Assembly: GCA_021014325.1 (NCBI GenBank) | Contig: CM037461.1 | Location: 521,501-585,500, forward strand | Direction: 5' to 3' | Origin: Plazaster borealis | Taxonomy: Eukaryota; Echinodermata; Asteroidea; Forcipulatida; Labidiasteridae | DNA: 64,000 bases | Notes under the pieces: model-generated | Told to the model about the DNA's origin: nothing | The model's database searches: none | Seen by the model: only the letters and a program-made list of their open reading frames with translations | Made by a program: the position numbers and the translations under genes | Shown here: piece after piece, positions 1-64,000 of the stretch | How positions within the stretch are numbered: the stretch's first letter is position 1 | Layout: every line of letters begins with the position of its first letter

Positions 1-830
1 GGTATACTCAAAATTATTATTGTTTATTTATGTATTATTATTTTTTTGGCGGGGCGGGGGAGGGGGGTCGGGCATGGAAATCCGGGCAGTTATTGGACAT
101 TCGGAAATGTCAACACTCTGGTGTGCAGTGTTTTTTATTCTAAGGTTGTAAAACGTGATTCTAGAACGGGTCAATAACGATGATTATCAGGTGTGCAGAA
201 CGTGATTTTAGAACGAGTCTATAACACGACTATTCAGTGTGCAAAACCCGTTTTTTAAGAATAGGCCGATAACGTTATTAGAACGGTTAAATTAATGTTT
301 GTTTAACGTGAAGAAAACCAGTGCATTTGGGGTGAAAACGAATTAACGCCTATCACCGCATTATCCCATGTGTAAAATACGTGACTCACACGTAATGGGT
401 AACCAGAAACTGAAGTTATTTTCACGTATTTTTTACGGTTTGTTGTTTATTGGGAGTCTACGGGAGAATAGCCACAATGTTGTTTATACTCCTAGGGATG
501 TTTATATAGTTAAAGACAACTTATTGTGTGCGTGGATCCACTTAGGGGTCGTTTCTTGGACTTGCTAATTGATTATGTTCATAAGTGTAGTTCAATTCAT
601 TCTTTATTAGTCCCAAAAGGAAAATTGTTACGTTACATGCAACAAGGACCTACCTTGAAGTTGAACCTACCTTGAATTTGTTATTACTCTAATTTATTTC
701 AGTAGTGTATTGTTTAATTGAAGAATGTTAGCCAACATATTTTATTTTTATTCACTCTCTTTATTCATTTTAGCTATTGTTGCTTATAAAACTACCACAA
801 ACTAACTGAGAGCTTCTCTGATTTAGTCGT
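1..830. other. Upstream intergenic region with a weak tandem repeat
   Basis: No coding exon is seen here. Positions about 120-295 hold three degenerate copies (about 45-70 bp apart) that start with GTGTGCA and contain AACGTGATT..AGAACG-like text. The rest is unremarkable AT-rich sequence leading to the promoter of the first gene. Confidence 0.4.
785..791 (+). promoter_or_regulatory. Putative TATA box of the beta-microseminoprotein-like gene
   Basis: The string TATAAAA lies about 138 bp before the chosen ATG (924). That would put a start site near 815 and give a 5' leader of about 110 nt. This is motif and spacing only; there is no transcript evidence. Confidence 0.4.
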
Positions 831-923
831 TTGACAAGCAACCCTTTGGCGTCTGTCACTTCATATTGCATCAAACCAATCTTTACCCCATTTTGTTTTA
901 TTTTTAGATTGTGTTTTTTAAAG

Positions 924-3900
924 ATGGCCATATCAAGAACATCTAGTCGCGTGGTGGCGCTGTTTGCCTTCCTCTCACTTGCTCTTCTCGTGATGGAAAC
1001 AAATGCTCAGTGCGGGTTCTATGGTAAGGTGAAGTTAATAATCCGTAAAATGAGTAATTAATGACAGACATTTAATTTAGCCTTTCCAGTAAAATATGCT
1101 TATTGCATTGACGCATACGTACATACGACTAGAGTTGTGCATTAGACAGACGCACAAATGCGTATGCGTCCACCATCAGCCCCATATACAAAGGCGCAAT
1201 GTTCCCTCATTTTTTCTACCATGTGTTGAAGCGCACGCATGATGTTTACATGGGAAAGACTAATTACATACCACGTCATATGTTCTTGACAACAAACGAA
1301 AATTAACAGCACTAACACTAATAGTAAAAACAAAATCATCAGCAACAACAAAAACAACATCAACAAATTTTAGCCCATTTTTGTCATGGCCAAAACAACC
1401 GTTTGGGGTTGGACAAAGACAAATTGACTAGAGCGGGATAATCCGGTGGTCGTTGGTTCAAATCCTGCTCTAATACATTTTTATTTGTTCAACCCCAAAT
1501 TATTTAAAATTTACCAGTTGGTCTCCCTTGTGGTTTGGAGTTTTAACGTCTACTAACTTGGTAAGAACAATCATGAGTTATTTGTATTCACAAATCTAAC
1601 TGCTTAAAATACCAATTAAAACGGTTTCCTAAACTAAGAAGATGAAACATGTTGTAGTTCAAAACCTTGACCACTTTATTTGATAATAATTTTACAAGAT
1701 GATTTATTTATTGTTTTAACTGCGGGGAATTTCTAGGCAAGAGCTAAACTGTTATGATGTTCCAAACCTTTAAAAAGGCATCATCAAAAATAACGTCATT
1801 GTTCAATATGAAGTGTTAGTTCGGCAGTTGCTTTGAAGGTAGGGTCATAATTTGGTGATTACCCTGGGATTACCAATGTGTCATTTCTATCCGAAAGATC
1901 TTTGTTGTAAAGATAGTAATGGTGGAAAGCATCCTGCAAAGTTATTTCGTCTGAAATGCCCCCGTTGATAAGAAATCAACAACAGTATGTCGAACAAAAT
2001 TGAATTTCCAAAACTCACCTTTTCTCGAGTTTCCGTGGTGCCCGTTTGTGAATGCTGTTGCCGGAGATGCCGTTAGTTCCCGCGTCACCTTGATAAACGT
2101 GGATGGGTTGGACGTTCTTTATGAAAATACCCTGATTGTTATGTTTTTGTTTGCTGTTTTCTCAACAACATTCAGCTGAATTATTCACAAGTGACTTACA
2201 CTGTATCTTTATTGAAAATTTTGCCTGTAAATCCTTTATCCCTACGATAAATGATATTCACAGACTTGTTCATAACTTACACGGTATAAAAATGGTCGTT
2301 GACAATTTCCTTTGAAACAGTTTTGTTTAAAATGCGATAGTTTGTGAAATGAGTAAAATTAAATAAAGTTTGTACCTTGTGTGTTAAAAATCTGGTGTTT
2401 GAAAACAGTGAAATTTTATACAATGTGTTTTTAACTATTCTCGTGACTCCAACGGATAATTTAGCTTAAACTTTCACAGAAATTCTATTTTATGTTTATT
2501 TTGGGTCACACAAAGTGCGGATATTAGTCTTTGAATATTACCAATGTTGTCCATTGTGCTAAGTCCAGGGGCGGATCCAGGATTTTCCAAACGGGGGGGC
2601 GTGAAAATATACCAAGCAGCAAAATCTTCCCTTCCCCATTTCTCCCCCCTTCTCTCTCTCTCCCTCTTTTTTTCTTTTCTCCCTTATTTTTTATTTTTTT
2701 TTATATGAAAAGGGGGGGGCGTGCGCCCCCACGCCCCCCCTGGATCCGCGCCTGAAGTCATACTTTTTGACATTTCTAACACAATTCTTGTTGTGTGTTT
2801 TGATTGATTCCAGACGACGTCTGTCATTATAAGAACTCTTTCTACGGCTTGTTTGAGACGTGGGAAACTGATGACTGCGAATGGTGTCTCTGTGAGGGAG
2901 ACTATGGATACATGTGCTGCTCAAAGTAAGTCCAAAATAAGTTGAAGATGTATTATTTTGGGGATCAGGTTGGGTCAGTCGTTTCTTTCCCTGCCTTTCA
3001 CCTCTCTGGACCCCGGTTCGAGTCCCACCTCAGACCGGAGCCTTGCACGTGGATTGGGTTTTTAGTCCCTTCCTGATTGCGTGGGTTTCCCCCATTGGGG
3101 TCTTCCTCTCGCATCTAAAATTGAGCATTTCTTCTCGTTTCCTATTCATCCTATATTATTAGCGCCAATTGTGCTGTTGGATGTGTAATCAAGTAAATAA
3201 ATGTTGTTTGAACCAACACCGATGTGTGTAAAGCACTTTATACGGTGTTTACTCACATCGGTGTATGGGTAAAACCAAACAATATTTTCTATTTCAAATG
3301 CAAATTTAACATCTACTAACTTGCAGATGGTTCTTTAGAAAGGAGAAAGTTCCCCCAAAACCAGCCACCATTACTTTGCATATACGCTGCACAAACTGGG
3401 GTGTTAAAATTGACACCATGGGTGTTGTCACATATAGATACCGTAGAGAGAATCAAAATTAACATAATAGGGTGCTACAATAACACAGATGTAATTTTTG
3501 GCCGAAATTAGTGTTATTTTAACACCCTGTTGAGTAAATTCTGATTGTGTTAACACCCCAGTTTTTGCAGTTTACAGTTTTCCTATTCTTATCCTGAAGT
3601 TCAACTTTGGTAAATTATTGATTGTGAGACGGGATGTTTAAATTTGTTAATGTCTTGCTGTGTAGATATACTACTGTTTAAAATTCTCCGATCCACGTAC
3701 CAAATTTTACCCAGAAGAAAAAAGAAGCTTAGCCAAAAACTGTTTTGCTTACCCGAAATGGTTACGAGCCAAAATGCCATTTCAAATGTACAATTTCTTA
3801 CTGGTTCCCTGCAATTTCTTGCCTGGCAGAAATGTGTATTATACATAAAGCAATATATTCTGCCTAAAGGTATAGGTCTAGAAAACTGGGCTCATAAGGC

Positions 3901-5122
3901 TGCATAAGCACACACATTGGCTAAGCAAAAAATAATCAAGCTTCACAGAAATCGGTCACAAGCCAAACTGCAATTTCATTTTTGAATTTTCTGGTTTCCT
4001 GCTATTTTGTTTTTCAACAGAAACACGTATATAAGCAATGTTTTCTGCTTAAAGGTATCGTACACGTTTGGTAAGGACTCAAAACAAATAGCATAAAAAC
4101 TTACTTGGTAACAAGAAACGGAGAGCTGTTATTAGTATAAAACATTGTAGGAAACGACTCTGAAGTAACGTAGTTTTTGAGAAAGAGGTAATTTCTCACT
4201 AAAATAATAAAAGCTTCTTGCAAGAAGTTTTTATTCCTCTCTGAAAGCACACAATTGTACAACAAGGGTGTTTTTTTTTCATCATTTTCTTGCAACTTCG
4301 ATGACCAATTGAGCTCAAATTTTCACAGGCTTGTTATTTTATGCATATGCTGGGATACACCAAGTGAGAACACTGGTCTTTGACAATTACCAAACGTGTA
4401 CGATGCCTTTAATCAGGTTTATGACACTGGACCTATTAGTTAACTTACCATGGCGTAAGTGGTACATTCATACCTATCTCTGTTGTGGGTACAGCTGATG
4501 AGTCACGGTGGCCAATTTAGTCTAACGATGGGGTTATAAGAGTGAATCCACCCCGAGTAAGTTGGGACTGTGCCCCAAACCATCAACTAAACTAAACTAT
4601 GTCCACGACTCCACTGCACATTGCAATGCCCGAAGATGTTGGCCCAACTCGACAGATGTGCATACGATTCAGTATGCTGACTAAAGAAATGAACTTACTT
4701 AAACCCAACAAAAAACAACAATTTCGCGGGCTGGTCGAACGGTATGCTAATTAAAACTTGAGGATTTGAAGGAAATCCCCCTCCCAAAAAACAACGAGAA
4801 AAAAACCCCTGATAAATAAATAAATGAATAAATTAATAAATAAATAAATAAACCTATCAATCAATAAATAACTAATACATTATATTCAAAATAATAAAAT
4901 AACAAATAAATAAATAATGTACTCACAATTACTTTTTAATAAAACATAAAACATAAACTTTGTCCTATCCCTCTTAAAACTTTTCATTTGTCCTCTTGCA
5001 GGTTCGATATCCCAATTGAATACGACAGTGAATGTAAAGTAACGAAAGATTACGACACGTGTCAGACTAAAGTTGTTGATCAAGAAGGCAACGAGTGCGA
5101 GGTGTTAGTTGGTGTCTTGTAA
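924..5122 (+). CDS. Beta-microseminoprotein-like small secreted cysteine-rich protein, 3 coding exons
   Basis: Coding exons are 924-1023, 2814-2925 and 5002-5122. They join in frame with GT-AG introns (phases 1 and 2) to give 110 aa. The start at 924 was chosen because it opens directly into a signal peptide ending ..METNAQ; the reading frame upstream of it lacks that character. The mature part has ten cysteines in the beta-microseminoprotein (PSP94) pattern: one near the N-terminus, a W-x-T-D-D-C-E-W-C-L-C block, then M-C-C-S, then three spaced single Cys with D-x-C and a late E-C-E-V. In vertebrates this family comprises small secreted disulphide-rich proteins whose roles are poorly settled, so no role is assigned here. 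Intron 1 holds a hAT-like MITE and intron 2 holds a SINE and a TTAA-flanked MITE. The family call rests on the cysteine framework and is strong; orthology is not claimed. Confidence 0.85.
1402..1499. repeat. Short foldback element with a tRNA-like centre
   Basis: The ends TTTGGGGTTGGACAAA and TTTGTTCAACCCCAAA are near-perfect inverted repeats. Between them lies GGTTCAAATCC, which resembles a pol III B box, inside a short tRNA-like palindrome. It is probably a degraded non-autonomous element in intron 1 of the first gene. Confidence 0.45.
2566..2754. mobile_element. Non-autonomous DNA transposon, CAGGGGCGGATCCAGG ends, 5-bp TSD
   Basis: The termini are CAGGGGCGGATCCAGG and CCTGGATCCGCGCCTG. 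They are flanked by the direct repeat AAGTC at 2561-2565 and 2755-2759. The interior is C/T- and G-rich low-complexity sequence with no coding capacity. The CAG ends suggest a hAT relative; a 5-bp duplication is shorter than the usual 8 bp but is reported for some hAT groups. A second copy in inverted orientation lies at 8457-8686. Confidence 0.75.
2961..3216 (+). mobile_element. tRNA-derived SINE
   Basis: A box-A-like TGGGTCAGTCG near 2971 and a clear box B GGTTCGAGTCC (3015-3025) are spaced as in a tRNA. They are followed by a conserved-looking body (GTGGATTGGGTTTTTAGTCCC and similar) and a tail ending AAATAAATGTTGTTTG. It lies in intron 2 of the beta-microseminoprotein-like gene. Confidence 0.65.
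3210..3290. repeat. Short inverted repeat (ACACCGATGTG / CACATCGGTGT)
   Basis: Two arms, ACACCGATGTG and CACATCGGTGT, with flanking GTTTG..CAAAC, form a hairpin-like element. The same ACACCGATGTGTGTAAAGCA string recurs at about 9780. It is probably a remnant of a short DNA transposon. Confidence 0.4.
4053..4408. mobile_element. MITE with TTAA target duplication
   Basis: The inverted ends AGGTATCGTACACGTTTGGTAA and TTACCAAACGTGTACGATGCCT are flanked on both sides by TTAA (4049-4052 and 4409-4412). TTAA targets are typical of piggyBac and Kolobok families. There is no coding sequence. Part of the same family lies at about 18730-18880. Confidence 0.65.
4803..4920. repeat. AT-rich simple repeat (AAATn)
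   Basis: A run of imperfect AAAT/AAAATA units sits just upstream of the last exon of the beta-microseminoprotein-like gene. Confidence 0.6.
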
Positions 5123-5304
5123 AAGATATCAACTTAATCCATCTAACGTTGGTGCTGCATGTTTCTATAGTAATTTAATATATGACTCAAAGTAACGGAT
5201 GGTGATACTCTTTAGTTCCAATAATTATTGGATTGTAAAATGTTACGTTTCCTATAAGTAACTGATTGTAACTTTTTCAATGAGTAACAAAGTCTAAAAA
5301 CTCC

Positions 5305-5500
5305 AGGTCATAATTTACCCGGTTCCGGGTCCCAGGGGTCTCGACCCATTTCTGGATCAGATTGAACCGGAATCTGAGTTAAAATGACCCGGAATCTGTG
5401 TCAAACTAACGCAGAATTCAATCTAAAATCCGTTCTGTTAACCAGTTTCCGGGTCAGCTTGACCCACAACGGATCAAGCCCCCCGGATCTGGGTCAATTA
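5305..5500. repeat. Foldback/MITE-like repeat rich in TGACCCGGAA, copy 1
   Basis: The segment contains many short inverted motifs (GGGTC / GACCC, TGACCCGGAATCTG). It matches 6770-6975 in inverted orientation over nearly its whole length. It is non-coding and lies just 3' of the first gene. Confidence 0.5.
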
Positions 5501-5899
5501 ATATATTTGTAAGTATCGTGATAATATATGGTTCTTTTAAGTAATGACCGTAACGCTCCATGGTTCAAAAACTTCAAGAATAGTGATATTCTATGGTTTC
5601 AAAAAATAACAAATTTTGTTAGTTTCCATAATTGCATGGTGGAGATAAAATCTAAAAGGTTTTACGGTAAAAAAGCCGCCTTTAAGAATTTGAAAAGAAC
5701 ATCTTCAGTTGATTGATTAAAAGTTATTTTATTTATATATTTGCTGGTAAATACTTAAGCATAATTACCGTACTTTTTTAATTGTCAGTTAAGTTGGCAA
5801 GTTTACTAAACCTCCCTTAAAAATGGTTGCATACATAATTGATTATCTTTAGTATATTTGTTATTTGTGTGTAAACAAAAGTTTATCAGTTATGTCCAC

Positions 5900-6130
5900 A
5901 GATTATAGAGCATCAAAGGCGCAAGATGGGTAACTCAGGCTGATATTCGAACTGTGCACAGGACGCTATTTCAGCAAGCAACTCTTTTGACGCAACACTA
6001 GATCAGTGCAGACAAAGACCAGTGTTATCATTTATATAAAAAGATCATTTGCTTTCTGAAATGGCCTCCATGCGTAATTAACGTTCCAACAATATATATA
6101 TTGTGCCTTTGGAGCTCTGTAATCCTTGGT
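5900..6130. mobile_element. MITE-like element, copy 1 (GAGCATCAAAGGCGCAAGATGGG end)
   Basis: The left text TATAGAGCATCAAAGGCGCAAGATGGGTAAC and the interior CGCTATTTCAGCAAGCAAC match a second copy at about 11675-11915. The ends are imperfect inverted repeats. No coding capacity is seen. Confidence 0.45.
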
Positions 6131-6769
6131 TAGGCAATGTCTGATTAAAATAGACAATTTACAAGTTGCGACGCATCCGTTTGTAGTCGTGAATTGAACT
6201 ATCATACTAAAATAAATTCCTTTGTTCATATGAGCTATGTAAAACAAAAACAACGATGTTCTTTCTTTAAAGGGCAAATCAACAAATTCAACATCGTAAT
6301 TATTGTAGTAGCGTCTCATTACTGTATCACATTTTGTTCACGACAGCTGATTTTTATTGTAGTAAAAAGTAGGTTTCAATAAAACAAATCGGTATCATAA
6401 TTATTTGAGCAACCCATTTTGTTTCTTTGTCATTAATGTTTGAGTTTTGAACTAACCAGAAATAATTTTTGACAAAATCGAGAGAATGTTATAACAAACA
6501 ATGTGAAACAGACTTAGATATTATAAATCGGAAGCATTTATAGATCAACATTTGCATAGATTATTACTGTATAAAGCTATAGTTTCACCAAGTTGAACTT
6601 TATGCGTACAAGTTTCAATTCATTCAAAACAAAAGGACGCCCTCCAGAGGCAAAAACAAACAAGCAAAACTGATCTCTGTTTTACTGCCTGGATAGAAAA
6701 CCGTACCATATTATGTGCCTAACAAAGAACATTTTGCTATCCTCTAAAAACTCTCGTGTCAGAATTGGC

Positions 6770-6975
6770 CCTGATCCTGTGTCATAGAGGGGGTTGACCC
6801 ATTTCTGGGTCAGGCTGACCCGGAAACTGGTTTGAAATGGAAGTTTAGCTCGGATTATGCGTTAGTTTGACGCAGTTCTGGGTCATCTCTGCACATATTT
6901 CAGGTCACACTGACCCAGAAATAGATCCGGCCTCCTAGGAACCAAACCGGGCCAAATCTGACCCGGAAGTTTATA
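6770..6975. repeat. Foldback/MITE-like repeat, copy 2 (inverted relative to copy 1)
   Basis: The reverse complement aligns with 5305-5500, sharing AACTAACGCA, ACCAGTTTCCGGGTCAGC and the flanking GACCC motifs. The pair could form a long hairpin with a loop of about 1.3 kb. Confidence 0.5.
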
Positions 6976-7341
6976 GAGTTTACTCTCAACAGGTTCATTT
7001 TTAACTACAATTTTTCATTTTTCACTTTTTGGGGTAATATATAGCAACTTTTCTTGAAGTTGTTTTCAAAATGTTAAAATCATGCTGTTTGTCTTCATAA
7101 AGTATTGCCGGAGGAACAAAGTAAGAATCGGGTGCACTTTTAACAATATTTTTAACAGTCTTTTGATTTATACCTTTTTGTTAGCAACAATAATTGCCAC
7201 ATGTTGTACTCCAAACTATTATCGCATCATAATATCAAAGACAAATACGCGCACCTTTTTATTTACAAAATATACTTCATTATTGAGAAAGCTGACAAAA
7301 AAAGGAGTTTATTTGTGGTTCGAGTGGTAATAATTTAAGTA

Positions 7342-7720
7342 AGGGGATAGATTTTTGTATCCCTTGTTCCTCAAACCCAGCCGAAAAGAGGAGGGGATAG
7401 ATTTTTGTATCCTTTGCTGCTCAAACCCAGCCGAAAAGAGTAGGGGATAGAATTCTCTATCCCTTGATAGAATTTTCTATCCATTGTTGCTCAAACCCAG
7501 CCGAAAAGAGTAGGGGATAGAATTTTCTATCCCTTGATAGAATTTTCTATCCCTTGTTGCTTAAACCCAGCCGAAAAGAGGAGGGGATAGAATTTTGTAT
7601 CCCTTGTTCCTCAAAATTATCCGAAAAGCGGAAGGGATAATTTTGTTTATCCTTTGCTGCTCAAAACAAGCGAAAAAGACGAGGGGATAGATTTTTGTAT
7701 CTCTTGAACATCAAACATGA
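7342..7720. repeat. 60/80-bp minisatellite 3' of NPC2
   Basis: There are six to seven units built on GGGGATAGATTTTTGTATCCCTTGTT..CTCAAACCCAGCCGAAAAGAG. Most units are 60 bp. Two consecutive units (about 7442-7580) are 80 bp because a 20-bp piece, ATAGAATTTTCTATCCCTTG, is itself duplicated. The array lies about 0.5 kb beyond the NPC2-like stop codon. Confidence 0.8.
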
Positions 7721-8193
7721 CAAAATGTGCGATATATTGCTAACAAATAACTGGAATTTATCAATTTTTAAATTGTTAGCCTAGAAAAAGTAGATTGATT
7801 TGTAAAATCTGGAGCATGTTTTTCACAATTTGGAGGAAAAAATGGTAAAAGAAAAATTGTTGCTTTAAAATCTAGTTTCGATAGCAATTTTTGGACCATA
7901 ATGACAATTGTAAGCGGTAAATTCGAAAAATACCCAAAAATGAAAAAATGCAGTTAAAAATGAACCTGTTTCTCATTCAAGAGAAACCTACTGTAAATCA
8001 TAAGGGCCCACAAAGGTATTGAGTGAAAATGGTTTCACAAAATAAATCACAAGTGCGAAGGAGAGGATTTTTTCCGTTCATTAGCTGCAGGATTAATAAT
8101 GTCATCGAGTGCCATCATTATAACAATAAATGCAGCTTGTTTAAACTAGAGATGACCGAGTTACAGCCGCATTAACTCACTCATCCCGAGAGT

Positions 8194-11100
8194 TTAAACG
8201 ACACTTGCAGGTACCTGGAAACAGAAAACATCCTTCGAGTCTTGGTCTTGCATCTCCCATTTAACGTAGACATTGACCTGGAAAATATAATGTGAATATC
8301 TTCAGTTGTGGAAATAACTCAAGGATGGATTCAAATTATACTTCACCACAGTAAGGCCTTACAATGGAGTTTCTATGTGGTTTTTGAATTCGGAAACGCA
8401 AACAGCTGGAGCACATTTTTTCACAAAAAGATTCGATGTCTATAACATACTAGTAACAGGCGCGGATCCAGGGGGGCGCGGGGGGCGCACGCCCCCCCCC
8501 CTTTTGCCATCAAAAAAAAAAAAAAAAAAAAAAAGGAGAAAAAAAAAAAAATCAGAAGTCATACTCATTAGTGCATTGGCAATTTCGCAGTGCAGAAAAA
8601 TAGAATGCTGTCTGGGGATGGCGCGGTCTTTCATTCTGAAAAAAAAATCACGCCCCCCCGTTTGGAAAATCCTGGATCCGCCCCTGAGTAATAATTTGTC
8701 TTTTAATGGTCGCTGGAAGATACAAAGCGGGATTAAGGTCTGCATTAAACAAACGTATCTCATTTTTTTTAAAAATAGCCTGCGCCTGCCACCAATGCGC
8801 GCAATTATCGTCCAATTCGCCGTATTTTTGACCGCTTGAGGGCGTATGTGAGCCGAATTCACGTGATGCAAAACAAGTGAACAAACTGGGGGTTTTCATT
8901 GTTGTTATTATTATGTTTATGTATTTCGTCATTGATGCAAGAAAACTACATACAGGCAATTAAAATAAGATGAAACTGTAATTGTGATGCAAGACAATTC
9001 CGATAAAAGCACCCTAATGCGGTCAAAAATATGATCAATAGGATTTCTGTTTATTGAAATTGATACGATAGGCATAACTAATCTCGCGCAATGAACTTGT
9101 AAACGTTTGCTTCACAGATTATAAAACTGCAATTACCTGCGGGTATTCCTTCATCACAAAGAGTTTTCCCTTATACAGATTCTTAGTGCCTGGTTTTAGT
9201 GGGCATTTAATTCCAGTTGTTGCGCATGCGTCTGTGTATGGTGTTGGAAATGGTAAGGGCAGTCCACCTATGATGCCATGAACAACAGTCGTTGCCTTGG
9301 TAACTGTTTTCGATCCTGTAAAGTAAATCAATGTCGGATTTAATTCATTATTTTGTGGATTTTATTTTCATTAGAGACAATTAGTTACACTATTCAAAGA
9401 ACAAATCAAAGAAAAAAACGAAAGCTTGAAAATAACAAATTTACCAGAATTTAATAGCTGAATAAACTGGCTATGGAACATAATACAACAAGTAGCTTCG
9501 TTGTGTATGTTAACGTCATAATCGTAGCTTCATTGTTCTTATGCATTAAAAAGCACTTGTTTGTTACAAATGTCATTTGCAGAAGCTTACGTAGTCCTAA
9601 TCCTCGATTAATAAAACACCATTCTACATTAAATTCGTAGTTAGTGTATCAATATTAGCGATTTATTAAAAATGTGCCCATAATTAAGAGACTTTAAGAC
9701 CCTAGAGGCAGCAGACTGATCGGGTAACTTCTCTTGGCCAGTAGAGCAGTGTATTTATAATATTATTTGTTTTACCCTTACACCGATGTGTGTAAAGCAA
9801 TGTATCCGAGTCCTGTGAAAAAAATCCACAGGCATATTACTGTATACAGTGTATTTAGAGTTGCGACATGGAGGGACTAGTTTTCTTTGGTCATGCAGCT
9901 GACGGATACCAATTTTAGTCCAAGTGGAGCTCAGAGTCAGACTGTGTGCAATCTAATCTGGCACCTTGTGTGCACACATGAGTTGAACAGAGGAGGGTCC
10001 ACGATTGCAGGTGTTAACACACCTGTGTGCGCTGGTATGTATTTGTTTGTTTTATTTTGGACCGAAAATGCAAGTTTCTGTTGCAAGTTTTTGCAACTCT
10101 CTTAATATACGTCTCTGCCCTTGGCTAGGCACTCAATGCAAGACGTAACAACTCAACAAACTGTAGCACGGCGCCCAGATAAGAACAAAAGAAAACATAA
10201 ACACGTGAAACTGAACAACTAATTACCGTATGGTTTTGATTCATCCATACTGGCTTTAGGTTTGTGCACTTGCAACAAATACCATTAATTTGTCGGCTCA
10301 GTGCTATAAGGTCATTAACTGCAATTTCACATCCGTAATGATTAAAAGTCCATGACATGAAAAATGCGTATAAATTTGATAATTTTAATGTACTTAGAAT
10401 TTTCTTTTTTTTTTTTCAAAAAAAAACAAAAGACCACTCATGATCAATAAACTTTAAACCCAGAAACAAAAAATGAAAATAAATTTGATGAAGTCCATAC
10501 AAATTGCACTAAGTCTGGAGCGTTAGAATTCTTGTTAGCGAATGTTAGCTGAAATATCCATTTATATTGTAATATCCTGGTGAGGGTCATGACCTTGAAT
10601 AACTAGAGTAGTTTGACCATGTCTAGACCATGTGATTAATGGAACTTTTGAGAAATTGAATCCACTATGGCACTGCCGTATGTTACCCTAAACTGTCAGT
10701 ACCTGAAAAAGGCACCAAAATACCACCACGAAGCAAATAAAGCTTACCAAACACGCCAACAACAAATCAAAAGACGACTGTAAAAACTGGACATTGATAA
10801 AAACGGTAAAAACAAGCAAACACTGGCAGAGAATAGGTGGCAGCTACAGAACATGATGCTAGACTAGACCGAAAAGTGAAAATGGCGTCCAGCAACCACA
10901 ATCATGACCAAATAAAACTGGTCCCTCCATGTTGCAACTCTCTTAGTATACAGCTCTAGCCTTGGTCAACTAGACAACGTAATTGAGAGCATTAAGATAT
11001 GTTCAGTACTCACCGCCCATGGTAAATGTGACCGAAACGCTAACATTGGTTCCCCGTTTAAGTTGACACGGTAGCTTTGGGCAAGGCACTACATCCACCT

Positions 11101-11418
11101 CGTTGATTGTAGCGTCCTGTGTTGTGTTGTCTGAAGTCACAGAAAAAAACCCAAATGTATCAGATTCAATATAAAAGATGATGTTTTTCAACACAATTCC
11201 TACCAATATCAATCATACAAAATGTTTAATGTCTGCAATAGGCTGAGCAAGTTCCATGCTTGTATCATAAAATTACCATTTGATAAACACCGCTATGTTT
11301 ACATAGACACGCAGATGAACTTACCACATGGTAAGAACTTAATCTTTTGTGCATTGGCAAGATACAAACTCATAATCACAGCTGCTGTAAAGAATCTAAA
11401 TAGAGTAATCGATGCCAT
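8194..11418 (-). CDS. NPC2: NPC2-like (ML domain) secreted sterol/lipid-binding protein, 4 coding exons
   Basis: On the minus strand the exons are 11418-11325, 11130-11014, 9315-9137 and 8277-8194. Phases fit throughout (1, 1, 0) and give 157 aa, close to the usual length of about 150. The N-terminus is a signal peptide ending ..LYLANAQ. The ML domain keeps the six-cysteine framework: F-L-P-C, V-V-P-C-P-K-L-P-C, D-A-C-x6-C and V-F-C-F. It also has VVHGII and PLPFPTPY and the loop before KEYPQ, all diagnostic for NPC2. Family members carry cholesterol or other lipids in the lysosome or body fluids; many invertebrates have extra secreted copies with immune or sterol roles, so exact orthology is unproven. 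Intron 2 carries a 1.1-kb inverted-repeat element and intron 3 a hAT-like MITE. Confidence 0.9.
8457..8686. mobile_element. Non-autonomous DNA transposon with 5-bp TSD, inverted copy
   Basis: The ends CAGGCGCGGATCCAGG and CCTGGATCCGCCCCTG are flanked by AGTAA at 8452-8456 and 8687-8691. It is the same family as 2566-2754 in the opposite orientation, with a longer interior of about 100 bp between poly-A runs. It lies in intron 3 of the NPC2-like gene. Confidence 0.75.
9848..10960. mobile_element. 1.1-kb element with long inverted ends in NPC2 intron 2
   Basis: About 9850-9896 (AGAGTTGCGACATGGAGGGACTAG..TTTGGTCATG) is the reverse complement of about 10903-10945 (CATGACCAAATAAAACTGGTCCCTCCATGTTGCAACTCT). 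A third copy of the end text, TTGCAACTCTCTTA.TATAC, occurs at about 10092, so the structure is nested. No transposase is recognised inside. Confidence 0.5.
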
Positions 11419-11674
11419 TGTCTTTGGTCTTCTAGAAAGCAGTCAGTTTAGCAAGTTGTAAATCAGAGTATAGTGGCGTGGAATATAGAGTATGTATTAC
11501 CGAAGTACGCAAATGTAGAACTAAACCGGTCACCTGATTAAAAACATATGTGTGTCCAAAACAAAGATTAAAGTCCATTGTTGACAATTACTTTGGTAGT
11601 TCATGTCAAGGGGGGTATTTAGGAGGTATAATCGGTCATGCCCTGATAAGGTACATGGGTTGAGTACAAAGGTT

Positions 11675-11915
11675 ATAGAGCACCGACGAGGCAAGATGGG
11701 GAACTGTGGCTGAAAATGTGAAATGTACACTGGACGCCATTTCAGCAAGCAACCCTCTTGATGCAAAACAAAATCAGTGCGGACAAGGATAATCGCTCTC
11801 GATGATGTAACAAAACATCGCTTGATGAAATGGCGCCCAAACGTATTACACGCTTTAACTATAGATTGAGCTCCGGTTGCCCATCTGGCCCCTTCGGCGC
11901 TACTAATCTTTGGAT
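11675..11915. mobile_element. MITE-like element, copy 2
   Basis: The imperfect inverted ends are ATAGAGCACCGACGAGGCAAGATGGGGAAC and the complement of GTTGCCCATCTGGCCCCTTCGGCGCTACTAAT. The interior GCCATTTCAGCAAGCAACCCTCTTGA matches 5900-6130. Confidence 0.5.
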
Positions 11916-12044
11916 GAGTCGAGATGTGTTAGTCACCATTGCAGACGGTTACGCACAGCTTTAGATTGTGTGAAAAACATCAGAACAAAACATCAGATTT
12001 GACAAGTGGCTCAGTACCAAATAACCAAGTTATTGCTTAAAGGG

Positions 12045-12357
12045 TCTGTATACATTTGGTAATGACTATGAACTTTAATGGCAAAACAAAACTTTTGAGA
12101 AACTTTTCACTTCGAAGATATCACTTTTTATCCCCCAAAATTTGAATCTGAGAAGCGTTATTGCAGTAACGTTTCTCAAATTGTGTATTCCAAGTGCAGA
12201 TTTTTCTTCCTGCGTTAACCGTTCCAGATTTTCGGCAATATCTCAAAAACGCTACCTTTTGAAATGAACTTTTCACAGGTTAGTTTTTATGGTATATCTA
12301 AAACCATAGAATTGAAACAAACAATAGGTTCCAACTACCAAACGTAAACAGACCCTA
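12045..12357. mobile_element. MITE with AGGGTCTGTATACATTTGGTAA ends
   Basis: The left end AGGGTCTGTATACATTTGGTAA pairs with the right end CTACCAAACGTAAACAGACCCT. It resembles the TTAA-flanked MITE at 4053-4408 in end design and length but lacks a visible TTAA on the right. It is non-coding. Confidence 0.5.
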
Positions 12358-12584
12358 GGCAGTCCAGATCCCTATTTTGTTTGTTTGTTTATTTCTTTAT
12401 AGGCTTATGTATGTTTGTTTGTTTGTTTCAGTACAACATACAATTGTGAACCCCCTTTTTCATATTAAAATGTGATTTTAATGAATTGCTGGTGTGAATC
12501 ACCTTCATGTCCAGGCTCTGTGGATCGATTTAAAATCATATTGCAGGTCACATGAATCTAAGAAACGTTTGTTTGTTTGTATGC

Positions 12585-13125
12585 GTGTGTGGGCTTACGG
12601 AAGGGCCCTTGTGGTTTTTTTATTACACAATTGAAACATAGACCACACATTGTTTTTCTTTGTTCAATTTGGACCCCACAGAGGAATTCTTAAGAAAAGG
12701 GAAAAAAAGAACAGCAATAGCAGTACCCCACAAACCAGATCTGTAAGGTTGTGTGTGAGCGTGTCTATCCATTCAAACCGAGGACTTTAACAAAACGGAT
12801 CCGGGTGTTTGACAGAGCGAGGACGTCCTCGCTTCGTTTTCGTGTACAAACCCAATGGTGACGTCGCTAAAAAAACTATGTCCAAACAATGGGAGAACAA
12901 AGAGAAGTCCTCGGTAAGCGGGAATTACAAACATGTGTGTGTGGACACACGGAAGGGCATATGTGGGGTCCTGACAACAATGAAACAATTGACCCCACAA
13001 GGTCATTTCAATAGGAACAATTGGGCCCCACAAGGGAATTCTTCAGAAAAGGGAATAATAGAACAACAATAGCAGTACCCCACAAACCGGATCCGTAAGG
13101 ATGTGTGTGTGTGTGGGGGGGGGGA
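12585..13125. repeat. Direct duplication of a segment of about 180 bp
   Basis: About 12585-12760 and 12940-13120 share ACGGAAGGG, CCCCACA..GGAATTCTT.AGAAAAGGGAA, AGCAGTACCCCACAAACC and GTAAGG.TGTGTGTG in the same order. The intervening part carries no recognised gene. Confidence 0.6.
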
Positions 13126-13144
13126 CACACCATATAATCAATGC

Positions 13145-13930
13145 TGCATTTGTAACCGTGCAAAAGTTATATTGATTCAATACTCAGACTGTTGACGATA
13201 GTTTTTACTGCATTCGTCACGAGAGGACGATATTGATAAATGTATGAACTCCAGTTATTACGCCATTGGTCGTTATTAGGTGAATCCCACTCGGCCCGAT
13301 TGGTCTCATCAAAGACCGTTGGGTTGGGCTGATCAGCTTGTACAAAACTGTGTTCAGCATGTAGGATGCATAATGGGGACGATCACAATATGAACATACA
13401 CGATATGATAAAGAAATAATGAATATTGTACACAGTATTAAAAACAAAAAGGGAAGGAGAATGTTGCGATCGAGCCCTATTTTTAGTACAAGTCAAAGAT
13501 TGACAATACTATCTGCAAGGGATTACTGTTAATAATATTTGTATTGTGCGACTTCCACAGAAAACAGTAGATAAAAAGCAATGAAAAAGTACATGCAACT
13601 ATAAAAGTCAACGTACAAGCACAATTACATAAAGGCAAGATTAAAAAGAAAAGTATTCACTTTACGCTACATTCTTATTGATAGTCGAATATTTCGTAGA
13701 CAGGAAGAGGTGACCGAGGCTATTACGTCAGGGGAATGGTCCAATGCGCATGTGCATACGCCAGCTATCCCAGCGCCCGTGGATGAGGCGCTGGGACCGA
13801 GCGAAAGGGTGATACAGCTGCATTGGTAACAGTGCAGAAGTTATTATTTCCGATTTTTGCTGTATTCGTCACGAGAGGGCGATATTGATAACATTATGAA
13901 CTCCAGTTATTACGCTATTGGTCTTTATTG
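13145..13930. repeat. Duplicated segment with GTCACGAGAGG.CGATATTGATAA
   Basis: About 13145-13290 and 13812-13930 match over CATT.GTAAC.GTGCA.AAGTTAT, TTCGTCACGAGAGG.CGATATTGATAA and ATGAACTCCAGTTATTACGC.ATTGGTC. A related CAAGAGGGCGATATT fragment is at about 14080. These look like copies of one unclassified element. Confidence 0.5.
13768..13796. other. Perfect hairpin, 10-bp GC-rich stem
   Basis: TCCCAGCGCC and GGCGCTGGGA are separated by nine bases. It lies between the two copies of the duplicated segment. Its function is unknown. Confidence 0.5.
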
Positions 13931-14112
13931 GATTGGCTTGATGTAATAATATTATATTTGTATTGTATCTGCTCATTCATAGACTTGATTTCGAGTCTGA
14001 GATCACGGTATTTATATGCATCAGCCACGCAAATCACGCCCGAGATTTCGTGTCATGCGCTCTACTCTTTACCCACAAGAGGGCGATATTTCAAGCACTA
14101 TAAATTGGCTAT

Positions 14113-14422
14113 CAGGTCGTATCTGAATTGGCAGCTAAAGCTACGGCTACGACTGTTGCTAAGGCTGTTGCCAAGTATATCTTCAACTTCAACGCAAGAT
14201 GACACGGTGACCCAGCCATGGCCGTAGCCGGCAAATCGGACAAGGCCTCAGGTAGATCCCCCAACAATAAAACTTACTAAGGCCATCTCCGAATAGGCGG
14301 CTGCGGTTACGGATATTGCTCAGGGTGTTGCTAAGGACATAATATTCTTCAACGCATGATGACGCTGAAATCAAGCTATAGCCATAGCCGTAGCTGTAGC
14401 CGGCAATTCGGAAACGGCCTTA
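14113..14422. mobile_element. Two adjacent MITEs with CCGTATCCGAATTGGCGGCTAC-type ends
   Basis: Copy 1 (about 14113-14247) and copy 2 (14279-14422) each have inverted ends reading roughly AAGGCCGTATCCGAATTGGCGGCTACAGCTACGG, with a short middle containing CTTCAACGCA.GATGAC. A third copy is at 51671-51815. About 145 bp each; non-coding. Confidence 0.6.
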
Positions 14423-14429
14423 CTCATTC

Positions 14430-16370
14430 CCTGTCCTCGGGGTTAGGGAGCATAACAGTGTCCCAGTGGCTCATTTCGTGACGACAAGAACGTGTTGGTT
14501 CGTGGTCATTTACCTAAAGGGAACCATCCCCACCCAATGCTTTGGGCATGTAGTTGAATTCATGGTTTCCAAACTGTTCAACAATTATAATTAATACTTC
14601 TGGTTGTGACTAACTGTAGCTTTTTGCTTTTAGCTGTAAGGGAAACTAGTCTGGCCCATGATTGTATTGTTATATAATCACTTGTTTATATCTTATTTAG
14701 ACATAGGAACCCAACAAAGAACGATGAATGTATCGACTGAGGCTAAATGGAGGATTGACAATGCTTTTGCTTTCAAAGTGCTGACGGATTTTAGGGTAAG
14801 TTTTAAAAGATAAACATTTCAAGCAGAGAGGTTCTCGCTCCGAATCGTAATATTGTTTTATGTTCAAATTTGTATGGCCCTCAGACACGAAGAATTTGAA
14901 CCGCATTGAAGCTCAATTTGTAATTTGTTCAATGTTGTTTATAAATTGTCATATTTTTACTTTACGTCACATTCAAACAATGTTGGTGCCTGGTTAACAT
15001 TTGCACCTAAAAAGGTCTTTAACAAAACATGTCTCTCCTCGTTCTCCAACGGTTGTTTTTGCCATAACAAGTCGTTAACAAAAGGGACGATGTTCTTAAA
15101 GTCGTAAGGGAAGTGAGACCTTGTCTAACGTTCCCATCTTTATCCTACTTAAAGCAACCCATCCTAAAATTTGACATACAAAATAATGTATGTAACTAAA
15201 TCATCTATCAGTTGGCACTATGGGGATTACAGTATGAAAATTTGACACATTGCCATTAATTCGTGATTAGGTTACAAACGATTATACCACTGAGTATGTT
15301 ACTTTACCATTGAACAATTTTCGGCAAGAAAGAAGTACTACTTGTAACCTGCAAGTAATATTACATCTTTTATTTCTGTTCCTTTTCTACAACAATACAA
15401 AACAATAGGTTAAAATTTTACCAGTAGGGCTATAAGTAATATAGTTTATTCTACTTGTTAAAGACATTAGGTTAATACATTTCACTAAAATTATATATTT
15501 TTATAATGACCCATTGATTTTAAATTGTTGATACCCCGACAATGTACATGATATCTTATTTAAATATTATTTCTGAATTTGTAACTGCTGAATTTGTGGA
15601 CAACAAAAAACCTTTAGTTTTTTACAACCTGGAAATTTAATTGAAGGTTTATCTATTCAAGTTTGTGTTTGACTCAGTTGTGATGATTGGAGTGGCTCTT
15701 TTTGGTAAAAAAACCCCAATCTTTGTTCGTAGGTGTTTATTGTGTTGTAAGACTCAGTTACAAATTTGTTCAATGATTACTTATACGGCATTTTGAGGCG
15801 AGTTTAAGTCAGTAACAACTTTGTTTAACGATTACTTTTACGGTGATTTGTTTTCAATTAAACCGATTCAATAATATTACAAAATCTCAGTGAAAAGCAT
15901 TAAGAAAATAATGTTATTATTAAAATATACATAATGTTGGTGCCTGGTTAACATTTGCACCTAAAACCATAGTAAAACTATCGTAATTGTTTTGTTTCGT
16001 ATGATTGATTTGTAAACACCAAATGGTGGAGGTTTGTTATACAAAGTAAACATTATTTTGTAATGACCCTTTTTTTCTATCCTAAATGTATAAATAGTTT
16101 ATCGTCCATTTTCCCGCAATGTACTTGTTTTTAAAAGCCATGTGTTTACTTTTGAATTTTACACAGGCATACCCTTCTTAGATTTCAAAATGCAATATTT
16201 TAGTAATTAAGTTTTTGTGAATTAAAGGGAAAATTTAATTGACAATAATAACAACAGTAATGCAGCCCAGCAAATGCATATGATAATAAGGGTATTTATA
16301 TGTTTAAACAAGATACTACATACTGTATGTACATAACCACAAAACACTCATAGACTGTGTAAGTTGACAT
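14430..16370. other. Intergenic AT-rich region with a repeated 34-mer
   Basis: No gene is supported. An exact 34-bp string beginning AATGTTGGTGCCTGGTTAAC occurs at 14979-15012 and again at 15933-15966. The surrounding sequence around 15.9-16.3 kb has a diverged partner at 17.9-18.3 kb, so this is old duplicated non-coding DNA. Confidence 0.5.
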
Positions 16371-17300
16371 CGAGAGCGTACAAGTTTCGCGAGAATCTGG
16401 ATTTCCGGGCACTTCGAATAGCAACCACAGCGTGTATTGTGGCAATTGTTTTTAAAAATAACCTTCATTGTGATGTTTTAATAAATTTCATCTATTAACT
16501 ATTTGTTGATTAAGGGGAAAAAAAAAGATTACTATAGAAATTGTAACTTGCAAGCAATTTCTCAAATATTGGAAACAAATCTATTTAGAAGCCGACCTTA
16601 ATTTTCTCTTTCACGTTTGACCATGAAGGCCATACAATAAAAGGCGATCGTCGTGATCTTTTGCGTACAAGCATGCAAACTGGACCGCTGCTAGATTTAG
16701 TTGTAGTACGGTACCCGAACCGCACGAAATGAGGATGTCGTTTTCCCGGTGACTCCATGCAACGCAAGGTTTGTTTTTGCGCTAAAGTAACAAAGCACTT
16801 GTATCGATTGATAATTTATTTAACTTTGCGTAACTTTGCAATATGACACTTCGAACTGGATTTTGGAGGTCAAGCATTTTTTTTCAATTTTCTCATTATA
16901 CGTTTCCAGGCATCATTTTAGTTTTATTTATCACGTTGTAATTTTTGAAAGTAGTAATTCCACGACTTAGTTTTTGGGGTTGGGAAAAAGGAATGTTATC
17001 CAAATAAAAATCACACAAAACTGCACCGGCGTAAATCTCCCATAGCTGATGGCTCAGAGGTGTCCGGAAGCTCAATAGTGACATTGTCATCGTGATACTT
17101 ACACGGTCTATAAGTAACTACCAACAAGTTTACTCAGGTTAGGGTTAGGGTTACACAGTTTACAAATCACAATCAATGCTCGTAATGTAATATTTTAAAA
17201 GTGGCAATGATAATTGTTTTTGATATTTGCACATGACAACAAACTATTAGTAAGTGATATTGTTATGTTACCGATATTCATAAACTTTTTGTTTATTTTG
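16371..17300. other. Intergenic region, no supported gene
   Basis: Short open frames exist on the minus strand at 16585-16767 and 16896-17090 and are somewhat less AT-rich than their surroundings. They have no recognisable domain and no linked splice structure. Three tandem TTAGGG-like units occur at about 17133-17153. Confidence 0.35.
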
Positions 17301-17308
17301 AACATTGC

Positions 17309-17423
17309 AACCCCACTCATTGGTGCATTATGTCTTGGCCAAAGACACGTGCTCCATGACCGGGATTCGAACCCACACCCGATGCCCTTGCCACTGTAAT
17401 TTGTATCCACTGCACTGACCATT
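17309..17423 (-). mobile_element. tRNA-derived SINE head, minus strand
   Basis: Read on the minus strand it has a box-A-like TGGTCAGTGCAGTGG and a box B GGTTCGAATCCC followed by GGTCATGGAGCACGTGTC. A related piece on the same strand is at about 18655-18725. Confidence 0.6.
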
Positions 17424-18654
17424 TCTTTCTAGATTTAAGAGCTTCACAAATCAGTAAAGTTAAATTAACAATTCTTAAATCAGAAACCATTCTTAAAACT
17501 TGAATTCTTAAACATCATTTCCCACTAAAAGTGTTATGCTTTTTCAAATTGTTTTGCATGATTGTGTTTCTTCAGATTTCTCTTTCTTTTAAATATTCAT
17601 AACCGAAACTGTTAAATTCCTAAGTTTTCAACTGTTTTACTGGTCGTTTGCATTTGATGTATTTTAAATTAAACGCAAGAGAATCCTGGCATGATTTTAA
17701 AAATGATTTCGATAACGACAACATTTACCATTGATACAATTATACACCAATATAATATTTAATATGAAATCAACAAATATTGAATGGTTTAAAATGCTAC
17801 GTAACAATTGAATCACGTTAGTTAACAATTAAAATGTGAGAAAGGTTATTGATTCCAGATTGGATTGTGATTCAAAACTTTAACATACTGTTTGTGATAT
17901 GAATTATGTCACTAAAGCTGATTAGAGCAAAATCACAAATTGTTTTTGCTTATGTAACATTTGGCACCTGATGGCGAAGTAAAATTGTCATACATTTTTT
18001 GTTTTCAAGGGAACCCATGATGTTGGAGCTTCTCGTACAAAGTAGTTGTTATTTTTAACCTGAAGTTACAAATTGTTCATCCCGCAATATTTTATTCCTT
18101 ATTTTTAAACCATAATAATTACATTTGAATATTAAACATGCAAACCCTTTGTAGTTTTTAAAATACACTATTCTCGTAATGACATTATTTGTCTGAGAAT
18201 TAAAGGGGAATATATGAACGATTGCAATAGTGATGGAAGCCAGGAAATTAATATTATGACTGCCCTACTTATCTTGTTCATACAATATACTACATACTTT
18301 GTAAACATAGTTACCACAAAATCATACCTTGTTTTTGTATCTTCAATAACCAACAGCAAAATTGGTTACGTTCTTTGCAAATCGCAATCAAGGCAGATAA
18401 GGTGCAAGTATTATTATTATTTTGTTATACGCGACAAAGTTAGAGTTATTGACGTTTTTATGATAAATTATTTATATCCATCATTTTTCATGCTCATGGC
18501 GTATGAACTTGTTACTCCCGGTCTTTCGGCCATATATTTTATTCCTTAAACGACTTCAGCTCCCTGGGAGTAAACAACTTGTGCTGTCAAAAAACAAAAA
18601 CGGTTACAAGAATCATCTCTCTTCTAAGAAGGTAAATATTTACCCCTGAGTTAA

Positions 18655-18725
18655 GAGAAGCAATTAAGTTAAATGTCTTGCCCAAAGACGAGTGTCATGA
18701 CCGGGATTCGAACCCACACCGTGGG
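18655..18725 (-). mobile_element. SINE fragment, minus strand
   Basis: The minus strand reads GTGGGTTCGAATCCCGGTCATGACACTCGTCTTTGGGCAAGACAT, the same family as the element at 17.3 kb. It is cut short by the adjoining MITE piece. Confidence 0.55.
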
Positions 18726-18729
18726 AAAT

Positions 18730-18885
18730 TTACTTTTTTTTCTCAAAAACTAAGTTACTTCAGAGGGAGTCGTTTCCTACAATGTTTTATACTATCAACA
18801 GCTCTCCGTAGCTTGTTACACCAAGTAAGTAAGTATGCTAATTTGTTTTGAGTCATTACCAAACGTGTACGATACCTTTAAAGCT
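18730..18885. mobile_element. Partial copy of the TTAA-type MITE
   Basis: TTTCTCAAAAACTA.GTTACTTCAGAG and the end TTACCAAACGTGTACGATACCTTTAA match the 4053-4408 element. One end is missing. Confidence 0.5.
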
Positions 18886-19285
18886 ATAATGAAAGTCGTG
18901 CTTTTTACTCAAAACGTTAACTCATGATTAGATAAAACTTCTCTAGATGTCTACGGGGATCAAAATCTGCTTCAAACGAGTTTAATAATCGTCAAGTCGT
19001 GGAACACTCGAACAGACGGGCGAGAGTGCGTTACAATAAGCGCCCTGACGCACAGGGTGTGTTACGCCCGCAGTCTCGCACGCAAATTGGTTCGACAAAT
19101 GCACTTACATGCGAATAGCCGTACGAAAGCCGTATCAAATGTCAAGCTTTTATGTAGGACTCTACACAACCAATGACGCGCGCAGACGGTTTCAAAACGC
19201 TGGGCAATTTAACGCTCTATTCAATGTCTCAAACTCTCTGTGCCGGGGGGGGGGGGAATCTGGTATACTATCACAAAAGGGGCAC

Positions 19286-19288
<3 letters not shown>

Positions 19289-19321
<33 letters not shown>

Positions 19322-19325
19322 TATT
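19289..19325. repeat. (ATT)n microsatellite
   Basis: About twelve ATT units lie just after a G-run. The surrounding 18.9-19.4 kb holds no supported gene. Confidence 0.85.
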
Positions 19326-19984
19326 TGGCAATTCACATAAAAAATAGAAAATACAAAAATACAAAATTACAAAAACTTGGACCAGCAATAATGAATTGTA
19401 TGAAACATTAAATATTTGCGTTGTATAATTCTCATCAAACGCTGGCTAGTATGCATGGTTTGAATTGTCAGCCATTGTTAACACAATGCAGCTAGCTCTT
19501 TGCCTTGATACAATATTGAGCACTTCTCAGTCACGAAAACGCTTATTGGAGCTAAGATGCTGTGAAAAAGGATTCTTTAATGTGGATAATCGGAAAACAT
19601 GTATATTGAAGAGGGGTAATAACAATTCAATATTATTGTATGCATTCGTACTCTTGTAGTTGCTATAAAAAGTTGGGCAACAATTTTTATTTTGAAATAA
19701 GTCGTCATGGTTTTGTCGAGGAAAAACACAAACTTTAGTTGTTGAGAAATCTCAGATTCAAATTTGAGTTAAATTCATCATATTTTGCATGGTCTGTAAT
19801 TTAGTAGGGCCTACTTTGAATTTGAAATTGTCGTAGGAATGTAATTATTCAAACATGGTTGAGAATTAATGCTGATATAAGTTTCCGACACTAAGACAAA
19901 CATTTTATGGGACAACTTGAAATTTTGACATTTCCACCTTTTGTTCACACCTGGAGTTTTTTTTGAACAGTGTCCTCAATAAAG

Positions 19985-20725
19985 GGCTGAATTCAAAACA
20001 CACAATTCTTAAATATTTGTCTTTCCTTTTATTCAGGAAGGCTTGAATTTCTGAGCGCAAATAAAGCAACTGAGAAATACCAATTTATTTACGAAGGCTA
20101 AGAGCTATATCTTAAATATTCTGCAGGGTTGTTAACGGCAATGCGTTCATAATGGCTAGTAATCAAACCATGCAAGCTGGCAATCGTTTGATGCATGTAT
20201 ACACTTACTGAGTCCATGGTCATTATCTATACTGTACAAGGCCAGACTTCTATGGTCTTTGTAAGCTTGTAGACAACCAATACATCATATTTGTAAATTA
20301 TTGCCAATATACCCTAAACTGTTTATGAGTTTTTCACTATAATTGTAGATCAGGTTTGGTTAATACGAAAATCCTACTTTTTGGGAAATATGTTTTATAA
20401 GACTTAACAACATGATATCATCAAATTACTCTCGTTAGAGTCGGCCCCGCCTGGTAATGGCTATGATTCAATAAATGTATACATGTATGAAACGATTGCC
20501 GGTACGCATGAATTTATTATTCGCCATTATGAACAAACTGCTGTCAACAAAACCTGCATAATACTTTGGATTTTTGCCGTGGTAAATTACTTGGTATTTC
20601 TCAGTCATTAAAAAGATAATAAACAAATACCTTGTTTAAGCTCAGAAAATCAAGGCCTTCACAGACATTATGAATATCAAAGGTAAATATTTAAGAATTG
20701 TGTGTTCTGATTGCTTTGCTGAGAT
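19985..20725. repeat. Foldback element with arms of about 330 bp
   Basis: The left arm starts AACACACAATTCTTAAATATTT and runs inward through CTGAGAAATACCAA, GTTCATAATGGC and GGCAATCGTTT. The right arm, read in reverse complement from about 20725, carries the same landmarks in the same order at clearly less than full identity. Partial copies of the same text in direct orientation lie at about 19450-19560 and 21055-21150. Confidence 0.65.
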
Positions 20726-21164
20726 AGAATTATTTTGGGCTAAACAAAACGAAATTGTATAGTTTCATGATTGCTTTCCTGTCAAGAACTTCCGTATCAG
20801 ATTAGATGCAGCTGAAAACCTATACAGTCCTTATGTAGGTATGATCTTGAGGAAGGAGCTTGTATATTTATACAGCATCTCTACACAACCCGTACAAACT
20901 TAGCAGGTCAGCCTATTCCCAAAAATTGTCTTCAAATTTCCGTCCACGTGCCTATAAGAACCATACAATTCAGGGCTTGTACGGTATGATGAAATGGGTA
21001 TGATCTTTAATTGTAAACGTGGAAAAATTCTTATCGAACGATGTCCAGTATATGCATGGTTTGGTTATCAGCCATTATGAACGCAATGTAGCTAGCTCTT
21101 GCCTTGATGATATTTCGCACTTCTCAGTCATGAAAAAGAAAGTCTGAATAATATTTGCTTATTG

Positions 21165-21170
21165 GATCTT
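21165..21170. other. Target-site duplication GATCTT, left
   Basis: GATCTT directly precedes the left terminus TATGGTGTTC. The identical hexamer directly follows the right terminus at 37911-37916. This defines insertion of the 16.74-kb element. Confidence 0.8.
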
Positions 21171-21790
21171 TATGGTGTTCTATAAAGGACACTTACACGG
21201 CGACTTTTTTTTTTCAAGCGGCGACTTTTTTTTTTCAAGCGGCGACTTTTTTTTTTCAAGCGGCGACTTTTTTTTTTCAAGCGGCGACTTTTTTTTTTCA
21301 AGCGGCGACTTTTTTTTCACGCGGCGACTTTATTTTTTCAAGCGGCGACTTTTTTTTTATCGGCGACTTTTTTTTTTAAAGCGGCGACTTTTTTTTTAAC
21401 GCGGCGAGTTTTTTTTAAGAGGGGACTTTTTTTTCAAGCGGCGACTTTTTTCAAGCGGCGACTTTTTACACGCGGCGACTTTTTTTTTGGCGGCGCCTTT
21501 TTTTTTTAAAGCGGCGACTTTTTTTTCACGCGGCGACTTTATTTTTTCAAGCGGCGACTTTTTTTTTAGCGGCGACTTTTTTTTTTTCAAGCGGCGACTT
21601 TTTTTTTTTTTTTCAAGCGGCGACTTTTTTTTTTCAAGCGGCGACTTTTTTTTTCAAGCGGCGACTTTTTTTGGGGGGGTGGCGCCCTTCCGGTTTGTGA
21701 TTGTGTTTGAGGGGATTCCCCTAAAGGTCAGTCACGCGCAAGCGCACGACTGATCTACTTCCGCATTGTGCAGCAAGATGGTACTCGACC
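21171..21790 (+). repeat. Left terminal inverted repeat with embedded minisatellite
   Basis: Terminal 35 bases, a 21-bp array (about 21198-21672) of GCGGCGAC followed by about ten T and CAA, then about 115 bp of inner sequence. The inner part matches the right end over GTTTGTGATTGTGTTTG, GCGCAAGCGCA and GATCTACTTCCGCATT. The array is about 180 bp longer than that at the right end. Confidence 0.8.
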
Positions 21791-21802
21791 AGAATGACAT
21801 GG
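21779..21802 (+). other. Possible upstream ORF / non-coding first exon of the HECT gene
   Basis: ATG GTA CTC GAC CAG AAT GAC ATG precedes a strong GTAAGT donor at 21803. Splicing to the acceptor before 22458 would place TAA directly after it, making a short upstream ORF ahead of the main ATG at 22462. Phase excludes it as the protein's own start. Inferred only. Confidence 0.4.
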
Positions 21803-22461
21803 TAAGTTACGTTAGTCCATGAGCCCTGGAACACCTCTAGGTGGGTAGTATGTGGTTGTAAATTATGGTTTCAGTTTTGGGATTTTCGGGTCTGCCATAT
21901 AATGTGTACAAATATAACTGTTCTTTTAACCTATTCTTAGCATTAGTAAGGGGGTTAGACTAGAGGCAGGTGGTTAGAGGTGGAGAGATCAAACATTCCC
22001 CCATACTTCACCATTTCAACAGTTACTGTAACTTCAACTTGCCACAATTAATGTTCAGAATGATGTCATGATTATATGATGCATTTTTAGTAAAGGAACG
22101 AGAGCATTAAACTCACACACATTGTATGTACAATTAAGTGGATTTTTTAATGACTTCTAATGAGTTGTTTTGTTTTACCAGTCATCCGGAAGGGGATAAA
22201 CTGATCTCATTCCAGACTAAGATAATGTTATTCATCAAAAATACAGCAAATGAAACAAGTTTGTTAAACTGCCTCGAATTGGGGACAGCAGTGAATAGAA
22301 GCATAATATAATTATGTATTGTCATGGTATTGTAATTCCACAAAGATACACAAATACAATACAAATGATGCATGATCCATGGCGGATCCGTGCAAAGAGC
22401 GAATAGCTTGTGAATCTGTGTTCAATAGTATGGTTTTTCCTCTTATGTTTCATGTAGTAAA

Positions 22462-25400
22462 ATGGATGAGGTACTATCAGCACTCAGTTTGGAGCATCTA
22501 ATAGACACATTTGCAGTCAACCAGGTGAGTCACAATGTACAAGTGTAGCTGTATTTTTCCCACTTGATTAGCCTACTTTCCAGTGTCATCAGTGGTGAGA
22601 CAATCTCAATCTGGCACAGTAAAGGTGGAATGGTTAGGAGGAATATTTACTGCCATGTTATATAACTCTCAAATAATTTGGTGTGTGTGTGTGTGGGGGG
22701 GGGGGATGGTATTCATCCCCATTATGATAATATTGCAGTGCATTATATCCCCTATTTTAACCCCACCCTAAACTCACTGTATCAATATTTGTTTCATAGG
22801 TCAGCCCAAAAGAAGCGGTTTCTCTAACAGACAGTCAGTTTGGGTTACTTGGTGTTTCCAAAGTTGGAGACCGGGTCAGGATTAAACAAAAATGCAAGGA
22901 GACCATAGACGGTAAGTATTATCACTTTGTTTGATGAAATGGATAAATTATCCATGCAAACACTAAAGCTGCTTTTGATATGTTAACAAGCAATCTCACC
23001 CTTACCAACTTTTTAAAGTCATAATAATTAATTGTATGCAATATCTGAAGGGTTCGCTTTTCTCTTTTGATATAATTTACTCCCCACCCTGTAAGTATAG
23101 TGAAATAATATCGGATTCTATCGTGTAAATTCTATCCTGAAGGTTTGTTTAACTTATCGGCCCTCATGGTTTCGAGTACGAACTGATAGGGTTCGCTGCA
23201 AGTTAGCAGGGGGTACAAATTGCCTGGGGTATATGCAAGTTGGCTTGTTTCCATTCAAGTAACTAATAATTATAGAAAACAAATTGTTGATGGTTTTCAT
23301 GAAATGGATCCTCATCTTTACACATTAAAGCTTTAAAAAGTATACTTTGACCAGGTATGAAAAGTCACATTTTTACTTTCGATATTTGCATATTCCCATT
23401 GAATGTTGTTTTATCCACAAATCACTCACATAGCTTTTATATAGTGCACATATTTTTGTGGTCTGTTATTCATTCCTTTTCATTTCATGTTTTATCTTTA
23501 GAGCAATCAAGTGCTCTACCTGTAGTTCAAAGACTAAGAACTATGTTTCAAAGCAAGCGGCAGGAGCAAACTTCTGGAAAGACCAAGTCCCAAACGCTAC
23601 GTATCCAAACAGGGTGGAAGCATAAAGATAAAGATTCAAGCAAACACAAGATGATAACAGCAGCAAAAGGTGGTGGGTCTTTGAAACTGGATGTGGAGCG
23701 AGATGCTTCAATGGAGACTCTTCTGGAGCTTATTCATAACTTGTATTTCCCAGGCGGAATCAACAAAGCAAATGACCTATTGCTGAATGATTTGATCACC
23801 AAACTTGCCACCTTTAGTGGAGAAGAGCTTCCGAAGATGATCAATGGAAATCCTTTTTCCATGTCGGATTTTTTCAAGTACATTAAGACACATCCTGTCC
23901 GTGTGTATTTGGAAACAGCTTTCAAGGAAGAGGTATTGTTGAAAATACATCCATTATTTGCTAAACTTGTAATGGCCTATTTATAAGTTCTGTATCCACC
24001 ATAAAAAAGTTGGTCTAATGTTACTTTTTACCAATTTTAAAACTGAAGAGTCAAATCAGCACTTTAAATCAAACAGTTTGGTAAGTGACAACTCTATATG
24101 ATGTTAGATTTAACTAAATGAAAATGGTGCATTAGCATTGTCAATGTTCAATCTCACACAGTTCAATATCAATGTAACTCTTCTATAACATAAATGTATA
24201 GTGACTGAACTCTTTAAAGTATTGATTGAACAGTTCAGTTTTAAGAGTAAAGAGTCTATTTAGTGAACCTTATGTCATGCATTTTATGAATTACATGTAT
24301 AAGTAGACCTTTATAAACACTCTCATTTTTTTAACAGATGCCCTCATCAGATGAAGACGAACTTCCAGACATCTTTAGGTCTAGACGAACTAGAAAAACT
24401 CACAATGAGGTTTGTATTTATGCTTGGTTATAATGAAAGAAATTAAAATGTTACTCCAGATAATGTATCATTTGGTAGCAGTTTGCCTTTAAGATTCTGG
24501 GAAAAAAAAAAGAAAAAAAAAAAAAATAGTGTTATTCACTTTTGTTAAACCTGATAAGGCATTTGTTAGAGTGGTCATACTTTCTGCCAGTATTTTTTAC
24601 AAAAAACCCCCAATCAATTATTTAATTTTAACCTATAATTGGACACAGAATGGTAAAGGAAACTCTTAAATTTTCCCTCCCTGACACCTGATCTGAAACA
24701 AACAGTCTGTACATAATGTGTAACTCTTGCAAGGTATTAATTTACAACATTCTGAGCTTAAATTTAAATGTTTTTTAGGAAATAGTAGACTCAAGTGAAA
24801 AAAAAGACTCTTAAAGCATTCTTGAGCTTTTACATACATTTTGTAGATCAACTAATTTTTTATCTTCATGGTCATAGAATCATGGTAATCTTTAGCAAAA
24901 TTACATCAAATTGTATGGAAGGAAACAAGTTTGTTCTAAGAAATATCAAACAGGTAATCTTAAAGGTCATATATTGGGACAGTGTTTTGAGTGCTTATTT
25001 GCTTGTACTGTTTTGTTTATTATAGGGTGCTGAGAGCAGAGATGAACCACCGATAATACAACCAAACACTCCAACAGTGACATTCAGGGTAATTACATTT
25101 CCACAATTTTAGAACGTGCGACTCCACCTGTACACATAGATAATTTCTCAAAAATTAGGCCTGATGGATTTGACATGGAAAATAAAATCATTGCCAAAAC
25201 TTATCAACAAATCTCCAAGAAATTAGGGTTTGCTATTTATTTCAAACAACTGTCAGTCACAATCCTCACTAGGAACTTGTTTTCACTGTGTGTGTGTGTG
25301 TTTTTGTGGGCCTGTTTTATGCTGTTTTCAGGGGGACTCAGAACAGCCACTTGGTGCAGTGCAGTCAGGGGAGCATATTATGTTGTATGTGAAACCTCCA

Positions 25401-28400
25401 TCCAAGAATACAATACAAACAAGTATACAAATGAGAGGTTCATGATTTTCTTGTTAAAAACATGTTTTAAGTGGATGAAAAGTAAACGCTTGTTTTAATC
25501 CCGTATACTATTAGTAGATGGAATGCATAGCCTTGTAGCTCTACTGACATACGAATTTAGATTTGTAAATCCCATTTGGAGGGTTTGTCCAAATGAACTA
25601 TCATGTGGGCTCAAAAAGTAATGTCACCCATCTAGGCATAAATTCAAAAGGTTTTTCGGTCTTGTGAAAATGTTTTTATTCCATGTATTGTTGTGACTTG
25701 CTTTGTTAGATGATAATAGTCATAAATAATTAATAACCAAGTTCTTGTGAATGTTGTTTGCTTACATTATCAATGCTGAACTATACTATGAATTTGCACA
25801 ACAGCACTCCCCATGACTAAAGTTGTAGTATGATAATTTTCTTCTTTAATAAACTGCATTATCAATATTAACCTTATTCCCAAAGACTGCCCACTTCGTT
25901 TTGAACTGTTATCAAGCATAGAAATTTCATAAAATGTATAGTTGCACTTAAAATATAATTTGTAAGCATGCATGCATGGCAAAAAAGTTTTTTACCTATA
26001 TGTACTTTCAGGCAGCATCTACATCCTCATATAACAACAGCCCTTACAGTAACTACATCGATCTGATTGGGGATGATGACGACACTGAGGATGAAGAGAC
26101 GATGCATGTCTCACATGCCACCAAATCCACTGCTGAGGCATCTGCAGAAGTGTAAGCCCATTTATATACTAAACAAATTTCCCTCGCTTTTTTCTTCTCC
26201 TTGAACCTTCTCCCCAATACTTTTCACACAGATTTGAAACTATACATGTACATAGATCACAGCTTGTAGATGGACCTAAATGTTTTAATGTATAAATGTG
26301 TTTAAATGCATCACAAAGTGTCAAATTACACTAAATCAAAAGTTAGAATTTCAAAAAATCATTTCATATCTCTATACAATGTTAAATTTTTTACATCATA
26401 TAAGAGGTCTTGACTAAAGCTACAAAAATGGAATAGGGTGCGACCTTACTTTTTGAGTTTCTTTATCTAACCAAAATCTACTGAACATCATGATACAAAG
26501 TTTAGCATCTACAACTATAATGCTGTTTGTATTTTTAACTTAAAGGAACACTACAGAATTGGTTTTTGCTCACAAAACAGTGTAAGCACTTTATATAATC
26601 CACCATATACATAAACTGACAAACCTGTAGAAGTTTGAGATCGAACGGCCATCTGGGTCACAAGAAAATAGTGAAAAACCGATTACACATTTGCATGTGT
26701 TATACAATACATGAATAAAACACTCATGAGCGATAAACTCCAATCAGAAATTAGTTTTATTTATTTCTCATCAAATATGGCATTTCAGACAGAAATATTT
26801 CTAGGTATGTTTTCTACTATCATCATCATTAGACCGTGTAAGTTGTATGTAAATATGTGATCTTAAAGAAAATTTTAATTACCAGTTCTGTAACGTTCCT
26901 TTAATGGTCTGAAACTTGACATGTGGAATCATGATTTCTTGATTCACTTCAAAGTCAACACACATGATGACATAACATTGTGCACCAATTTAAGCTTTTA
27001 AACTTGCAACAAAACCATATTTTAAGGGCCAATTTAGCTATTATAATGCATTTTGTACAAAATTGAAACTCTTAAAAAAAACTTGTGCAACAATTTGTGA
27101 AATTGATGTTATAAGTATATCATGAGAGTTATTTTGGTGTGTATAGTCCACAAGAATGTTTGGAGCAAATATTGCAACGCCATATGACTGAACAAACAGG
27201 GGACAAAACAACGATCATCATAAACCGGAAGCGGTTACTCCACACAACACTCATAGCCACAAAGGATAACTTCAACTTCCAGAACACACCGTTCATAATT
27301 TTTGCAGGAGAAGATGGTAAGGATGGAGGAGGCCCTAGGAGAGAATTTTTCAAGTAAGTGGCATTAATCAATTCTAATTATACAGAATATTTATATAATC
27401 TTCTGAAACTTTTTTTTAAATGTGCATGAACATTTTTACATACAAAAAAGTTTAAAACATTTTCTCACAAACTATACATCAATATATGCTGATAATTTCA
27501 CTGCTCTATTCCCATCCTTGGAATGCACCAGAGCATGTCAATGAAGGGGAAAATGACATTTTTGTTGAACCACTGGTTACTTTTTTGATATTCATTTTTC
27601 TCTTACAAGCATATAATTTTAACACATGCAGGCTTCTGATGCAAGAGGTTTCGCAAAGTATGGGTGTGTTTGAGAAAGTTGACAATGGCAAGCTGTATTT
27701 TACGTACAGTATCAAAAGCCTCAGAGAACGGAAGTACAGACTTGCTGGTCAGTTTGTCAAATGGAGCATAATTCATGGTGGACCTGGGCTTTGTGCTCTT
27801 AGTCCATGTGTGTTCAACTTCATGACTGAAAGTTCAACAGAAGTCGACTTAGAGGAGATACAGGATGTACCTGACCTAGTCTCACGGGAAAATCTGAAGA
27901 AGGTATAGCGAGAACTTATCTTCCTTGATGTGTGCACTTTTTCTTCATTTGTAACCAGGCTATATTTGTAGGTAATTATGTCATGATGAAAAAGGCAATC
28001 AGTTCATGAATAACAATGTATGGATGAACATGTTCTCCTGTTATGTTCAGAGCACATGCTTTTCAATTGTGAAATAAACTATCACTGAGACGGCGAGAGT
28101 TTATAATGTTGAAAGTCATTTTGATAATACATGCATATAGTGCATTCATCAAGTGAAACGATTATACCTCCTTGTGTCAGTTTTATTATTCTGTTTGTAT
28201 TTATTTTTATTTTATAAATTTTTTAGATTTTATTTATTTCCAACATACCTCCTGAGGGAGAAGCAGTTTTAATTAATATAAGGCTGCATATGGTGCAAAC
28301 CATGTTAATATTAATAAACACCTTACTGCTATCTTATTTCTTACTCCTCTCATCTATCTGTTTAACAATGTGTATCTCTCTTTTTAAAGAAAATGTTATG

Positions 28401-30154
28401 TTATTGCACTTTATTTTAGATAATGTACAGTACAAACGACAACTTTCATGATGTGATTTTGCAGCTAACATCCTGGCTCATCGACCAAGGGGTGACAAAT
28501 GTACATACTTGTACATTCAGATATCGTGACACTCTAACACGGGATCTCTTGACTCATCAGCTGTACTACAGGTATCCATGTGATATTAGATGGTTTTCAT
28601 TGAATATACTGTTCAACCTGTTATCAACCCAATTTCCCCCCCCAGAAAAAAACCCCAAAACAGAGAAACACGCAAACTATAATGTTTTGACATTTTAGTT
28701 TGCTGCTGTTCAATTTGAAATTTGTTTTAACAATCAACAACAGAGTACATTGTACCATCTTTGGTATAATATTTTATATTATATGGAAGAACAATTTTTA
28801 TAGAAGCCCTAATTTGTTTCATGGTTTAGCAAATATAGACTTACTTTACTTTTATGCAACTTTGTTTTCAGAAGGTATGTCTTATGGATCTTAGTTTGTA
28901 ATTTTAACAAATTAATTCCCTAGGGTACAACCAGCTATTGTGCAATTTCAAGAGGGCCTTGGGAAGCTCTGGGAAGATGTTAAGAGAAATCCACTATCCG
29001 TCCGACCACTGTTTGTGTGGAAGGCTTCACCGCCCTTGACATTCTGTGCTTTGAGGAAGTTGTACAAGGTGGACTATGCACCTCTTGGCTCAAATAGTCG
29101 CACTTTGGAGGAAGACACAGTTTACTGTTTCGAAGTGTTCTTACAGAAGGTTTCCAGTAAGTAAAATGATAAATTAAATATCAAAATTGTATAAGACTTG
29201 TTTCGATCAGTGGATTCATTGGGGGTATGCGGGGGGAGGAGAGGGGGGTCCCCAAATTGTTTCCTTCCCTGTGTGAAATTCCCTATATCATGGTTTGTGT
29301 GCTTCCCCCCCCCCCACAAACACACTTTGTCCTATTTTTTATTACATTAGGCGAATCAATTTATAAATACATAAAATGTGTACATTTTTCAGATACATCT
29401 GGAAAGTAATATAGATCTGCAGTTATCGCAATGAAAATTAACAATTTTATTTTAAATCTGATTTTGGTTGTCCGATATTTCAAAAAAATTTGCCCGCTGT
29501 TTTGTTCTTTTAGCCAAAATTTATCCTAAAGCGAAGAACCAGAAGTCTCTTGAGGCAAAAAGAGTAATAGATAAATTGTCCCACACTGAAAGCCCTCTAT
29601 CTTTCTCGCCCGTAATTGTTGTTTGTTTTTTGTTTAATTTGTATTCTTCAGTGCAAAAAAAGCTTACACAAAAGTGTCATTTTAGGATGAGTTCGTCGGG
29701 AGCATGGTTTACCTGACCTGACCCCTGTGTCAGTCTGAATTATCTTCAGCTCACAAACAAATATTAGACCTTCCTTGTATTAACAATTTTTTAACTATTT
29801 TACATGTTCCATGTTTATATAGCTATGAACATTATTGTACAAGGCTAATGTTGAAAGAGACTAACAGTAACCATACCAAATTTCAACAATATGATTATTT
29901 CAGGTGGGGGAGAAGCTATCTCACTCTCCAGTGTACTTGAATTCTGGACGGGAGCAAACGCAATTCCACCCTGTGGGTTTCCACATGACTTGGAAATTGA
30001 ATTCTACACAAGAGAGCCAGACATCATGAGGTTGCCAAACAGTTCAACATGTGCACAGATACTACGACTCCCCCGGGGGATTGATGATCCAAAGGATCTA
30101 CAGAATATGATGGAGTATGCGGTTAGAGAAGCCCAGGGTTTTGGCAAGATATAG
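22462..30154 (+). CDS. SAM-HECT E3 ubiquitin ligase (G2E3-like), 12 coding exons, transposon-borne
   Basis: Exons: 22462-22524, 22800-22911, 23502-23932, 24338-24409, 25026-25088, 25332-25422, 26016-26151, 27147-27353, 27632-27902, 28420-28571, 28924-29156, 29904-30154. They sum to 2082 nt (about 693 aa), with every phase matched and no internal stop. Residues 1-60 form a SAM-like domain (LSLEHLIDTF, LGVSKVGDRVRI). A low-complexity acidic linker follows, with IDLIGDDDDTEDEE, a likely SUMO-interacting motif. The C-terminal half is a HECT domain: an N-lobe from about residue 350, and a C-lobe ending LPNSSTCAQILRLPRG. The catalytic Cys is codon 30050-30052, 34 residues from the end. HECT ligases take ubiquitin from an E2 onto this Cys and pass it to substrates. 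Vertebrate G2E3-like proteins are the nearest family I recognise; substrate unknown. A donor at 25437 instead of 25422 adds five in-frame residues. It shares the mobile unit with a transposase. Confidence 0.85.
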
Positions 30155-32255
30155 CATGACATAATTAAAGGTCTAAACCATCTTCCCCATTCATCATTAA
30201 TTGCCAAAATTTCAGTGTGATAATCACCGTCGACTTTGCTAATAATAGGCCCACATTTTTTGTTATTTGGTTGACTTGCATTCTCCAGAAAGATTTCCTG
30301 TCAATACTCTGAGTTACTGTTTGCGTGATGTTTATTTTTGAGGTGTACGTATTTATACACCAGTTCAGAAAGAATTTTCAGTAGAATGTGAAATCAGTGG
30401 ACCAAAGTAACATGTTCTCATAACAGAGAGGCTGTTGAGGTTCAAGTTGTAATTAGGTGAAAGCGTTGAGGTAATTTTTGTGAGATGTTGACTCTGTACA
30501 AAACGGATATGCAAAGGCCCTCCTTTAATTGTTTTATTATATTTTAAGTCGTATGTGTTAATGTCAGAGAAGTAAGCTTTTCCTGTAATTTCATCGAAGG
30601 ATCTGGGGAAAAAACCGATCCCATGTGTCTTATTACGCCAGTTATGGAAGCCAGTGAATAAGCCAATATTCATCAACAAGGCTGTGAAAGCGTGTAATTT
30701 TACAGTCGTTTGTCATAACATACCTTTGTGTGTAATGTATGTAAAACGTGCCTTTCAATCGTGAAAAAGGGTATGAAAGGGTATTTTCAAATTTGAGCCA
30801 CACCTAACCATTTGTATTGCTAGTTTTCATAAGTTTATCACAGTATCTTCACGTTATGTTTTATACACACAAACATTAACTTTAAACAAAGTTTTTAGTT
30901 CCAAAGTGTTTTATTGTTCATGTTTGAAGTTTAACCTCGTTAAAGACTGAAATGTTAAAAGTTCATTATACATTGAGATTATACTCGTTAGTTAACTTTT
31001 TATTTATGTATTGCACAACCTGAGCAATTACAGATTTATAAGTTTCGGTTTGCCGTAACATACTCTCATTATTTAGCAGAATAGCCTATAGTTGCTCAAA
31101 GATTTTATCATGCTAATCTACTGTCGCTAAGTAGATTAGGGATCGGATGACTCCATGTAATTTTACTTCACAGTCGCTAAGTGAGAATGTTTGGACTTGC
31201 GTCCCCCAATCCCTTATCTACTCAGAGACGATACATTTGCATAATAGGTCTTTTAAGAACTACCGGTGTACTATACAAAGCAAGACTAGATAATCACACG
31301 CAAACCGAAACCTTTTTTACAATCGGTAATATTAGTTACAAAAGAGCCTTGGATGAGCAGCCTCTTAGCATGGAATTTCTACCTCCATGCTCTTAGTTAC
31401 CACAGCTGCAGTCATGCATCGGTCAACCGCTTTTGTTATTGGGTTGTGCTGTCTACAACTTATTAGCAATACTGGTAAAAATACTTTTTATAATAATAAG
31501 CAAAATATAGTCCACAGACATGATGCAATATATATGAAGAATTCCATCCTCAAATCATTTTAAGGCTGTGATTAAAATTAGCTTGAGAAACATCCGTTTT
31601 GGAAATTTTGAATTTTTAAACGAATTTATGGGACATTTTAGGAGAACTTATGTTTTAGCATTTTTGATTATTATTTCAAGACGGGGAAACAAAATAAACA
31701 GCAAGTGCATTGAAAATGTGTGCCCTATAGTGTGCAGTTACAAAATATTCAATGCATTTGTTCTCTCATAAAAAGTGACACTACAAAAAATAGTGAGCTT
31801 GAATTTTCAAGATTGTTGGTCTGTTTTGGCATTCATCTAAAGACATTAGCGTAGTTGGTATTTTTTCAGAGAGGAGGGGGATGCCAAAAAACCGTTTGGT
31901 ATAAAGGACAACAAAAACGTCCGGATTTTTCGAAGGGCTTTCATGATGGTGAAGTTTGTAAAATTTTGCCCCCGAGCTACGCAACTGTGTACATTTTTCG
32001 TGAAGTGTAGCCTACAGGAGTTGCTTTCGGGCACGTGTCCCCCTTACAATTACATACATGTAAGTTTAGTATTGACATGGAGCTATAAATGTTATTTTTT
32101 TATAAGACCCATGGCTGCACACTATAGAAATCACAATATAGAATTAGCTTTTATCGTTACGGCAATTGAGTGTGGTTAACAAACAACGTGTATTCAACCC
32201 CTGTGATCTATTCAATTATGTAAAAAATGTTCTGTGCAATACCACAGTTCACGTT
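30155..32255. other. Spacer between the two convergent transposon genes
   Basis: It probably holds both 3' UTRs. A 104-codon open frame on the minus strand (30365-30679) has ordinary composition but no recognised domain or splice partner. About 31840-31990 has GGTAGTTGGTATTTTTTCAGAG..GGGGGATGCC text like the end of a short DNA element. Confidence 0.35.
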
Positions 32256-35200
32256 TTATGGTTGCATTTTGTCCAAGAGCCACTGGAATAATCCAATGCC
32301 TTCTGCAAAGGATGAGGGCATTCCCTTGTTGTGAGTGAGAAGTAGGTCCTGACACACAGCTTCAAATTCGTCACTGCATCCATTTATTGAGGGTGAAGAT
32401 GTAAATTCATACTTGACAGCTTCAATTTCTTGTACTTGCACAGGAGACGGAAGTCTTGTGCTCCTTTAAAACAAAGTTTTAATAAAATATTATATTATTA
32501 TATATTTATATATATATTTCATGTTAGACAATTTGGTTGTATGTTCTTTTGGATATAGTTCTATACGTCTCTTCAGGGAGACGGAAGTCTTGTGCTCCTT
32601 TAAAACAAAGTTTTAATAAAACATTATATATTTATATATTTATATATATATTTCATGTTAGACAATTTGGTTGTATGTTCTTTTGGATATAGTTCTATAC
32701 GTCTCTTCAGGAGACGGAAGTCTTGTGCTCCTTTAAAACAAAGTTTTAATAAAACATTATATATTTATATATTTATATATATATTTCATGTTAGACGATT
32801 TGGTTGTATGTTCTTTTGGATATAGTTCTATACGTCTCTTCAGGGAGACGGAAGTCTTGTGCTCCTTTAAAACAAAGTTTTAATAAAACATATATTTATA
32901 TATTTATATATATATTTCATGTTAGACAATTTGGTTGTATGTTCTTTTGGATATAGTTCTATACGTCTCTTCAGGGAGACGGAAGTCTTGTGCTCCTTTA
33001 AAACAAAGTTTTAATAAAACATTATATATTTATATATAAATTTCATGTTAGACAATTTGATTGTTTGTTCTTTTGGATAGTTCTACACTGGTCTATATAT
33101 TTATTTTAGGCGTCAAGAATGTAAGTGTTTATCATCATACCAAAGAGATGTGGCAAGAAGTACATGAGGTCCGGCTTTCCAGGGAGAGCTATAGCGCGCG
33201 CGACATTCCTCGTTCTGTGTTGATTCCACTCTACCCGCACCTCGTCCAGTTCAGAATGGATAACTTGCATAAGAGCAAACCTCAGACATTCTCTGCAAAT
33301 AATTATTGTAAGTGGAAAAAAAGAATATTATGCGAAAGGTTGGAACGGTTTAAATACACACAATTTTGTAACCAACTAAAGTAACAAATGAACCGTCAAG
33401 GTTCTCACAAAGTACAGAAACTTCGTTATGAGAAAAACAATTATTTCGAGATAATCGTGTTGCAAGTTAGGCTATTTTTAAAGTTTTTAGCTTGACTTTT
33501 TTTGCAGTTGCTAAATTGCGTTAATGATTAATACAACTTTTATGCACTTCATTAAAGCATTACAAAAAACGAGGGATTTATTTTTATTTTCACGCAGCCC
33601 ATACTTTTTAGCACTTCGTGAAAATATTTTGCACTTCGTGGAAATACAAAACACACCAGCTATATTATTTGTTTTTACATACAACTACATGGACGTTCAA
33701 ATTGTGTGCACTTCGTAAAAAAACAAACCACTGAACTGAGGTTTTTTTTCTCGATCTGGTGATTACGTTAATTAGACAACTGTTTAGTTTTCAGATGTAT
33801 ACATGTGTAATGGTAGCTATAGTACACAAACAAATTGCAAACAATTTAATCTGAAAAAGTATCAATCTTTTATACGTTGTTTGCACTTCGTGAGAACAAT
33901 GACGCAATATGAAATTACTTACTTATGCAATGCCAATGTGCAATCCAAAATGCCAATCTCAGTCAAGTTTCTGAGGCTGTCTAGCCAGTAATTCACCATC
34001 ATGTCAAACAACGTTCTCCAAAATCTCTCGATTCTCTGAATAAAACAATTCAGTTGTTCATTTAATTACTGGATAACTTCAAATAATGTAAACCTGTTTA
34101 ATGAAACATTAATAAGACACATTTATCACTGCATAAAGTTATTTCAACTTACATGAGTATTGTTGATAAATAAAAAGGTGAATCTTAGTTTCCTAATGTA
34201 ACAGTTCCCGTTTACTCACCTGATTGTGAGGAGAAGCTGAATACATCACACAGGGACCCTGTTGGTTAGCGAAATACTCCTCATGAAATGCAGTTTGAAT
34301 ATCCGCAATGCGTGTATTCTCAGTGCCCCTATCTACTTGAATACAACGTGGTACAGCTGATGTGTAAAACAAATAAAATATTTAAATTATAAACAATCGA
34401 AATAAACATACATTATGATCTTGTTGATGAACTCACTTAATTATAAAAAAATATCCATTTCATTTTTGAGATCTTAATATTCTGGTTATCAATACCCAAA
34501 ATTTATTAGCCCCATACATCACCTTGAATTTCTTTCGCAAAGTCCACGAAATATGAGGCTGTCACTGCCGGATCTCGATTTGTACTTGCAACTCTTAGCC
34601 AAACCACTCGGCGGGAAAAACTGAAATAAAGCATTACAAAGTTATACAAATCACAAAACCACATGAAATCTTCGAAAACTTTGTTTTGTTTTGTATATAA
34701 CAAAAAGTCATGAGTATCATAATCATTTAAGCATATGATTTGATCGACAACGAATCAATAATTCAACATAATATCCATGGTAGGGCAACAGTCATTCAAG
34801 GGTTTGAATATGTATTTTAAGAGTAAAAGGTTTCCATAATTTATACGCCTTCACTTTGGCCAAAAGACTTCATGTGTTATTGTTTCAATCTGGGCAAACT
34901 ATGGGCATATGAAAAGCTGTATTCCTGGTGGACCTAAACTCGCAGTAGAAATTGTGTAGAGGCTCTTGGGCAGTGAACAGACAAACAGACAAACTATATA
35001 GAACACACATAAATGAACACGGTTCTGTTAATTGTGAAGATACATTATTTATGGTAGTTGTTTAATGTTCATTGTTCTTTGCGTGTACATTATTGTATTT
35101 TTGTATTTTAATGTTAGTCTGTTATTGTTCGTTGTACTTTGTGCGTACATATAGTAAAATACATATGTTTGTTATTTTCTTATTTGCCAGTGGAAATCAA

Positions 35201-37485
35201 ATTGCTATATTTTTAAAAATGTGGACAATAAATGATATCTAATCTAATCTAATCTAATTTGCATTCATCAATGAATGATTGTCATACCCGTCAATAGCAC
35301 CGTGGATGCCAAAACCGTACGTCCTGATTTTGTCGTATTGATCTATGTGGAGAGCATAATTTGGCCCAGCATTGATGTACTCTCGTCGTCTTAGACGGTG
35401 CCTCTTACGGCTGTCGACACCCTCCGGATCAAGCATCCTCTGTCCTTCAATGACAACATCTCTGTTAAGGAAAAGTGAGGACAAGAACTTGACTTTTGTT
35501 TCCCAAAATGGTTTGATAACTTTAAATTGTGTTTTATATACGTAATAATGGTTAGAATAAAACACCATATACTAAAATACGGTCACTATATTAACACATC
35601 ATTCATATTAGTAGCCCATTGTAATGTTGGTAATCTTTGTGAGCTTTGTGATGTTTGTTTATATACCTTGGCACACGAATACCATATCGAGTCAGCATTC
35701 TTCGCCCCATGGAGCGGCACCCAAGGTTTCGGCCACTGCCTTGTAGTTCTATCTGAAAACATTATTGATGAACATTATGATTATATATTGGGTCAAAATA
35801 TTATAAATATTTCATCTTTATTTATGTTATACTATTCTGGAACCAAGGACTCCTCGAAAGTGTCTAGCACTGTTACACGTGTGGTCCGAAGAAACTCGTG
35901 ATGAGGAGACTATGAAGAAATGTTCAGTTTTAGATGGAGGGAAACCCCAGACAGAGGAAACCCCACGTAATGTAGTAAAACTATCCCACCTGCAATGCTC
36001 TGGTCCGGTAAGGATAAGAACCTGGCTCCACAGAAGTGAAAGTTAGAGAAAGATACCACTAGGCCAACCTTATCTCTAAGTAGCCTATCTTTGTTACTGC
36101 CTGTCGGTTTACAGTATAGGTTCTGCAGACAGCCCGCAACCCCCCCCCCCCCACCAACCACCCCGCCCCCGTCACCTACTACAAAGTTTGTTGTTATAAA
36201 TAATTGGAATGTACAAATGTCTCAAAACTGTTCGGGGCGACGTTTTTAGTTACACTATCTATATACCCTGCATGTAATCATATCAACAGTATTGGTGTTT
36301 TACGCCTTGTTTAAATAAAAGGTATTACATGCAACATGAAATTTGCTTAGTGTACCACAATTTCATCATTATGGTTTGTTTGTGCGTGAAAGTATACTGA
36401 CTTTTTCTCTTTTTAAAGGTTACTTTAATTATTTTTTGTTAATTTGTGGTCTCATATTAATTTAGGTAATTATTTGTACACCAACGAAAAGATAATAGCT
36501 ATAAAGAGGAATTGGTATAACAAGGATAACAAATGATTTACGTAAACTATAAATAAAACAAATTTAAAAAAAGCCCAGCCACGTGCCGTACTATTCCACG
36601 TATTAATTACGATCAAGTCATTCGACTTACTTCTAAAGTTGTAAGGAAGAGGTTCAGAGTTTCATCGGATGGATTGTTGCGTTGCAGATTAAGTCTTCGT
36701 AAAATCCTTCCAACAGTTCTGGTGCTACAAGAAACATCAAAGCAGGAAAATTTAGGAGTTGATCATGTTTCGTCAGTCCCCGCCTTGCCATTGTCTTTGG
36801 CCCCATTACAATAAAAATATATAATTATTCCTTTGATAATGGGAAAGAAGAAAAACAAACGGACGATCGATTACAAAGCTTATACTGACTGAAAACTTAG
36901 ACATTTTCATAATTTCAATATACATAAATTATTTACGTTTTGGCCAAACAATAAAATTACCAAAGCTGCAGTTTATCTTTAAATTATCATTATTCATGTT
37001 ATAATTATTTCTGGTAATGAAACCAAGGATGCCTCAAATGAACAAAAATATAACTTTAAAGCCCAAATATTTATTAAACAATTATAAGTATTCTTACCAA
37101 CAATCTATGTTGTGCCGCAGAAACAAAATCGAGCATATTTCGCGGTAGCTGTATCCTGCACTAAAATAGTGGCTCACCAATCCTTCCCTTGCATGCTTGT
37201 TAAGTTTTTAATACAAAAGTATATATTCTTACCCTTAGTTATAGTGTAAAATATTTTGGCTTCTTATTTGTTCCACGATGTGTTTAATAACGAGGGACAA
37301 CATTGTGTCGTGCAGCGTGTAAAATTACAAAAACGAGAGTTTTGAACTCAATTTTTTTTCTTCTTTTTCTTCATTATCACATATAAAAACATGAAAGTAG
37401 GATACAGAATGCATAGATGTCATGAACGAAAAAGGATATTGTCTCTCTGGTCGGGAATCAACGGATTCAAAAGAGTGTAGTCCAT
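32256..37485 (-). CDS. DDE (rve-fold) transposase of the 16.74-kb element, about 11 exons
   Basis: Minus-strand exons: 37485-37428 (tentative), 37182-37098, 36724-36631, 35752-35667, 35461-35288, 34620-34523, 34356-34220, 34035-33923, 33292-33141, a 31-nt micro-exon (one of several copies, e.g. 32995-32965), and 32463-32256. The sum is 1236 nt (411 aa) with all phases matched. An N-terminal helix-turn-helix region spans about residues 20-80 (YFSAGYSYREIC, RTVGRILRRLNLQR). The integrase core carries HIDQYD (D148), VDRGTEN (D207) and RIERFW (E247), with AIDGFSRRVVWLRV between. This is the IS3/rve type of cut-and-paste transposase, acting in the nucleus on the terminal repeats. The first exon's donor (C/GTTCAT) is weak, so the extreme N-terminus is uncertain; the core exons are strong. 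Confidence 0.82.
32442..33085. repeat. Five tandem copies of a unit of about 132 bp holding a micro-exon
   Basis: Copies start at about 32442, 32576, 32708, 32842 and 32974. Each reads GGAGACGGAAGTCTTGTGCTCC, TTTAAAACAAAGTTTTAATAAAA, an ATATTTATA run, then GTTAGACAATTTGGTTGTATG. On the minus strand each copy contains an acceptor TTTTAAAG/GAGCACAAG. Four full copies also contain a donor GAC/GTATAG, 31 nt later in three of them and 30 nt later in the third. Confidence 0.85.
34850..35262 (+). mobile_element. LINE 3'-end fragment with (AATCT)n tail
   Basis: A non-coding stretch ends in GTGGACAATAAATGATATCTAATCTAATCTAATCTAAT, a short pentamer tail typical of CR1/L2-like non-LTR elements. It lies between transposase exons, so it is a secondary insertion into the big element. 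No RT domain is visible. Confidence 0.4.
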
Positions 37486-37489
37486 GCTG

Positions 37490-37910
37490 CACTCCAGCAG
37501 TCGAGTACAAATGCGGAAGTAGATCAGTTATCAGTTATGCGCTTGCGCCTGACTAACCTGTAGGGAAACCCCCCAAACACAATCACAAACCCGGAAGGCG
37601 ACGCGTAAAAAAAAAAAGTCGCCGCGTAAAAAAAAAAAGTCGCCGCGTAAAAAAGTCGCCGCGTAAAAAAAAAAGTCGCCGCGTAAAAAAAAAAGTCGCC
37701 GCCAAAAAAAAAATTCGCCCCGTAAAAAAAAAATTCGCCTATTTAAAAAAAAAATTCCCCGCCAAAAAAAAAAGTCGCCTATTTAAAAAAAAAAGGCGCC
37801 GCCAAAAAAAAAAAGTCGCCGCTTGAAAAAAAAAAGGCGCCGCCAAAAAAAAAAAGTCGCCGCATGAAAAAAAAAAGTCGCCGTGTAAGTGTCCTTTATA
37901 GAACACCATA
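37490..37910 (-). repeat. Right terminal inverted repeat with embedded minisatellite
   Basis: On the minus strand from 37910 it reads TATGGTGTTCTATAAAGGAC, as at the left end. The array of about 20 bp (about 37598-37892) follows, with many decayed units, then the shared inner sequence. The transposase ATG (37485) sits just inside. Confidence 0.8.
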
Positions 37911-37916
37911 GATCTT
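37911..37916. other. Target-site duplication GATCTT, right
   Basis: It matches 21165-21170 exactly and abuts the right terminus CCATA. Confidence 0.8.
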
Positions 37917-38185
37917 AGGCTCCCTGAACAAAAAGAGAAACAACATCTTTGATAAGAAGATCAAGCACCCCACAGACAATAAGAAATCATTGATATTAAA
38001 GAGACATGAGAAGTCCAAAAGAAGTTCTGATTCAATCGAATCCATGGAAATGATTTTACAACCGATTACTTCGTTTGCAAATTTGTACAGTACGCACGAA
38101 ACAAAAACAATCATGCGGTGTTATCGTAGACTTTCCAAAGTCTTTTCACATGTGCCCTGCAGCAGCAAAACATGTATTACATTTG

Positions 38186-38279
38186 TTATTTGTAAATCAA
38201 ACTGAAAACCTTGCCTATTCTACAAAACGCTTTTTTTGTTTTGTAGAATATGCAAGGTTTTCAGTTTGATTCACAAATA
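38186..38279. other. Near-perfect long hairpin, arms of about 42 bp
   Basis: The left arm TATTTGTAAATCAAACTGAAAACC..CTATTCTACAAAAC is mirrored by GTTTTGTAGAATA..GGTTTTCAGTTTGATTCACAAATA across a loop of about 8 bases. Only a few mismatches are visible. It lies between the transposon and the next gene. Confidence 0.75.
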
Positions 38280-39144
38280 ACCAATTTCATCCACAAGCTT
38301 GATTCTTTATGATTGAATTTAAGTCAATGTTTAGTCTAACTTGAATCAAAAAGCAGTCGGGTAAAAGGCTCAATCTGTTTAGTTGTGCCATGCTATCGTT
38401 AAATTGTGTAACGATTTTATGTATTAACATACATAGTGGAATATAATGAATTGGGTTATCACTTTATCATTTTTTGTTATTTGTTTTTTGTTTTGTTTTA
38501 GATTTATAACCATGTTTAACATGTGGAATTGAATTAAACCAATCAGTCCATGTTTCCTGCTTCTGCAAGTATGATTTTCGTTTTGTTTTAAAACGTATTA
38601 TTGCAAACACCAACAAAAAGTGTATAGCAGATTGGTAACAGTGCAGTGTTATAAAGCTATACAACAATCTAATCAGAGTGCTTTGAAAACAAATCAACAG
38701 CATGCCTGTGTCTGATTGGCTGACACCCTCTGAAACAAACATTGAGGCATACGTCTTTCTTAACGAGGGAGGCTACCGGCGCAGTGCCACCAATACACCA
38801 ATCCAGTAAGGCCAACCCCATTTTTCACAGTGATCACCATTTGGCACTGCGCGTGTAGGCTCGTTTTGGATTACACATATGACGTCATGCATAATTATTA
38901 AGAAAGGCGAATTGTGTTATACACATGTACAAGTACACATATACACGCTGGAGGTTGATTTAAATACTCAGTACAGGGAGAGAAGCTGTTGATAAACACA
39001 AATAATAATCTCACCTCAGTTTTAGATCACTGTCTGCCTCTGTTGATGAATTTGTTACTTTGTTCTTAAAAGATTCCATAACGTTCACTGTGACTGCTGA
39101 TACAGTCAGTTTTCATCAGTGGAGAGGACACAAGTGGAGAGGAC

Positions 39145-40724
39145 ATGATGATTCCATTTCTATTCCTGGTTCTTGGTGGTAAGTCCATTGTTTCCACCTT
39201 CTTCAAATCCGCATATCAGTCTCAGTTTGTTTCATCATCTGAAGTTTAGTTCACATCATCATACACGTTGTGACATTCATAATATGAAACAATGCCATGA
39301 TACCTTTCATGCAGTGAACTTCGAAATTGTTTGATATTATTCCCTGATCACAAAAATACTTTACATTATTATTAAACGTGTATAACAAGCAACATGTACT
39401 TGTGATGTCGTAGTTTACTATTGGGTGTTCGGCCCGTGTGAAACCCTTAAATAAAGCTGCAGATAATTGCATATTGGTGTGCATTACATGTTTGTATCAA
39501 AAAAACTATATAGGCAGCTGTTATTTCCTTGAAAAAAATAAGTACGTTAACTCTATGTGCCGCTTGATATTGCAACCCAAAATTCAACTAGTTGATTTCA
39601 AATTGCGTGTTATCAATCAGGTCAAACTGCTTAGCATCACTCCGAGCAGGGGCGTTGACAACATTTCTTTGTGATTTGCTACTCTACAGCCTTCATATTA
39701 AAAACATTTTTTTTACACCTGTTTGTTATTATTGTAAGTTTGTAATATAGGTTTTCCCGGCCAATTTCAGCCAACAAAAATTCAATTTCATTGACACGCA
39801 TTGAAATTCACGCATTTCCAATAATACACTCACACTAGGGCTTTCTTTTTAGCTATTAATGCATTCAATTTCGTTTTCGTGCTCACATTATTTCGTTTTT
39901 TTTTTCCATTCAGATTCATTTCAGTCATTCTATTTCAATTATAGGCATTCAAGACTACACATTTACCATTCTTAATGTTAAATTTATTCTACCTTTTTAC
40001 ACTTGATGCCATTGAATGGTTGACCAGCTCTTGCTGTTAGCTTTCACGAAATTTAATGAATCTTGCATTCTAGTGAAATTGAATGATCTTATTTGACCAG
40101 TGAATGCTAAACTGGTGAAATTAAATTACTCCTTTTGACTGTTGAATGCTGATTCAACGGAGCATTTATTTTGAAACGAAATTGAATGAGCCGGGTGTTA
40201 CGATTAATGGATTTTTGTTGAATTTGGCCGCGAAAACCTGTCATATAGAAATATGGTATACCGTAGTGAACCTTTATGAACAAAGAATTTTTTTATTATA
40301 TTTAACATAAATCTCGATACACAATCATTAGTATCGCAGTCTACATGTTACTCTAAGCGTAGTGCAAGGCAAGTAAATCTTACAATTGCCATGACTCTGG
40401 TCGATGCGATGTGACTAGACAGTTGGAAGTTTGTACAATTTGAAATAGAGGTCTGGTCAGTGCCACTCAGTACAAACGAAGTTTCTACTTGTCGTATGTG
40501 GTAATAATTTATTAATTGTTGCTTCATATTGTACACTATTTATTTTGTTAATATAACATTTATTAATCAGATTTGTTGATGCATATCTCCTTCATTTTCC
40601 CTTTTATATTATTTGACCTTTAATTGTTCCTTTACTTTCATTATAATTGATGTTGTTGTTGCTATTTCTGATGCTGATGTTTCTGCTGCTGCTGCTCCTG
40701 CTGCTGTTGTTGTTGTTGTCGTCG

Positions 40725-40763
<39 letters not shown>

Positions 40764-43700
40764 TTGTTGTTGTTGTTGTTGTTGTTGTTTGTTTGTTTTT
40801 CTTGTTTTACTCATTCCACACCAGTCTGTGCTCGTTAGAATGAGGTCCTTCTGACTACCAAGTTGTCTTCGTTCTAATGGTACCTTGTAGTACACATTGC
40901 GTGGTTTTTGTGCACAAACTATGAATGCACCACGTTTGTGTACTGTGTGCAGTGATGAAATACAAAGAGTTTGCTTGGTGTAGGCATAATTGCTCATGGA
41001 AATATCAAAACATTTTTCAACATGTTATAAGGCATTAGAAAACATATTTTGATAGACTAAGAAGAAATAAAAAAATATAAAAATTGTGATTAGAGGGTTT
41101 TTCAATAATTCATTTAGTAGGACCTACCACATGGGTCAAATTTTGCAGCTTAGCATTGTGTAGTACATGGCCGTTGCTCTTGTTTATGCTCACCGTTCGA
41201 CCACCATTGTCCACAATTAATTGTACAAACATAGACGGGCACCAGCGTCGGGTCTTACAAATCAAATTTATCGCCTTTAAAAATAAATAAAAAACGTCTT
41301 AATAATATATAAATTCATGATCACCCTTGGAAGTTTTTGAATTACACAATTGGATATTTAAAACTGTGCAGGTAGGAAAATTTAAGCGAGGATTAGTGTT
41401 TAATTATTACTGTTTCTGAAGGGCCAACAACGCATTTAAATGAGATCGAAAACTGCAGAAATGAAATGTTGAAATCGTTGACTGGACATGGAGACACTAG
41501 GTAACCACAAGGAGTCAGAGTAGGAAGAAACTGTGGATAAGGCGTCTCCAGACCATTCAAGTCCATTGTTTGAGCATCCAAGAAGGAATTTACTAATATC
41601 TTTTTGTCTTTGCCTTCTCCTTCTTCCACAGTTATCCCATTTTAGTCTACTTCATTTACTAATTAGTATACTTTTTCTCCCTATTTCTCATTTGATTTGG
41701 TCTTTTTTGTTACCTTCTTGTCGTTAAACCAAATCCTCCCATCTACACCCCCTTTTCTCCTTCTTCATTGTTCGTCCCTTGCTTTTTCTGTGTGTATTCT
41801 GCCCCTCTCTGTCTTTATCTCCCTCTCTCCATTTATCTTCATATGACTGCTTATGTTACCTGTATACCTGTTCATGTGTGTTGTGTTGTCTTGGCCTTCG
41901 AGAATTATAATTAACAAGTCAACTTATCGCTCAAGGTACGAAACATGGGTAACAATGAGATAATTTGCCTTGACGGTTTTAAAAAAAATCAGCAAGTCAA
42001 GCATGAGTCCAACTGGGAAAATGTCTTTTGTCCAATTAACCTTCAGAGGCAAACAGCGTGACTTCATCATTCATGAGTGAAGTTTTAATATTGTAGGGTT
42101 GAACTATGGCCAGAAGCCAGACAGGCAGTCACAAACAGCTAAAAACACTGACATCAACGATTGCTTATCGTGTGCAAGTGGAAATAGAAATGTCGCCACA
42201 ATTATTCAAGACTTTAGTTCTATCACTTGCCATCAGGTCGTCACATGCCGGTAAAATAAAAAAAAACCTGATGTTTTGTTGTTCGTTTGTTGTGTATGTC
42301 GGTTATGTTTCTTTGTAAAATTGAAACTTAATAAGACAGGTATCTGATGTTCATTTTCAATCAAGCTAAAGTACAGCAATGGTAATAGAAGAATTAGAAG
42401 AATTATTTATTTATTCAGCCAACGTTAAAAAGTTAACGATATTGACAATATTACAATATTGGCAATTGTGTTACTGCTTGAATATACAAGTTATTGTAGT
42501 ATTTGGAAATGTATAGAAAACTACCACTGCTGTTGTGTTTACGCCCTTTGGATCAAGACAATGTACACAACGAGTACATTACCCTCAGCATCGAGTTTTC
42601 TATCAAACACACCCTCTGGTTCAACGTTTCTTTGGTGTTCCAAATAAAGGACAGGACAGCCTCCATTGTTGTTGTGGATTGCTTCGTCGGAGTAGTGAGT
42701 TGGCCAGTTGCAGTGGTGAGTTGGTCGTTGGAGTTGTAAGTTGGTCAGTTGGAGTTATGAGTTGGCCAGTCGGAGTTTTGAGTTGACCAGTTGCAGTTGT
42801 GAATTGGTCGTTGGAGTTGTGAGCTGGCCAGTTGCAGTTGTGAGTTGATCGTTGGAGTTGTAAGTTGGCCAGTTACAGTTGTGAGTTGATCGTTGGAGTT
42901 GTGAGTTTGCCAGTTGCAGTTGTGAGTTGGCTGTCGGAGATGTGAGTTAGTCGTTGGAGTTGTGAGTTGGTCAGTTTGAGTTGTGAGATGGTCAGTTGGA
43001 GTTGTGAGTTGGTCGTTGGAGTTGTAAGTTGGCTGTCGCAGTTGTGAGTTGGCTGTTGGAGATGTGAGTTGGCCAGTTGCAGTTGTGAGTTGGTCGTTGG
43101 AGTTGTGAGTTGGCCAGTTGCAGTTGTGAGTTGGTCGTTGGGGTTGTAAGTTGGTCAGTTGGAGTTGTGAATTTGCAAGTCGGAGTTGTGAGTTGGCTCT
43201 TGGAGATGTGAGTTGGCCATGGGAGATGTGAGTTGGCCAGTTGGAGATGTGAGTTGGCTGTCGGAGATGTGAGTTGGCTGTCGGGGTTGTGATTGGCTGA
43301 TGGAGATGTGAGTTGGCCGTTGATGAAGTTGTGAGTTGGCCAGTCGGAGTTGTGAGTTGGTCCTTCGGAGTTGGTCAGTTTGAGTTGTGAGATGGTCAGT
43401 TGGAGTTGTGAGTTGGTCGTTGGAGTTGTAAGTTGGCTGTCGCAGTTGTGAGTTGGCTGTTGGAGATGTGAGTTGGCCAGTCGGAGTTGTGAGTTGGTCC
43501 TTCGGAGTTGTGAGTTAGCCAGTTGCAGTTGTGAATTGGCCAGTTGGAGTTGTGAGTTGGCTCTTGGAGGTGTGAGTTGGCCATGTGAGATGTGAATTGG
43601 CCAGTCGGAGTTGTGAGTTGGCCAGTTGGAGTTGTGAGTTAGCTGTCGGAGTTGTGAGTTTGCTGTTGAAGTGTGAGTTGGCTGTCGGAGTTGTGAGTTG

Positions 43701-46700
43701 GTCCGTCGGAGTTGTGAGTTGGCCGTTGGAGTTACGACGGTTTTTTTTTTGGGGGGGGGGGGTGTCCCAGAAAATGTTGCGTGTTCGCCATGTTTTCCTT
43801 TGTACTTTTGAATATAAACTAGAAAAAAAGAAAAAATAATATGTGATAACTCATAAAGGACCACAAAAGGCGTATGTGCAAAAACAAAGTCGCCCCCTCC
43901 CCCTCATAGCCCACAACTAATGACTCACAAGTCCAACGAACCAGCTTGTTTATGTGATCCTGACAACCTTCAGCATGAGTTGCAGCACACGTGTGTGCAA
44001 TCGTCTATCATAATATGGTGCAGGGTGCAGAGTAGTCCAATCTGTGTAGACCGCAGCAGTCTGCTGCGGCAAGGCCCCACGTCAGTGCGGAACCGGTTCA
44101 GGAGGCACCATTGACCGCGGGGAAGGTCCATTCCCGGGAGCTGGATGGTGGGATCAGTTACCAGGAGCTTGTGCGGGACGTCAGTGTGATCTTGCTACCG
44201 CGTGTGCCATTAGTCTATGCTGTCACTGTGCTTTCCGGGATATGTGACCAGAAAGATGTCTAGACTTGAGTCTTGGCCTTAGGTGGAAGTCAATGTGACT
44301 TAGCTCAAGTTTAGATTGGATCTTGAAAACCAGCCCTGATGTGACACATTCTCTTCAGATCACCTGAATGGGCAATTTACTCAGAACTGGTAGCCAATCA
44401 GTCTTTGCGCAGCGAACAGCACCAGTGATGGTCCTCATGGTGTTGTTCAATTGAAAATCGACTAGGCTGGAGCACAGTACTCAGCCACTGAGTAGCAGAG
44501 GGCTAGTGCCGATGAGCGAAGTGTCTTTGCATTTGCTCCCCAGGTTTTACCAGAGAGCATGTGGATCAGGTTGTTTCTGGTCAACATTTTGGCAGCCACT
44601 TTTTTGTTGAGGTGAGATTTGAATGTGAGTGTAGGGTCACCACAATGATATGGAACGGCTACTACTTCAACCAGATCAACACCACCAAGCCCGCCCCAAC
44701 CTCAACCAAAGGGTTTCCTATACCCAAGGTCAACCACAAACCACTTCTCACTGTCTCCAGTGTATCTTCCATCAAGCAGGCATGAGGCCTACACTCCGCT
44801 CGCAAGAAACTTTTTCACACAGACAGAGGCAGACTTTGATCAGAGCAGAACTCATCGCTCTCATCCAGCAGTGGCACCACGAATGCATTAGAGAGACCAT
44901 TAAAAAACTACCAGCACGACACCATTCCTCAAAACATCAGCCTCCCGATTAGTGACATTTGGCTCCCACTCTTCCTTACCAATGGCTCCTCATCTATCCA
45001 CAACAAATTTCCTGCCCCGTAAACTTGGGTCGGGCTGGTAGATCTCAGTGGCCTCTTTTAATGGCACTTATACCCTCAGTACCACCCCAACCCAACCGAG
45101 GCTCACCCTATATTAACCAAACATAAAAACGGGGAAGTCTAGCATTATGAACAAACTTTGAGCAATTGTTTGCGATTTAAGGCTCGTAAAAAAATGAAGC
45201 AGGCCTTTTTTTTTTTTTTTACTTTTTTTTTACTCTTTTAAATAGTAATGATGGTTGAAAGAGGGGTCAAATATTGAAAAGATCACACGGGGGTAAGTCC
45301 AGCCTTTTTAACAAAGTTTTGGTCCACAATCACATTATGGCCATTAAGTCAAGCGGAATTTTTGCTTCAAATTTTGGCCACAAATTAAAAAAACACACTA
45401 GGGCTTGGTCCAGGATTTTATTAAATTTTGATCTAAATTAAATTTAAAAAAAAAATATAAAAAAGGGGGTAGGTCCAGCTTTTTAATCGAAATTGGGTGC
45501 AAAATTGAAAACATCACAAGAGGTAAGTCAAGCATTTCTACCAATTAATTGGATCTAAAATAAAACAATAAAACAACCACAAAGGGGTTATCCGGCATTT
45601 TCATCAAATTGGGTCAAACATGTAAAAAAACACGAGGGTAAGTCCAGGAATATATCAAATTTTGATTTAAAATTACAAAAATTACAAGTGGTAAATCCAG
45701 CATTTTATCAAATTTGGGTAAAAAAAGGGGTTTAAGTCCAGCATTTTTATCAGATTCGGGTCATAAATTAAAAGAAATTTACAATGGGTAAGCCCAGCAT
45801 TTCTTTTTCAAATTTGGGTGCAAAACTTAATAAATAGCAAGGGGTAAGTCCAACATTGTATCAAATTTTTGTCTGAAAATATAATAAAATTAAGGTGTAA
45901 GTCCAGCATTTTCTTTCTTAAAATTTGGACCAACATTATAAAAATCACAAGTCAATAATTCTTTTTCAAATGTAGGTCCAACAAAATTAAACAAGCGGTA
46001 AATTCAGCATTTATTTTTAAATTTTGGTATGTTTTTTGTTTTACATCTTTATATTGTAAAACACATTGAGCGTCTTTTTAGGCGGGTTTCGGCTCTATAT
46101 AAAAAATACTGTTTATTAGTACTCCGTTAAACCAAAAACCGATCATAGCCAGCTCAGCAGAGTTTTAAGATTTAAGAATCGCTTAAAATATAAACAATCA
46201 GTCTATAATTAAAGACTGTCTAAGCGCGTCTCAAGTTAGCCGGCTTAAGCACCGGTTTAAGACCACTTTTTTATCAAGGTTGGGGGTAAGTCAAGCATTT
46301 TCATCAGTATTTGGTCCAAAATTTAAAAAAAAGCAAAGCATTTTTATTAAATTTTGATCCAAAATTTGATTATTAACAAGGAATAAGTCCAGCATTTTTG
46401 GTTAAATTTTGTCAATTTTTTTTTGAAATATTACAAGGGGTAAATCCAGCATTTTTATCAGATTTTGGTCCAAAAGTGCAAATCAAAAGGGGTAAGTCCA
46501 GGTCTTTTATCAAACTTGTGTCTAATTTTTTTATCAGATTTGGGTCCAAATTAAAAAAAAATCGCAATGGGTTAATCGGGAAATTCTATCTAGTTGGGTA
46601 AAAATTGAAAAATTTACATTGGTAAGTCCAGCAATATGTATGAAATTTGTGTCCAAAATTGATAAATCACGAGGGGGTAAGTCCATTATTATAATAAAAT

Positions 46701-49700
46701 TTTGATTTAAAAATAAAAAAAATCACAAGTGGTAAGTTCAGCATTTTATCAGATTTGGGTCCAAAATTGCAAAAAATACACGTGGAGTAAGTCCAGCATT
46801 TTTATCAAACTTCGATCAAAAAATAAAAAAGGTGTAAGTCGAGCAACTTTATCAAATTTTGGTCAAAAGTTGAGAAAATTACAAGGGGTAAGTCCAGCAT
46901 TTTCATCAAATTTGGGTCAAAAGTTGAGAAAGTGACAAGGGGTAAGTCCAGCATTTGTATCAAATTTGGGTCAAAAATTTAGAAAATTACAAGGGGTAAG
47001 TCCAGCATTTCATCAAATTTGGGTCAAAAATTGTGAACATCACAAGGGGTAAGTCCACCAGGTTTTTTTTAAATTCGGTCAAAAATTTAGAAAATCACAC
47101 GGGGTAAGTTCAGCATTTTCATTAAATTTAGGTAAAAAATTGTAAAAATCACTTGGGGTAAGTCCAGTATTTTCATCAAATTTAGGTCAAAAATTGTGAA
47201 AATCACAAGGGGTAAGTCCAGCATTTTTTTTTCTTCAAATTTGGTCCAAAATTGAGAAAATCATAAGGGGTAAGTCCAGCTTTATCGTCAAATTTGGGTC
47301 AAAAATTGAGAAAATCACAAGGGTTAAGTCAAGCATTTGTATCAAATTTGGGTAGAAAATTGAGAAAATCACAAGGGGTAAGTCCAGCATTTTCATCAAA
47401 CTTGGATCAAAAATTGTGAAAATCACAAGGGGTAAGTCCAGCATTTTTTTTTTAAAATCCGGTCTAAAATTGAGAAAATCACAAGGGGTAAGTCCAGCTT
47501 TGTCGTCAAATTTGGGTCAAAAGTTGAGAAAGTGACAAGGGTAAGTCCAGCATTTGTATCAAATTTGGGTAGAAAATTGAGAAAATCACAAGGGGTAAGT
47601 CCAGCATTTTCGTCAAATTTTGGTCAAAAATTGAGGAAGTCACAAGGGGTAAGTCAAGCATTTTTTTTTTAAAATTTGGTCCAAAATTAAGAAAATCACA
47701 AAGGGTAAGTCCAGCAGTTTTTTTTTCTTCCAAATTTGGTCCAAAATTGAGAAAATCACAGGGGTAAGTCCAGCGTTTTCGTCAAAATTGGTCAAACATT
47801 AGAGAAAGTCACAAGGGGTAAGTAACTCCAGCATTTTCATTAAATTTGGGTCAAAAATTGTAAAAATCACTAGGGGTAAGTCCAGCATTTTCATCAAATT
47901 TGGGTCAAAGATTTTGAAAATCACAAGGGAGTAAGTCCAGCAGGTTTTTTTTATTATTTTTTTATTTGGTCCAACATTGAGAAAATCACAAGGGGTAAGT
48001 CCAGCTGTATCGTCAAATTTGGGCCAAAAGTTGAGAAAGTGACAAGGGGTAAGTCCAGCATTTGTATCAAATTTGGATAGAAAATTGAGAAAATCACAAG
48101 GGGTAAGTCCAGCATTTTTATCAAATTTGGATCAAAAATTGTGAAAATCACAAGGGGTAAGTCCAGCAGTTTTTTTTTTAAATTCGGTCCAAAATTGAGA
48201 AAATCACAAGGGGTAAGTCCAGCTTTATCGTCAAATTTGGGTCAAAAGTTGAGAAAGTGACAAGGGGTAAGTCCAGCATTTGTATCAAATTTGGGTAGAA
48301 AATTGAGAAAATCACAAGGGGTAAGTCCAGCATTTTCATTAAATTTGGGTCAAAAATTGTGAAAATCACAATGGTTAAATCCAGCAGTTTTTTTCCAAAC
48401 TTCGTCCAAAATTGAGAAAATCACAAGGGGTAAATCCAGCATTTTCGTCAAATTTTGGTCAAAAATTGAAAAAGTCACAAGGGGTAGGTAACTCCAATAT
48501 TTTTATCAAATTTGGGTCAAAATTGATAAAATCACAAGCGTTAAGTCCAGCTTTATCGTCAATTTTGGGTCAAAATTGTGAAAATCACAAGGGGCGAGTC
48601 CAGCTTTTTCATCAAGTTTGGGTCAAACATTGTGAAAATCATAAGGGGTAAGTCCAGCATTTTCGTCAAATTTTGGTCAAAAATTGAGGAAGTCACAAGG
48701 GGTAAGTCAAGCTGTTTTTTTTTTCAAATTTGGTCAAAAATTTAGAAAATCACAAGGGGTAAGTCCAGCAGTTTTTTTCAAAATTTGGTCTAAAATTCAG
48801 AAAATCACAGGGGGTAAGTCCAGCATTTTCATTAAATTTGGGTCAAAAATTGTAAAAAAAATCACGTTGGGTAAGTCCAGCATTTTCATCAAATTTGGGT
48901 CAAAGATTTTGAAAATCACAAGGAAGTAAGGCCAGCAGTTTTGTTTTGCTTTTTTTTAATTTGGTCCAAAATTGAGAAAGTCACAAGGGGTAAGTAACTC
49001 CAGCATTTTTATCAAATTTGGGTCAAAATTGTGAAAATCACAAGGGGTGAGTCCAGCATTTTCATCAAATTTGGGTCAAATATTGTGAAAATCATAAGGG
49101 GTAAGTCCAGCATTTTCGTCAAATTTTGGTCAAAAATTGAGGAAGTCACAAGGGGTAAGTAACTCCAGCATTTTGTTTTTAAAATTTGGTCCAAAATTAA
49201 GAAAATCACAAGGGGTAAGTCCAGCAGTTTTTTTTTTCCAAATTTGGTCAAAATTGAGAAAATCACAGGGGTAAGTCCAGCGTTTTCGTCAAAATTTGGT
49301 CAAACATTAGAGAAAGTCACAAGGGGTAAGTAACTCCAGCATTTTCATTAAATTTGGGTCAAAAATTGTAAAAATCACTAGGGGTAAGTCCAGCATTTTC
49401 ATCAAATTTGGGTCAAAGATTTTGAAAATCACAAGGGAGTAAGTCCAGCAGTTTTGTTTTGCTTTTTTTTAATTTGGTCCAAAATTGAGAAAGTCACAAG
49501 GGGTAAGTAACTCCAGCATTTTTATCAAATTTGGGTCAAAATTGTGAAAATCACAAGGGGTGAGTCCAGCATTTTCATCAAATTTGGGTCAAATATTGTG
49601 AAAATCATAAGGGGTAAGTCCAGCATTTTCGTCAAATTTTGGTCAAAAATTGAGGAAGTCACAAGGGGTAAGTCAAGCATTTTTTTTTTAAAATTTGGTC

Positions 49701-52700
49701 CAAAATTAAGAAAATCACAAGGGGTAAGTCCAGCAGTTTTTTTTTTCCAAATTTGGTCCAAAATTGAGAAAATCACAGGGGTAAGTCCAGCGTTTTCGTC
49801 AAAATTTGGTCAAACATTAGAGAAAGTCACAAGGGGTAAGTAACTCCAGCATTTTCATTAAATTTGGGTCAAAAATTGTAAAAATCACTAGGGGTAAGTC
49901 CAGCATTTTCATCAAATTTGGGTCAAAGATTTTGAAAATCACAAGGGAGTAAGTCCAGCAGGTTTTTTTTTTTATTTTTTTATTTGGTCCAACATTGAGA
50001 AAATCACAAGGGGTAAGTCCAGCTGTATCGTCAAATTTGGGCCAAAAGTTGAGAAAGTGACAAGTGGTAAGTCCAGCATTTGTATCAAATTTGGGTAAAA
50101 AATTGAGAATATCACAAGAGGTAAGTCCAGCATTTTCATCAAATTTGGTTGAAAATTGAGAAAATCACAAGCGTTGTCCAGCTTTATCGTCAATTTTGGG
50201 TCTTGGTTTTTTCTTTTTTTGCATCCAAAAAGCTGAACACTTATAACGTTGACTTACCTTTGCTTGGTAGGAGACGGATCTCTGCCCAGAAAAATTATAA
50301 GGTTACCCGAACACAACTGCAGTGAAAATATAATAATTTGTGTCATTCTTTTTGTAGTTTATTTGTTGAATGTCAACGAAGCAGCTGCTGATAAAGTGTG
50401 TTACTTTACCCAAGAACCGGATCCATCTGAAGGAAACAGACTACGATGGATCCAGCCATTCAAGGATATCTGTTCATGTACCTCAATCAGACCAGGAGGG
50501 CTGTATACAGTAGCCCCATACAGAAAGACTAAACCTATCTATACCGATGAACCAATCTTCACTGATGACCAAGAAGAGATACATGACCATTATGGATGCC
50601 ATGGTAAGAATATTTCGATAATAAGTGAATAACTTAGAAATGCGCAGAGATGCGGAGAGATGCATGTATGCCTGCTGGAATATTCGACCAATACAATTAG
50701 AATATTTCTACTGAGTTTTGATATGCTACTTTAAGGGTCAATGTGACATACTTTTTGCTTGATACGAGGGCGGAACATCACAACAAAAAGAACAGCACCT
50801 GCCCTGAGTCGAGTGTCTCCACAAGGTTCAACAATTGTTTCAAACATTACAGTCCTGCTGCTTTGAATAACAAGTTGCATTATCTGGTGTTGGCATCGTA
50901 GTGGCATGGCACTTCAATCAAAAATGGGTACGCTACATTCTTTTCGAGTTCGCAAAAGAAAATGCATGTTAAAAATGTTTGGCAGTCGATCAGGTTAAGC
51001 AATGACTCTAACAGTTTATTTCAAATAAATGAAAAACAAAGCACAAAGATTATGAAAATAATTAAGGAGGGCTGTTTCTGTACAATGTGTGTACATATTT
51101 TTTAACCCATCAGCGAGGGACCTGTTTGGTTGCAACGTCCCTGTGGTACGTTACCAGAACATGCTGAAAAGTTGTTTTTCTAAAATTTAGAGGGTTGGTT
51201 TTAATTTGTCAACGATTCTGTTATTTAATTTTGTTGTTAACATGTCAAGATATTGCCTGGGTTAATTTAAGTTTCTTTGTTTGCTTAATGATTTGAGTTT
51301 TATAATTTGGTTTCATCCATCATTGACAACTGACGGACCGATGTTGAGCACCAAGGATGCTCTCAGAGTCTGTTCCTGCCCCTTCCTAACCAAACCACTG
51401 ACCAATAATGATCGATACCCACTGTGTAGGACGTGTGGCATGGTCCAGCTTAGGATATCATGGCATACGAGCTGGCCAGTGTGATGTGGTTAGGACAATT
51501 GGAAATATTAAGTATGTCAGCATGTGCGGACAAGGTCTGTCTTTGCAGAGTTTAAATGGGAAAATGTGTTTGCATTACGACACCTGCACACATAATAGCG
51601 CCTCTCTTGTCCTACCCGTACTGCCCCGCGGACTGGCCGCCATGTTATCTACCTCTTTTCTCGCAGCAACTAAGGCCGTGTCCGAAATGCCGGCTACAGC
51701 TACGGCTACGGTTAGATTTCCGCGTCATCATGCATTGAAGTATAGGACGTCCTTAGCAACACCCTTAGCAACAGCCGTAGCTGTAGCTGTAGCCGCCAAT
51801 TCGGATACGGCCTAAGTTACTCCAAAGGCTCGAGCAGAAGTAGGGAGGAGGGAGGGATGCTCTACGGGTAAGTATACGTTCATAGACTCCTACCACACTA
51901 CTGTGGGGTGGTGGGGGGGGGGTCTATTTCACTCTACTTACCCGTAGAGCCACTATATCGCATCGATTGGCACCGCTACAGGCGGCGGGTTGCGAGAGCT
52001 ATCATGTGCGGGCCACCCAGGCACCCCTTTCAGTCCGATACCATGCTGAACCACCGTAGTGAGTCTGCCTGGAGTCGGGTCGGAGCCCAGGAACAAGCTA
52101 GAGAGGCGCGTGACCAAGAACCCATGTATTACAATAGAAAAACACTATGGTTATTCGAAAGAATGAAAAGGGGTTGTGGACTCACCGAAAAGAGGGGGTC
52201 CCGAACCGCTTCTGCTTCTGAGACGATTTGACCTCTGTCGGAGGAGGCCTTCGCTGCCAACAGAGCTGCACGTCCTGCTCGCCCTCCTGTTGTTGAACAT
52301 CATTCAGGTAGCAAGACGTGAAAGTAATTGGGGACCTTCAGCATGCTGCTTTGATGATGTCTTCCATGGGAACTCCCTTGAAGAATGCCCATGATGTTAC
52401 CATTGCTCTGACTTCATGGGCATGGGCAGGGTTCACAGAAGGTATAGGTCAGTCCGTTGCCGAGCCGGATTGGGTCGCCTGCACGACCCAGCGGGCAATC
52501 GTATCCCTTGATGCTGCTCGGTTGGGGGGGGGGGACGGAGGTGATGAACAGCTGCTTGCACTCCCCCGGGGGTCCTTGGTGCGGTTGGGATACCATTTCA
52601 GACCCCGGACAGGACACCATAGTCTGTCTTCCGGTACCGAGGACAGAGACTTCAGTTCGGGCACAAAGATATCGATTGGAAGGACGGGGATTGTTGGTAA

Positions 52701-55700
52701 GAAACCCCAACCTCGGGACAACGCGAACTCCACTTTGGTCCCAGCGAATGTGGTTTGGTTCGAAGGGGTTCTTTGCCAAGGACTCGAGAACCTGAGTTAG
52801 GTCCCGGGAGGGAACTAGCTTCCGGGCCGGGGGGGCGTTCAAAAACATGCCCCTGATAAGTTGGGAAAGAGCTTTATTGTTCGACACCGATGACCCGTCA
52901 GCAAACCCGTCGTGTAATGCCGCAATGGATGACCGATGGTAATCACGGATGATGGAGACTGCAAGATGTTCTTGGAAGAGGCGAACGGTGAAATCGCCGA
53001 TTACCCCCTACAAAAGCACTGGAGGGATCCGCAGTCTTTCTTCTGCACCATTTGTGAAAACGGTGTAGTCGAAGCCTGCAGAACCCCACAAGGTCCACCA
53101 TACTGGCCATGAGCCCCAGGAGACGTAGCCATGCGTGGGCCGTGGCTGTATGTTCTCTGTAGAAAAAGGTGGACACTATGCCATAGGTTCGTCACCCGAT
53201 CGCGAGATGGTCGGGCGATCCCCTTCTGGAGGTCGATCTCCGCCCTGAGAAAAATTGGGAACTGAGTTGGCGTAAGCCGAGATTTTTCCTCGTTGACGAT
53301 GAAGCCGAGGGAGGTTGTTAGATCCAGTGTCATGGACATGGCTGATCGAGCTTTTGCCTCTTACTGGCCCACGACGAGCCAATCGTCTAGGTACAAAAAT
53401 GTGGTATTTTCCTGTCTGTGAAGACGTGCCCGAACGTTTTCACAATTCTCGTGAAGACTCTGGGGGCCGTTGAAATACCGAAGGGGAGGACAGTAAACTC
53501 GTAAGTGCTGTCCTTGTAACGGAATCGAAGGAAGTTGTAATGGTCGGGGAGGACCGGCACATGAAGGTATGCGTCCTGTAGGTCCAGTGACGCAGCCCAT
53601 ATTGGAATCTAGGATTCCAGTGAGTCTAGGATCACCCTTAGCGTGTCCTTCCGGAATTGTTTCGGTTTGATGATTCTGTTGTGCGGTTTTTGGTGCCCTG
53701 TTATGGTGAGGGCACTACCGTGCCCCCGGCATGACCCGTGGGTCCGAGTCTGTGTTGGCAGTACCACCGACTCGGACCCGCCGCTAGAGAGGGCCAAACA
53801 CTTCTCCAATATTCACTCCAAAAAAAACACTTTCAAAGGTCACTCCGGGAGACAAAAAACAAAACAACAACACTCTACTTTATCTATATCAAGATAAATC
53901 ACAATTTATCGTAAAACACTTATAACAGCACCCACAACTAAGCGAGCTGTCCAGATACGTCGGTGCTAAGAGAAAAGAGGTAGATAACATGGCGGCCAGA
54001 CCGCAGGGCAGTACGGGTAGGACAAGAGAGGGCGCTATTATGTGTGCATGTAAAACTCTTAGCAAATCAAACCTGTCGGTTAGGGAAAATGCGATATAGT
54101 GGCTCTTCGGGTAAGTAGAGTGAAATTTACTATATAAACCATGTGTGTCGGTATATTAAAGTAAATTTAGCATACTTGATCTTTTATTCCACCAGACTGT
54201 CAGGATTTGTTGGCTGCTGGTTACACAGAGGATGGTATCTACACTATCTATCCATTCAAGAATGATGAAGGAATAAAGGTGTTGTGTGATATGACGAAGC
54301 ATACAGGCTGGATTGTAAGTACATCAAGTTATATTTTATTCCATGGTGATTATATTATTCCTTTAGAATCAATGACATTTTATACACTGATTGTTCGTTT
54401 GCAACTAAACAGCTATATTAAAAATGCTTGAAATGCAACAAAATACACGTTTTAAAAAAGAACATTGCAACAGTACAGTTTTTCCAAAATGTCCACAAAT
54501 GAAAATGCATTACGTCATGATATAATTGTTATATATATTATTCATATTAAAATTTCATCATTATACCCAGGCTTTAAAAGTGAAAAAGAAAACTGTATCT
54601 GAGAATGTTTACCAAAATATACAACAATGTTTTTTTCTTTGTTAGAATTTTGATTGGTGTGAAATAACCTTTATTAAACAAAATATAAAGATAAACCTGA
54701 AAAAAATGTAAAAACCTTTCCTCTACGACAAAATAAGATTGTATGCACAATTCTACAATTTATTTTTGTTTTATTTCAAGGTGGTCCAGCGGCGCTATGA
54801 TGGATCGGTCAATTTCAACCGCAGTTGGGCAGATTACAAGGATGGCTTTGGGTCATTTGTTGGTGAGTTCTGGCTTGGCAATGAAGTTCTACATAAGCTG
54901 ACTGATGCTGAAGGGAATTGGACAATCCGTTTGGACCTCACCAATGAACATAACAGCAAGGGTCATTTGATAAAAACACCCTTTCACTTAAAATCTGACG
55001 ATTGCACAATGTGCATGGAGCAGCCCAGGATGCAACCAAATGGTATGTATACATTGGATTATATTAATCAAAACCGCGGAAGCCCATAATATCATCTACC
55101 ACAAGAATAATTTGTAAAATAGTTATTTATTTTTGAATGTCCTGTCCACAATTAATTCAAGTTATTTTTGCTTTATGCTGCACATATGTTTTTTTTCTTC
55201 AAATTAACATAAAATAATACAAAAGTAAATCCATCCGTTGACTCCAGGCAAAAGTAAAATTGAAAACACTAATATTTCATCAAAAAATGCATCATATATT
55301 TAAAGGCTAAAGTCTTGTGTTTGGTTTCAGTTGGTAGATATTGTGGACATGCACTTGGAATGGAAGACAGGAGTATTGCTAATGATAGAATCACAGCATC
55401 TAGTCAGTATGGTTCATGGTATCTGCCAAGTAATGCACGACTGAACCTGAGCCGTTATTGGTGTCCAGCTGAAGGGCAATTCAAGGGTTCATGGCTTGAA
55501 GTAGAAATGGGTACAGAGCTTGTGCAGATTGAGGGTGTCATCACACAAGGCCATCCAGGCACTGCTCACTATGTGACACAATACCAGGTACAATACAGCA
55601 TTGATGGCAATGCATGGCTGTATGTGAGTGGGACCTCTTCTCCAGCGGTAAGAGTATTTATCAAAGACACCCTCCATCCCAACATATATTCCTTTGTAAC

Positions 55701-58700
55701 AAAGACACAACAAGATCCAACTTTCCTGGTTTGGCCACATAGTGAGAATGAAAAACAACATACTCCCAAAATGCATCCTACTTGAAACAGTAACTGGAAA
55801 AAAATAGACGGGGTAGGCCTCGGAAGAGATGGGAAAATGACATCATTGCTAACAGCACCTTCTACCTGAAGAGCGCAAGATAGGCAAGAGTGGGGAGTGA
55901 AAGTTCGTGGAGCCAACGTCCTGCGGGATATGGTGCAAGATTGATTGATTGAACAAAGACACTTCAATAAAGCTGTGCACTCATTATTCATGATCTAAGT
56001 ACTAATTAGTATTACTTCATTTATTTCTTTTCATGTCGACCTCTGGTTTCATTGACAGACATTTTATGGTAACACTGATGGAGACAACCCAGTTACCAAT
56101 ATATTCCAGCAGCCTATTCAAGCACGGTACATCCGCATCAGACCAACAGCCTGGAATGTGAACCCTGATCTACGTATTGAGCTACTTGGCTGCAGAGGTA
56201 AGCAATGTGAATCAGTGATGTATGGTGCTAAACACTCACTATTTTATCAAATGACAGGTTTATGATACATAATGTGTTTTCATTTAATTGAGACATAACA
56301 AACTAAAATAAAATATAATTATCTTCCACAGTATCTAAAAGTTACAATTTATCACTAATTATAGTTAAACCGAATAAGACATCCATTCTTTGTTCTAATG
56401 GGCACTGCAAGCTGACTTTGTGGATAAACTTGATGACCTCAGCTTGCTTTTATGTCTGATTTGGGTGGAACTTGTTCTCCTCTTTGCACATCATTTTCAC
56501 TTTTTGAGCTTGTTTAGTTTTGTTATGCTAAGACAAAGTTTGTTGTGTTCTTTGCTTTCCTGCATTAAGACCAAGACACTCTGTTTTAAATATTAAAACA
56601 AGGACAATTAATACAAGAAAAAATAAGTGCCAACCAGATTATTGGTTACAATAATGCACAATTAAAAAACAGAGCCAGCAGCTATACTGGCACCAGACAA
56701 TTGAAACACAATGATCAACACATCCCATAAAAGCGAGTCAAAGAAAACCTTAACAATTTGGTAAAGGTCTAGACAGGAGCATTTTAGGCTTTAATTGAGT
56801 TGGGTTCCCGGAACATTGTGTAATGCTGAACCCTAAACACCCGTCGCTGACTTAACATAGTGATTGTACACAGACGAGACTATTGAAGAGGACCTGTTTT
56901 GCCAATCTTGGTGTATCTGAAAGAAATTAGAATCGAACCTCCCTGCTCTCCAATAACAGTCAATCACAAATTGTAAACCATAAGATTTTTGTGCATATGA
57001 GAACATGAGATTGCAGTTTATTTTCAAAAAAAAAAAGAAATTGCACTGTACATCTCTGCATCGGATAACTTTACCTTGTAATGATGTGGGCATACAATTA
57101 CGAGGGCTTGTACAATCTAATTGGCAGTCTTAAATTAAGGCATAGACTGATCAAAATCACATCATCCTCTTTGATTGCCCTCCAATGTTTTTGCCATTCT
57201 GATACAAAGGAACCAGCCATTGTAATAAAAACTATGCACTTACTTCACATATGTACTTTTCCGATGCTGGCAAAAAGTGTCAGTTGATGCAATAAAGCCT
57301 GCGAACCAAATTGACAGCACCCCAAGAACTACAAGCTAAAAGAGGGCATATTAGCAATTTCTCAATAAAAATACAGTGTTTAAATGAAATTTGTACTGGA
57401 TGGATGTCCTTGTTTCCTGTATCTGGAGACAGTTCCTTCTGCCAGAAAACTAGTAGGTCTCATGTCATAAAGACGAGACAACAAGTATCCCAACAAAATG
57501 TTCTTTTGTAACCAATACACTGCTAAACGTGCAGATAATATGTATATTCCAACTCAAAAAACAATTTGTCTTTACAGTGTAAAAATATTTGTAACAAAAA
57601 ACTGGTGTATAGCATAATAATTAACAGTTAACCCTTTTGCACCCGTGCACAAGTATACATCGAGTCATCTTCTCCTTGAACGCGGCACGGAAATATTTTA
57701 CACTGTACCTTCAATTATTCTTCGATAACTTTCGTTGTGATAATTTTTACAGATAAGTTTGAATTTCTTTTTTGAAAACGATGAAGTTAATCAAACAATG
57801 ATTTGTGCAGTTTCTTTGTCTTCTTTACCATACTCAAGTTTTGATGTTGAAAACATAAGACAGATCAACTAAAATTAGGAAACTATTGTTTTAGCACGAA
57901 GTAAACGCTTGTTAAATGGAAATGTATGCACAGAAGCTTGTTCTAATTACTGTCGTCTCAAATTGTTAACAAAGCGATTGAAAATATATTTACAACATAC
58001 CTTTGGAAAAAAAACCGAATCTCTCCATTACCTACAGACAAGGTCTTTATCAAAAACTCTCAACTCGCTGTATTTTGTACGTAAAAACATTCGCAAGTTT
58101 TTCCAAGAAAGCGATTTTGTTCGTCATTACTATGTACATTGAGCATATCAAATACACACACATACTCGTCGGGTGTTGCATACGTGCATCGTTTGGATGG
58201 GACTTCCGAATTTAGAATCTTTGGAGGCAAAAACAATGTTTTTATTTTGTTTTGGGACTATGCATTTTTAGACCATCGTACTATTGAGGTCGCGCTCTAT
58301 CTACGGCTGTTTGAAGCGTTTCAATCGCATTTGCAAACGTCAAGTTACAACTTGCAAAGCTCTTGGGCTATAATTGGGCGGTTTGAGAAGTAACAGTCGG
58401 GATCAAATATTATACATCATGTTTTTTGTCCTTCCCTTTTATAAAGATTGTTTTACAACAAAATCTAAAATTAATAGATCGTGTAAGTAACAACATGTCA
58501 AATAGAAAATTAAAACAAACAAAAGAGATAAAATTAATTATTTGAATAATTTTGCCTTGTCAACAATTCAATTTCGTCCAGGCAGATTGGGGAAATAGTT
58601 CAAATTGATTCTTTGTGTCATGAAAATGTACTTTATAAGAATACAATTAAACTATTCTGAGATGACTTAGAACAACTTGAAAGTTCACAGTACATTGAAG

Positions 58701-61700
58701 GTTTTCACTTAATATACTATGGTTTACTTGATTAAAACCTTGTTTATAACTAGTTTTGTTTTCTTAGTTTATACATTGTGTGGTTACAGTCTCGGAATTG
58801 AAGATGGTAGCATCCCTGAGAACAGAATCACAACATCCTCTACGCTCCGCCACAAGAACCCTCAAGGACGGCTAGATGTGGAAGGTGGCTGGTGTCCCAC
58901 ATGGGACAACAGACGAACTGCATGGTACCAGGTGGATCTACAACACCAAACATTGATTCAACGTGTTATGACACAGGGCAGCAGCTACTACGACCGCTGG
59001 GTGACAGAGTTCCTGGTTTCTTACAGTGACAATGGACAAGACTGGCGATATATAGGAGGAGGGACAGTTAAGGAAAATGCAAAGGTATGACATCATACAC
59101 AAATGGCAGAAAACCGTCAAATGCAGAATAATTTAAATAAATGTCAACACCATAAGAAGTAATTGCCTAAGCAGTTAATACTGTTTCTTCATTGATTAAC
59201 TGAAATCAAAAGATCACCATTCTTTCTAAAGTCAATAAGAAATAAACCAATAGTATATTGTTTCCATATTGCATATTACAAACAAGACGTCGAGATGAAA
59301 TGTTTGAAACAAACAAAACTGCAGCAATAAACAGCTACAGATTTTTAAATTTCAACCTTTACAAAAATTACCTTTGTCAACCAATCTAAGATGTTGTGAA
59401 GTTTGCACGTGTAAATTACAAATTGTAAACCATAAGATTTTTGTGCTTATGAGAACATGAGATTGCAGTATATTTAAAAAAAAAAAAGAAATTGCACTGT
59501 ACATCTCTGCATCGGATAACTTTACCTTGTAATGATGTGGGCATACAATTACGAGGGCTTGTACAATCTAATTGGCAGTCTTAAATGAAGGCATAGACTG
59601 ATCAAAATCACATCATCCTCTTTGATTGCCCTCCAATGTTTTTGCCATTCTGATACAAAGGAACCAGCCATTGTAATAAAAACTATGCACTTACTTCACA
59701 TATGTACTTTTCCGATGCTGGCAAAAAGTGTCAAACAGTTGATGCAATAAAGCCTGCGAACCAAATTGACAGCACCCCAAGAACTACAAGCTAAAAGAGG
59801 GCAGATTAGCAATTTCACAATAAAAATACAGTGTTTAAATGAAATTTGTACTGGATGGATGTCCTTGTTTCCTGTATCTGGAGACAGTTCCTTCTGCCAG
59901 AAAACTAGTAGGTCTCATGTCATAAAGACGAGACAACAAGTATCCCAACAAAATGTTCTTTTGTAACCAATACATTGCTAAACGTGCAGATAATATGTAT
60001 ATTCCAACTCAAAAAACAATTTGTCTTTACAGTGTAAAAATATTTGTAACAAAAAGCTGGTGTATAGCATAATAATTTATTAACAGTTAACCCTTTTGCA
60101 CCCGTGCACAAGTATACATCGAGTCATCTTCTCCTTGAACGCGGCACGGAAATATTTTACACTGTACCTTCCATTATTCTTCGATAACTTTCGTTGTGAT
60201 AATTTTTACAAATAAGTTTGATTTTCTTTTTTGAAAACGATGAAGTTAATCAAACAATGATTTGTGCAGTTTCTTTGTCTTCTTTACCATACTCAAGTTT
60301 TGATGTTGAAAACATAAGACAGATCAACTAAAATTAGGAAACTATTGTTTTAGCACGCTTGTTAAATGGAAATGTATGCACAGAAGTTTGTTCTAATTTA
60401 CTGTCGTCTCAAATTGTTAACAAAGCGATTGAAAATATATTTACAACATACCTTTGGAAAAAAAAAACCGAATCTCTCCATTACCTACAGACAAGGTCTT
60501 TATCAAAAACTCTCAACTCGCTGTATTTTGTACGTAAAAACATTCGCAAGTTTTTCCAAGAAAGCGATTTTGTTCGTCATTACTATGTACATTGAGCATA
60601 TTAAATACACACATACTCGTCGGGTGTTGCATACGTGCATCGTTTGGATGGGACTTCCGAATTTAGAATCTTTGGAGGTAAAAACAATGTTTTTCTTTTG
60701 TTTTGGGACTATGCATTTTTAGACCACCGTACTATTGAGGTCGCGCTCTATCTACGGCTGTTTGAAGCGTATCAATCGCACTTGCAAACGACAAGTTACA
60801 ACTTGCAAAGCTCTTGGGCTATAATTGGGCGGTTTGAGTAACAGTCGGGATCAAATATTATACATCATGTTTTTTGTCCTTCCCTTTTATAAAGATTGTT
60901 TTACAACAAAATCTAAAATTAATAGATCGTGTAAGTAACAACATGTCAAATGGAAAATTAAAACAAACAAAAGAGATAAAATTAATTATTTGAATAATTT
61001 TGCCTTGTCAACAATTCAATTTCGTCCAGGCAGATTGGGGAAATAGTTCAAATTGATTCTTTGTGTCATGAAAATGTACTTTATAAGAATACAATTAAAC
61101 TATTCTGAGATGACTTAGAGCAACTTGAAAGTTCACAGTACATTGAAGGTTTTCACTTAATATACTATGGTTTACTTGATTAAAACCTTGTTTATAACTA
61201 GTTTTGTTTTCTTAGTTTATACATTGTGTGGCTACAGTCTCGGAATTGAAGATGGTAGCATCCCTGAGAACAGAATCACAACATCCTCTACGCTCCGCCA
61301 CAAGAACCCTCAAGGACGGCTAGATGTGGAAGGTGGCTGGTGTCCCACATGGGACAACAGACGAACTGCATGGTACCAGGTGGATCTACAACACCAAACA
61401 TTGATTCAACGTGTTATGACACAGGGCAGCAGCTACTACGACCGCTGGGTGACAGAGTTCCTGGTTTCTTACAGTGACAATGGACAAGACTGGCGATATA
61501 TAGGAGGAGGGACAGTTAAGGAAAATGCAAAGGTATGACATCATACACAAATGGCAGAAAACCGTCAAATGCAGAATAATTTAAATAAATGTCAACACCA
61601 TAAGAAGTAATTGCCTAAGCAGTTAATACTGTTTCTTCATTGATTAACTGAAATCAAAAGATCACCATTCTTTCTAAAGTCAATAAGAAATAAACCAATA

Positions 61701-63804
61701 GTATATTGTTTCCATATTGCATATTACAAACAAGACGTCGAGATGAAATGTTTGAAACAAACAAAACTGCAGCAATAAACAGCTACAGATTTTTAAATTT
61801 CAACCTTTACAAAAATTACCTTTGTCAACCAATCTAAGATGTTGTGAAGTTTGCACGTGTAAATACAAATAAACTGCAACAGTGAGCTGCTACAGGTTTA
61901 TAGTCTCAACCTTTACAATATTATGTTTCTTTTTAAATATCTATCGCGGCAACGATTCGTATTTCCTTTTGGTATTCCAGCTGTTTTATTTTGAGATTAT
62001 TTGTTGTCATTGAGCAACAGATTTATTTTCATTCGCAGAGTTTCTATGGAAATAGCGATCGGGACACCATAGTAACCAACATGTTCAATGAGGAAATCAG
62101 AGCACACTACATTCGCATCATACCAACTGAGTATGGAAATCGTCCTGGACTGCGTGTTGAACTCCTTGGATGTCATGGTAAGGTCATATAACCAATCTCT
62201 CTTTTTACCTACAGATTAAACATAAATTATTGTTGACCTGACTTACATTTGTTTTTATGTATATCATGTATATTTTTCAAATTGATTATAATCTGTTATT
62301 TTATGCAGATGCTAAATTGAACATCTTATTTAAACAATGCCATTTTACCAACTCCATATCAAGGCAATCATCCATCATTACGTATTGAACTCTTATTTTC
62401 TACATTGAACTAAGAGGGTAAATATGAATTAATATAAAAGACCACGGAAATCTTAATTATACTCTTATTATTATTTACACTCTTGCAGATATATATTATT
62501 TTGCTCGATCAGGGAACACTTTTACAAAGTACCAACGTTTACATCTTATTAAAGCATAACCGGTTTGTGTTCACCATGACCCGTTTCATTTAAACTTGAC
62601 CCGTTTCGTTTAAGCATAGGCCATTTGTGTTCAGCATGACCCTTTTTGTATAAGCATCGCCCGTTTTGTTTGAACACGACCCGTTTCATTTAAGCATCGG
62701 CCATTTTTATTCAGCATGACTCGTTTCGTTAAAGCATGACTCATTTCGTTTAAGCAAGACCCGTTACGTTTAAGCATCTCCCATTTGTGTTCAGCATAAC
62801 CCGTTTCGTTTAAGCATCTCCCATTTGTGTTCAACATGACTCGGTTCATTTAAGCTTGAACCGTTTGTGTTCAACATGACATGTTTCGTTTAAGCAAAAC
62901 CCGTTTCGTTTAATAAAGCATGACCCGTTTGTGTTCAGCATGACTCGTTTCGTTTAAGCAAGATGAGTTTACTTAAAACATAACCCGTTTTCATGTAAGC
63001 ATGGCCTGTTTGTGTTCAGCATGACCCGTTCCGTTTAAGCATGACCCGTTTGTGTTCAGCATAACCCGTTTCGTTTAAGCATGACCCGTTTGTGTTTAGC
63101 ATGACCCGTTTCGTTTAAGCATGACTCGTTTGTGTTCAGCATGACCCGTTTCGTTTAAGCATGACCCGTTTGTGTTCAGCATGACCCGTTTCGTTTAAGC
63201 ATGACCCGTTTGTGTTCAGCATGACCCGTTTCGTTTAAGCATGACCCGTTTCGTGTAAACTATTTAAAATTACATTACTGTGGCAAATAAAATAAATTAA
63301 TGTGCCTAAAGTGTACAATAAAGAAATCAAGTTATGTTCTCAAAGCCAACAAGTGGAGACCATTGTGACCGGCATTCTAACACTGCATTATTAATAAGCC
63401 CTTCAGTAAAACTAAAATCATTTTAATCCGTTGTCTTTATATGCACATTTATATATTTTTCTGATATAGAACGCTGGTTTTGTTTGGATCGTCTTGGAAT
63501 GGGAGATGGTAGCATTCCCGACTACAGAATCACTGCATCAAGTACAAAATGGAGGAAAGATGGTAACTGTCAACCAAGCAATGCACGACTCACTCAATCA
63601 GCAAATAGCAATACTATTGGCTGGTGCCCTGAACCTAGTGACAACAAACCATGGTTACAGATTGATCTAGAGATAAACGTCATAGTAGAGGGAATGATGA
63701 TGCTGCAGGGATCTGATCAAGGAACCAGTGTAGATATGAATTATGAGTACCAGTTGAAGTACAGTGATGGCCAGAGCACTTGGAATGTTCTGAATAAACC
63801 ACAG
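39145..63804 (+). CDS. Secreted fibrinogen-like / F5/8-type-C (discoidin) domain protein, 3' end beyond window
   Basis: Exons: 39145-39178, 50358-50603, 54196-54314, 54781-55042, 55331-55647, 56059-56197, 58768-59084 or its twin 61216-61532, 62039-62177, 63470-63804, then out of the window. All phases fit, giving at least 636 aa. The first exon plus the start of the second forms a signal peptide ([11 protein letters not shown] + [11 protein letters not shown]). A region of about 70 aa with several Cys is unrecognised. Next is a short fibrinogen-related domain ([52 protein letters not shown]), about 127 aa, which lacks the C-terminal half. Discoidin domains follow, each split over a 317-335 nt and a 139 nt exon and ending LLGC-R/H-G. 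Both domain types bind glycans or cell-surface ligands; an adhesion or pattern-recognition role is inferred. Exon 1 is 11 kb upstream and is assigned by phase and signal peptide only. Confidence 0.75.
39749..40239. mobile_element. Non-autonomous DNA transposon with AGGTTTTC.CGGCCAA ends
   Basis: The left end AGGTTTTCCCGGCCAATTTCA pairs with the right end GAATTTGGCCGCGAAAACCT, and CAACAAAAATTCA continues the match inward. The interior repeats TTGAATG/CATTCAA motifs on both strands. No clear TSD. It lies in intron 1 of the fibrinogen-like gene. Confidence 0.6.
40652..40795. repeat. (GTT)n/(TGC)n microsatellite
   Basis: A long run of TGT/GTT triplets has a short TGC block at its left. Open frames across it are low-complexity artefacts. 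Confidence 0.9.
42190..42250 (+). other. Possible alternative first exon with signal peptide
   Basis: ATG at 42190 opens [20 protein letters not shown] and ends at G/GTAAAA in phase 1. This is the same phase as the accepted first exon at 39145-39178, so it could splice to 50358. The resulting protein would carry two hydrophobic stretches, so this is only a candidate. Confidence 0.25.
42672..43738. repeat. GAGTTGTGAGTTGGCCAGTTG minisatellite
   Basis: About fifty units of 18-21 bp, alternating GAGTTGGCCAGTTGCAGTTGT and GAGTTGGTCGTTGGAGTTGT forms. The minus strand is open for 290 codons only because the unit lacks stops; the product is a low-complexity PTHNSNW repeat and is not taken as a gene. 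Confidence 0.85.
43960..44610 (-). pseudogene. Non-LTR retrotransposon (LINE) reverse-transcriptase C-terminal fragment
   Basis: On the minus strand, 44600-44475 reads open with [20 protein letters not shown], a recognisable C-terminal RT-region motif of LINE ORF2. After a break, [16 protein letters not shown] and ..MIDDC follow at about 44115-43990, the usual terminal Cys region. Frameshifts separate the blocks, so it is dead. Confidence 0.65.
45290..50195 (+). repeat. Intronic satellite of about 54 bp, roughly 80 units, each with GGGGTAAGTCCAG
   Basis: The unit is approximately AAAATCACAAGGGGTAAGTCCAGCATTTTCATCAAATTTGGGTCAAAAATTGTG (51-56 bp). Left of 46.8 kb the units are degenerate; right of it they are regular. 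Higher-order blocks of about 0.5 kb repeat: 49265-49490 matches 49783-50000, and 47760-48060 is close to both. Variant units read GTAAGTAACTCCAG. Open frames on either strand here are repeat artefacts. Confidence 0.9.
51585..51668. repeat. Inverted copy A of a segment flanking the DIRS-like insert
   Basis: TGCACACATAATAGCGCC..GGCCGCCATGTTATCTACCTCTTTTCTC is repeated in reverse complement at 53964-54050. Confidence 0.65.
51671..51815. mobile_element. MITE with AAGGCCGTGTCCGAA ends, third copy
   Basis: The ends AAGGCCGTGTCCGAAATGCCGGCTACAGCTACGG and GTAGCTGTAGCCGCCAATTCGGATACGGCCT are inverted. It is inserted directly next to inverted copy A and matches the pair at 14.1-14.4 kb. Confidence 0.7.
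51926..54126 (-). mobile_element. Degenerate DIRS-like retroelement with inverted ends
   Basis: The left end TTTCACTCTACTTACCCGTAGAGCCACTATATCGCAT (51926-51962) is mirrored by ATGCGATATAGTGGCTCTTCGGGTAAGTAGAGTGAAA (54090-54125). Between them is a GC-richer body with a minus-strand RT remnant. Inverted ends plus this RT type suggest DIRS rather than an LTR element. No tyrosine recombinase was recognised. It sits in intron 2 of the fibrinogen-like gene. Confidence 0.6.
53060..53660 (-). pseudogene. Broken DIRS-type reverse transcriptase fragment
   Basis: Minus-strand blocks in order: [13 protein letters not shown] (RT motif A), [13 protein letters not shown] (motif B), [10 protein letters not shown] (motif C with the YLDD box) and [17 protein letters not shown]. 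At least one frameshift lies between motifs B and C and stops follow, so it is non-functional. Confidence 0.7.
55655..55965 (+). mobile_element. LINE 3' fragment in intron 5
   Basis: Broken plus-strand reading gives RGRPRKRW preceded by a degraded WFGH..RM-type block, the common C-terminal signature of RTE/L1-like ORF2. It ends in GATTGATTGATTGA, a short tail repeat. It lies between the two exons of discoidin domain 1. Confidence 0.55.
58768..59084 (+). CDS. Discoidin domain 2 exon, copy a
   Basis: 317 nt, from TTTATACATTG after TTCTTAG to GCAAAG before GTATGA. It encodes [36 protein letters not shown], the first two thirds of an F5/8-type-C domain. It pairs with the 139-nt exon at 62039-62177. 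Confidence 0.85.
61216..61532 (+). CDS. Discoidin domain 2 exon, copy b
   Basis: Same length, splice signals and protein as copy a. Because each copy runs from phase 1 to phase 0, a transcript can keep frame with only one of them. Confidence 0.85.
62552..63259. repeat. Minisatellite of 20-bp half-units arranged in 40-bp pairs
   Basis: CATGACCCGTTTCGTTTAAG and CATGACCCGTTTGTGTTCAG alternate, very regularly from about 63000 to 63250 and with decay to the left. It sits in the intron between discoidin domains 2 and 3. Confidence 0.88.
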
Positions 63805-64000
63805 GTAAAGACATTTTATGACTGAACTACACTGATACACTAAAGTGTTGATAACATTAATTATGCGCATAACAAGCTTCCATCTTAATTACAACTTTTG
63901 AAAGTGTTGATTGTTAAAATCTTTGAAATGCTAGTTTGAATATCACTTAAAAAAATGGTGTTTGATAAATTACTAAATTGTATTTAATGAAACACCAATC

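Follow-up and report, generated by a model that had tools for sequence, protein, structure and literature searches.

For the DNA transposon at positions 21171-37910 of the window (the whole stretch of 64,000 nucleotides that was analysed), the best explanation is an autonomous two-gene element of the IS3EU kind, in which a HECT ubiquitin ligase is probably a conserved working part whose N-terminal regions would dock a nuclear partner. The element is 16.74 kb long and complete. Judged from its sequence, it is of the IS3EU kind with the HECT gene as its second gene, and the ligase appears to belong to the transposon instead of being a stray gene of the host.

Ends and gene models of the element

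The element is flanked by the six-base target site duplication (TSD) GATCTT, read from the sequence at 21165-21170 on the left and 37911-37916 on the right. Inverse alignment of the ends gave perfect terminal inverted repeats (TIRs) of 46 bp, starting with TATGG on the left (21171-21216, + strand) and ending with CCATA on the right (37865-37910, - strand), and the outermost 65 nt of the two ends were 98% complementary. The first-pass annotation had placed the element and its GATCTT duplications correctly, and its inverted termini were indeed perfect but longer than the 35 bases it had given. A 36-bp end pattern, allowing up to 3 mismatches, occurred twice in the window, as the two element ends, against an expectation of 0.00 (100 shuffles). 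Tandem-repeat analysis revealed subterminal arrays of a 21-bp unit in about 24 copies on the left (21198-21672, + strand) and of a unit of about 20 bp in about 14 copies on the right (37602-37888, - strand), neither of which had been noted in the first-pass annotation; a 134-bp repeat in 4.8 copies lies within the last transposase intron (32443-33079).

The left gene (+ strand) was modelled as 11 exons in phase with GT..AG introns, giving a stop-free product of 644 aa. Exon 1 as modelled (21794-21801, with a GT donor) is followed by exons 2 (22458-22524) and 3 (22800-22911), encoding the first and second halves of a SAM-like region, and the start codon may instead be in exon 2. A conserved GGG region is encoded by exon 4 (23502-23932) and an acidic linker by exon 6 (26012-26151), with exon 5 (25026-25088) between them. 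The HECT N-lobe starts, in our reading, in exon 7 (27147-27353), followed by exons 8 (27632-27902), 9 (28420-28571) and 10 (28924-29156), and exon 11 (29904-30154) encodes the C-lobe with the catalytic Cys611 and the stop. An early suspicion of a frameshift in the N-terminus was ruled out by the fully in-phase exon chain, and an extra exon near 25332 was dropped, since the reading frame carries over from exon 5 to exon 6 in its absence and nothing in the aligned relatives requires it.

The product is a predicted HECT E3 ligase with the catalytic cysteine kept: the match to Pfam HECT (E 1.4e-16, 61.4 bits) was above the curated cut-off of 23.9, and Cys611 was invariant in 6 aligned HECT proteins. 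The first 72 aa matched SAM_1 with 20.3 bits, under the cut-off of 23 (E 0.00073; E 0.025 over the whole ligase), and no SAM match was found at a threshold of 0.1 in the Patiria relative P0049. The predicted structure of this relative, built on a 9-row alignment, had a mean pLDDT of 46 and was set aside. Sequence matches to solved HECT structures were weak, the best being AREL1 (8.4e-10). AREL1 and E6AP share with the window ligase the HECT domain, the C-lobe catalytic cysteine and the N-lobe GGPRRE motif, whereas their N-terminal regions are different. The best protein matches of the element's proteins were from Patiria miniata and Acanthaster planci, which points to a sea star as the probable host, and predicted HECT genes of the window-ligase type were also found in sea stars, a lingulid and fish. 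A search of viral contigs with the transposase and HECT alignment gave no confirmed relative.

The right gene (- strand) encodes the transposase. Without its ATG exon the model comprises 9 exons in phase and 376 aa: exon 2 (37098-37195, HTH-like, with a weak start), exon 3 (36631-36724), exon 4 (35667-35752), exon 5 with the first catalytic D (35288-35461), exon 6 (34523-34620), exon 7 with the second catalytic D (34220-34356), exon 8 with the catalytic E (33923-34035), exon 9 (33141-33292) and exon 10 with the stop (32256-32434). The acceptor at 37195 was under the score limit and that at 32434 scored weakly (0.3). The probable first exon, with its ATG at 37485, spans 37429-37485, and no convincing splice pair was found to join it to the rest. 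The convergent arrangement of two split genes noted in the first-pass annotation was borne out by these exon models; its claim that both reassemble without stops held for the HECT gene and transposase exons 2-10 but not for the first transposase exon. The transposase matched rva_4 of Pfam above the curated cut-off (E 3.5e-29), rve under the cut-off (E 0.0042) and HTH_21 weakly (E 0.056), with the first exon outside the model. D133, D192 and E232 were invariant across 6 aligned transposases.

Copies of the element and recurrence of the gene pair

A second full-length copy of 16.95 kb with both genes was found on another contig (C20), with its own TSD, CCCAAG. It was collinear with the window element at 98.8% identity over 16,773 bp, and in the 15,240 bases aligned outside the end and 134-bp arrays the two differed by 26 substitutions and by indels with 12 gap openings. 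The near-identical full-length unit at two places indicates that it moved as one unit, and recently; by this second locus, with another TSD and both genes, the HECT gene is one that travelled together with the transposon. The HECT exons of the C20 copy showed two 1-nt length differences from the window, which may mean a broken frame or reflect homopolymer errors in the assembly. An assembly artefact joining two loci within the unit is very unlikely, its chance being close to nil, because the C20 copy is collinear on another contig; no support for such a join was found, and the window contains no undetermined bases (N).

Ligase matches were also located genome-wide. Thirteen of the 15 ligase-matching loci adjoined a related transposase within 16 kb, 11 of them in convergent orientation. 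When the four window-lineage loci were left out, 9 of the remaining 11 were paired; random placement on these contigs, repeated 20,000 times, gave 0.15 on average and never more than 3. The 16-kb limit was chosen after the distances were known, and copies of the same family are not independent. The two loci without a nearby transposase match (C3:13.61M and C19:8.38M) indicate that related sequence also exists outside recognised elements, and would fit a chance insertion of transposon ends on both sides of a normal HECT gene of the host. This explanation is nevertheless highly improbable in view of the adjoining transposases at the other loci and of the C20 copy, which has the same content between its own TSDs; the differing 6-bp flanks of the two copies also speak against a host gene spread by segmental duplication. 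The C20 copy and the recurrent pairing together support the first-pass proposal that the ligase is probably part of the element and not a trapped host gene.

A search for other copies of the termini, as had been suggested, gave 20 two-ended copies including the window (21-bp end matched with up to 3 mismatches). Identical 6-bp flanks were present in 18 of the 20, the exceptions being L017 and L029, and single ends deviated in L019 (left TGTGG) and L036 (right CCAGA). Apart from the window and C20 copies, neither a ligase nor a transposase match was found in the remaining 18. Copies lacking HECT, which the first-pass annotation had named as evidence against its proposal, therefore exist, but these 18 also lack a transposase match.

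The HECT gene could also be a passenger, a host gene captured once and carried along while unneeded for transposition. The 18 copies matching neither gene, presumably mobilised by the transposase in trans, could be read in this way, as could the movement of TET/JBP genes between fungal transposon superfamilies described in PMC12730594, an exchange which indicates that passengers do occur. Against a passenger, the convergent pairing recurs beside transposases at only 32-46% identity, on one occasion (C22) between ends that differ from those of the window element and with a HECT ORF free of introns. The catalytic cysteine, moreover, is retained by the window ligase, by the C22 ORF (HTCGPT, by eye) and by a HECT relic at C7:7.23M. 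A passenger is consequently rated as unlikely. Mobilisation of gene-free copies in trans, as a separate matter, says nothing about the ligase.

In the nine distant pairs the ligase match covered the N-terminal region only (E 7e-6 to 2.6e-4), and the HECT domain was confirmed in one of them, C22. This 10.8-kb element (C22:26445002-26455823) has TAC.. ends and a 67-bp TIR, its ends being unlike those of the window; no TSD was found, the flanks being GTTAGT and GGTTTT. Its intronless HECT ORF scored 37.9 bits against Pfam HECT, with no SAM match at 0.1, and lies opposite a transposase match spanning residues 3-207 of 376. A Pfam search of a broken ORF on C1 gave no HECT, and the 2.4 kb read at C7:10.41M contained the GGG region only.

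With the window ligase as the query, 32 of 46 transposase loci had no ligase match within 16 kb, which as a count of loci without HECT is an upper bound. A good number of the matches are short, and the query is only distantly related. Some transposase elements of this genome may be HECT-free. The window and C20 copies both hold the two genes; whether full-length copies always do so had been put as a check in the first-pass annotation, and in view of these 32 loci it was not established.

Class and comparison with known systems

IS3EU elements are described in PMC10045372 and PMC12730594 as having TA..TA (TAY) ends, mostly 6-bp TSDs and a DDE core of the IS3/IS481/integrase kind. The window element resembles them in its TAY ends, its 6-bp TSD (identical flanks in the 18 two-ended copies noted above) and its rva_4 integrase-type DDE core, in agreement with the earlier IS3EU assignment; relative to IS3EU as described in these sources, the HECT ligase as second gene is particular to the window element. 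The words 'HECT' and 'ubiquitin' occurred 0 times in the main texts of both papers, as did 'HECT' in that of PMC4255032, and a literature search, with Repbase entries outside its scope, found no paper on a HECT ligase in such a transposon.

That the element, its two-gene design unchanged, should carry a different label, as GingerRoot or as an integrase-type lineage still without a name, is quite improbable. GingerRoot, as described in PMC10045372, shares with the window element the 6-bp TSD, mostly TA..TA ends and an integrase-type transposase, and the tree does not set it apart from IS3EU; the comparison is by that description only, which mentions no HECT gene. The TATGG..CCATA ends, in contrast, agree with the TAYGG..CCRTA ends given for fungal IS3EU (PMC12730594), and since IS3EU/GingerRoot is written as one superfamily in PMC10045372, only the label would change.

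A comparable design is that of TET+ IS3EU of rust fungi, with transposase and alpha-kinase genes opposite each other and a TET/JBP gene between them (PMC12730594). By that account they share with the window element TIRs over 30 bp, TAYGG..CCRTA ends, a 6-bp TSD and a gene for a protein-modifying enzyme opposite the transposase, whereas they are fungal and carry a kinase and a TET/JBP dioxygenase instead of the HECT ligase of an animal element. Kolobok is likewise a DDE superfamily split into lineages by accessory genes, but as presented in PMC9587614 these are nucleases, a helicase or KolX, and the TSD is the 4-bp TTAA.

Possible role of the ligase

In the preferred two-gene IS3EU-kind element, the DDE (rva_4) transposase and HECT ligase genes read from the sequence run towards each other from related end regions. 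The transposase would cut at the TAY ends and link these to the target DNA at points staggered by 6 bp, while the SAM-like and GGG regions of the ligase would dock a nuclear partner, to which the HECT cysteine would then transfer ubiquitin. As to the target, for which analogy is the guide, a host factor limiting the element, such as chromatin silencing or end-binding repair proteins, is a guess given slightly less than an even chance; a role in transposase turnover or release of the strand-transfer complex is a more tentative guess, and some other target is less likely again.

It is conceivable, although doubtful, that animal IS3EU elements inherited from ancient times, as their second gene, a HECT ligase bearing SAM-like and GGG regions, which would switch off host limits on transposition, in which case the sea star, lingulid and fish HECT genes of this type would be transposon genes or their descendants. 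Caution is accordingly needed in annotation, as such predicted HECT genes may be transposon genes. If the ligase is a working part, ubiquitin ligation joins the enzyme activities carried by DNA transposons besides transposase, and this one genome offers test material in the form of a recent family of two copies and of older related elements.

Terminal structure and copies of the window element

The unit at 21171-37910 of the window moves. Its ends form a perfect inverted repeat of 46 bp whose first bases are TATGG, and the GATCTT duplication proposed on both sides by the first-pass annotation was borne out in the sequence of the two flanks. Further occurrences of the end pattern were found neither elsewhere in the window nor in 100 shuffles. 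Arrays with a 20-21-bp unit lie inside both ends, with about 24 copies on the left (21198-21672) and about 14 on the right (37602-37888). When the end regions were compared with each other in local alignments, arrays included, left positions 1-597 were covered at 76-94% identity; both genes of the element therefore begin near related end sequence, in which their promoters may be situated. Outside the element, minisatellites whose units measure about 20-21 bp were observed at 42663-43673 and 62480-63338, and 45290-50211 is a long tandem region built from a unit of about 54 bp.

In the 560.6-Mb genome containing the window, a 160-bp end query gave at least 111 matches, grouped by hand into at least 27 places, both counts being lower bounds because 40 of 137 candidates were scored. 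All 27 places, window included, were examined, 14 of them (L023-L036) in a single 5-10-kb piece extending from one end. Both ends matched the 21-bp end pattern with at most three mismatches at 20 of the 27 places (window included), one end matched at six, and L033 had no end at that stringency. Identical 6-bp flanks were present at 18 of the 20 two-ended places, and the flanks differed at L017 and L029.

A full-length second copy carrying both genes (C20:31419937-31436891, flanked by CCCAAG) was 98.8% identical to the window element over 16,773 bp. Between these two copies, 23 of 12,175 non-coding bases differed, with 10 gap openings (terminal arrays and the 134-bp array of the last transposase intron left out), compared with 2 of 1934 bases and two gap openings in the HECT exons and 1 of 1131 bases and no gap opening in the transposase coding sequence. 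Both HECT gaps are 1-nt homopolymer length differences, which may be either real changes or assembly errors. In the other 25 places (14 of them as 5-10 kb from one end), no HECT or transposase match was found at E 0.01. The short copies (L013-L036) form a non-autonomous family with common ends, much common interior sequence and no match to either gene, its two-ended members measuring 1.8-6.9 kb. A 12-kb two-ended copy with the target site duplication CAACAC, in which neither gene was matched, was also observed at C18:26637444-26649403. A 367-bp stretch of L035 (8072-8438) is 95% identical to window 26539-26905 in a HECT-gene intron, and is perhaps a separate dispersed repeat.

The two genes and their predicted roles

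The first-pass annotation held that both genes reassemble without stops, and this stood for the HECT gene and for nine transposase exons. The 11 plus-strand exons of the former (21794 to 30154; introns GT..AG) join in phase to 644 aa without a stop. Pfam HECT was matched at residues 345-642 (1.4e-16) and SAM_1, below threshold, at residues 7-55; the catalytic cysteine, residue 611, was invariant among six aligned proteins. In a database search with a 574-aa draft of the ligase rather than the final model, at least nine proteins passed among the 7994 best candidates scored, the closest being sea-star proteins from Acanthaster planci (39%) and Patiria miniata (37%). The nine minus-strand transposase exons (37195 to 32256) join to 376 aa with Pfam rva_4 (3.5e-29), and D133, D192 and E232 were invariant among six aligned transposases. 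The exception is the likely first transposase exon, with its ATG at 37485, for which no convincing splice join to the remaining exons was found. In the transposase search 47 of 1446 candidates passed, the closest being from Patiria miniata (62% over 74% of the query).

IS3EU is a superfamily already known (PMC10045372). Neither "HECT" nor "ubiquitin" appears in the main text of PMC10045372, PMC12730594 or PMC9587614, and no HECT gene in such an element appeared in titles or abstract openings among the matches listed, a search whose scope lay outside Repbase and most subscription journals. As expected from the family, the transposase would perform integrase-type cutting at the TAY ends, which would then be joined to the target with a 6-bp stagger. 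In fungal TET+ IS3EU elements an alpha-kinase gene lies opposite the transposase, and the TET/JBP genes are thought to aid escape from silencing (PMC12730594). By this analogy, the favoured option is that the ligase would remove a host restraint; the next choice is that it might act in turnover of the transposase or its complex.

Ligase-transposase pairing across the genome

The pair of ligase and transposase is older than the window family. Genome searches with all candidates scored yielded 72 matches for the transposase protein (102 candidates) and 37 for the HECT protein (62 candidates), grouped into 46 transposase and 15 ligase-matching loci. For 13 of these 15 a transposase locus is present within 16 kb, convergent in 11 cases, the C7:11.37M locus being non-convergent with its nearest neighbour. 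Of the window lineage, the copy at C7:7.23M has decayed and diverged and shows the final 40 ligase residues opposite the transposase; at C7:9.73M, a rearranged relic, the two genes share a strand. With the four window-lineage loci omitted, 9 of 11 ligase loci remained within 16 kb, a limit picked after the distances were known and a count in which copies within one family are non-independent; random placement on the same contigs (20,000 runs) gave a mean of 0.15 and a maximum of 3, never reaching 9. Ligase-matching sequences at C3:13610766-13611020 and C19:8379646-8380631 had no transposase match nearby and may be solo remnants or host genes. No ligase match lay within 16 kb at 32 of the 46 transposase loci; many of these loci are short fragments, and the ligase query is a distant one. 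Some IS3EU lineages of this genome may be without a ligase.

All nine distant ligase matches were confined to parts of residues 20-212 near the N-terminus (E 7e-6 to 2.6e-4), and three were for this reason examined around the match. At C22:26445002-26455823, an element of 10,822 bp (bounds from a single copy) lies between 67-bp perfect inverted repeats with the first bases TAC; no matching target site duplication was found when its flanks were compared. Its ligase is encoded without introns in an open frame of 697 aa that contains a SAM-like region, a GGG region (a conserved N-terminal stretch) and a HECT domain (2.1e-9) and is 29% identical to the window ligase over 174 aligned N-terminal columns; the element's transposase match spans residues 3-207 of the 376-aa query. 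C1:5.53M is a close relative of the C22 ligase whose frame is lost inside the HECT region, and Pfam HECT was not found in its open frame. The 2.4 kb examined at C7:10.41M contained the GGG region only. The window and C22 elements are unlike, yet each has arrays of a 20-21-bp unit just inside both inverted ends (in the C22 element, 21-bp arrays at 505-1077 of end stretch L051 and 650-1209 of L052); the unit sequences differ, and the arrays are perhaps repeated transposase-binding sites.

Contig C7, on which the window lies, holds, mostly at 4.4-15 Mb, 23 of the 46 IS3EU-type transposase loci on about 4% of the genome, perhaps reflecting a repeat-rich or non-recombining region.
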